Shown: piece by piece, positions 1 to 38,544 of the stretch
Layout of the letters: every line of letters begins with the position of its first letter
Numbering within the stretch: position 1 is the stretch's first letter
Assembly: GCA_937928685.1 (NCBI GenBank)
Contig: CALGJU010000177.1
Location: forward strand, 1 to 38,544
DNA length: 38,544 bases
Source of the DNA: an uncultured Granulosicoccaceae bacterium
Lineage (GTDB): Bacteria; Pseudomonadota; Gammaproteobacteria; Granulosicoccales; Granulosicoccaceae
Direction of reading: 5' to 3'
Translations under genes and position numbers: made by a program
The notes under the pieces: model-generated
Database searches by the model: none
What the model was told of the DNA's origin: nothing
The model's input: only the letters and a program-made list of their open reading frames with translations

Positions 1-1
1 T

Positions 2-73
2 CCGGAATGGAAAGTCACAGCCAATCGGGATACCATTAAAGGCAATCATTACCTGGAGGAACAACGTGACTGA
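2..73 (+). CDS. C-terminal tail of a possible upstream gene (partial)
   Basis: Frame 2 is open from the window edge to a TGA at 71-73 and encodes a 23-residue charged tail ending in YLEEQRD. It overlaps the start of the next gene by 8 bases, and the Shine-Dalgarno sequence of that gene lies inside it, which is typical of translationally coupled neighbours. I do not recognise the protein. So short an open stretch could be chance, so confidence is modest. Confidence 0.4.
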   Translation, partial: PEWKVTANRDTIKGNHYLEEQRD

Positions 74-1436
74 CCAAACTAAATTTTTGCTTACTGAAAA
101 AGACATCCCGAAGTCCTGGTACAACATACAAGCTGATTTACCAGAGCCGCTTCCCGCCGTATTGCATCCGGGTACAGGTCAGCCGATTGGCCCTGATGAT
201 TTAGCACCGTTGTTCCCTATGGAGCTGATCATGCAGGAGGTCAGTCAGGAACGTGAGATTGATATTCCAGAGCCGGTTCGAAGCGTCTACACCCAATGGC
301 GTCCAACACCACTCTACCGTGCACATCGACTGGAAAAAGTGCTCGATACACCGGCAAAAATTTATTACAAATATGAAGGTGTGAGTCCTTCGGGAAGCCA
401 TAAGCCGAACACTGCGGTGCCGCAGGCTTTTTATAACATGAATGAAGGCATTAAAAAGATCGCCACTGAAACCGGTGCCGGTCAGTGGGGTTCTTCATTG
501 GCCTATGCAGCAGGGCTTTTTGGTATTGATGTAAAAGTCTTTATGGTCAAGGTGAGTTTTGATCAGAAGCCTTATCGCAAAGCGATGATGGAGACGTATG
601 GTGCAACTTGCGTAGGTAGCCCGAGTAATGAAACCAATGCGGGCCGGGCGATTCTGGCTGAAACACCTGACAGTACCGGCAGTTTGGGCATCGCCATTAG
701 CGAAGCGGTAGAAGTTGCTGCTACCAATGACGATACCAAGTACGCACTTGGCAGTGTTTTAAACCATGTGTTGATGCATCAGACTATCATCGGTCAAGAG
801 GCGATGCGGCAAATGGATATGGCGGGTGATTACCCGGATGTCGTGGTGGGTTGTTCCGGTGGAGGCAGTAACTTTGCCGGTATCGCATTGCCGTTTCTGG
901 GTGAGAAACTTCGTGGTGGTCACGATGTTCGACTGGTAGCTGTCGAACCTGCCGCTTGTCCGTCACTAACCCGCGGTCAGTACGCTTATGATTTTGGTGA
1001 TACCGGCCAAATGACACCGTTGGTTAAAATGCATACCCTGGGTGCCAGCTTTGTCCCTTCCGGGTTTCATGCCGGTGGCTTGCGCTATCATGGCATGGCG
1101 CCCATTGTTAGCCATATTCATGAGTTAGGACTAATTGAAGCACACGCGCTGCAACAGCTTGAATGCTTTGAGGCTGGTGTATTGTTTGGCAGAACCGAGA
1201 GTATTATTCCAGCGCCTGAGGCCACCCATGCGGTGCGAGGTGCGATTGTGGAAGCACTGCGGTGCAAGGAAGAGGGTAAGAGTGAAACTATCCTGTTTAA
1301 TCTTTGTGGTCACGGTCATTTTGATATGCAGGCCTACACCGATTACTTTGCTGGTAAGTTAACTAATCAAACGTATGATGAGTCTGAGCTGGCCATGGCA
1401 TTGGCCGGGTTGCCTTCAGTGGCAACCGGAAGTTAG
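66..1436 (+). CDS. trpB2: Tryptophan synthase beta chain, TrpB2 type
   Basis: PLP enzyme of fold type II, 456 aa. TrpB enzymes condense indole with L-serine to give tryptophan. The PLP lysine is K113 in SGSHKPNTA, and the glycine-rich phosphate-binding loop is GCSGGGSNFAG near residue 263. The length (about 50 residues more than TrpB1) and the N-terminal extension before the TPLYRAHRLE motif are typical of the TrpB2 subfamily. No trpA or other trp gene is adjacent, as is usual for TrpB2, which may salvage indole or use phosphoserine in some organisms. The GTG start at 66 is preceded by a good GGAGG ribosome binding site. It overlaps the tail of a possible upstream gene by 8 bases. Confidence 0.93.
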   Translation: MTDQTKFLLTEKDIPKSWYNIQADLPEPLPAVLHPGTGQPIGPDDLAPLFPMELIMQEVSQEREIDIPEPVRSVYTQWRPTPLYRAHRLEKVLDTPAKIYYKYEGVSPSGSHKPNTAVPQAFYNMNEGIKKIATETGAGQWGSSLAYAAGLFGIDVKVFMVKVSFDQKPYRKAMMETYGATCVGSPSNETNAGRAILAETPDSTGSLGIAISEAVEVAATNDDTKYALGSVLNHVLMHQTIIGQEAMRQMDMAGDYPDVVVGCSGGGSNFAGIALPFLGEKLRGGHDVRLVAVEPAACPSLTRGQYAYDFGDTGQMTPLVKMHTLGASFVPSGFHAGGLRYHGMAPIVSHIHELGLIEAHALQQLECFEAGVLFGRTESIIPAPEATHAVRGAIVEALRCKEEGKSETILFNLCGHGHFDMQAYTDYFAGKLTNQTYDESELAMALAGLPSVATGS

Positions 1437-1444
1437 CAGTCATA

Positions 1445-1472
1445 ACCCACGATAGAATGCTCTATCGTGGGT
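1445..1472. terminator. Strong stem-loop between convergent genes
   Basis: A perfect 12-bp stem (ACCCACGATAGA with TCTATCGTGGGT) closes a 4-base ATGC loop, 9 bases after the trpB2 stop and between two convergent genes. There is no T-run on either side, so it is not a textbook intrinsic terminator. It may protect mRNA 3' ends or assist termination in both directions. Confidence 0.55.
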
Positions 1473-1574
1473 ATCCAATAAACTGGCTGATGACTATTCA
1501 GCCGGATATGAATGGAAATCAAATTCACGACCGGGATTTAAGTCTTCGGTAGCTTTGCACGGTGGGCTTGTTGA

Positions 1575-2600
1575 CTAAAATTCAAGCTGTACCTTGAGTG
1601 CTTGCGATCGATCGCTGGCGAGTTGAAACGCCTCTACCGCATCGTTTAAGGGCAGGGTGTGTGTGATGAGTTTCTTTATATCGACTCGACCCGTACGCAT
1701 CCATTCAACTCCGGTAAAAAACTCTTCGTGAAAACGAAAAGAGCCCCTGAGTTGTAGTTCTTTTGCAGTGAGTTGCTGTACCGGTAGTTTCATGTCTCCA
1801 CCCAGACCGAGCTGCACAATAATGCCACCCGGACGCAGTACGGAGATTGCACCCGACAGCGCGGCTTCAACACCGGTGCACTCAAACAGAACATCAAAGT
1901 GACCTTTGTTTTGTTCCCACTTTTTCAGCGCATCAGTGCTTGCTGCGTTGACTGTGGTGTCTGCGCCCAGAGCGGATGCAGTGGCTAACGGATAGTCTGC
2001 TATATCGGTCGCGACAATCTCAACAGCACCAGCGTTGCGTGCAACCACAATGCAAAGTAATCCTATCGGCCCACAGCCTGTGATCAGCACACGCTTACCC
2101 ACCAGGCTGCCAGCCTGTTTACAGGCATGTATGGCAACCGCCAGTGGCTCTGCCATCGCCGCCTCACCAATAGATAAGTCGTCTGCTACAGCGCACTGCG
2201 AGGCGCTTACGGTAAGCTGCTCGCGAAACGCACCTTGAATATGCGGGAAGGGCATTGCTGAGCCATAGAAACGCATGTCTACACAATGATTGGGCTGAGC
2301 GTTGAGGCAGTATTGGCAGGATCCGCAGGGTCGTGAGGGCGATACCGCCACTTTTTGCCCGACACTGAGCTGATCTACGGCGGATCCTGTTTCAGTAACA
2401 AAACCCGCGACTTCATGCCCGAGTATCATTGGCTCGCGTAGTGTGACCGTGCCAAAACCCCCATGGTTGAAGTAGTGCAGGTCAGATCCGCAGATACCAC
2501 CGCGTTCGATGCGGACTAACACCTCATCGGATGCGGGAGCGCGGGGCTCTCGCTCTTCTATTCTGAGATCTTGTGCTGCATGGGCAACTATCGCGCGCAT
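1575..2600 (-). CDS. idnD: L-idonate 5-dehydrogenase, zinc-dependent (IdnD-like)
   Basis: Medium-chain zinc alcohol dehydrogenase, 341 aa. The family member IdnD oxidises L-idonate to 5-keto-D-gluconate with NAD(P)+. The catalytic zinc ligands appear in GGICGSDLHYF and GHE. The structural zinc site is the four-cysteine cluster in CGSCQYCLNAQPNHC. The Rossmann nucleotide loop is GCGPIGLL. It faces a gluconate 5-dehydrogenase and gluconokinase across a 210-base promoter region, which supports the idonate assignment over other sorbitol-dehydrogenase-like functions. The ATG at 2600 follows an AAAGG-like ribosome site. No idonate permease or IdnR regulator lies in the window. Confidence 0.82.
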   Translation of the reverse strand: MRAIVAHAAQDLRIEEREPRAPASDEVLVRIERGGICGSDLHYFNHGGFGTVTLREPMILGHEVAGFVTETGSAVDQLSVGQKVAVSPSRPCGSCQYCLNAQPNHCVDMRFYGSAMPFPHIQGAFREQLTVSASQCAVADDLSIGEAAMAEPLAVAIHACKQAGSLVGKRVLITGCGPIGLLCIVVARNAGAVEIVATDIADYPLATASALGADTTVNAASTDALKKWEQNKGHFDVLFECTGVEAALSGAISVLRPGGIIVQLGLGGDMKLPVQQLTAKELQLRGSFRFHEEFFTGVEWMRTGRVDIKKLITHTLPLNDAVEAFQLASDRSQALKVQLEF

Positions 2601-2810
2601 TGGATGGCCTTTGTGGAGGGCTGAGTGTCAGTTGAGGTTGCCTGTGGAAGTTAACAGATGCAGGCGGTTGTTGCATTCGTCTTAGGTCTTTGTTGTGTTT
2701 ATTTTCCTAAAGTCGAGGGGCTTTTCAGGTACTATTTCGGTATAAAAAACAACAGATGCAACAGCGATAACTCGTTTGTTTTTGTTCCTGGTATCTAACG
2801 GCGGAATTTC
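2601..2810. promoter_or_regulatory. Divergent idnD/idnO promoter region with repeated ATGCA motifs
   Basis: This 210-base gap separates two divergent genes of one pathway. AACAGATGCA occurs at 2653-2662 and again at 2751-2760. In addition TGTTGCAT (2669-2676) is the inverted form of ATGCAACA (2757-2764). Such paired elements about 90 bases apart would fit a shared operator for a regulator that controls both transcripts, perhaps by looping. No regulator gene is adjacent, so the binding protein is unknown. Confidence 0.4.
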
Positions 2811-3566
2811 ATGGATCTATTTAATCTCGAAGGTAAAACGGCACTTGTGACAGGTTCTTCACAGGGTATTGGTTATGCATTGGCTCGTGGTCTGGCCGCG
2901 GCGGGTGCAAAAGTGATTCTTAATGGCCGTGATACGCAGAAGCTTCAGTTGGCAGTAGATCAATTCGGTCAAGAAGGAGTGTCAAGTGCATCGTTTGATG
3001 TTACCGACCACCAAGCCGTTCGCAAAGCAGTTGATGCGTTAGAAGCTAAAGGAGACGCTATCGATATCCTTATAAACAACGCAGGCATGCAGCATCGATC
3101 ACCGTTGGAGGACTTTGACCCGGCAGCGTTTGAGAAGTTATTGCAGACGAATATTGCGAGTGTCTTTCATGTATCGCAGGCGGTGGCGCAGCACATGATA
3201 AAACGCAAGGCTGGTAAAATAATCAATATTGCGAGTGTTCAAACCAAGCTGGCGAGACCTGGTATTGCTCCTTACACCGCCACTAAAGGGGCCGTAGGTA
3301 ACTTAACCAAAGGTATGGCTACAGACTGGGCTCAATATGGAATGCAATGCAATGCTATTGCGCCGGGTTATTTTGATACCCCGCTTAATGCAGCGCTGGT
3401 AGCAGATCCGGAATTTTCAGCATGGCTTGAGAAGCGCACTCCCGCAGGGCGTTGGGGCGATGTGCAGGAATTAGTGGGTGCGGCAATTTTTCTATCGTCA
3501 GCGGCATCAAGTTTTGTCAATGGTCACACGCTTTATGTAGATGGTGGCATTACTGCTTCATTGTAG
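2811..3566 (+). CDS. idnO: Gluconate 5-dehydrogenase, SDR family (IdnO-like)
   Basis: Classical short-chain dehydrogenase, 251 aa. The family enzyme reduces 5-keto-D-gluconate to D-gluconate with NAD(P)H. The cofactor motif TGSSQGIG lies at residues 15-22, NNAG near residue 89, the catalytic serine in NIASVQ, and the active-site YTATK near residue 157. The C-terminus (VDGGITASL) is typical of this subfamily. Gluconokinase follows 2 bases after the stop, so the two are almost certainly cotranscribed. The ATG is preceded by GGCGGAA. Close SDR relatives acting on other substrates exist, but the neighbours support this call. Confidence 0.85.
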   Translation: MDLFNLEGKTALVTGSSQGIGYALARGLAAAGAKVILNGRDTQKLQLAVDQFGQEGVSSASFDVTDHQAVRKAVDALEAKGDAIDILINNAGMQHRSPLEDFDPAAFEKLLQTNIASVFHVSQAVAQHMIKRKAGKIINIASVQTKLARPGIAPYTATKGAVGNLTKGMATDWAQYGMQCNAIAPGYFDTPLNAALVADPEFSAWLEKRTPAGRWGDVQELVGAAIFLSSAASSFVNGHTLYVDGGITASL

Positions 3567-3568
3567 CG

Positions 3569-4078
3569 ATGGATCACATTGTAGTGATGGGGGTTGCCGG
3601 TTGTGGAAAGAGCACAGTAGGCAAAGCGTTAGCTGATCATTTTAGTTGTCGGTTTATCGAAGGTGATGCGCTGCACGATCCCGCCAGCGTTGAAAAAATG
3701 TCTCGTGGTGAAGCACTCACCGATAGTGATCGATGGCCCTGGTTGCAGCGCGTCGGTGAGAGCATGGGCGGCATTGACTCAGACGGTTTGACGACAGTCG
3801 TGAGTTGCTCTGCGTTACGTCGGGCCTACCGTGATCACATAGGTACACATTCAAACGGTGCGGTGTTGTTTGTGCACTTGCACGCAGATCAAGCTGTGAT
3901 TGCCGGGCGTATGGCAGCACGGGTAGGGCATTTCATGCCCACCAGTTTACTAGATAGTCAGTACGCAACACTTGAGATGCTCGAACAGAGTGAAAGCGGC
4001 ATCCTGATTGATATCACCCCGACGGCAGACGAAGTCATTGCTGTGGCTATAGAGAAGGTCTCGCAGCATTTTGTGTAG
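3569..4078 (+). CDS. idnK: Gluconokinase (GntK/IdnK family)
   Basis: P-loop kinase of 169 aa that phosphorylates D-gluconate to 6-phosphogluconate, feeding the pentose phosphate or Entner-Doudoroff routes. The Walker A motif is MGVAGCGKSTVG at residues 7-18, followed by the family hallmark FIEGDALHDPASVEKMSRG and the LTDSDRWPWL segment. The ATG at 3569 is chosen although the frame is open further upstream: this start puts the P-loop at the usual distance from the N-terminus and sits 2 bases after the idnO stop. It is the third enzyme of the idonate-to-6-phosphogluconate route encoded here. Confidence 0.9.
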   Translation: MDHIVVMGVAGCGKSTVGKALADHFSCRFIEGDALHDPASVEKMSRGEALTDSDRWPWLQRVGESMGGIDSDGLTTVVSCSALRRAYRDHIGTHSNGAVLFVHLHADQAVIAGRMAARVGHFMPTSLLDSQYATLEMLEQSESGILIDITPTADEVIAVAIEKVSQHFV

Positions 4079-4350
4079 GTATGCAGGTGGGCGGTACAAG
4101 TTGTGATTGATTTCTGATGTCTGTCCGAGGCTTCTGTGGCGGGTAGAAGAGGCAACGGTCGCAAGCCATTATATTGATAGGCCTTCAAAGCCCCGTCAAT
4201 TCGCCCACGAGCTGCTATAAATAAGCGTTATTAACGTTATTCTCCTAGCTTAAAAGTGGTCTGAATATTGCTGGTGCGTCATTTTTGTGTGCGTCAAATT
4301 CTTTAGATCGATTGAAGTTAGGTCTCATTGTCGTTGGCGCATGCAGACTT
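4079..4350. other. Intergenic region before the type I secretion operon
   Basis: These 272 bases follow gluconokinase and precede the exporter gene. An AT-rich patch with TATAAATAAGCG and a TTATTAACGTTATT near-palindrome lies at about 4216-4242 and may hold the promoter. I see no stem-loop with a T-run after gluconokinase. The exporter frame is open back to a TTG at 4285, but no convincing ribosome site supports starting there. Confidence 0.3.
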
Positions 4351-6522
4351 ATGAAAGCGAAACCAGTAGATTTATTGCTTGAATGCCTACGTCATATTGC
4401 CCTGCGATATGATTGTAAGATCGAAAGTGAATCCATATTGTCCTCACTGCCTGTTGAGCCTGAGATGGGCATTACGCCTGCTTTGTTTCCACGGGTTGCC
4501 GCTCGGGCAGGATTTAAAACCGAGTTTGCAGATACTTCATTCGAGCTGCTTGAATCCCATGTTGGTCCGTCAATTGTGCTATTGCAGGGCAATCAGGTGG
4601 GTGTCATTTTCAAATACCCAAATGAGGCTGAGGCAGAATACTTTTTACTTGATGCTGATTCGAAGCTTAGATCAACCGATAAGGCATTATTGCGAAGGCA
4701 ATACGTCGGTTATGCATTTTCATTGACTCGTATCCAATCAGATCTGGAACTGAATACCCCGGCAGATATGGATATCGCTGCTAAGCGGCAGAAGTGGTTT
4801 TGGCTTACGCTCTGGAGATATCGCGCCTATTACCTACAAATACTTCCTGCTTCGTTGCTGATTAATCTGTTTGGTGTGGCGATGCCGTTTTTTGTCATGA
4901 TTGTGTATGACAAAGTGGTACCAAATCATGCTGTAGAAACTTTGTGGGTGTTGGCAATCGGCGTTTCTCTGGTTTTTGTCTTTGATCTGATAATCCGCTT
5001 AGTACGAGGGGCTTTACTTGAAAGAGCAGGCCGGGAAATGGACTTTGAACTCGCAGGTGTATTGTTTGAGCAAGTGCTGTCGTTGTCGATGCGATCAATG
5101 CCTACCTCCACGGGATTTCTTGCCAATCGTGTAAAAGCATACGAAACACTGCGTGAATTTTTTGTCTCTGCGGCGATGTTAGCGCTGGCTGATCTGCCAT
5201 TTTCTATATTGATGATTGGTGTGATCTTTTTTGTAGCAGGCCCGATCGGCTGGTTGTTGCTACTTGCGGTGTTGGTTGGTTTTTCGATAAATGTCGCTTT
5301 GCAAATACCGCTCTACAAATCGGTTAAAAATGCTACTGCGTCTGGCATTGAGCGTCAGTCTTTGGTGGGTGAGAGTATTGCTAGTCTTGAATCCATTAAG
5401 GCGAGTAACGCTGAAGGCTACTTGCTTAGACGAATGAATACGCTGTTAAGCACTTCGGCGGTCAGTGGGGTTAAATCGCACTGGTATGCGCTGGTCGGAA
5501 ATTCAGCGACCACCTCACTAGTTAATTTGACCTCAGTGGCAGTCATTGTCGCGGGGGTTTATCGTGTGAACGCCGGGCTTCTGTCTATGGGAGGGTTGAT
5601 AGCTACTGTGATGTTAACGAGCCGTTGCATGGCGCCGTTGGCTATGGTGTCCGGATTGATGACCCGACTGCAGCAAACCTTGCAATCGTTAGATTCACTC
5701 ACTGACGTAATGAAGATGGAGAGAGAAGTAGACCATAGGCGCGAATATTTGAACAATGAGTCATTTAGTCCAGATTTCCACTTTAACCAAGCTGTGCTTT
5801 CCTACCCTGAACACACAGCACCTGCGCTTGCAATTAAGAATTTGCATATTGGTGCTACGGAAAGTGTTGCCTTACTTGGAAAAATCGGCTGTGGCAAGAG
5901 TACACTTATAAAAGTGATGGCAGGCTTACTTCAGCCCACCAGTGGGACATTCTTAATAGACGGCATTGATGCCACTCAATACCATCCAGCGGTTCTAAGG
6001 GGGAAGCTTGGTTATGTGCCGCAAGATGCAGCCTTGTTTCACGGCACGCTACGTGACAATGTAAAACTCGGCTTTGCTGATGTGACCGACGATAAGATCA
6101 TGCAAGCTATAGTCGAGGTTGGACTTGCGGAATATGTTAATCGACACCCGCATGGACTGAATGCAGAGGTGGGTGAACGCGGTAGCTTGCTTTCCGGTGG
6201 TCAGCGGCGTGCAGTAGTGCTTGCACGTTGCCTGGTTCGAGAATATTCAGTGCTATTACTTGACGAGCCTACTGCTAATCTCGATCCGCAGACCGAACAG
6301 ACGATCATCAAAACACTTCGTGATCTAAAACAGAATAATAACGTGCAGCTGATTATTGCCACTCATAAGGCAGGTGTGCTCGATTTGGTTGATCGAGCAG
6401 TGGTGTTGGAGAATGGCCATGTTGTGGCAGATGGGCCACCAGCAAACGTACTTGGTCGACCAGCAGCTGTAAGGAAAAATGAGATAAAGGTCAGTAACAG
6501 CAGGAGTGCGGCAAGCGCATGA
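4351..6522 (+). CDS. Type I secretion ABC exporter (LapB/HlyB-like)
   Basis: Inner-membrane ATPase-permease, 723 aa from the ATG at 4351. Residues 1 to about 125 form a C39-like domain without an obvious catalytic Cys/His pair, as in LapB and HlyB where it only recognises substrate. A six-helix ABC transmembrane domain follows at roughly 145-430, then the nucleotide-binding domain: Walker A LGKIGCGKST near 510, signature LSGGQRR near 614, Walker B LLLDEP with D638/E639, and the switch histidine at 672. It overlaps the HlyD-like gene by 4 bases (ATGA). The outer-membrane TolC-type partner is not in the window. The likely cargo is a large protein without a Sec signal, and the one at 15082-19686 is the obvious candidate. 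The start is uncertain (TTG at 4285 possible). Confidence 0.88.
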   Translation: MKAKPVDLLLECLRHIALRYDCKIESESILSSLPVEPEMGITPALFPRVAARAGFKTEFADTSFELLESHVGPSIVLLQGNQVGVIFKYPNEAEAEYFLLDADSKLRSTDKALLRRQYVGYAFSLTRIQSDLELNTPADMDIAAKRQKWFWLTLWRYRAYYLQILPASLLINLFGVAMPFFVMIVYDKVVPNHAVETLWVLAIGVSLVFVFDLIIRLVRGALLERAGREMDFELAGVLFEQVLSLSMRSMPTSTGFLANRVKAYETLREFFVSAAMLALADLPFSILMIGVIFFVAGPIGWLLLLAVLVGFSINVALQIPLYKSVKNATASGIERQSLVGESIASLESIKASNAEGYLLRRMNTLLSTSAVSGVKSHWYALVGNSATTSLVNLTSVAVIVAGVYRVNAGLLSMGGLIATVMLTSRCMAPLAMVSGLMTRLQQTLQSLDSLTDVMKMEREVDHRREYLNNESFSPDFHFNQAVLSYPEHTAPALAIKNLHIGATESVALLGKIGCGKSTLIKVMAGLLQPTSGTFLIDGIDATQYHPAVLRGKLGYVPQDAALFHGTLRDNVKLGFADVTDDKIMQAIVEVGLAEYVNRHPHGLNAEVGERGSLLSGGQRRAVVLARCLVREYSVLLLDEPTANLDPQTEQTIIKTLRDLKQNNNVQLIIATHKAGVLDLVDRAVVLENGHVVADGPPANVLGRPAAVRKNEIKVSNSRSAASA

Positions 6523-7877
6523 ACGCCATTGATAAGAAACTAGCCGCTAAAACGAACGCTGATCAAAATAACACTGGCCAGAAGTCCCCTGAGAAGAAGC
6601 CTGCTACTACTCGCTCAGTACCAGACGTGAAAAAACCGGGTTGGGATCTGAGTGAACTGGAAAATATTGCTGCACAAAAGAGTGAATTGACTACCGCCAT
6701 TGCCGTTTCTGCGTTTGATTTACAGCAGCAGGGCGAGACATTGCAAAAGAAAGCGGTTCATATGAAGTCGCGATGGGTGCCGCTGATCTGTCTGCTATGT
6801 GTAGGTAGTTTGTTGTTTTGGGCGTGGCTTGCAAAGATAGATCAGGTAACGCGTGGACATGGCAAGGTTATTCCGAGCAGTAAGGTGCAGACCATTCAAA
6901 GTCTTGAAGATGGGATTGTTATCGGTTTGCCAGTCGGTGAGGGTGATATTGTAGAGAAGGGTCAAGCTGTTCTTCTTCTGGATGAAACCGTTGCACGAGC
7001 AAACTATTCAGAAGCAATTTCGCGCCGTGATCTGGTGCTCGCAAGAATGAGCCGGCTACAGGCGGAGGCAAATGGGTTTATTGACCCTGTTTATCCAGAC
7101 AATATCAAACCGGAAATAATCAGCGTTGAAAATGAATTGTTCAAAGCTCGTCGCGCTGACTATCAAGCCAGGAAGCGCAGTGCGGAGCAGATGCTTACAC
7201 ATGCCAATAACGAATTGGAGATATTTCGTCGCGGTCAAAAATCGATGACAAAACTCGATTTAATACAAGCCCAAAGAGATGTCTCGCTACTTGAAGGTAA
7301 CTTAAATACATTGGTGAGTGAAACCAGCAGGAATGCGCTGGATGCGCATGATGTACATCGTGCTGAGTTGGCCAGCCTCAATAGTTCCATTGCACGGCAT
7401 GAAGATGCATTGAAACGAAAGGTGTTGCGATCGCCGACACACGGCACAGTAAACAAGATTCATATTGCTGGTGAGGGTCGTGTGATACGTGGCGGTGAAG
7501 ATGTGATGGAAATTGTGCCGATCAATGATTCTCTTTTGGTTGAGGCTAACATCAGGCCTGAAGATGTCGGGTTCATTCACTCTAATCAAGCGGCTACAGT
7601 AAAGTTTACGGCTTACGATTACACTATCTATGGTGGTATAGAAGGGGTCGTAGAGTATATTGGGGTCGATACCATTGCTAATGAACAGGGTGAAATTTAC
7701 TACCCGATTAGAATAAGAACTGAATCAACCTCGATGGGCTCTAAGGATGGTCGTGAGCTAACGATCATACCTGGTATGGTGGCTGAAGTTGATATACTGG
7801 CAGGGCAGAAATCAGTGTTACAGTACTTACTTACGCCACTTAACCGTGCACGAGAAAGAGCGTTAACCGAACAATGA
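6519..7877 (+). CDS. Type I secretion membrane-fusion protein (HlyD/LapC-like)
   Basis: Periplasmic adaptor of 452 aa linking the ABC exporter to an outer-membrane channel. A hydrophilic, lysine-rich cytoplasmic N-terminus of about 85 residues precedes one membrane helix (VPLICLLCVGSLLFWAWLA, about 87-105). A biotinyl-lipoyl half-motif follows (GHGKVIPSSKVQTIQSLEDG), then a long coiled-coil hairpin (about 165-300), the second lipoyl half (LRSPTHGTVNKIHI) and a beta-barrel domain ending in a GMVAEVDILAG segment characteristic of HlyD secretion proteins. Its ATG overlaps the exporter stop, so the pair is translationally coupled. Confidence 0.9.
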   Translation: MNAIDKKLAAKTNADQNNTGQKSPEKKPATTRSVPDVKKPGWDLSELENIAAQKSELTTAIAVSAFDLQQQGETLQKKAVHMKSRWVPLICLLCVGSLLFWAWLAKIDQVTRGHGKVIPSSKVQTIQSLEDGIVIGLPVGEGDIVEKGQAVLLLDETVARANYSEAISRRDLVLARMSRLQAEANGFIDPVYPDNIKPEIISVENELFKARRADYQARKRSAEQMLTHANNELEIFRRGQKSMTKLDLIQAQRDVSLLEGNLNTLVSETSRNALDAHDVHRAELASLNSSIARHEDALKRKVLRSPTHGTVNKIHIAGEGRVIRGGEDVMEIVPINDSLLVEANIRPEDVGFIHSNQAATVKFTAYDYTIYGGIEGVVEYIGVDTIANEQGEIYYPIRIRTESTSMGSKDGRELTIIPGMVAEVDILAGQKSVLQYLLTPLNRARERALTEQ

Positions 7878-8180
7878 TGGCTTAGAGCAGCGATCAATTC
7901 TAAACTCAGGTAGTCGAAAGCGCCACAAGCAGTGAGTCTGGTTCTGGTTCGGATTCCAGCCTAACCATTTCCAATAGGGCATAATCTGGATTCCGGATTC
8001 CATGAACGAATCATCGTATTCTTATTCCACTAATAGGTTTGCTTCCAGGAATGATCGTTTTAAAAAGATAATCTAATTTGGCTGAGTAAGTCACAAAGGT
8101 GCGAAACTCATCGTTGATGCACTTATGAGGAAACAGGCCCTATAAAATGATACCCAGACTGGCTCCGGTGTGAAAATTAA
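7878..8180. other. Intergenic region, no clear feature
   Basis: These 303 bases separate the secretion operon from the acetyltransferase gene. I see short GGATTCC repeats (about 7950-8000) and an imperfect GATTC/GAATC dyad, but no T-tailed terminator, no convincing promoter and no coding frame with family signal. Confidence 0.3.
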
Positions 8181-8858
8181 ATGAACATGCAAGTGGTAAA
8201 TTCGATCGTATTATTTGGTGTGCGTACCCCCCTAATTGGCGACTATATTGAAACCTGCAACCGATTGAATCGGGTTGTTGTTGCTGCGGTTAAACTGGAC
8301 AGTCAGAGAGATCGTTTAACGGATAGGGAATATCTGGTAAGGCTTGAGGATGTAACGGATGAACATCGAAAATCACGTTTTATTGCAGCAGCCTTTTCGT
8401 CAAAGCGAAGGCAAGAGATTGTAACCTCCGCAATAGAGAACGGTTTCTCTATTGATGATGCGTTGATTGACCCGACGTCTGTCGTCGCATCTTCTTCGTC
8501 AATTGGCGTTGGGTCTTATATTAATGGAATGTCGATTGTTGCCTCTGGTTCCCGGATCGGGGAGCATGTGTTTATTAATCGAGCATGTAATGTAGGCCAT
8601 CATGTCATTGTCGGTGATTATGCTTCTATTGGCCCCGGTGTATCGATAGCCAGTAGCGTGACAATTGGTGAAGGCGCGGGTGTTGGAATCGGTGCTACTT
8701 TGTTGCCTGGAGTAAAGGTCGGGGAGGGCGCCATTGTTTCAGCAGCTACTTGTTTGAATATTGATGTTCCGCCGAATTGTCTGGCTGTAGGGAATCCTCC
8801 CGTCATTAAGTCACTAAATCAGAACAAGAGAGCCATGGATTACTCTGATCAGGAGTAG
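8181..8858 (+). CDS. Hexapeptide-repeat acetyltransferase, NeuD/PglD-like
   Basis: 225 aa. The first 90 residues look like the small Rossmann-like sugar-binding domain of NeuD/PglD enzymes, although the usual nucleotide loop is weak. From about residue 95 the sequence follows the isoleucine-patch left-handed beta-helix pattern (SSSIGVGSYINGMSIV, GEHVFINRACNVGHHVIVGDYASIGPG). The histidine pair in NVGHHV marks the probable acetyl-CoA active site. Such enzymes O- or N-acetylate sugars for surface glycans, using acetyl-CoA. It ends 24 bases from the MBOAT gene, which is convergent, so it belongs to the same surface neighbourhood but not to the same transcript. An ATG 6 bases downstream is an alternative start. 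Confidence 0.78.
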   Translation: MNMQVVNSIVLFGVRTPLIGDYIETCNRLNRVVVAAVKLDSQRDRLTDREYLVRLEDVTDEHRKSRFIAAAFSSKRRQEIVTSAIENGFSIDDALIDPTSVVASSSSIGVGSYINGMSIVASGSRIGEHVFINRACNVGHHVIVGDYASIGPGVSIASSVTIGEGAGVGIGATLLPGVKVGEGAIVSAATCLNIDVPPNCLAVGNPPVIKSLNQNKRAMDYSDQE

Positions 8859-8882
8859 CGGGTTAGGGGGTATCGTGTTGGA

Positions 8883-10112
8883 TCAAATGAGAAACAAGCA
8901 TTTTGCTAATATCATCAAAGCGTTTTTTACATCGGTAATCGAACCATCACGGTAGGTTGCTGTGAATGCGAAGCTCCCTGCCATCCAGCTATTGGTAAAT
9001 ATTATTGCAACCAATTTTTTAACTAAATGAGGTTTCGCTGAAAAACGCCGTCTAAGCTTTGTACGCGACCAAGTGACGAATGCAATCACTCCAATGCCCT
9101 GATACAAGCCCCAGGCTACCCAACTGGGTGTTCCTCCGTGCCAGAGTCCAATAGCAAGAAAGGTAAGTAAAATTGCGAAATACGGGTTTCGTGTCAGCCC
9201 GATGGTCGGCATGTAAACATAGGCCTGGCACCAACTGCCCAGGGATATATGCCAGCGTTTCCAGAGCATTGAAATGTTTGTCGCTAGAAATGGCCAATTG
9301 AAATTCTCTGCAATTTTAAACCCCAGGAGCCTTGAGGAACCAATCGCAATATCGCTGTAGGCACTAAAATCCAAATAGATTATAAGGTAGCTTATTAAAA
9401 GAAATGCTATTACCTTATAGTGTGAAATTAGCTCTATGTTGGTGAGAATGGTGTCACCAGTATGAGAATTTAATAAGTGTGTCAACACAATGTCAGAAAT
9501 AAGGAATTTTTTAATTAAGCCATAAATAATTCGGGTGGTCCCCTCAACGAAATCGCGTCTCCTGTTTTCTGGTTGCCAGTGTTTTTGAAAGTGATCAAAC
9601 CGCTCAATTGGCCCCGCTGTATAGATGGGAAATAAGAAGATGTAATTAAAAAACTGGAAGAAGGTATGGGGTGCTAATCGTCCTCGATGGTTCTCAACAA
9701 GGTAGTGAATAAGTTTAAACGAAAAGTAACTGACCCCAAGGGGAATTAATGTTTCTCCAGTGAGTGGCTTTCCAGCGATGGTCAGGATGATTTCGGGCAC
9801 ATATTTGTGATAGACAAGATAGCCAATCACTATAAGAATTAAAATTGTTGTTGTGTGCCTGCCCGAAGCGTTTTTTCGTTTCTGACGAAGCGGTAAATAG
9901 TAGGCTGCAGCAGTTATAGCGATTAGGTAAAGGATAACGCCATATTTAGTTGGTAGTGATTCTCCGTTTGCGGGATTTACGCAATATAAGAGTAAAAAAA
10001 GAAAGCAGAGTGACAATAAACTGAAGAATGGAAAACGGTACTTATCCGCTATGATAAATGATGCTGTAAGGCCTGCAGCAAGGTAGAGCCAGTAATAGAT
10101 TTCAGTGATCAA
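8883..10112 (-). CDS. MBOAT-family membrane O-acyltransferase (DltB-like)
   Basis: Polytopic inner-membrane acyltransferase, 409 aa, close to DltB in length and shorter than AlgI. Family motifs are GPIERFDHF near 167-175, WKRWHISLGSW with H288, and IGLWHGG with H325, the expected catalytic histidine. About ten membrane helices can be drawn. DltB takes an aminoacyl group from a carrier protein on the cytoplasmic side and passes it outward. This gene is the last of a six-gene operon that also has a carrier protein, ligase, microprotein and SGNH protein, which argues for a DltB-type role rather than AlgI-type acetylation. The start is a TTG at 10112: no ATG or GTG lies upstream in frame after the previous in-frame stop, and the ribosome site is weak. 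Confidence 0.88.
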   Translation of the reverse strand: MITEIYYWLYLAAGLTASFIIADKYRFPFFSLLSLCFLFLLLYCVNPANGESLPTKYGVILYLIAITAAAYYLPLRQKRKNASGRHTTTILILIVIGYLVYHKYVPEIILTIAGKPLTGETLIPLGVSYFSFKLIHYLVENHRGRLAPHTFFQFFNYIFLFPIYTAGPIERFDHFQKHWQPENRRRDFVEGTTRIIYGLIKKFLISDIVLTHLLNSHTGDTILTNIELISHYKVIAFLLISYLIIYLDFSAYSDIAIGSSRLLGFKIAENFNWPFLATNISMLWKRWHISLGSWCQAYVYMPTIGLTRNPYFAILLTFLAIGLWHGGTPSWVAWGLYQGIGVIAFVTWSRTKLRRRFSAKPHLVKKLVAIIFTNSWMAGSFAFTATYRDGSITDVKNALMILAKCLFLI

Positions 10113-10152
10113 GCGTTTATCAGTCTGTGAGTTGAAGGTTTCTCGTTCGTGC

Positions 10153-10284
10153 TCAGAAGCCTTGATAGCGGAATACTGCGGTACCGGTTGATGTAAGAAA
10201 GAGGCTGACTAGTGCAAAAGTAAATAATATTCCTAGAATAATCCCTCTAATACACTGCGAGAGTCTTGTGATTTTATTACGCAT
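10153..10284 (-). CDS. DltX-like single-pass membrane microprotein
   Basis: 43 aa, found by reading the gap between the SGNH and MBOAT genes. A basic N-terminus (MRNKITRLSQ) precedes one membrane helix at about 14-31, and the protein ends exactly at FRYQGF. DltX proteins of Gram-positive bacteria have the same build, a short single-pass protein ending in an F-x-Y-x-x-F motif. The C-terminal tyrosine (Y40 here) is thought to carry the D-alanyl group between DltB and DltD. The ATG lies 1 base after the TAA of the SGNH gene and the stop is 40 bases before the MBOAT start, so it is placed for coupled translation. The assignment rests on architecture, motif and context; I could not run a search. 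Confidence 0.82.
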   Translation of the reverse strand: MRNKITRLSQCIRGIILGILFTFALVSLFLTSTGTAVFRYQGF

Positions 10285-10285
10285 T

Positions 10286-11368
10286 TTACTGATGATCCGT
10301 AGCTTGGATAATTTTTGAGTCCATAATCAATCTAGCGAGGTGGGAGGTGTAGGAAGACGACGTCGGACTTTTTCTGACGTGAACAAGATCGTAAAAATCG
10401 GCGGAATTGTATGGAAAATAGTGTGAAGGGTTATGGTACGTAACATTGTATTTTTCGGTGAACTCGATGATAAGATTTTCGTATGCTGTTATAAATTCCT
10501 TCCCGACATGTGAGCTTAAAAAATCGGGGCTTAGTGGTTTTTCAATGAAAGTGATCTTTAATTCGGGCTTACTTTCTACAATATTAATTGTAGTGCTCAA
10601 GGCTTTTAGTCCTGTATCGATAAAAGTGCGATATTTTTTATAGGGTAGAGAAAGTTCAAGCGAGTACGTGTTCTTTAGTGCGTTCAGTTCTTCGGTCGAT
10701 TTTTTTGCTGCGTACATCTTAAGGTGTACAGATCTTTCAGTTCTTCTCTGGTCGTTGGAAAACCAGTAATTAATAAATCGTGGTAATAAAAACCTGAAAT
10801 TGTCGATGCCGTAGACACCGGTTGTGCGGTTGCTCCGGTGACCGATACTATCGAGAAAATTCATGAGGGCTTCAGACGTGTAGCCTCGTCGGTTTCCATA
10901 TGAAGCACTGTCAAGCATTTTTGAATTTATGATAAAGCTTTTGGCGGATATGCCTAGCACGACGAGCCCGGTCGAATTATCGGGAAGATTGTCTATGATA
11001 GCCAATGACTCCAATAGAGATTGACCTCCACCGCGAAGATCGACAATGCGAGCATCAAAATTGTTTCGTTTTAATTCATCTGTAAGCAGATTTACTCTGA
11101 CTATCTCGCGAAGTGCGCTATCACCAATCAGATAGATCGATTCCAGTGGTGCTGTTTCGGCTTTTAGTTGGAGGACGGTTGAAGTAATAAATATATCATC
11201 GTCTCTTTCATCTGTGGCGAGAAGTGAGGCATTCTCAATGATGTTGGTTGGATCGGAAAAGCTAAAATAGAAGCAACACAAGACTATGCTTGTTAATACG
11301 GCTACTACAAGAGATAGCTCAGAGGGTTTTACTAACCCATCAATAAAAGCTTTTGACTTTGATCGCAT
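10286..11368 (-). CDS. Membrane-anchored SGNH-like protein (DltD/AlgJ-like role)
   Basis: 360 aa from the ATG at 11368 (a GTG two codons upstream is possible). One N-terminal membrane helix at about 19-37 anchors a periplasmic domain. The SGNH nucleophile motif is IGDSAL with S84, a second glycine block is LRGGGQS, and the C-terminal acid/base pair is DLVH (D327, H330). The canonical block III GxND is replaced by LGISAK, so the oxyanion Asn is not evident, as in some DltD-like and AlgJ-like proteins. In Dlt pathways the equivalent protein transfers the acyl group from the membrane carrier to the surface polymer. Position between the ligase and microprotein genes supports that role; overall similarity to DltD itself looks low. 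Confidence 0.75.
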   Translation of the reverse strand: MRSKSKAFIDGLVKPSELSLVVAVLTSIVLCCFYFSFSDPTNIIENASLLATDERDDDIFITSTVLQLKAETAPLESIYLIGDSALREIVRVNLLTDELKRNNFDARIVDLRGGGQSLLESLAIIDNLPDNSTGLVVLGISAKSFIINSKMLDSASYGNRRGYTSEALMNFLDSIGHRSNRTTGVYGIDNFRFLLPRFINYWFSNDQRRTERSVHLKMYAAKKSTEELNALKNTYSLELSLPYKKYRTFIDTGLKALSTTINIVESKPELKITFIEKPLSPDFLSSHVGKEFITAYENLIIEFTEKYNVTYHNPSHYFPYNSADFYDLVHVRKSPTSSSYTSHLARLIMDSKIIQATDHQ

Positions 11369-11400
11369 TTTCACTGGTTAGAACTATTTACTCGAACAGG

Positions 11401-12936
11401 TTACCTGTTATGGCTTTGAAATACTTGCTTGGACAATGCTTGATAGTCTATTTTTCCGTTGGGGGTGCGGGGTAGTTTATCGAGCAGAAAGAATTTTCGT
11501 GGCTGCATGTAGGGTCCTAGTAAAGTAGGAACAATTCGTTGAAGTTCCTTAATAATTTCTGGCACACCGGGTTTTGGGACAACCACAGCAACAATCATAT
11601 CGCCTATGATTTCATGCGGAGTTGATATAATTCCAATATCTTCGATGGTAGGAATATTAAGCATTATCCGTTCGATCTCTTCCGGGTTCACTTTAACCCC
11701 CATGGATTTGAGTTGCCTGTCGCGTCTTCCGGAAAGGTATAGCATTCCCTGGTCATTCAGATAGCCAAAGTCACCGGTGTAGACCGCCAGAGCCGCATTC
11801 GATTTCTCATTGTTCCATACAGGAGTTGGTTTTAACACTTTTTCGGTTGCCTGTATGTCTCCCCAGTAGCCCTGGAATACACCGGTGCCATAATGAACGA
11901 TTTCCCCGATCTCCCCGGCTTTTGCTCTGCTACCGTGTTCGGTGATCACGCTGAGTGTCACGCCAGGTATTGCGTAGCCTACAGAGTCCGGGTTTTGCTT
12001 CGCCATTGATGTGGGAAGGGTAGATGTTCTATATGTTTCCGTTAATCCATAGTTGAAGGAGAATTCACTGGTGCTGAAAAAACGGAAAAGTTCTTCCCTG
12101 ATTCCAATGGGTAGGGTGGATCCCGTGTTAGTTACCAGTCTAATGGATGAGCATTCAGTATCCTGTATTGGTGACACACCGCGAAACAGTGATGCGAACA
12201 AAGAGGGGACGCCAGCAAAAATAGTTGGTTGATTTACCTCAATTGATTTACAAATTCCAAATGGATCATTTGTCGATGGCAATATCTGGCATATACCCAG
12301 CAGAATGGTGCTGAGAAGCTGACCATATCCATAATCGAATGACCAGGGGATCGCACAGAGAATGGAGTCGGTGGGTTTGATATTAAGTGACTGTGCTACC
12401 GACTTGCAGGCGTTGATGAGAGTCGAGTGTGACTGCGCCACGCCTTTCGGGGTGCCCGTCGAACCAGACGTGAAAAGTATAGAGGCGGTGTTTTTAAAGC
12501 TGGTCGTAGATACATTACTATTTGCACAACATCGTTGTAGTAGCTGATTTTTTGTTGCGTAGAGTTCTTCCAGAGAAATTTGAATTGTCTCTTTTGCTAA
12601 CGCGTGCTGTTTGTTGGAGGAGGAGAATATTGCCAAGGTACAGTCGGTTCTTTCTGCAGCGATCCTGACGTGCGTTGGCGCTAATTGTTCATTGATAATA
12701 ACTGGTATAACGCCCAGGTAAAATAGACCAAGCAGTATTGATGCTGTATCAATTGAATTGGGAAGACAAATTAAGCATGTGTCGCCTTGTTGTATTCCGT
12801 ACTGCGACAGTAGTCGTGCAGCGTTGAGCGAGAGATTTCGAAGTTGTAGATAATTGATCTGCTGATCAAGGTAAATCAAAGCAGTTTTGTCGGGATAACG
12901 GTGAACTATCTGTTCGAATGTATCAAACACCCTCAC
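11401..12936 (-). CDS. AMP-forming amino acid/acyl ligase (DltA-like; exosortase-associated ligase type)
   Basis: Adenylate-forming enzyme, 511 aa, expected to activate a carboxylic or amino acid with ATP and load it on the phosphopantetheine of the neighbouring carrier protein. Motifs in order: P-loop-like LFTSGSTGTPKGV (about 153-165), FNYGLTETYRTSTLP, YTGDFG, GRRDRQLKSMGVKVNPEEIE and the catalytic lysine K495 in PRTPNGKIDY. The YGLTETYR-type A5 motif recalls the AMP ligases that accompany exosortase A loci (TIGR03098 family), which also travel with a PLP decarboxylase and a carrier protein; no exosortase is in this window. The GTG start at 12936 has AGGAGA 8 bases upstream. The substrate cannot be read from sequence. 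Confidence 0.85.
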   Translation of the reverse strand: MRVFDTFEQIVHRYPDKTALIYLDQQINYLQLRNLSLNAARLLSQYGIQQGDTCLICLPNSIDTASILLGLFYLGVIPVIINEQLAPTHVRIAAERTDCTLAIFSSSNKQHALAKETIQISLEELYATKNQLLQRCCANSNVSTTSFKNTASILFTSGSTGTPKGVAQSHSTLINACKSVAQSLNIKPTDSILCAIPWSFDYGYGQLLSTILLGICQILPSTNDPFGICKSIEVNQPTIFAGVPSLFASLFRGVSPIQDTECSSIRLVTNTGSTLPIGIREELFRFFSTSEFSFNYGLTETYRTSTLPTSMAKQNPDSVGYAIPGVTLSVITEHGSRAKAGEIGEIVHYGTGVFQGYWGDIQATEKVLKPTPVWNNEKSNAALAVYTGDFGYLNDQGMLYLSGRRDRQLKSMGVKVNPEEIERIMLNIPTIEDIGIISTPHEIIGDMIVAVVVPKPGVPEIIKELQRIVPTLLGPYMQPRKFFLLDKLPRTPNGKIDYQALSKQVFQSHNR

Positions 12937-12997
12937 TTATTGTTTCTCCTGTGTTTAGGCGTGTAGCTTGAAAGCTTTGAATATTCAAAATAAGCGC

Positions 12998-14254
12998 TTA
13001 GGAGAATTGTGATATGTCTGCAAGATTATTCTGAACGATCATGACCTCGCTTGGTATTGGATGACTTATGAAGTGTATTGGACTAGCGGTAAGGCCGTAG
13101 GCACCTGACATTGGTATCGCAAGTATATCTCCAATGTGGGTTTCTGGCAGCACAATGTGTTGTGCCAAAACATCGATTGAGGTACACAGGGGGCCAACCA
13201 ATGTGTATTTGTGTTCCTGTTCCTGTTCCTGTTGCTGTTGCTTAGTCTTACTTATGTTTTTAATTTTCCAGTTTCTTCGTATAACCGTACCCATTAGCCC
13301 ACACGCTGCAAGATGATTATTGAAGCCCGCATCACATAGGCGTATTTCACGATCCTGGGTACTCTTTGCACTTACGACACTGGTTAGGAGGACACCGCAT
13401 GGAGCGATAAGCCACCGACCAAGTTCCAGGGTGCATTGTGTAGACGCAAAGCAATCATTGGTTTTTAGCTGCTGAATGACATTTTTTATGCCTTCTGCAG
13501 CGCCTATAATATCTAGTTCTTCGTCGCCATGAAAATAGGGGACGCCAAAGCCGCTACCGAAAATGAGTTTCCTGGGATGTATATCTGCAATCGCCGCTGC
13601 GCCAGTGAATGAATCTGCCATGATATGAAAGTTTTCGATAATTGCATCAGCTGAAAGGCAGTTGCTTCCAGAATAGATGTGAAAACCTTCAAGCGACAGG
13701 CCTGGAAGCGAGATTATATGTTGAAGTTTTTCGGCAAGGGTACCCTCGTCGATGCCAAATTGACTTGATTTTCCAGTCATACTTGCACCGAATTGCTTCG
13801 GCGTTTTGGAGGGATTAATACGCAGAAGAATAGGCTGAGTCTGGTGTCTTTGTACGCAAATGCTACTCACCGTTTCGGCCTCGTGGGCTGATTCAATGAT
13901 AAGTTCACCAACGCCGAGCGCAACCGCTTTTTCCAGATCTCTGGGTTTTTTGGCAGGCCCGGAAAATGAAATGGATTGTGCAGATATTCCTGAGTAAACT
14001 GCTCGTTCTACTTCTCCTATGGATGACGCATCGAAATTCTCGATGATCTCTTGAAATGTTTTCAGAATGTGCTTATTTGGATTGGACTTTATCGCGAAGC
14101 TAAGGTCAAAGTGATCTCCAAAAACCGAAGTTAGGAAGTTTGTTCTGTCTCGCAGCATGGTATCGCTGTAGACATAACACGGAGTGTCAAAATTGCTTTT
14201 TATTGTCTCCTCAAATCTGGCAAGTTGTGCCCATGGGAAACTGCTTTGGATCAT
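12998..14254 (-). CDS. Fold type III PLP decarboxylase (BtrK/LysA-like)
   Basis: 418 aa with the alanine-racemase-type barrel of diaminopimelate and ornithine decarboxylases. K56 in FAIKSNPN binds PLP, H192 in FHIYSGS stacks on the ring, GSGFGVPY (233-240) and ELGR (277-280) hold the phosphate, and C357/D361 in CTSID form the substrate and proton-donor motif. The usual EPGR is ELGR here. Its ATG overlaps the carrier-protein stop by 4 bases, so the two products are made together. BtrK decarboxylates glutamate while it is bound to the carrier BtrI, and exosortase loci hold the same trio (TIGR03099 family), so a carrier-bound amino acid is the favoured substrate over free diaminopimelate. A Gln/Glu-rich insert occupies about 338-348. 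Confidence 0.85.
   Translation of the reverse strand: MIQSSFPWAQLARFEETIKSNFDTPCYVYSDTMLRDRTNFLTSVFGDHFDLSFAIKSNPNKHILKTFQEIIENFDASSIGEVERAVYSGISAQSISFSGPAKKPRDLEKAVALGVGELIIESAHEAETVSSICVQRHQTQPILLRINPSKTPKQFGASMTGKSSQFGIDEGTLAEKLQHIISLPGLSLEGFHIYSGSNCLSADAIIENFHIMADSFTGAAAIADIHPRKLIFGSGFGVPYFHGDEELDIIGAAEGIKNVIQQLKTNDCFASTQCTLELGRWLIAPCGVLLTSVVSAKSTQDREIRLCDAGFNNHLAACGLMGTVIRRNWKIKNISKTKQQQQEQEQEHKYTLVGPLCTSIDVLAQHIVLPETHIGDILAIPMSGAYGLTASPIHFISHPIPSEVMIVQNNLADISQFS
13213..13242. repeat. Hexanucleotide microsatellite inside the decarboxylase gene
   Basis: Five tandem 6-base units on the plus strand: GTTCCT three times, then GTTGCT twice. On the coding strand they give a Gln/Glu run (QQQQEQEQE) in a loop just before the catalytic cysteine motif. 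Units of six keep the frame, so copy-number change would alter loop length without knocking out the gene. Confidence 0.8.
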
Positions 14255-14487
14255 AGCTTGCTCTGGAGATAAGCCATTATTCTTTCGATAGTGTCGAAAT
14301 TTTCCAGATTTACTTCCGATGGGCTGACACGGATTCCGCCGTTATCTTCGATGAAGCTCATTAGGGCGACTAGCGAAAAACTGTCTACAATCCCGGAGCT
14401 AAAGAGCGTCGTGTCACGTGTCAGCGTAGCAACGTCTACATCCAACTCTTGGTCTAAAAAAACTCTTACTGATTCTTCTGAAATCAC
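14251..14487 (-). CDS. Acyl/peptidyl carrier protein (DltC-like)
   Basis: 78-residue, strongly acidic four-helix carrier protein. The phosphopantetheine attachment site is S36 in GIVDSFSL; the DSF variant replaces the more common DSL. It would carry the amino acid activated by the ligase at 11401-12936 and present it to the decarboxylase and then to the MBOAT protein. It is the first gene of the operon; its TGA overlaps the decarboxylase ATG. The start is a GTG at 14487 with an AGAAAGA stretch upstream. DltC and the BtrI-type and exosortase-associated carriers have the same size, and sequence alone does not separate them. Confidence 0.87.
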   Translation of the reverse strand: MISEESVRVFLDQELDVDVATLTRDTTLFSSGIVDSFSLVALMSFIEDNGGIRVSPSEVNLENFDTIERIMAYLQSKL

Positions 14488-15081
14488 TTCTGCGTCTTTC
14501 TGTTAATTAATTGACTAAGTAATGTTACCAGCGTCACCCGGAGACTCGTTCTGGTCAATGGGAAATAAATTTGTGTGCGTAACTTCTGCGTATCGGACCA
14601 CGCTTGGTCTGAGAATTATTGCAGCATAACAGAAGTTTGGAGCTTATTTAATCAGCCCGCAAAACCTTCCCGGCGTTTTCGATGCCGTGGTACTGCATTA
14701 GTTGATTACCAAAGCTTGAACACGGAACCAGAAGTTTGGCAGTCGAGTCAATTATGTGCCGAGTACAAGTTGGATAATTAGACCTGTCGGGGGGTAACTT
14801 GTTCAAAGGTATTAGTTCGGTTTGACCGGTTCAGTGAGCTGGAAAACAGATCAATCCGTAGATGGTCAACGAAATAGGAAAGGTGTTTTCACGTAACTTG
14901 TTGTATTGGTTGAAGTAAAAAGTTCGCTTGCGGTGACTGGTATGGCTGCTATGCAGCGTCTGGAACGCTATATGCGTTTCCATCGACGTAATACCGATCT
15001 TAGAAGCTACGCACCAACAATTGCTAGCACGTTAGTTATCCAGAATTCTGATAGTGAATATCAGTGGACGAGGGAATAAAA
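14488..15081. promoter_or_regulatory. 594-base divergent control region between carrier-protein operon and DUF11 gene
   Basis: No credible gene lies here; a 68-codon plus-strand frame at 14575-14781 has no recognisable family signal. It must hold promoters for the minus-strand Dlt-like operon and the plus-strand large gene. Visible structure includes two adjacent small dyads, GCTGC-TAT-GCAGC (about 14946-14958) and AACGC-TATAT-GCGTT (about 14964-14978), and a direct repeat CAGAAGTTTGG (about 14629 and 14730). I found no well-spaced sigma-70 boxes. The length suggests more than simple constitutive promoters. Confidence 0.45.
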
Positions 15082-18000
15082 ATGACCAGTAATGTGATTA
15101 CAGATCTGCGAATAAACAAATCGATTGACGACGATACACCGAAGCTTGGCGAAGAAGTGACGTGGACAATCCAAGTTGCGAATGACAGTAGTGGCAATGC
15201 TGAGAATGTAGTCGTGTCAGACCTGCTACCAGAAGGAATGAGCTATGTTTCGAGTCAGGTTTCGACCGGTTCAATCGACGTGGCGAATGGTGTCTGGTCA
15301 TTAGGCGGGGTAGGTGCCGGCTCAGATGCGACTGCAACAATCACTATGGTGGTGACAGATGGGAACTATCACATCACCAACAACGCGACGGTGAGCTCTG
15401 ACACGCACGACTGCAATCCTTCAAACGACACCAATTCTGTCACGGTAGTGCCATGGATACCTACACGTGCTGATCTGTCGCTTGTGAAGACAGTGAGTGA
15501 TCCGGAGCCTGAAGTCGGCTCGACTGTCGAATGGAAAGTCATAGTATCCAATTCAGGACCTGATACGGCATGGGACACAGTAGTAAAGGACACGCTGCCT
15601 GAAGGCGTTACTTTTGTGGGTGCCAGGGCCACGAGCGGTAGCTATGATTTTGCCACCGGTGAGTGGGATGTCGGAGATCTGGCCAATGGAGCCAGTGCTG
15701 AGATCGTAATTAGCACCAGCATAGATACCGGAGCGGCAGCCGAATACGTAAACACTGCGGTTGCTACAAGTCTCACCTATGACAACAACGAGACGAACAA
15801 TACAGGTGAAGCGACTATTGTTGTAACTGATAACGCCGGTGGTGAAGAGGGTGGCCATGAAGGGCATGAGTGCTATGTATCGTGTTGTTGTGCCTGCGAT
15901 CACCAGGAAGTTACTGGTGCAGATTTACAGATTGTAAAGCTTGTTGATAACCCTACACCTAATCTTAACGGAGAGGTGGTTTGGTCGTTGTTGGTAGTCA
16001 ACAACGGACCGGAAGACGCTGTAAATGTAGTCGTTAACGACAACCTTCCAGCTGGAGTTGAATATGTTTCCGATACCGGCATGGGGCAATTTGATCCAGC
16101 TGCCGGGGCATGGGAAATAGGTGATTTGGCCAATGGCGCAAGTGCACTTTTACAAATAACAACTATTGCTACTGACGCGGCTGTAGCACAGGTAAATATC
16201 GCGATGGTTAGCAGCGATACCGAGGACTCTAATCCCGCTAATGATGTTGCGCATGCCAGTATCGACGCGGTAAATGCGGACCTGTCTATCGTAAAGACGG
16301 TTGATAATGAGGCGCCCGACTTAGGCTCGGAGGTGGTGTGGACTATTGATGTTATCAACAATGGGCCTGATGCTGCAGAGAACGTTATCATTGACGATGT
16401 TTTGCCAGATGACACAACTTTTGTCCGTGTGAGTGATGATCTGTTTGATGATGTTGCTGGCACTATAGCAATTGGCACGCTCGCACCTGGCGAAGAGTTC
16501 AGTTTTGATGTCACGGTAACAGTCGATAGTGCTGATGGACCTAGGACTAACTTAGCGAGTGTTACCAGTACCACCTACGATGATGATCAAACAAACAACA
16601 GTGATACCGCAGTGGTTGACGCCGTGGCCGCCGACCTGGAGTTGGTCAAGGGTGTTCTACCAGAGACAGCGGCACCGGGAGATTCAGTTGAGTGGACTAT
16701 CACGGTAAGTAACCAGGGGCCCGATGAGGCGACCGGGATTCAAGTGCAGGATGTGCTGCCAGTTGGCGTTCAGTACGAGAGTGATTCTGCCGGCGGGAGT
16801 GTGCCTCTCGTGTCATTTCTTGGCGACAGTTGGATGGCAGCTGATTTTCTGCCAGGTGCAGTCGTTGAGCCCATTCTTGAATCGATTCGGGTGGCCCAGG
16901 GTGATGTGACTTACACTAACTTATCTATTAGCGGGCACACCGCTGAAGAAATGCTTATAGAGACCGTCTGGCAGGAAGAGTACGCAGTCACCAATCCTGA
17001 TACTGTTTTTCTGGATTTCGGTGTTAATGAGTTTAACGAAGGTATTGCTCCAGAAAGTTATGGTGCCAGTTTAGCGAATCTGTTTGACGCCATTGCTGCT
17101 GTATCGCCTGCTTCTGAAATAGTGTTTCTAATACCGGCGGAGACTGCTCCGGATCTTCCCGCTTATCAGTGGAGTGAGTACGTTGATGCAGCATTGGTTG
17201 CCACCGAAGCTGCGGGTGTGCAGGTGATTAATCTTGGAGATTCTATCGCGCCATATGAGTCTGGTTCGGCACTGTGGTATGACTCTCTGCACATTAGTGT
17301 AGATGCCGCTGCGGATGTGTTCGATGCAGTGAGTGATGGATATGTTTTTCCCGACGGTGACTTTAACGCGGCGTCCGGAGTATGGAATGTGGGAGACCTT
17401 GCTGCAGGTGACTCTGCGTCACTGGTCATCCAAGCGTTGGTAACTGATACAGGTGCTCTGACGAATGTGGCAGAAATAATAGCATCAGATCAGGTTGATC
17501 CGGATTCAACAGTTGACAATGATGATGGTGATCAGTCTGAGGATGATGAGGACAATGCGTTGCTTACCGTGCCAGAGATTATTGATCTTGAGTTGACGCA
17601 GACAATTAGTAATACGACCCCCGATATTGGTGAAGATGTTACCTTTACCATTACTGTGACAAACACCAGCACGGTACCTGCCACAGGCGTAAGTGTTCTT
17701 AGTCAACTACCTGATTACTTTACCAGCGGCGATCTGATTTTTACTGGATCAAGTGATTCGGGTGTCGCTGCAGACCCGACCTCGGATTGGCTTGTTGGAG
17801 ACCTCGCGCCAGGTGAAACAGTAACACTGACTGTCGAGGCGACGGCTAATACCGCTGGCGAAATCATTAATGTGGCGGAAGTAGCTACTGCTGATCAAGA
17901 CGATGTTGATTCCATCCCTGCAAACGATGTGGAAGCGGAGGATGACCAACAATCGGTTTCATTGACTGTCCCTGAAATTATTGATCTTGAGCTGACGCAG

Positions 18001-19686
18001 GAAATAAGTAGTGAAACACCTGACGTTGGTGACACTGTCACGTATACAATCACTGTGACTAACGCCAGCGCTATACCAGCCACTGGTGTCATCGTGGCGA
18101 CTCAGTTGCCAGCTCATTTTGAGGCTGGAGTGTTGTCCTTAGTTGATTCGAGTGATGCCGGGTTTGCTGCAGCTCCTGAGTCCGGCTGGATTATCGGTGA
18201 TGTCGGTCCTGGGGAGACTGTTGTACTTACGGTCGACGCTGCAGTTGAAGCGCCGGGTACAATCGTTAACATAGCGCAGGTATCTGCAGCTGATCAGGAC
18301 GACGTCGACTCGACGCCTGCCAATGACGATGCGACAGAGGACGATCAGGAGTCTGTCACTTTTACCGCAGTTGATCCAAACCCAGTACCTACTGCAGTCA
18401 ACGAAACATTCGCCATAACATCTAACCCTGAAGCGCTGAATGCGGTGATTATGGTTGATCACTCGGGTAGCATGGGGAGCCTTAACGGGCCGGATCAGAG
18501 TGGCTCTCCGTATGCCGGACTCGATACGGACGGTGATGGGCGTGGAGATGCTGATATTATTGGTCTTGACGGTCTGCCGACTTCAAGACTTGAACTTGTT
18601 CGTGAAGCAGTAGTTGATTTTGCTGGTAAGGAGCAAGTAGGTGCAATAAAGATTCTTGGCTTTGATGGCAACGCAGGGGGCGCAGGTAACGTTTCGACCT
18701 GGTACGATGTTTCCGGTTCGCAGCCAGTCACCAGTGGTGTGCAAGCATTTGTTGATGGATTCGTTGCGAGTGGCTTTACAAACTATGGGGATGCACTTAA
18801 GGCTTCGCAAGACTATTTTGAAGCCGATGTGAATGATGCGCCCGATCCACTTCCGAGTACAGCACCGGTAAATTACTACTTTTTAACCGATGGTAACCCG
18901 CTTTCTGGCGATGGATCTAATCCTTTGCCAAATGGTGCGGAGCAAACGGCGTGGGAAAGTTTTGTAGACGCAAATTACAACGAAGCATACGGCATCGGAT
19001 TTGGAGCAGGAGTGACAGACTTTGCATCGATCGATCTAGTTTCACATCCGGATGATGCTGACGAAGTGGGGGCACAGACAGCTGAAGAAAATACGATCTT
19101 TGCCAGCATGGCGGACCAGATACCCGCTGAGCTTTATCGAACCATTGCTGAAAGTGTTACTGGCAATGTAACCGAGAATGATATTCCCGGTGATGACGGG
19201 CCAGCGATAAGCGCTTCAGCGGTTTCATCACTTGCCGTAGGCGATACGGTGTATGTGTACGATGGAACCAGTGTGGCAGTGAGTGGTGGGTCAGCCCCTG
19301 CTACTACAGTCTTGCGATCTGATAATATCAACACTCCGGTATCTTCCGGGGGGCGATTAGAGTTTAATTTTGCGGATGGTAGTTTTGAATACTTTGCACC
19401 TTTCACGGAGGTAGCATTTACCGAAATGTTCGAATACTCGATCGCTGACGGGTCTGGTGATATTGATACCGGCACACTCACCATTGATGTAGCACCTGGA
19501 ACGCCAATGCAGCCAGCCTTAGCAGAGCCAGCTGATTCGTTGGTAGTAGATAATGATGAACTGTTCTCAGCTGAGTCCATTGCAACCGTGCAGGTGTCCG
19601 CTGAAGAATCCAACGATCTTGAATGGTCTGGCGGCAGTTCGTTGTATGGTTCGGAGCTTTACGACACCATGTCACTCGTGATCTAA
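15082..19686 (+). CDS. Large T1SS-type secreted protein: DUF11 repeats, embedded SGNH hydrolase, vWA domain
   Basis: 1,534 aa from the ATG at 15082, which has GAGG 8 bases upstream; a GTG at 15064 is less likely. There is no Sec signal peptide, consistent with type I export. Numbering below is from the GTG (subtract 6). Seven DUF11 repeats begin near 18, 136, 286, 405, 523, 840 and 973. The fifth is split by an SGNH-hydrolase domain (about 580-763) with FLGDSW (S589), GVNE (N655) and DSLH (D740, H743). A Cys/His-rich linker (270-280) separates repeats 2 and 3. A vWA domain starts near 1127 with the MIDAS motif DHSGS (D1132) and a DTDGDG-type calcium loop near 1154. A cadherin/VCBS-like module follows at about 1370-1480. 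No RTX nonapeptide array is seen. Likely an adhesin or surface enzyme. Confidence 0.85.
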   Translation: MTSNVITDLRINKSIDDDTPKLGEEVTWTIQVANDSSGNAENVVVSDLLPEGMSYVSSQVSTGSIDVANGVWSLGGVGAGSDATATITMVVTDGNYHITNNATVSSDTHDCNPSNDTNSVTVVPWIPTRADLSLVKTVSDPEPEVGSTVEWKVIVSNSGPDTAWDTVVKDTLPEGVTFVGARATSGSYDFATGEWDVGDLANGASAEIVISTSIDTGAAAEYVNTAVATSLTYDNNETNNTGEATIVVTDNAGGEEGGHEGHECYVSCCCACDHQEVTGADLQIVKLVDNPTPNLNGEVVWSLLVVNNGPEDAVNVVVNDNLPAGVEYVSDTGMGQFDPAAGAWEIGDLANGASALLQITTIATDAAVAQVNIAMVSSDTEDSNPANDVAHASIDAVNADLSIVKTVDNEAPDLGSEVVWTIDVINNGPDAAENVIIDDVLPDDTTFVRVSDDLFDDVAGTIAIGTLAPGEEFSFDVTVTVDSADGPRTNLASVTSTTYDDDQTNNSDTAVVDAVAADLELVKGVLPETAAPGDSVEWTITVSNQGPDEATGIQVQDVLPVGVQYESDSAGGSVPLVSFLGDSWMAADFLPGAVVEPILESIRVAQGDVTYTNLSISGHTAEEMLIETVWQEEYAVTNPDTVFLDFGVNEFNEGIAPESYGASLANLFDAIAAVSPASEIVFLIPAETAPDLPAYQWSEYVDAALVATEAAGVQVINLGDSIAPYESGSALWYDSLHISVDAAADVFDAVSDGYVFPDGDFNAASGVWNVGDLAAGDSASLVIQALVTDTGALTNVAEIIASDQVDPDSTVDNDDGDQSEDDEDNALLTVPEIIDLELTQTISNTTPDIGEDVTFTITVTNTSTVPATGVSVLSQLPDYFTSGDLIFTGSSDSGVAADPTSDWLVGDLAPGETVTLTVEATANTAGEIINVAEVATADQDDVDSIPANDVEAEDDQQSVSLTVPEIIDLELTQEISSETPDVGDTVTYTITVTNASAIPATGVIVATQLPAHFEAGVLSLVDSSDAGFAAAPESGWIIGDVGPGETVVLTVDAAVEAPGTIVNIAQVSAADQDDVDSTPANDDATEDDQESVTFTAVDPNPVPTAVNETFAITSNPEALNAVIMVDHSGSMGSLNGPDQSGSPYAGLDTDGDGRGDADIIGLDGLPTSRLELVREAVVDFAGKEQVGAIKILGFDGNAGGAGNVSTWYDVSGSQPVTSGVQAFVDGFVASGFTNYGDALKASQDYFEADVNDAPDPLPSTAPVNYYFLTDGNPLSGDGSNPLPNGAEQTAWESFVDANYNEAYGIGFGAGVTDFASIDLVSHPDDADEVGAQTAEENTIFASMADQIPAELYRTIAESVTGNVTENDIPGDDGPAISASAVSSLAVGDTVYVYDGTSVAVSGGSAPATTVLRSDNINTPVSSGGRLEFNFADGSFEYFAPFTEVAFTEMFEYSIADGSGDIDTGTLTIDVAPGTPMQPALAEPADSLVVDNDELFSAESIATVQVSAEESNDLEWSGGSSLYGSELYDTMSLVI

Positions 19687-19733
19687 ACGCGAACGCAGCT
19701 CATATCATGATTCCTTGAGCTCATTGTTAAGAA

Positions 19734-19762
19734 AAGGACTGGTGCTACCAGTCCTTTTTTTT
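19734..19762 (+). terminator. Intrinsic terminator after the DUF11/SGNH gene
   Basis: A 10-bp perfect stem (AAGGACTGGT with ACCAGTCCTT) with a 3-base GCT loop runs into eight T residues. It lies 47 bases after the stop and just before a convergent gene, so it ends the large transcript and, given the A-run on the other strand, probably also the amino-acid permease transcript. Confidence 0.92.
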
Positions 19763-19772
19763 GACTAGCCCT

Positions 19773-20516
19773 TTACTTGTTGGGTGAGTCAGTCTCCCAC
19801 CGCCTTTCCAGCCAGCGAACACCAGCAGATACCACTAAGATCAGTAGTAAATATTCAAGTAGTAACACGGTGTAGATTTCCAGTGGTCGATATTCAGTGA
19901 CGACCAGTTCGTTGGCTTTGCGAGTCAGTTCCTGCATGCCGATTACCGATACCAGTGACGACATTTTCAGCATGTACACCAGTTGATTGCCAAGTGCCGG
20001 TAGAATTCTTTTTATCGCTTGAGGAAGAATGATAAAGCGCATGGTATCAATGTAGCCAAGCGCGACCGTGTGTGAGGCTTCGTACTGGCCTTTGTCTATA
20101 GATTGAATGCCAGCTCTGAATATCTCTGCTTCAAATGCGCTGTCTGATAACGCGAGAGCGATGACTCCTGCCCAGAATACAGTGATCGTTATGCCCAGTA
20201 GTTGCGGTAATCCGTAGTACACCCAGAGTATCATCACCAGAATGGGAACCGCTCTTACCAGTTCCACGTATACCCGGTTAAAGCCTCTTAGCCATTTGTT
20301 GGAAGACAAGCCGGGTAGTGCGACTAATAGGCCGATGACGATAGAAATCACAATGGCGGTCACTGACAGCAGCACGGTGTATTTTAGTCCGCTGATCATG
20401 AACTTTAAGTTGATCAGGCCTTTCGGGTTTGTCGGGTCTACAACATACCAGCCCCAGTCACCAGAGCAGGCTGTCAGTAGTAGTGCTGCGCTACTTATAA
20501 GGAGAATTCTTGTCAT
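19773..20516 (-). CDS. Polar amino-acid ABC transporter permease (HisM/GlnP-like)
   Basis: 247 aa inner-membrane subunit of a PAAT-type importer. The hallmark loop is ELVRAVPILVMILWVYYG, followed by the EAA-type coupling segment (EASHTVALGYIDTMRFIILPQAIKRILPALGNQ). The ATG at 20516 is chosen because it lies 4 bases after the stop of the ATPase gene; the frame is open further upstream but would overlap that gene by about 150 bases. The N-terminus ILLISSAALLLTACSGD resembles a lipobox signal, which is unusual for a permease; it is followed by about 20 periplasmic residues before the next helix. Only one permease is encoded, so it probably acts as a homodimer. Confidence 0.88.
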   Translation of the reverse strand: MTRILLISSAALLLTACSGDWGWYVVDPTNPKGLINLKFMISGLKYTVLLSVTAIVISIVIGLLVALPGLSSNKWLRGFNRVYVELVRAVPILVMILWVYYGLPQLLGITITVFWAGVIALALSDSAFEAEIFRAGIQSIDKGQYEASHTVALGYIDTMRFIILPQAIKRILPALGNQLVYMLKMSSLVSVIGMQELTRKANELVVTEYRPLEIYTVLLLEYLLLILVVSAGVRWLERRWETDSPNK

Positions 20517-20520
20517 GGAA

Positions 20521-21288
20521 TTAGTGGGGTAGTATTTGTTGCAGAAATTCCTGACAACGTTCGCTGTCAGGTGCTTCAAAGAATTTTTTCGTTTCAGACA
20601 GCTCAACAATTTTTCCGTGATCCATAAAAACCATGGTGTCTGCCACGCGGCGTGCAAAACCCATTTCATGGGTTACACAAATCATCGTCATGCCGCTTTC
20701 CGCCAACTCAACCATGACATCGAGCACTTCGTTGATCATCTCGGGGTCAAGTGCTGAGGTAGGCTCGTCGAACAACATTATTTTCGGTTCCATGCAAAGT
20801 GAGCGCGCTATGGCGACTCGTTGCTGTTGACCGCCGGACAACTGGGTTGGGTATTTTTCGGCTTGTTCGGGAATTCTTACCCGTTCTAAATATTGCATTG
20901 CGAGCTCAGTGGCCTGGCTTTTACTGAGGTTGCGGGAGCGAATTGGCCCGAGAGTCAGATTGTCCAGAACACTTAAGTGCGGAAACAGGTTGAATTGCTG
21001 GAAGACCATCCCGACGTTGTCGTGAATCACTTGTAAGCTGTGCTTTTTACCGTCCAGCTGATGCCCATCAATAGTGATGGTGCCGCTATTGTGAACTTCC
21101 AGTTGATTGATACACCTAATGAGTGTTGATTTTCCGGAGCCGGACGGGCCGCACACTACGACCCGCTCACCGAGACTGACGTCGATCGAGACTTCGTTAA
21201 GCGCTTGGAATGTACCGAAAAATTTCGAAACCGAGCGCATTTTAATAATCTGCTGATTGTCAATCTGGCTCTTTGGGTTTTGCGCCAT
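20521..21288 (-). CDS. Polar amino-acid ABC transporter ATP-binding protein (GlnQ/HisP-like)
   Basis: 255 aa ATPase. Walker A is GPSGSGKST (about 51-59), the Q-loop segment is MVFQQFNLFPHLSV, the signature is LSGGQQQR, Walker B is IMLFDEPTSALDPE and the switch is VTHEMGFA. These match the polar amino-acid importer class almost perfectly. It is the first gene of a two-gene minus-strand operon with the permease and is divergent from the binding-protein gene. Confidence 0.93.
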   Translation of the reverse strand: MAQNPKSQIDNQQIIKMRSVSKFFGTFQALNEVSIDVSLGERVVVCGPSGSGKSTLIRCINQLEVHNSGTITIDGHQLDGKKHSLQVIHDNVGMVFQQFNLFPHLSVLDNLTLGPIRSRNLSKSQATELAMQYLERVRIPEQAEKYPTQLSGGQQQRVAIARSLCMEPKIMLFDEPTSALDPEMINEVLDVMVELAESGMTMICVTHEMGFARRVADTMVFMDHGKIVELSETKKFFEAPDSERCQEFLQQILPH

Positions 21289-21433
21289 TTGAAGGCCTTT
21301 GGGACGCTGCGAACAGCGTAGAACTTAACAGATCTGCCTGATTTTTGCGCGATTAATCAACCATACGAGCAGCGGTTGCAATGTCCTGAGGACCATGCAA
21401 CGATGCCTGTTTACACACACAACGGAAATACAA
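21289..21433. promoter_or_regulatory. Divergent promoter region of the amino-acid transporter
   Basis: 145 bases between the ATPase gene and the binding-protein gene must drive both transcripts. I did not find a clear operator; CAACG(A)-type repeats near 21395-21425 are weak. Confidence 0.3.
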
Positions 21434-22204
21434 ATGAAATTTATTAAGGCTCTGGCCGCCGCCGCTCTGGTAAGTTTTGCCACCACGCCGGTACTAGCAG
21501 ATTCAGTTCTTAAGGAGATACTCGATACCGGTGTGCTGAAAGTCGGTACTACGGGTGATTGGAATCCAATGACTGTGAAGGACCCTGCCACCAATAGCTA
21601 CGAAGGTTATGACATTGATGTGATGACAGAATTAGCCAAAGACATGGGCGTAGAGCTCGAGTTTGTCGCGACAGACTGGAAAACACTGGTCAATGGTGTA
21701 CTGGGTGGCAATTACCATATGACGGGTTCTGCTTCTATAAGTCCCGCGCGAATGAAAGTCGCTGGTTATTCGGAAAGCTACATTGCGGTGCAAATTCAAC
21801 CTTACACCACCGCTGACAAAGCAGATCGCTTTGATGGTTGGGATTCAATCAACCAGGCCGGTGTGAAAGTCGCAGCAACGCTTGGAACCACTTTTGAAAA
21901 GCAAGTGAAGGAATGGTTTCCGGCAGCAGAGATTAAAGCGGTAGAGGCACCAGCGTTGCAGCACCAGGAAGTGTTGTCCGGCCGCTCTGATGTGTTTGTG
22001 ACGTCAAACATTGAAGGTGCTACGTTAACCAAGAAGTTTGGCAAGTTAGTTCCTATCAAGGTAGAAGCGGCACGTGCGCCAACACCGATTGCAATGTTGC
22101 TTCCGCAGGATGATCAGGTGTGGATTAACTATGTGAACAACTGGGTTAAGATTAAAAAGGCACGTGGCTTCTTTGATGCCACGGCAGCGAAGTGGGGTAT
22201 GTAA
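21434..22204 (+). CDS. Periplasmic amino-acid-binding protein (family 3, PheC-like)
   Basis: 256 aa. A signal peptide (MKFIKALAAAALVSFATTPVLA, cleaved before DS) precedes a family 3 solute-binding fold with the hallmark opening VLKVGTTGDWNPM and YEGYDIDVMTELAKDMGVELEFV. These features are shared by cyclohexadienyl/arogenate dehydratases of the PheC type, so an enzymatic role is possible. The divergent permease/ATPase operon favours transport. The ATG at 21434 is chosen because it places the signal peptide at the N-terminus and has ACGGAAA upstream. Confidence 0.85.
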   Translation: MKFIKALAAAALVSFATTPVLADSVLKEILDTGVLKVGTTGDWNPMTVKDPATNSYEGYDIDVMTELAKDMGVELEFVATDWKTLVNGVLGGNYHMTGSASISPARMKVAGYSESYIAVQIQPYTTADKADRFDGWDSINQAGVKVAATLGTTFEKQVKEWFPAAEIKAVEAPALQHQEVLSGRSDVFVTSNIEGATLTKKFGKLVPIKVEAARAPTPIAMLLPQDDQVWINYVNNWVKIKKARGFFDATAAKWGM

Positions 22205-22231
22205 TTCTCCGGGTTCTATGCACTTGATGTT

Positions 22232-22265
22232 AAAAAGGCGATTCACTTGAATCGCCTTTTTTTTT
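22232..22265 (+). terminator. Intrinsic terminator after the binding-protein gene
   Basis: A 10-bp stem (AAGGCGATTC with GAATCGCCTT, 22235-22258) with a 4-base ACTT loop and a run of at least nine T residues follows the stop by about 30 bases. The A-run on the 5' side means it can also serve the convergent cupin gene. Confidence 0.93.
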
Positions 22266-22269
22266 GCAA

Positions 22270-22755
22270 TTACTGTTCAGGTGCTGTTCCTACGTGCTCG
22301 AGACCATATTTGTCTCTCAGCGCTTTCATAGCTGATTGATAACTCGCCTCGCTAGCTGTATCTGTGTCTTTGCTTTTGTTTTTAAGTAACTCATCTGATT
22401 CTACAAAGAATTGATCCAGCCCTGCCGGTGTGCAGATTAAAAGTGCGGTCACCGGGGTGTCTGTTTCATTCCAGAATGAATGTGGCTTGAAGCTCGGGCA
22501 AGTGACACTTTCGCCGGCTGACAATGTGAATCTAGTTGCGTCTTGAAACTGGAATGTCAGTGTCCCGTCTATTACACAAAACACTTCCACAAATTCATGG
22601 CGCGTGAAGATCGGAGGTGGGCTATGGCCCGGCTCCACATATTCGATAACAGTAAAGCGGTTATCTGTCTCACTGCCTGGGGTGCTGATTCTGATGCGGC
22701 TGCCCATCAGAGTGTTGAGCCACAACTTTCGGGTTTGGCTTTTACTGTCTGTCAT
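22270..22755 (-). CDS. Single-domain cupin protein
   Basis: 161 aa from the ATG at 22755 (a TTG at 22788 would add 11 residues). A classic cupin core: HEFVEVFCVIDGTLTFQF for motif 1 and PSFKPHSFWNETDTPVTALLI for motif 2. Conserved His/Glu residues (H and E in HEFVEVF, H in KPHSF) probably bind a metal. Such proteins are isomerases, dioxygenases or sensors, and the substrate is not predictable. It is the last of four minus-strand genes with the PfkB, dehydrogenase and FGGY kinase, about 110 bases downstream of the PfkB stop, so it may belong to that locus or be independent. Confidence 0.75.
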   Translation of the reverse strand: MTDSKSQTRKLWLNTLMGSRIRISTPGSETDNRFTVIEYVEPGHSPPPIFTRHEFVEVFCVIDGTLTFQFQDATRFTLSAGESVTCPSFKPHSFWNETDTPVTALLICTPAGLDQFFVESDELLKNKSKDTDTASEASYQSAMKALRDKYGLEHVGTAPEQ

Positions 22756-22863
22756 TCGACAATCATGCCCGTTTAAGGAATTTGGCAACCATAGCTTACC
22801 GCACTCTACGATCGTAAATTATCGTGGTTGTTTTTCTGCTAATCGAAGGGCAGATGCGTGGGG

Positions 22864-23805
22864 TTATATTGTTTCAGCGCTGGCCATAAATTCCAGTGTG
22901 CTCTTGAGATCTATAACTCCAGCGTCCGAACCGAGGCCTGTCGCCACCAGGCCAGAGGTGGCTGTGCCAAGCCGGCAGGCATCCTCAAGGCTGTGGCCAA
23001 GCGAAAGACCGGCGATAAAACCGCCACAGTAACTGTCGCCACAGCCGGTAGTATCGGATACTTCTACTTTGTAGGCGGGCAGGGTGAAGTCGCGGTCAGC
23101 TGTGCTGATATACGAACCATCAGCACCGCATTTAAAAATACAGTTTTGCGCCCCCATGGCTTTAAAGAAATCCGCGATTTGATCTGGTTTGTCTTTGCCG
23201 GATAGAAACTGAGCTTCCTCCAGCGACGGCATAAAAAAATCGACGAACGGGAGCACGTCTTTTAATAGTTCCACGGTATGTTCGGTCGGTGCAATAAGAT
23301 CAAACGTTGTGGTGAGATCTTTTGACTTTGCATACTGCAGCAGTTTGCCACTTTGACCTTTATCCATAGCGTTAAGCAGGCCGGTTCCGCCGTGATGTAG
23401 AAATCTGGCGTCACACACTTTGTCGAAGTCAGCTTCTTCAAGGTACCAATGATCAGATGCGCCGCGGCAGTGCAGTGCGGGGCGCTCTCCGTTTGGTCTG
23501 ATCGGTAATATGGTTGATGAGGTAGAAGCGTCTGGTGTTATTTGAATCAAAGAGCAATCAATGTTCAGTCGCTTGTAGCTGTCGGTAATAAACTCACCTT
23601 TCTCATCATCACCCACACAGGCAGAAGTGGTGCAGTTGAGGCCAAGTTTTGCCGCGTTGATCAGTGCACCTGACGCGGTGCCTGCAGGGTTCATTCGAAT
23701 TTCTTCTATGAAGGCTACTCCACCGCCTTCGGGTATTGATTCTACTGGCCGACCGGCTATATCCAGTATGGTTAAGCCTGCAAATGTCGCGTCAAAAGTT
23801 GCCAT
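22864..23805 (-). CDS. PfkB-family carbohydrate kinase
   Basis: 313 aa. The N-terminal GG-containing PfkB signature region is GGVAFIEEIRMNPAGTASGALINAAKLG, and the C-terminal signature with the anion hole and catalytic Asp is VSDTTGCGDSYCGGFIAGLSLG. PfkB kinases phosphorylate a sugar or sugar-like hydroxyl with ATP. It lies 48 bases after the 2-hydroxyacid dehydrogenase in the same direction and has a GAGAG ribosome site, so it is part of the catabolic operon beginning with the FGGY kinase. The presence of two kinases of different families suggests two phosphorylation steps or two substrates. Confidence 0.87.
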   Translation of the reverse strand: MATFDATFAGLTILDIAGRPVESIPEGGGVAFIEEIRMNPAGTASGALINAAKLGLNCTTSACVGDDEKGEFITDSYKRLNIDCSLIQITPDASTSSTILPIRPNGERPALHCRGASDHWYLEEADFDKVCDARFLHHGGTGLLNAMDKGQSGKLLQYAKSKDLTTTFDLIAPTEHTVELLKDVLPFVDFFMPSLEEAQFLSGKDKPDQIADFFKAMGAQNCIFKCGADGSYISTADRDFTLPAYKVEVSDTTGCGDSYCGGFIAGLSLGHSLEDACRLGTATSGLVATGLGSDAGVIDLKSTLEFMASAETI

Positions 23806-23853
23806 GTTGCTCTCACAATATAGTAGTTGTCGGAGGTTGCCTTTTGAATGGTG

Positions 23854-24900
23854 TTACAGATTGCATGGGTTATTCGGCGGTAAACCAGCTAAATGCAGCT
23901 TTACTTCCCGGGCAACCATATTGGCTGCTTTTTTCACTGTGGTTTTAGAGGCGCCCGCGATATGAGGGGTTAGCGTGACATTTTGAAGTGTCAGTAGCTT
24001 GGAATCTGCGGGCACAGGTTCTTCAATAAAGGTTTCCAGCATAGCGCCTGACAAATGCTTTGATGCAAGTGCATCATACAAGGCATCATAGTCAAGCAGG
24101 GGGCCGCGTGCTGTGTTAACTAATACCGCTCCGGGTTTCATCATTGCCAATGCCCGCGCATCTATCATGTTGGTTGTTTGTTCAGACACCCGGGCGTGAA
24201 GCGTAACAGCATCTGATTGTTGTAATAGAGTGTCGAGTTCTACCTGTTCAACGCCGTAGGCGATGTCTTCTTCGCTTAAGGTAATGAATGGGTCTGACAC
24301 CAGTATACGGCTGCCGAATGCTTTTAGCAGTGTTGCGACTTTAACACCGATTTCGGCGTAACCTATGATACCAATAGTCATGGTAGAGAGCTCATCACGC
24401 TGCACATCGGCGCGATATAGATCACCTCTCCATATGCCACGCATTAAATCAGCATGGCCTCTGCTGATATTTCTGGTTTCGGCGATCAATGCTCCGATAG
24501 TGAATTCGGCCACGGCACTGGCGTTTCGCCCTGGTGTGTTTACTATTTTTATGTTGTTTTGTTTTGCGCTATTCAAATCAACATTCACCGGCCCACCTCT
24601 TGATACGGCCAACAACTCAAGCCGGCTAAGTGCATTGATGACTTCTGCGGTGATGGGGGCGACATGGGTGATAAGAATCTGTGCACTGCCTGCCAGTGCA
24701 ATAACATCTGAGGGGCTGCCCTGAAATTCTCTGACGCCGCTGAGTGCCGGGTCGCTGCTGCTTTGTATGATGGGGTCGTCTGGAAACGGCAGATCCATGC
24801 AGTGGAACAGCGTCTCTTGTTCAATGGTTGATTCCAGCGCTTCTTTAAATGCAGCTGCCTGCATGAAGTTGTCGCCTATAATCGCAATCTCTACACTCAT
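23854..24900 (-). CDS. D-isomer-specific 2-hydroxyacid dehydrogenase (SerA-like)
   Basis: 348 aa. The NAD-binding loop is GIIGYAEIG, where the middle glycine of GxGxxG is alanine. Catalytic residues follow the family pattern: Arg in LVNTARGPLLD, Glu in FIEEPVP and His in LTPHIAGAS. It resembles the N-terminal part of phosphoglycerate dehydrogenase but lacks an ACT domain, so serine feedback is not expected. The ATG overlaps the FGGY kinase stop by 4 bases (ATGA), tying the two reactions together. In this setting it probably oxidises a hydroxy acid, or reduces the keto acid, derived from the sugar or polyol imported by the neighbouring transporter. Confidence 0.87.
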   Translation of the reverse strand: MSVEIAIIGDNFMQAAAFKEALESTIEQETLFHCMDLPFPDDPIIQSSSDPALSGVREFQGSPSDVIALAGSAQILITHVAPITAEVINALSRLELLAVSRGGPVNVDLNSAKQNNIKIVNTPGRNASAVAEFTIGALIAETRNISRGHADLMRGIWRGDLYRADVQRDELSTMTIGIIGYAEIGVKVATLLKAFGSRILVSDPFITLSEEDIAYGVEQVELDTLLQQSDAVTLHARVSEQTTNMIDARALAMMKPGAVLVNTARGPLLDYDALYDALASKHLSGAMLETFIEEPVPADSKLLTLQNVTLTPHIAGASKTTVKKAANMVAREVKLHLAGLPPNNPCNL

Positions 24901-26477
24901 GAGGATAGATTTCTAAGTTCTGTTCGTAGGGTGGCCAGATTTGACCAGGTCGCCGATTGTGACGTTCGGTATTTAAGATACACCTGATACAGCTTCTCGT
25001 AATGTTGTGTATGGCTTTTAAGTGGCTGTACAGGCGCACTTATGGAGGACCCAAGCCATTGCCTGGCACAGTCATCAATATCTTTGTAAATTCCATGCTT
25101 AACAGTTGCGATCATTACCGCTCCAGCGGCGCCGGCCTCTGACTGATCAACCGCACTCACAGGTCGATTCATTATGGACGCGACAATCTGTTGAATTGCT
25201 TTTGATTTCACCGCTCCGCCGGTAATTCTTATCTCTGCGGGAAGTTCTCCTAATGCTTCATAGCAGTCACGGGCAGCCAGTCCTAAGCCTTCAATTACAC
25301 AGCGAACCATATCGTAGTAACCACAGGATTGATCGAGCCCGATATAACTTGCTCTGGCATCAGCATTCACGAACGGGCCGCGTTCACCGGCGCTGGCGAT
25401 ATAAGGGTGAAAGATGGCAGCAAGAGGTTTGGTGTTGAGGAGGTTGTCGTCAAGAGAGTGGTAGAGATCGGATATTTCAATGCTGTGACCCATAGAGCGG
25501 ATCACATCACAACCGAGGTTGAGTATCCAGTCAAGGTTCAGTGTGGCTGCCATATTGGACTGCAGTTGTACGAAGCCACCCCCTGGAAAGGCAATGGTAT
25601 AACCGGTTTTTTCTGACGGCAGTTGTAACTGTTCCGTCGCGCCGGCATAGCGCATGTGTATGCCGGTAGTGCCGAGAATAGTCATGGCGGAGGCTTTGCC
25701 ATTGTTGTAAAGCCCACCGCCTAAAGCCGAGCAAATAACATCGACATAACCGAGCGTCACTTCGGTAGTGACGGGCAATCCGACCTGCTGTGCGATGTCG
25801 TTGAGTAGTTGATCCGAATGCTCAAGGCCGTTGTTAATAGGCGGGAGCAGATGTGCGCGGTGATCAAGTTCCAGCGCACTGATGACATCAGGTGAGTAGC
25901 GTGCGGTAGCTATATCGCCAAATGTAAACAGTGCTTCACTCGGGTCGGTGGCTCTGGCGCCTGTCAAGCAGTAGTAGAGGTAGTCTTTCCAATGGTATGC
26001 ACTGTGCGCGAGGTCCAGTAGCTCGGGTTCGTGTTGGTCTATCCAGCGCATTTGGGTGCGCATTTGTGCCGCGTTAACCGCTGTGCCGGTGGCGTTGAAT
26101 ACAGTGGGGTACAGAGGGGATGTTTCAATATCGCTTGCTATGGTTGCTGCGCGTGAATCGAGCCACAACCATCCATCATGCAGCGGATCTCCCTGTTTGT
26201 CTGTGAGCAGCAGGCCATCGCCTTGTGCCGTTACTGCAATGCTCTTCACCTGGCGGGACTGGTCTCCAAGCCTGTTTGCAAGTTCAGCCAGTGTGCTCAG
26301 AACCTTGTCCCGAGTGGTCAGCATATTTTGTGTAGCACCGCCGTCTGGTGTGCTGTTGTAATGGTTCGCACAGCTTGTGCTGTCGATCAATTCGCCTTGG
26401 ACGGAAAAAGCGACACACTTTATTTGCGACGTGCCGGCATCGATGCCAATGAAGATAGGTTCGTTATTGCTGGCCAC
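24897..26477 (-). CDS. FGGY-family carbohydrate kinase (EryA/xylulokinase-like)
   Basis: 526 aa sugar or polyol kinase with two actin-like lobes. The N-terminal phosphate loop is IGIDAGTSQIKCVAFS, the substrate region includes VTAQGDGLLLTDKQG and the adenosine loop is ITGGAVKSKAIQQIVA. The pattern TLGYVDVICSALGGGLY and overall length recall erythritol-type kinases, but also xylulokinase and AI-2 kinase relatives. First gene of the minus-strand operon; divergent from a SorC regulator whose target promoter region is shared. It starts at a GTG (26477). The substrate is unknown. Confidence 0.87.
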   Translation of the reverse strand: MASNNEPIFIGIDAGTSQIKCVAFSVQGELIDSTSCANHYNSTPDGGATQNMLTTRDKVLSTLAELANRLGDQSRQVKSIAVTAQGDGLLLTDKQGDPLHDGWLWLDSRAATIASDIETSPLYPTVFNATGTAVNAAQMRTQMRWIDQHEPELLDLAHSAYHWKDYLYYCLTGARATDPSEALFTFGDIATARYSPDVISALELDHRAHLLPPINNGLEHSDQLLNDIAQQVGLPVTTEVTLGYVDVICSALGGGLYNNGKASAMTILGTTGIHMRYAGATEQLQLPSEKTGYTIAFPGGGFVQLQSNMAATLNLDWILNLGCDVIRSMGHSIEISDLYHSLDDNLLNTKPLAAIFHPYIASAGERGPFVNADARASYIGLDQSCGYYDMVRCVIEGLGLAARDCYEALGELPAEIRITGGAVKSKAIQQIVASIMNRPVSAVDQSEAGAAGAVMIATVKHGIYKDIDDCARQWLGSSISAPVQPLKSHTQHYEKLYQVYLKYRTSQSATWSNLATLRTELRNLSS

Positions 26478-26546
26478 TACTCTGGATGTCTCATCGAAAT
26501 ATTCATGTTTAAGCGAGTTTTATTACTGGCAGGGTATGGAGTTTTA

Positions 26547-26581
26547 AGCCTAACAAATGTTAGGCTGAATTTCATTTGTTA
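26547..26581. promoter_or_regulatory. Overlapping inverted repeats, likely operator of the SorC regulator
   Basis: AGCCTAAC-AAAT-GTTAGGCT (26547-26566) is a perfect 8-bp dyad, extendable with one mismatch. A second dyad, TAACAAATG (26551-26559) and CATTTGTTA (26573-26581), overlaps it. Both lie in the divergent promoter between the kinase operon and the regulator gene, where a SorC/DeoR-type repressor would be expected to bind. Confidence 0.6.
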
Positions 26582-26645
26582 ATATGCTTGAGTGAAAGAG
26601 GATAACGCTGTTACTCTTGAGTGCTCAATCGTATGCATGGTCTGA

Positions 26646-27635
26646 ATGAAAATAAACACCAGGGCTAATACAGTATTTCAGCCAGACGCGACCGGTATGC
26701 TGGCGGAAGTGGCAGAGCTGTATTACAAAGATGGCCTCACGCAAAACCAGATCGCAGCGCGAGTCGGCGTGTCACGGCCGACCATTGTTAACTACGTCAG
26801 ACAGGCGCGCGAGCAGGGCATTGTTGATATTCGCATCAACGGATCAGCCTATGCCGGATCATCTCTGTCACGTGAACTGTGTGATAAGTATGGTCTGCGT
26901 GATGTGTATATTGCTCGAAACTCTTCAACACAGGGGAGCGCTGATCCCCCGGATAGTAAAACGGTCGCCACTCGCCGAGTGGCGCGCCTGGGGGCTATGG
27001 CATTATCGGATCTACTAGTGAGCGGTGATGTCTTGGGTGTGTCATGGGGTGAAACAGTGCACTTTGCAGCTGAGGAAATGCCACACCGCCAGATAGCCGA
27101 CCTCAGTGTTTGCCAATTGATAGGGTCTATGTACTCGGAGTCGTTTGAAACCCCGGAGGCGAGCACCATACGTATAGCCAATCGTACCGGCGGGCACTGC
27201 AGCACACTGCATTCACCGGCAATTCTGTCCTCTGTCACGCTAGCCAGGCAGCTCAGAGATGAACCTATTTTAAAGAAACAACTCGCCCGTTTTGATGATC
27301 TGACAAAAGCTTTTTTTTCGGTCGGCAATACCCGCAACAATACTATGGTGGTAGCGAGCGGGATTGCCTCAATAGAAGAGTGGAAAGTGTTTCGAAAGCG
27401 TGGTGCGACTGCTGTTTTGAGTGGCCACTTTTTAGATGAAAACGGCGATGTACTGGAAGGTGACTTTAGTCAAAGGCTAATGGGCATTCATCCGGATCAG
27501 CTTCGTAATACGCCCGTACGTATGTTGGTGGCTGGTGGTCTGGATAAGCATGACGCAGTGCGCGCGACGCTTGCAGGCAAGTACGCAACCCATCTCGTAA
27601 CCGATGACGTCATGGCTGAGCAATTAATAGCGTGA
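26646..27635 (+). CDS. SorC-family sugar-responsive transcriptional regulator
   Basis: 329 aa. An N-terminal helix-turn-helix (LTQNQIAARVGVSRPTIVNYVRQAREQGIVDI, about 32-62) precedes a sugar-phosphate-binding domain of the SorC/DeoR/LsrR type, with VLGVSWGETV as the characteristic glycine-rich turn. These regulators are usually repressors released by a phosphorylated intermediate of the pathway. It stands between the divergent kinase operon and the transporter operon downstream, and so can control both. A dyad just upstream is its probable operator. Confidence 0.9.
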   Translation: MKINTRANTVFQPDATGMLAEVAELYYKDGLTQNQIAARVGVSRPTIVNYVRQAREQGIVDIRINGSAYAGSSLSRELCDKYGLRDVYIARNSSTQGSADPPDSKTVATRRVARLGAMALSDLLVSGDVLGVSWGETVHFAAEEMPHRQIADLSVCQLIGSMYSESFETPEASTIRIANRTGGHCSTLHSPAILSSVTLARQLRDEPILKKQLARFDDLTKAFFSVGNTRNNTMVVASGIASIEEWKVFRKRGATAVLSGHFLDENGDVLEGDFSQRLMGIHPDQLRNTPVRMLVAGGLDKHDAVRATLAGKYATHLVTDDVMAEQLIA

Positions 27636-27769
27636 TGAGCATTGACCTTAAAAAAGTTCCGGGTAACATGTGACAAACAATCCGACATAAGTTAAGTTGT
27701 TCGTGGTGTAGCATTGCAAGTAAACGCTGACGATTCACCGTCGGTTTCAATTTTTGGAGGAGATACTCA

Positions 27770-28750
27770 ATGAATTCGTTATTAAAAATGGTTGCAGGAG
27801 TAGCCGTAGGGGTTGCAACGTTAACAGTGTCGATGGCGGCAGTGGCTGATGGGCACTTGTCGCTGGCTGGTAAAAAAGTCGGAGTGGCGGTGGTCGGGAC
27901 TCAGCACTTCTGGGATCGTGAAGCGTTTAATGGCGCGGTAGACACGGTAAAGAAACTCGGTGGTGAAGTGGTGCCTGTCGATGGCGGGCGTGATAATCAA
28001 GTGCATGCAGATAATCACGATATTCTTCTCACTAACAAGGTGGACGCGGTTATTTCTATCCTTGGTGACGGAGCGGTTGAGCCTAAGTTTGAAGCACTAA
28101 AGGATGCAGGTATACCCGTCTTTACAGTTGATCACTCTTCACCACACGCGGTTAACAACACTACTTCTGATAACTACTATATGGGCACCACTATCGGACG
28201 CTACATGGCAGATTCAATCGGCGGTAAAGGGCGGGTAGCGATATTTAACGCATTCGAAGGGGCGTTAAGAATTTGTGGTATCCGCGCGGGTCTGTGGAAG
28301 TATGTGATGCAGGATTATCCAGAGATCGAAATCATCCAGCCAGAGCTTGCAGAAGCATTTGCTAATGCGCCGGAAGACGCTCGTAAGAAGACGCTTGATT
28401 TTCTTAACCAAAACCCTAAGGGCACAGTAGACGCCATTCACGTGGGATGTTGGGATCAACCCGCAATTGGAATTGTGCAGGCACTTGAAGAGGCAGGTCG
28501 TACTGAAATCAAAGTAACCGCGTTAGACGGCGGTCCGGAAACACTGGAGATCATGGCTGAAGATAACAGCCCGTTTGTTGCCAACGTGGCGCAACAGCCG
28601 AATCTGATCGGGTCTACTGCTGCAATGAATGTTGCCCGCCATTTCCATGGTGACACACTGCTTCCACAGACTTATGTAGACGTGATGCCTGTCAATGGTG
28701 CGGAAGAAGCAAAAGAAGTTTATGAGCAACTTGGTTACGGTAAGCTCTAA
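27770..28750 (+). CDS. Sugar ABC transporter periplasmic binding protein (RbsB-like)
   Basis: 326 aa with a signal peptide (MNSLLKMVAG... AAVA, cleaved near DG at 27) and the periplasmic-binding-protein-like I fold of ribose, galactose and AI-2 binding proteins: VGVAVVGTQHFWDREAFNGAVDTVKKLGGEV, then IPVFTVDHSS and VTALDGGPETLEIMAE. It has a strong TTGGAGGAGA ribosome site. First gene of the transporter operon, separated from the ATPase gene by a stable stem-loop that would favour higher expression of this subunit. Confidence 0.9.
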   Translation: MNSLLKMVAGVAVGVATLTVSMAAVADGHLSLAGKKVGVAVVGTQHFWDREAFNGAVDTVKKLGGEVVPVDGGRDNQVHADNHDILLTNKVDAVISILGDGAVEPKFEALKDAGIPVFTVDHSSPHAVNNTTSDNYYMGTTIGRYMADSIGGKGRVAIFNAFEGALRICGIRAGLWKYVMQDYPEIEIIQPELAEAFANAPEDARKKTLDFLNQNPKGTVDAIHVGCWDQPAIGIVQALEEAGRTEIKVTALDGGPETLEIMAEDNSPFVANVAQQPNLIGSTAAMNVARHFHGDTLLPQTYVDVMPVNGAEEAKEVYEQLGYGKL

Positions 28751-28791
28751 GCCGCGCCACGTGATTTTATGAATACCTAAGTTAAGCCGGG

Positions 28792-28819
28792 TTCAGAGCC
28801 CGCGGTGTCGGGCTCTGAA
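28792..28819 (+). promoter_or_regulatory. Intercistronic stem-loop between binding protein and ATPase genes
   Basis: A perfect 11-bp stem (TTCAGAGCCCG with CGGGCTCTGAA) closes a 6-base CGGTGT loop, with no T-run after it. This position in binding-protein transporters commonly holds an mRNA-stabilising or partially terminating hairpin that keeps the binding protein in excess over the membrane subunits. Confidence 0.7.
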
Positions 28820-28871
28820 AAGTACACCCGTATATAGATTCTTCCACTTCGATTTCACTGCTCCCGCTTCT

Positions 28872-30473
28872 ATGGTTGATGCACTACACGCTCCTTCGTA
28901 TTTACAGATGTCTGCAATCTCGAAAGCGTTTCCGGGTGTGCAGGCACTTGATAAAGCGTCTTTGTCAGTCAGTAGCAGTGAAATACATGGTCTTGTCGGG
29001 GAGAATGGTGCAGGCAAGTCGACCATAATAAAGGTGCTTGCCGGTGTGTATTCACCGGATGCCGGCTCTATCGTTATCGATAACGTTGAGCAGGACAGGC
29101 ATAGCCCTGGCTCGGTTCACGATGCGGGCGTTCGCTTTATCCATCAGGAACTCAATCTCGTCCCGCACTTCACGGTTGCAGAGTCGGTGTTCATGGGGCA
29201 GGAAATAAGTGGGCCGCTGGGTGTTCGCAAACGCCTGATGCGAAAGCGTGCAGAAGAGTTTTTAGAGCTTTCTCTTCACTACCGACTCAATGGTAACAAG
29301 TTGATCCGTGATTTAGGTGTTGCTGAACGCAAGTTGGTTCAAATTGCGAGGGCGTTAATTGATAACGAGGCAAAGGTGGTTGTCTTTGATGAGCCCACTG
29401 GTCCTTTGGCCAGTAATGAAGTTGAGCAACTCTTTAGTGCAATTCGTGCCTTGCGTGAGCGCGGCATTGCGATAATTTACGTTTCTCACTATTTGGGTGA
29501 GATTACAGATTTGTGTGATCGGGTGACGGTATTTAGAAATGGCCAGGACGTGGCCGTGCTCGCCGGTGCAGATGCTGCGAATAGCCAAACAATCATTCAG
29601 CATATGGTCGGGCGGGATATTACCACGCTATATCCCGAGCGCAGAAAAGTAGGCAAAAAGCCGATGCTGGAATGCAGCAATCTATCATGCAGGCCTCACT
29701 TTAGTGGTGTCAATTTACAAGTTAATTCTAGCGAAATTGTAGGTATAGCCGGGCTGGTAGGCTCAGGTAGGGAAGAGCTTATTGATGTGCTGTATGGATT
29801 GAAGACAGCACAATCGGGAACAGTCACTCTTGATGGTCAGCCACTCCATGTAGACAGTCCCCACATCGCGGTTAAAAACGGCATTGTACTCGTGCCCCGG
29901 GATCGTCGTAATACCGGGCTGGTGCTTGACATGAGTGTTGCAGACAATATTAATCTGGCCTCTCTTGATGAAGTATCGTCCTACAGTATAGAGCGTAAAA
30001 AACCAGGGAAAATACGTGCCACAGCACTTGCAAAAAAGCTTGATATAAGACCGGACAACGTTAGCGCCATTGTGCGATTTTTAAGTGGTGGTAATCAACA
30101 AAAGGTCGTGTTGGCACGGTGGCTTGCGACGGGGTCAAAGCTTTTTATTATGGATGAACCCACCATTGGTGTAGACATCGGTGCCAAGGTTGAAATTTAC
30201 CAATTGATCTCTGACTTAGCGCATGGTGGTGAGTCTGCAGACTCCGCGCTTGAGGGTTCATCTGAACTGGCGGGTGATGATAACCCGGCTGGTGTTATCA
30301 TCTCATCGTCAGATCCGACTGAGCTACTCGGGCTGTGTGACCGGATTATTGTCTTGCTCAGGGGTGAGGTCATTGCAGATAAGCCGGTCGAGGAGCTAAC
30401 ACTTGATTCGTTACTCGCATTGACGACCGGCGGTAATGTTCGTACTACCGATGAGCCGTTGCACTCACAATGA
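28872..30473 (+). CDS. Sugar ABC transporter dual ATP-binding protein (RbsA-like)
   Basis: 533 aa with two nucleotide-binding domains. The first has Walker A GENGAGKST (about 42-50) and Walker B VVFDEPTGPLAS, but its signature is LGVAERKLVQIARAL, lacking the SGGQ core. The second has a degenerate Walker A (AGLVGSGREEL, normal for the family) with an intact LSGGNQQKVVLARWL signature and FIMDEPTIGVDIG. An acidic, serine-rich insert of about 20 residues (near 451-475, ESADSALEGSSELAGDD) sits between the Walker B and switch regions of the second domain, where RbsA relatives have a short turn. The stop overlaps the next ATG by 4 bases. Confidence 0.88.
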   Translation: MVDALHAPSYLQMSAISKAFPGVQALDKASLSVSSSEIHGLVGENGAGKSTIIKVLAGVYSPDAGSIVIDNVEQDRHSPGSVHDAGVRFIHQELNLVPHFTVAESVFMGQEISGPLGVRKRLMRKRAEEFLELSLHYRLNGNKLIRDLGVAERKLVQIARALIDNEAKVVVFDEPTGPLASNEVEQLFSAIRALRERGIAIIYVSHYLGEITDLCDRVTVFRNGQDVAVLAGADAANSQTIIQHMVGRDITTLYPERRKVGKKPMLECSNLSCRPHFSGVNLQVNSSEIVGIAGLVGSGREELIDVLYGLKTAQSGTVTLDGQPLHVDSPHIAVKNGIVLVPRDRRNTGLVLDMSVADNINLASLDEVSSYSIERKKPGKIRATALAKKLDIRPDNVSAIVRFLSGGNQQKVVLARWLATGSKLFIMDEPTIGVDIGAKVEIYQLISDLAHGGESADSALEGSSELAGDDNPAGVIISSSDPTELLGLCDRIIVLLRGEVIADKPVEELTLDSLLALTTGGNVRTTDEPLHSQ

Positions 30474-31450
30474 ATAACAATACCCAATCTATGGCCTTTG
30501 ACTGGCGAGGGTTTACAGGTTACCTGCCGTTTTTAGTTTTTATACTGATGCTCGGCTATCTTGGCTATTCGGCACCGAATTTATTAACAGCTGAATCAAT
30601 CGATTTGATTTTACGGCAATCTGTGCCGACAGTAGTGGTGTGTCTTGGCCTTGCTGTGGTGGTCATAGCGGGTGGTGATGACGTGGTATCCGGGGGTATT
30701 GATCTTTCTATTCCGGCCGCTGCAGTGTTGGCGGCGGCAATTATTGCTGATCAGCTGACTAATCATGGAACCGCATTTGTTCCGGCGCTTAGTATGGCAA
30801 TGTGTGCAGCGATGCTTGTCGGTGTAGTGAATGCATTTCTTGTGGTGAGGGTGGGTATGACCCCCTTGCTCGCCACCCTCGCGACCAGTGTGGCCACGGT
30901 TGGAATTACTAAAGTGGTCACCGCCAGCCGAAGAATAAATGTTGATCATCCCACCATTGTGGGTTTGCGTGACAATGAGTTATACGGCCTATCCGTGGGT
31001 GTGCTGTTAACAATGGTACTGGTGGTTATTTTCTATGCCGCAGTGCATCGCAGTAAGTGGGGCATGAACCTTCAGGCAGTGGGTGGTAATCGGGATGCTG
31101 CCGATATATCAGGTATACCTGTCAGGCGTATGCTTGCGCAGTCGTTTGTGGTGGCTTCCATGGCGGGTGGCTTGGCGTCGGTGTTTATATTGGCACGTGG
31201 TTCCGGTTCATCGCCTGGCAGTGAAGAAAATCTATTGCTTGAAATGATCCTGGCTACTTTTCTTGGCGCGGCGTTTTCTCCACGCCGGGTGGTTACGCTG
31301 TGGGGGGCTGTATTGGGTGCGGTGCTGGTCACCGCATTATCGATCGGATTTAAGTCGATAGGGGTCAACGTCTTCTGGACCGGTTGTATCAAGGGTGCTT
31401 TGATATTATTTGTTGTGGCTACTGCCGCATTGGCCACAGGTAAAAAGTGA
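30470..31450 (+). CDS. Sugar ABC transporter permease 1 (RbsC-like)
   Basis: 326 aa polytopic permease. The conserved BPD_transp_2 features are present: GGIDLSIPA after the third helix, VVNAFLVVRVGMTPLLATLATS, and GGNRDAADISGIPVRR, the cytoplasmic loop that contacts the ATPase. The segment ARGSGSSPGSEENLLLEMILATFLGAAFSPRR is typical of the family. ATGA overlaps link it to both neighbours. Two different permeases imply a heterodimeric channel. Confidence 0.9.
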   Translation: MNNNTQSMAFDWRGFTGYLPFLVFILMLGYLGYSAPNLLTAESIDLILRQSVPTVVVCLGLAVVVIAGGDDVVSGGIDLSIPAAAVLAAAIIADQLTNHGTAFVPALSMAMCAAMLVGVVNAFLVVRVGMTPLLATLATSVATVGITKVVTASRRINVDHPTIVGLRDNELYGLSVGVLLTMVLVVIFYAAVHRSKWGMNLQAVGGNRDAADISGIPVRRMLAQSFVVASMAGGLASVFILARGSGSSPGSEENLLLEMILATFLGAAFSPRRVVTLWGAVLGAVLVTALSIGFKSIGVNVFWTGCIKGALILFVVATAALATGKK

Positions 31451-32454
31451 TGGCAGAGTCCGGGCAGTTAACGTCATCTACCGGTGCAACATTCAACACG
31501 TTAGCGGGTAGTTTTTTCAGGCAGTTTGGTTTCCTGCTGATCATCGCCGCGGTATTCGGATTTTTCTCGTTCTACGCGACTAATTTTCTCACCGGAAGTA
31601 ACCTGCTTAATATTGTTGAAGGTTCGTCCATTTTACTTATCTTAGCGTTAGGTATGACCTACATCGTCGCGCTTGGTGGAATAGATCTCTCGGTAGGTAT
31701 CGCATTTGATTTTGGTGCGGCCTTCGCCATTGTCGCTCTAAAAAACTATGACCTTGTCTGGTACCTTGCGGTGCTGGCGGGAATAGGGGGTGGGCTTCTC
31801 GTGGGGCTACTTAATGCGTTTCTGGTGGTCAGGCTTTCTGTGAGCCCATTCATGGCAACCCTGGGTACTTTTTTTATTGGCAGCAGTGTGCAGCGGATTT
31901 TTACTAACGGTGGTGGGCCAATATCTCACCGGCGTGCACCGCAAGAGTTCAGAAATCTTGCGATAGGCAACGTTTCTGGTATTCCTACCGAGATAATCAT
32001 TGCAGCGGTGGTGTTGTTGATCTACTACCTGTTTTTAGAAAAGTCGATCTTTGGCAAACGGATTCATGCAATAGGAATGCAAAGAGAAGCCGCGTTAGTG
32101 GCTGGCATCAATGTAAAAAAATATCTTTTTTGGGGCTTCGTTGTCGCCGGCGCGACTTGTGCGATCGGCGGCATTATTGGTTCAGCTAATTTGCGTATGT
32201 TCAGCCCGTTGGCTGGTTATTCCTATCTATTGGATGCTATTGCGGCCGTGTTTATTGGCGCATCACTGAACCGTAGCGGCAGGCCCAGTGTTACTGGTAC
32301 ATTAATTGGTGTGTTGTTTCTCGGCATGATTGCCAATGGATTAAATTTGATGGGGCTGAACTTTAATACTAAAGATGCCTTGGAAGGAATAATCCTGGTG
32401 GTTGTGCTGATGCTTGCGGTCTATCAGCAGAAGGCCATGACACATCGCCAGTGA
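31447..32454 (+). CDS. Sugar ABC transporter permease 2 (RbsC-like)
   Basis: 335 aa, a paralogue of the preceding permease with GGIDLSVGIAFDFGAAF, LLNAFLVVRLSVSPFMATLGT and AIGMQREAALVAGINVKKY motifs. It ends the transporter operon. The stop codon lies inside the first copy of a four-unit tandem repeat that continues into the intergenic region, so the present C-terminus (TQHRQ-like tail MTHRQ) may have been trimmed or moved by that repeat. Confidence 0.9.
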   Translation: MMAESGQLTSSTGATFNTLAGSFFRQFGFLLIIAAVFGFFSFYATNFLTGSNLLNIVEGSSILLILALGMTYIVALGGIDLSVGIAFDFGAAFAIVALKNYDLVWYLAVLAGIGGGLLVGLLNAFLVVRLSVSPFMATLGTFFIGSSVQRIFTNGGGPISHRRAPQEFRNLAIGNVSGIPTEIIIAAVVLLIYYLFLEKSIFGKRIHAIGMQREAALVAGINVKKYLFWGFVVAGATCAIGGIIGSANLRMFSPLAGYSYLLDAIAAVFIGASLNRSGRPSVTGTLIGVLFLGMIANGLNLMGLNFNTKDALEGIILVVVLMLAVYQQKAMTHRQ

Positions 32455-32520
32455 GAAGATCAATCGGCCAGTGAGAAGACCCATCGGCCAGTGAGATGAC
32501 CGTCGGCCAGTGAGATGTTT
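32444..32520. repeat. Four tandem ~19-20 bp repeats across a permease stop codon
   Basis: Units ATCG(G)CCAGTGAGA(A/T)G plus 4-6 variable bases occur at 32444-32462, 32463-32482, 32483-32501 and 32502-32520. The first copy contains the last codons and TGA of the permease; the last runs into the 3' end of the minus-strand gene fragment at 32520-32771. They look like serial duplication of the gene's tail by replication slippage. Confidence 0.88.
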
Positions 32521-32771
32521 TATTGTTCAGGTTCCGGAACGGCTTCAATCTCATGTAAACGATCACCCTCGATCGTGCTGCTGTGTTTGGCAATCCCAGC
32601 TTCCTCCGCGAGTGATTCATTGAAATGTGCAATAGGCAGGTTCGTAGTGGGCAAATCGAATTGAATGCGCTCTCCGGGTTGTACAGTTTGTCCGGCTATC
32701 TCGAAGGGGATCGATTTCTTTGTTGAACCTGTGGAGGGTTTAGATTCTTCATCAATGCCTTGTGTGGTCAT
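32520..32771 (-). pseudogene. Remnant of an aspartoacylase/succinylglutamate desuccinylase-like gene
   Basis: An 83-codon frame directly after rimK on the minus strand (TAA immediately followed by ATG). Residues about 22-48 (PFEIAGQTVQPGERIQFDLPT and on) resemble the N-terminal start of the AstE/AspA-like proteins of about 330 aa that often follow rimK and its zinc-protease partner. The zinc-binding HGDE region and everything after it are missing; an acidic 34-residue tail ends at tandem repeats. I read it as an internal or 3' deletion product. A genuine small acidic protein is the alternative. Confidence 0.55.
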
Positions 32772-33992
32772 TTAATCAATATCGTAGGAGGTGATGTCGT
32801 GTTCGGGCAGCTCTTCCGTTCCGAGCTCTTTCACCAGTGGGCGACGGCGGCGGCGTGTTTTAGTCGGGATCATGCCACGCATCGACTCAAGTTTTCCAAA
32901 GCAAAGGAGTTTATCGTCCGGTTCCAGTATTCTGTCAGAGCGCGGATTGGGAATTGTTTTTGAGCCGCGATACAGCGTCAGAACATTGATATCTTTCTCT
33001 GAGAGCATGCTGTCTTTTATCGTTAAGCCGACAAAATTTGAACCCTCTGGAACGTATATTTCACTGACTCCATAACCTTTACTGACTGTCAGGCGTTGTC
33101 GAATATCAATTTCGGGAAAATCCACTTGAGCAGAGATGTAGTCAATGACAGCGCCTGCTACATCGAGTCCGGTACTGGACTCAATACCCTCCAGACCCGG
33201 GGAGGAGTTGACCTCCATAATCTGTGGACCATTGGCGCGCTCGAGCATGTCAACTCCCGCGACACGCAGCCCCAGAATTTGCGCAGAGCGTACGGCGGTT
33301 TCTTTGTAGATGTCATCCAGCTCTACTGCCTCTGCGATGCCCCCGCGGTGCACGTTGCTACGAAACTCCTGTCCCTGTGCTGTGCGCCGCATCGCGGCAA
33401 TGACGCGATCACCGACAACAAAGGCGCGAATATCTTTACCGGCACTTTCAGCGACAAATTTCTGGATTAATACATTTTGCTTTTGGCTTTGTAGCAGTTC
33501 GATAATTGATTCGGCCGCCTTGACTGATTCGGCCAATAGCACGCCAATGCCTTGTGTGCCCTCTATGAGTTTTATCACTACCGGGGCACCACCGACGCGT
33601 TCTATGGCGGGAAGCACATCTTTCTTATCGCGTACGAATGTTGTGCGTGGGATGCCAATGTGGTGGCGACTCAAAATCTGCAGGCTGCGCAATTTGTCAC
33701 GTGAATTTATAATGCCGTGGGCGGTGTTTGCACAGAATACATCCATCTCTTGAAACTGCCTGACCACAGCAGTGCCGTAGTAAGTGACAGACGCGCCTAT
33801 TCTGGGCAATACGGCATCATAGGTGCTCAATGGTTTCTGGCGGAAGTAGAGATCAGGGATACCTTGTTGCAGATCAATTGCAAACTTGAGTGTATCCAGC
33901 ACCTTAACAGTGTGATCTCTTTGCAAGGCGGCTTGTTTGAGCCGCCGAGTACTATAAGATTGTGGACCACGGGATAGTATTGCGAGTTTCAT
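32772..33992 (-). CDS. rimK: RimK-like ATP-grasp ligase fused to a TrkA_C domain
   Basis: 406 aa. Residues 1 to about 290 are a RimK-type ATP-grasp ligase (family role: adding glutamate or a similar amino acid to a protein C-terminus or small acceptor): PVVIKLIEGTQGIGV, AESAGKDIRAFVVGDRVIAAMRR and IMEVNSSPGLEGIE hold the ATP and Mg residues. After about residue 305, EGSNFVGLTIKDSMLSEKD, VLTLYRGSKTIPNP and ILEPDDKLLCFG match the TrkA_C (RCK_C) ligand-binding domain, followed by a basic RRRRR patch and an acidic tail. E. coli RimK has about 300 residues, so the extension is an addition that may bring small-molecule control. The zinc-protease partner is divergent, 77 bases away. Confidence 0.87.
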   Translation of the reverse strand: MKLAILSRGPQSYSTRRLKQAALQRDHTVKVLDTLKFAIDLQQGIPDLYFRQKPLSTYDAVLPRIGASVTYYGTAVVRQFQEMDVFCANTAHGIINSRDKLRSLQILSRHHIGIPRTTFVRDKKDVLPAIERVGGAPVVIKLIEGTQGIGVLLAESVKAAESIIELLQSQKQNVLIQKFVAESAGKDIRAFVVGDRVIAAMRRTAQGQEFRSNVHRGGIAEAVELDDIYKETAVRSAQILGLRVAGVDMLERANGPQIMEVNSSPGLEGIESSTGLDVAGAVIDYISAQVDFPEIDIRQRLTVSKGYGVSEIYVPEGSNFVGLTIKDSMLSEKDINVLTLYRGSKTIPNPRSDRILEPDDKLLCFGKLESMRGMIPTKTRRRRRPLVKELGTEELPEHDITSYDID

Positions 33993-34069
33993 ACTGTACC
34001 GAACGCCTTTTGAATCTACTTTTTTGATTAATAATAACTTTTCTCAGCCGACTATATACGAGATTCTAA

Positions 34070-34516
34070 ATGAATGAATTACTGATTTTCGGTTGGCGTG
34101 AATGGGTCGGTTTGCCTGATCTCGATGTCGATCGAATAAAGGCAAAGGTAGATACAGGCGCGCGAACCTCTGCGTTACATGCATTTGACGTACGTCCGTT
34201 TATGGAGTCCGGTCAGCAACGGGTAGAGTTTCGCATGCATCCGAAGCAGCGCGATACCAACACTGAAAAGCTGTGTGTGGCCAATGTGGCTGATCAAAGA
34301 ACCGTGACAGATTCGGGAGGGCACAGCGAAAAGCGTTGGGTTATCTCAACCAGTCTTTCCATCGGCGATCATACCTGGCCGATAGAAATGACATTAACAT
34401 CCCGTGCCGATATGAAATTCCGCATGCTGTTGGGGCGTACAGCACTTAAGGATCGTGCACTGGTGCATTCTTCTGCTTCGTACCTGGTGGGAAAGAAAAG
34501 ATTGAAGGGTGCGTGA
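34070..34516 (+). CDS. RimB-type ATP-dependent zinc protease-like / retropepsin-like protein
   Basis: 148 aa of the COG4067/DUF785 family. The key motif VDTGARTSALHA (about 26-37) is the retropepsin-like DTGA active site, and FRMLLGRTALKD near the end matches the second conserved segment. In pseudomonads the RimB protein of this family trims or controls the products of RimK, which fits its divergent position to the rimK-like gene here. The stop lies inside a 13-base tandem duplication (34505-34530). Confidence 0.85.
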   Translation: MNELLIFGWREWVGLPDLDVDRIKAKVDTGARTSALHAFDVRPFMESGQQRVEFRMHPKQRDTNTEKLCVANVADQRTVTDSGGHSEKRWVISTSLSIGDHTWPIEMTLTSRADMKFRMLLGRTALKDRALVHSSASYLVGKKRLKGA

Positions 34517-34530
34517 TAAGGGTGCGTGAT
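34505..34530. repeat. Perfect 13-base tandem duplication across the rimB stop codon
   Basis: AAGGGTGCGTGAT occurs twice head to tail (34505-34517 and 34518-34530). The TGA stop of the upstream gene is in the first copy, so the duplication does not change the protein. Confidence 0.9.
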
Positions 34531-34648
34531 ACCGGTGCTTTGTTCGCCGTTGTAGTTGCGCAGGCTCCGTCATGTGTCGTAAATAAATTTCATACTACCG
34601 GCCACTGTGAGTGTTGATCTGCTTTACGTCTCTAATTCGGTCAGGAGT

Positions 34649-35884
34649 TCACTTTCGTGTAGCAGAGTGTTTGGCCTCATAAGCCGAAATTTTTTGTACT
34701 GGCTGCGCCAGTGTTCCCGCTCCCAATGAAGTCATCAGGCGAGCGGCAAAAGGCAATTTGGAAACCGGTTGAAAGAAGGTATCCCGTATCCACGGAAATA
34801 CAACGCTGTCAGATTGATACAACGGAGTCAGGCTTAAGCTTGCAGCTTGAAATAGCCGCACATGCATCCGGCGTAACCGTGCATAGTCTTGCAGGGCTGC
34901 ATCGATAGTCTGCGCGTGTGTTAGTGCAGCCGTTAGGGCTTTAGCATCAAGAAGTGCCATATTGGCACCTTGGCCAAGTTGCGGGCTGGTGGCGTGTGCT
35001 GCATCACCTATAAATGCGATGCGTTGTGAATAAGGCTTTTTAAGTGTGTGGTGAGAATACTGTGCGAAGCTTAGCTGTGAAAAATCTGTAATCTGTTGCA
35101 GTAGTGGCTCGACGGCGGGCCAGATTTTACAGATATCATGCTTTAAGGCATCAATGCCGCGTGCCACTGTCTGATCATAGTCGGCAGACTTTATGCTCCA
35201 GAATAAGGTGGCCAATGCGTCTTGTTGTCCGGGCAGCTGGCCGCACGGGAGTACTCCTGCCATAATACTCGCCGCCCGATAGCGCTGTTCAAGGAGCTGC
35301 TTGCTGAAGCCATGATCCCCTAAACGGACTGTGCTCCACAAAGCGCCGTAATCAAGGGGGCGTGATCTGGTTTTTAATTCGGCCAATGCCACCAGTTTGG
35401 ATTGTCTGCCACTGGCATCGACAATCAGGTCGTACTGGGCAGAAATTTTCTGGTCGTGTACATCTGACAGTGAAACGGTAGATTTATCATGGTGGCATGC
35501 GCCAACATCCCAATCGGTGTTGATGTGTATGTTGCGTGCTTTTACTGCTTCGTGCAGTACGTGGAATAGTGTCGCACGGTGTATTGCGACACCATATAAA
35601 TCACCGGGCAACACAGTGTACTTGATATCCAGTACGGTTTTATTGGAGCTGACGGTTTTACCTAACATGCCATTAATACGCTGACCGGAAAGCTCAACCT
35701 GTTGCCTCAATCCGAGCCACTCCAGTACGGCCAGTCCGGTGGGTTGCAGCATAAGTCCGGACCCAACGGGGTGGGGCGCTTCAAATCGTTCATACAGCGT
35801 TACGGAAAACCCTGCATCATGCAGTGCGACTGCAGAAGATAAACCGGCCGGACCACACCCGACTATGGCGATACGTAGAGCCAA
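34649..35884 (-). CDS. FAD-dependent monooxygenase (UbiH/salicylate hydroxylase-like)
   Basis: 411 aa class A flavoprotein hydroxylase. The dinucleotide fold is IAIVGCGPAGLSSAVAL (5-21), the middle motif is YDLIVDASGRQSK in place of the usual DG motif, and the FAD ribityl site is AFIGDAAHATSPQLGQGANMALLDA. Such enzymes hydroxylate aromatic or quinone-like substrates with NAD(P)H and O2; no pathway partner lies beside it, so the substrate is unknown. The upstream 430 bases hold a perfect palindrome that may be its operator. Confidence 0.85.
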   Translation of the reverse strand: MALRIAIVGCGPAGLSSAVALHDAGFSVTLYERFEAPHPVGSGLMLQPTGLAVLEWLGLRQQVELSGQRINGMLGKTVSSNKTVLDIKYTVLPGDLYGVAIHRATLFHVLHEAVKARNIHINTDWDVGACHHDKSTVSLSDVHDQKISAQYDLIVDASGRQSKLVALAELKTRSRPLDYGALWSTVRLGDHGFSKQLLEQRYRAASIMAGVLPCGQLPGQQDALATLFWSIKSADYDQTVARGIDALKHDICKIWPAVEPLLQQITDFSQLSFAQYSHHTLKKPYSQRIAFIGDAAHATSPQLGQGANMALLDAKALTAALTHAQTIDAALQDYARLRRMHVRLFQAASLSLTPLYQSDSVVFPWIRDTFFQPVSKLPFAARLMTSLGAGTLAQPVQKISAYEAKHSATRK

Positions 35885-36316
35885 TTAATTCCTCTTTAAC
35901 GTGTAGTGATGGTTCAATAGAGTGATGGGCTGGTTGTTGTCATAGGGTTGTGTACGTCATTGGAAAGTCGAGCTCGGGCGCTTGTCCGACATGCATGTCG
36001 GACGTAAATGTGCTTCTTCTGTCGGTCGGATAGTTGAGTGTTGCATGAAGTGGTGTCGGCTCAGGGTCTTGAGGTTGCCTTGTCGAGGTCAATTTTCCTG
36101 CTTGACTGCGAAAACTGCAACGTATTCGATACGCTTATTTTGGCACATTAAGTAGATGTCATCGGTTAATGTTTACCGGATCTGATTAAACCGTCAGAGT
36201 AGGTCACGCGCCGAAAGTAAAAACCGGAAGCATGCTGACGATGCCTTTACAGAGCAGGCTGGCAATTGGCGCGGAAACAAATTACCTGCACATTCCAAAA
36301 GAGATGCTCACCGTTG
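35885..36316. promoter_or_regulatory. Divergent control region between monooxygenase and methyltransferase
   Basis: 432 bases without a credible gene. The chief feature is the 20-base perfect palindrome described separately. A TTGACT box with a loosely matching TATTCG element lies near 36102-36128 and may serve the methyltransferase. No T-tailed stem-loop is seen. The methyltransferase frame is open back to a TTG at 36266, so the last 50 bases could be coding. Confidence 0.4.
35984..36003. promoter_or_regulatory. 20-base perfect palindrome, probable operator
   Basis: GTCCGACATG followed by its exact reverse complement CATGTCGGAC. It lies 100 bases upstream of the monooxygenase start. A perfect 10-bp half-site palindrome with no loop is typical of a dimeric TetR- or MarR-type regulator site rather than an RNA hairpin. 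Confidence 0.6.
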
Positions 36317-37024
36317 ATGAAAACTAAAAAACGCACACTGTCAAAACGAATCAAGCACCCGGTTCGGGAAATGCTGCTGGATCGCTCTGGCCGAAATGAC
36401 CTAGCCAGGCTGGAGAAGGTTATTCCACGGCTGAAAGATAGTGAGGCCAGTATGGAGGTTTGTGCGGCGCTGCTAAGGCCTGCTTACCGTCACTATATCG
36501 ATAATGTGTCGAATAATTTTATGGCTGCTTCGCTTGAATCTTCAGCATTCCTCTACAGTATGGCGCGCACAATGCAGCCAAAAAACATCGTTGATCTTGG
36601 CAGCGGCTTCAGCTCTTTGGTGTTGCGTAAATACGCGGCTGAAGCGAGCAATAATCCGCTGGTGTGGTCTGTCGATGATCATGGCGGATGGCTTGAGAAA
36701 ACCGCTGAATTTTTGCAGCATATGGATAGTCCGTCCGACAACTTGCTGGAGTGGCCAGACACCACTCTAATTGATGATATGAAATTTGATCTCATCTTTC
36801 ATGATATGGGCAATATGAATACCCGTGCAGACGCGCTGCCGTGGGTGACGGACCATTTGAGTGAGAACGGTTATGTCATTCTTGACGACATGCATAAGTC
36901 TGACTACCGTAAGAAGGCCATGAGGCATATGCAACAAGAGGGCATTGAATGCTATTCATTGCGCGCGCTGACACACGACTATCTTGGTCGGTTTGCAGTG
37001 ATGGCAGGGCCACCGAAAAGGTAG
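36317..37024 (+). CDS. Class I SAM-dependent methyltransferase
   Basis: 235 aa from the ATG at 36317 (a TTG at 36266 would add 17 residues). The SAM-binding motif I is NIVDLGSGFSSLVLRKY, the motif II acidic residue is in WSVDDHGGWL and the motif IV region is FDLIFHDMGN, followed by GYVILDDMHK. The DD and DH pairs suggest metal-dependent O-methyltransfer, though this is not certain. The N-terminus is very basic. It precedes UDP-GlcNAc 2-epimerase by about 170 bases on the same strand and may modify a surface sugar, but nothing in the sequence fixes the substrate. Confidence 0.75.
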   Translation: MKTKKRTLSKRIKHPVREMLLDRSGRNDLARLEKVIPRLKDSEASMEVCAALLRPAYRHYIDNVSNNFMAASLESSAFLYSMARTMQPKNIVDLGSGFSSLVLRKYAAEASNNPLVWSVDDHGGWLEKTAEFLQHMDSPSDNLLEWPDTTLIDDMKFDLIFHDMGNMNTRADALPWVTDHLSENGYVILDDMHKSDYRKKAMRHMQQEGIECYSLRALTHDYLGRFAVMAGPPKR

Positions 37025-37192
37025 CCCGTATAATTCATGAGATGCCTTCAATCTTGTGAATAGCACGGGTTGATATTCCCAACGGATAGAACACCATATA
37101 AAATACCCCAAATAAAATGCAGCTATAGCGCTTTATGTTCGCTGTGGTAGAAGCATTGACGTCTACAGACATCCACCTGCGATACCGAAATT

Positions 37193-38353
37193 TTGACAGA
37201 GAAAAAAACAGTACTGGTGCTGATCGGCACCCGGCCTGAATGCATAAAGCTTGCACCGGTTGTGAATGCGCTACGGCAAGCCGATCAACTGAATGTGGTG
37301 GTATGTCTTACATCGCAACATAAGCAAATGTTGCAGCAGGCGCTGAAGTGGTTTCCATTAACTGTTGACCATGATCTCAATGTGATGACGGATGGGCAAC
37401 AGCTTCCTGAACTGTACGGGCGATTGCTTACCGGCATTAACGAAGTTATCCGTGAGGTAAATCCGGCCATGGTGATAGTACAGGGCGATACCACCACCGC
37501 ATTGGCGGGTGCGACTGCCGCCTTCATGCATGATCTCATCGCGGTACATCTTGAGGCAGGCCTTCGTACCTATAATCGTCGTGCGCCGTGGCCGGAGGAG
37601 ACTAATCGTGCGGTCATTAGCCGCCTGGCGCTGATCCATTTAGCGCCGACGCAGCAAAATGCAGATGTGTTACAGAGCGAAAATGTTGATGGTCTGGTAG
37701 AAGTGGTTGGCAACACAGTGATTGATGCATTGCTTGATGTGAGAGATCGTATTAACAGCGACGATTCGATGCAACAGAACATACGCCAGTCGCTGGCTGA
37801 GTATGGATTGGATCCCACCACTGATAAGTATGTTTTAGTCACCGGTCACAGGCGTGAGAGTTTTGGTGAAGGCATGCAGGATATTTGCACTGCGTTATCT
37901 GCGATCGCCGCGCAACATCAGGATTTAAAAATTGTTTACGCGGTGCATTTGAATCCGCAAGTGCACAAAGTGGTACATGCGCGATTGGGTGAACATAAAA
38001 GTATTGTACTGATGCCGCCGCTGGACTATGGCACTTTTGTCTATCTAATGGACAGAAGTTATTTCATTCTTAGTGATAGCGGCGGAATACAGGAAGAAGC
38101 CCCTTCACTTAATAAGCCGGTATTGGTGATGCGTGAGACCACGGAAAGAACTGAGGCGGTTGATTGTGGTGCGGTGCAATTGGTTGGCACCGGTGCAAGC
38201 GCGATAATAGAAGCGGCTGATACTTTATTGAGTGATGACAGTGCTTATCAACGCATGGCAGGTGTATCAAACCCGTTTGGCGACGGCAATAGCAGTCAGC
38301 GGGTGGCGTCAATTCTATACAGGTGTGCGAATGATTCCACGTTACTGCATTAG
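37193..38353 (+). CDS. wecB: UDP-N-acetylglucosamine 2-epimerase, non-hydrolysing (WecB-like)
   Basis: 386 aa. Interconverts UDP-GlcNAc and UDP-ManNAc, the precursor for ManNAc-containing surface glycans. Diagnostic motifs: VLIGTRPECIKLAPV at the N-terminus, QGDTTTALAGA, HLEAGLRTYNR, PWPEETNRAVISRLA, GNTVIDAL, TGHRRESFGEG and SDSGGIQEEAP. The family more often has GTRPEAIK; C replaces A here. It starts at a TTG (37193) because no ATG or GTG gives a full-length N-terminus, and the ribosome site is weak. No other nucleotide-sugar genes lie in the window. Confidence 0.9.
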   Translation: MTEKKTVLVLIGTRPECIKLAPVVNALRQADQLNVVVCLTSQHKQMLQQALKWFPLTVDHDLNVMTDGQQLPELYGRLLTGINEVIREVNPAMVIVQGDTTTALAGATAAFMHDLIAVHLEAGLRTYNRRAPWPEETNRAVISRLALIHLAPTQQNADVLQSENVDGLVEVVGNTVIDALLDVRDRINSDDSMQQNIRQSLAEYGLDPTTDKYVLVTGHRRESFGEGMQDICTALSAIAAQHQDLKIVYAVHLNPQVHKVVHARLGEHKSIVLMPPLDYGTFVYLMDRSYFILSDSGGIQEEAPSLNKPVLVMRETTERTEAVDCGAVQLVGTGASAIIEAADTLLSDDSAYQRMAGVSNPFGDGNSSQRVASILYRCANDSTLLH

Positions 38354-38431
38354 GTCTGTCGTCAGGATGAAATCTGGTTTTCTCTATTGTCTGCGTAAAG
38401 TGCCAGGCAAAATAACAGTGTTCAGCAAGCT

Positions 38432-38544
38432 ATGATACCTACAGATAATAACCGCCGAAGTCGTCCTGCCAGAGGCTTTACAGCGGGAATCAAGTGGTGG
38501 TGGAATACTCGTATCCGTTCGTGGTGGACTGTCAGGTTGCCCGC
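38432..38544 (+). CDS. Possible start of a gene running off the window
   Basis: An ATG at 38432 opens a frame that reaches the window edge (37 codons). The product is arginine- and tryptophan-rich (GIKWWWNTRIRSWW). I do not recognise it, and with so little sequence it may be fortuitous; the lack of other features in this stretch and the same direction as wecB make a gene start plausible. Confidence 0.35.
   Translation, partial: MIPTDNNRRSRPARGFTAGIKWWWNTRIRSWWTVRLP

Follow-up and report, generated by a model that had tools for sequence, protein, structure and literature searches.

The Dlt pathway, which D-alanylates teichoic acids, uses a carrier protein, an AMP ligase, a DltB-like MBOAT transferase with no fused shuttle motif, a microprotein ending in FXYXXF, and an SGNH-type protein. 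FXYXXF is reported to be an acyl-shuttle motif; in PatA/PatB and AlgI-type acetylation systems, which likewise combine an MBOAT, an SGNH protein and an acyl-Tyr shuttle, the MBOAT itself carries it as a fused part, with acyl-CoA as the donor (PMC12148441). Dlt-type genes (dltBAC and dltD) are also known from the Gram-negative Dickeya, with substrate and acceptor described as unknown (PMC3544676). Decarboxylation on a carrier has been reported for BtrK of butirosin synthesis, whose substrate is glutamyl-BtrI (PMC7857480), and an Asp/Arg specificity pair for VinN-type ligases that activate Asp and 3-methyl-Asp (PMC7756342, PMC12186527). In the available accounts of the vicenistatin trio (VinN/VinL/VinO) and the one proposed for bolagladin (BolO/BolC/BolN), such a ligase, a stand-alone carrier, and a PLP decarboxylase whose substrate is carrier-bound feed polyketide/peptide assembly lines.

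The window analyzed here is a stretch of 38,544 nt from an uncultured Granulosicoccaceae bacterium (contig CALGJU010000177.1). At 8883-14487 it carries six complete minus-strand open reading frames with intergenic gaps of at most 61 nt, bearing out the run with short gaps or overlaps described in an earlier note on this DNA. They encode a putative carrier, decarboxylase, ligase, SGNH-type protein, microprotein and MBOAT, and probably specify a Dlt-type transmembrane aminoacylation system with on-carrier decarboxylation; the note's reading as a Dlt-like export operon with a decarboxylase is supported. The ligase would take a dicarboxylic amino acid (L-Asp in the likeliest case; L-Glu or 3-methyl-Asp less likely), adenylate its side-chain carboxyl, and load it onto the carrier. 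The decarboxylase would then strip the alpha-carboxyl and leave the carrier with a small amine-terminated acyl group, as beta-alanyl-ACP (or GABA-ACP). The MBOAT would pass this group from the carrier across the membrane to the Tyr of the microprotein's FRYQGF tail, from which the SGNH protein would take it on a Ser and esterify a hydroxyl of a polymer in the periplasm or on the surface, which would thereby gain positive charge.

The same six genes occur in the same order in a genome of the same genus (G011), one of another family (G286), and one of another class of Pseudomonadota (G499), with protein identities to the window of 20-61%. Because the order recurs in these three, the grouping is more than chance; co-occurrence of the trio and the membrane genes in other genomes was one of two tests that the note had set for its reading. 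In each of the three trees, for decarboxylase, ligase, and MBOAT, the members of the four sets make up a single clade (99/91, 99/98, and 99/97, respectively), and the decarboxylases and ligases branch in the same order. G286 and G499 also hold the nearest non-genus MBOATs when the MBOAT alone is the query, so the gene link does not depend on the decarboxylase-based search. In that search the nearest loci (window, G286, G499) have the decarboxylase, and the next (G076, G401, G458) are without it. The set is rare, found in 2 of 369 genomes of the class and 2 of 398 of the phylum, the window's own being in both counts. No MBOAT match lies within 15 kb in the match tables of 44 other genomes of the class with a decarboxylase match. 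Trio loci without the relay were seen in G676, G587, P. ferrooxidans, P. aminophilus, Neorhizobium, and G814, the last a contig of 5.6 kb, where a relay may lie outside the sequence; L033 and L034 are also short contigs. Single chance-level matches to the MBOAT or SGNH query in L035, L038, and L122 (E 0.034-0.040, 34-45 residues) were left out of the relay-gene count. A scan of genome contigs, which returned MDLA01000081.1 (Chromatiales bacterium ex Bugula neritina AB1) and a 27% relative, did not extend the set, and the G499 MBOAT had no match among plasmids at E up to 1e-40.

The putative acyl carrier protein (ACP; 14251..14487, minus strand; PP-binding, 30 bits in Pfam) is in the DltC-like position. 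Its alignment has the DSF/DSL attachment Ser in place, in a DSF motif (VDSFSL), and its best NCBIfam match is DltC (PRK05087; 37 bits, cut-off 68); carrier, ligase, decarboxylase, and MBOAT all score under the cut-off of their own best NCBIfam model. It is 61% identical to the G011 ACP and 48% to that of G286, which is itself 52% identical to that of G499. The gene for the predicted fold-III PLP decarboxylase (12998..14254, minus strand) overlaps the ACP gene by 4 nt, and the two also overlap in G011 and G286. The protein matches Orn_Arg_deC_N (94 bits) and Orn_DAP_Arg_deC (65 bits) in Pfam, and TIGR03099 in NCBIfam (333 bits, cut-off 478). Its closest PDB match is BtrK (2j66/7ru7; 233 bits, with the next at 159), which as nearest solved relative stands ahead of the diaminopimelate decarboxylases; the enzyme is thus closest to the BtrK-like type and would presumably act on a carrier-bound substrate. 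A role in lysine biosynthesis was considered and rejected: a further fold-III decarboxylase of the genome, 26% identical and encoded on contig 83, groups (100/100) with one that we take to be LysA.

The putative AMP-forming ligase (11401..12936, minus strand; 61 nt from the decarboxylase gene) has AMP-binding (214 bits) and AMP-binding_C (56 bits) domains in Pfam. It scores 337 bits against TIGR03098 (cut-off 592) and 150-165 bits against DltA models, also below cut-off. Its tree sets the four-member clade beside DltA and FMN-type ligases (91/96), away from other trio ligases, a join on long branches that the program flagged as possible long-branch error. A PDB search with the fragment around the specificity residues ranks 3wv4/3wvn first; Asp201 and Arg303 align with Asp230 and Arg331 of VinN, and Thr271 replaces Ser299. 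The Asp/Arg pair is present in 20 of 20 aligned ligases from decarboxylase loci (the best ligase per locus, incomplete ones excluded), while the Arg is missing in the single DltA aligned; the window ligase does not have the DltA-type pocket. With the pair suggesting that aspartate is activated through its side chain, beta-alanyl would be the likeliest cargo. Neither this pair nor the affinity to BtrK was part of the earlier note.

With the same machinery, the cargo could instead be GABA: as in butirosin synthesis, glutamate would be loaded through its gamma-carboxyl. BtrK, the best PDB relative of the decarboxylase, is the precedent: it decarboxylates glutamyl-BtrI, so a glutamyl carrier would here yield a GABA product. 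We nonetheless think this unlikely, as the ligase is of the VinN type, with the two residues described in enzymes that use Asp and 3-methyl-Asp, and BtrJ is an ATP-grasp enzyme.

The other three genes would supply the relay across the membrane. The DltB-like MBOAT transferase (8883..10112, minus strand; MBOAT, 90 bits in Pfam; 40 nt from the microprotein gene) has DltB (TIGR04091) as its sole NCBIfam match at E up to 0.01, at 165 bits over residues 6-381 (cut-off 375); those of G286 and G499 score 158 and 180 bits. Its only PDB matches at E up to 0.001 are the DltB chains 8jem and 6bug, and His288 and His325 are invariant in six homologues. A three-sequence AlphaFold2 model (mean pLDDT 39.5) was not used as evidence. 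In the MBOAT tree five Bacillota DltB form a separate group (100/100) from the clade of the four sets, and a tree constrained to join the two was not rejected (p-AU 0.309). The window MBOAT ends in KCLFLI, without a fused FXYXXF; in the class search the fused motif was present in 25 of the 30 MBOAT matches given loci (of 68 matches). All 26 fused-motif sequences in the tree fall into one clade (99/98), with the window MBOAT outside it, and AlgI-type acetylation was rejected on both grounds; a grouping with AlgI-type transferases, which the note had taken as counting against its reading, was thus not seen.

The putative DltX-like microprotein (43 aa; 10153..10284, minus strand; 1 nt from the SGNH gene) has no family match above cut-off in Pfam or NCBIfam. 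Its C-terminal FRYQGF (codons at 10156..10173, minus strand), with the predicted acyl-accepting Tyr, fits FXYXXF; the counterparts have FRYQGF (G011), FRYQNF (G286), and FRYAGF (G499), and DltX of E. casseliflavus has a C-terminal FIYNEF. A separate microprotein with the motif beside a motif-free MBOAT is the DltX-like arrangement. The predicted membrane-anchored SGNH-type protein (10286..11374, minus strand; 26 nt from the ligase gene), in a DltD/PatB-like role, has no Pfam match, and the SGNH pair, searched by sequence against the PDB, gave nothing at E up to 1. Gly84 and Ser86 (GDS block) and Asp329 and His332 (DxxH) are invariant in four homologues, the window's own included, the other three being 45, 20, and 20% identical to it. 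A low-confidence model (mean pLDDT 58), with an N-terminal helix at 19-40, gave Foldseek matches among GDSL/SGNH esterases, the probability reaching 1.00 (best E 0.015); the top row by E-value (0.005, probability 0.35) was another kind of protein, and none reached E 0.001. Beyond its catalytic residues, the SGNH assignment is weak.

Several further genes lie near the operon. A putative NeuD-family hexapeptide acyltransferase gene (8181..8858, plus strand; TIGR03570, 122 bits, cut-off 161) is convergent with it and not part of the core, and a type I secretion pair and a large DUF11/GDSL protein also adjoin it. In G011 ABC and HlyD genes (60-63% identical) follow the operon, as does the beginning of a large protein like that of the window, and a NeuD-like gene (53% identical) lies beside the operon. 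In the sequence available around the G286 and G499 operons, neither HlyD nor NeuD nor the large protein turned up, and in G499 the ABC-ATPase finds no more than a weak match (27%). Two trio loci on Paracoccus plasmids have no relay match; they hold a hexapeptide-type acyltransferase, a GT61 glycosyltransferase, and a GDSL/CE2 esterase.

As a second possibility, the acceptor might be a lipid, a secreted protein, or a small molecule and not a surface glycan, which would change only the last step of the preferred scheme. The secretion genes and large protein, kept beside the G011 operon, would suit such an acceptor, but the lack of a match to HlyD, NeuD, or the large protein in the available G286 and G499 stretches, the report that known MBOAT-SGNH pairs modify envelope polymers (PMC12148441), and the glycosyltransferase and carbohydrate-esterase-like genes of two related trio loci make it rather improbable. 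A third possibility, for which we see only a slim chance, is that the trio's omega-aminoacyl group is used in the cytoplasm, for instance by a NeuD-like acyltransferase on a sugar nucleotide, while the MBOAT relay exports something else. The relay-free Paracoccus loci and the flanking NeuD-like genes of the window and G011 fit this; the NeuD-like gene, however, is convergent, lies outside the run, and does not recur in the G286 and G499 stretches, and the MBOAT-linked decarboxylases and ligases form clades of their own. Finally, a plain Gram-negative Dlt system for D-Ala or another alpha-amino acid, with the decarboxylase serving elsewhere, has the Dickeya genes, the sole NCBIfam match of the MBOAT to DltB, and the long-branched position of the ligases beside DltA in its favor, but is very improbable given the decarboxylase-carrier gene overlap in three sets, the decarboxylase in the three nearest MBOAT loci (albeit absent from G076, G401, and G458), and a ligase that has the Arg missing in DltA and scores far higher with TIGR03098 than with DltA models.

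The preferred reading, aminoacylation across the membrane after on-carrier decarboxylation, may be one case of something wider. Sister loci pair the same type of relay with another enzyme, which suggests a modular surface-acylation platform of Pseudomonadota: a DltB-like MBOAT, a FRY(Q/A)(G/N/A)F microprotein, an SGNH-type protein, and a carrier, served by interchangeable loading enzymes. One version would make beta-alanyl or GABA groups by on-carrier decarboxylation, a sister version would use a protein with an FMN-reductase domain, and the resulting amine-bearing or other ester decorations would be distinct from D-alanine; we regard this wider proposal as an even bet. If the preferred reading is true, the Dlt relay is not restricted to D-alanine or teichoic acids and would be a general route for pushing carrier-bound acyl groups across a membrane; Gram-negative cells would also have a new class of surface decoration, omega-amino acids such as beta-alanine. 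The chemistry is directly testable at named residues: Asp201 and Arg303 of the ligase, the microprotein Tyr, and Ser86 of the SGNH protein. The finding also hints at a use for the ligase/carrier/decarboxylase trios of exosortase A loci, whose purpose is, to our knowledge, unsettled.

Compared with the Dlt pathway, the operon has four of the component types and a putative SGNH-type protein as the fifth, and adds a fold-III decarboxylase, and its ligase has the VinN-type Arg. The five-of-six correspondence proposed earlier holds for the carrier, ligase, motif-bearing microprotein, and DltB-matching MBOAT, with the reservation that the host belongs to the Pseudomonadota, the MBOATs fall apart from the five Bacillota DltB in our tree, and the Dlt equivalog cut-offs are not reached. 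The Dickeya genes are likewise of Dlt type in a Gram-negative, but the available text does not mention a decarboxylase (PMC3544676). PatA/PatB and AlgI-type systems differ in their fused motif and acyl-CoA donor, the window having a separate microprotein and a carrier. Among titles and abstract openings, a scope outside which most subscription papers lie, no MBOAT/SGNH system with a PLP decarboxylase was found. The exosortase A-associated ligase and decarboxylase (TIGR03098 and TIGR03099) are related enzymes, as the scores above indicate (337 of 592 and 333 of 478 bits), and the same specificity pair is found in the class-search ligases that we take to be of this type, but the window decarboxylase belongs to another clade. 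The note had named BtrI/J/K and the exosortase A loci as known sources of such trios; BtrI/J/K fits less well. Because BtrJ is an ATP-grasp ligase, the VinN/VinL/VinO and proposed BolO/BolC/BolN trios are the better analogues; the available accounts of these mention no MBOAT, microprotein, or SGNH relay, and it is such a relay that the window operon joins to its trio.

The window carries six complete genes on the minus strand at 8883-14487, close-packed as the earlier note had described: the carrier protein and fold-III PLP decarboxylase genes overlap by 4 nt, and those for the AMP ligase, SGNH-type protein, 43-aa microprotein and DltB-like MBOAT follow after gaps of 61, 26, 1, and 40 nt. Carrier, ligase, decarboxylase and MBOAT were all matched by Pfam and NCBIfam; the SGNH protein and the microprotein had no above-cut-off family match in either. 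A promoter and terminator scan gave 16 sites vs. 15.4 in shuffles, and 8 vs. 6.6, within the shuffle spread, so operon status is based on spacing and conservation.

Conserved neighbourhoods with all six families, which the earlier note had proposed looking for, were found in the same gene order in three other genomes: G011 (same genus), G286 (another family), and G499 (another class of Pseudomonadota). A decarboxylase search of 95 relatives (E 1e-30) matched 38 genomes, with G011 standing out at 57% identity; among eight match neighbourhoods inspected, only that of G011 had the relay (MBOAT, microprotein, and SGNH-type protein), its six genes being 45-61% identical to those of the window. Among the 369 class genomes searched, 46 had a match to the decarboxylase profile, 56 to the MBOAT profile, and 8 to both; by eye, the two genes lie no more than 15 kb apart only in the window and G286 (full set, 20-52% identity). 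Twelve of 398 phylum genomes, including the window, passed the decarboxylase threshold. One of the other 11 neighbourhoods, all inspected, had the full set (G499); relay genes were absent from the remaining ten, where the sole SGNH-query match (in G597) was at chance level. No further set appeared among 48 genomes of the order (window, G011, and a trio-type match, that is ligase/carrier/decarboxylase, in G042), 20 each from the family and order of G286 (G286 alone), 48 from the class of G499 (G499 and three matches already inspected), or 385 from the class of G676 (two loci of trio type, one of them on a contig of 5.6 kb); the genome samples of the various searches overlap. With the MBOAT as query (E 1e-40), 83 of 245 phylum genomes matched, the window and G499 at more than 600 bits and G458 next at 387; beyond the first two, the loci inspected were those of G458, G448, and G461.

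The interval between decarboxylase and ligase holds no gene in the window, an IS200-like transposase in G011, and a sulfotransferase gene in G499 (L116:7970-8899; PF13469) and G286 (L102, about 2870-3821), these last two being 35% identical to each other. Flanking the operon in the window are two paired genes for a type I secretion ABC transporter and an HlyD-family protein (4285-7877; a 60-63% identical pair lies by the G011 operon), a convergent NeuD-like gene (also adjoining the operon in G011, 53% identical), and a gene for a 1540-aa DUF11-repeat protein (15064-19686) in which residues 585-745 form an embedded GDSL-lipase-like domain; in G011 (L040), the operon's secretion genes are followed by the beginning of a comparable large protein. 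The examined stretches around the G286 and G499 operons contain no NeuD, HlyD or large-protein gene, and that of G499 only a weak ABC-ATPase match, which marks all of these neighbours as not core to the operon. G+C in 2-kb windows is 0.41-0.45 at about 8000-15000 vs. about 0.45-0.51 elsewhere; together with the patchy distribution, this suggests that the operon region may have been gained horizontally.

In trees, the four sets hold together. Their decarboxylases form one clade among 50 rows (99/91), joined at 100/100 by six trio-only loci (Paracoccus twice, Neorhizobium, G676, G587, and G814, the last among three long branches flagged) and separate from the class-search decarboxylases. Their ligases also form one clade (99/98; 24 rows, of which that labelled G458 is not a ligase), with the same branching order; it adjoins DltA and two FMN-type ligases (91/96), not the trio ligases, a join flagged as a possible long-branch error. 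The four MBOATs likewise form one clade (99/97; 39 rows), which is placed with L046 and L047 (99/96) and is separate from five Bacillota DltB proteins (100/100); a tree holding the set with DltB was not rejected (p-AU 0.309).

The motif FXYXXF is described as an acyl shuttle in DltX and at the C-termini of PatA-like MBOATs (PMC12148441). Loci were examined for 30 of 68 class-search MBOAT matches: 25 MBOATs have it fused at the C-terminus, two (window and G286) lack it and have an adjacent separate microprotein, and three have neither within a short stretch, although in two of these (G076 and G401) a separate microprotein lies farther away. The set microproteins end in FRYQGF, FRYQGF, FRYQNF, and FRYAGF (window, G011, G286, and G499). 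As the reading in the earlier note entails, the set MBOATs fall outside the clade of the 26 fused-motif proteins (99/98). Two MBOAT His residues are invariant across six homologues, and PDB matches were to DltB only, in a library from which an AlgI-type structure may be absent.

For the window ligase, the best PDB chain of single-ligase length was 3wvn (multi-domain synthetases were higher in summed score), and a query limited to the region of the specificity residues ranked 3wv4/3wvn, which we take to be VinN structures, first. In the alignment, Asp, Ser, and Arg occupy positions 246, 315, and 347 of the chain, in each case 16 higher than the published VinN Asp230, Ser299, and Arg331; the window has Asp201, Thr271, and Arg303. 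The Asp and Arg are conserved in all 20 ligases aligned from decarboxylase loci (four sets and 16 others; best ligase per locus, truncated G085 and G814 ligases excluded); no ligase was found in the G446 and G682 decarboxylase loci. DltA of E. casseliflavus has the Asp and lacks the Arg. The top PDB match of the decarboxylase was BtrK (233 bits; next 159). According to the respective papers, the VinN-type ligase AfcQ activates L-Asp, with the side-chain carboxyl argued for (PMC12186527), BtrK decarboxylates glutamyl-BtrI (PMC7857480), and VinO too acts on a carrier thioester (PMC11284099). The VinN-type residues, AfcQ, and on-carrier decarboxylation point to beta-alanyl as a reasonably probable first guess for the cargo, with GABA second.

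With beta-alanyl as cargo, Asp and ATP would give isoaspartyl-ACP, decarboxylated to beta-alanyl-ACP; the MBOAT would transfer the acyl group to the microprotein Tyr, from which it would pass to the SGNH Ser and then to a surface hydroxyl. The present analysis establishes the gene content and the residues, and we infer each of these chemical steps from relatives. On general chemical grounds, beta- and gamma-aminoacyl esters are expected to withstand mild base better than alpha-aminoacyl esters, which could explain the added decarboxylation step.

Three related loci (L145, L146, and L167, in G076, G401, and G458) have no decarboxylase match within the stretches examined and in its place an FMN_red-domain protein of 504-511 aa, which is accompanied by a carrier, an SGNH-query match, a DltB-like MBOAT, and a microprotein whose C-terminus reads FRYAGF or FRYAAF. 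An AMP ligase, without the Asp of the Asp/Arg pair, was recognised in two (G076 and G401). The shared relay and carrier suggest a common chassis with exchangeable loading enzymes. Two further short MBOATs (L168 and L169, in G448 and G461) differ in surroundings: one has two AMP-ligase-like genes, whereas the other lacks a carrier match and has a separate microprotein with the C-terminal sequence FIYVSF. On a Ligilactobacillus plasmid (L141), a DltB gene immediately adjoins a bactofencin-type bacteriocin gene. Two Paracoccus plasmid loci (L134 and L135) combine the trio with a hexapeptide-type acyltransferase, a GT61 glycosyltransferase, and a CE2/GDSL esterase, with no relay match; perhaps the trio there has a cytoplasmic glycan-modifying use.

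Every part of the system has known relatives. The earlier note knew of no described system with exactly this set, and no description of the six-gene combination or the predicted cargo was found among the titles and abstract openings of the literature searched. The system falls below the Dlt equivalog cut-offs and its ligase fails the DltA-type pocket test, and it is therefore not classed as a Dlt member, although it seems to work in the Dlt manner.
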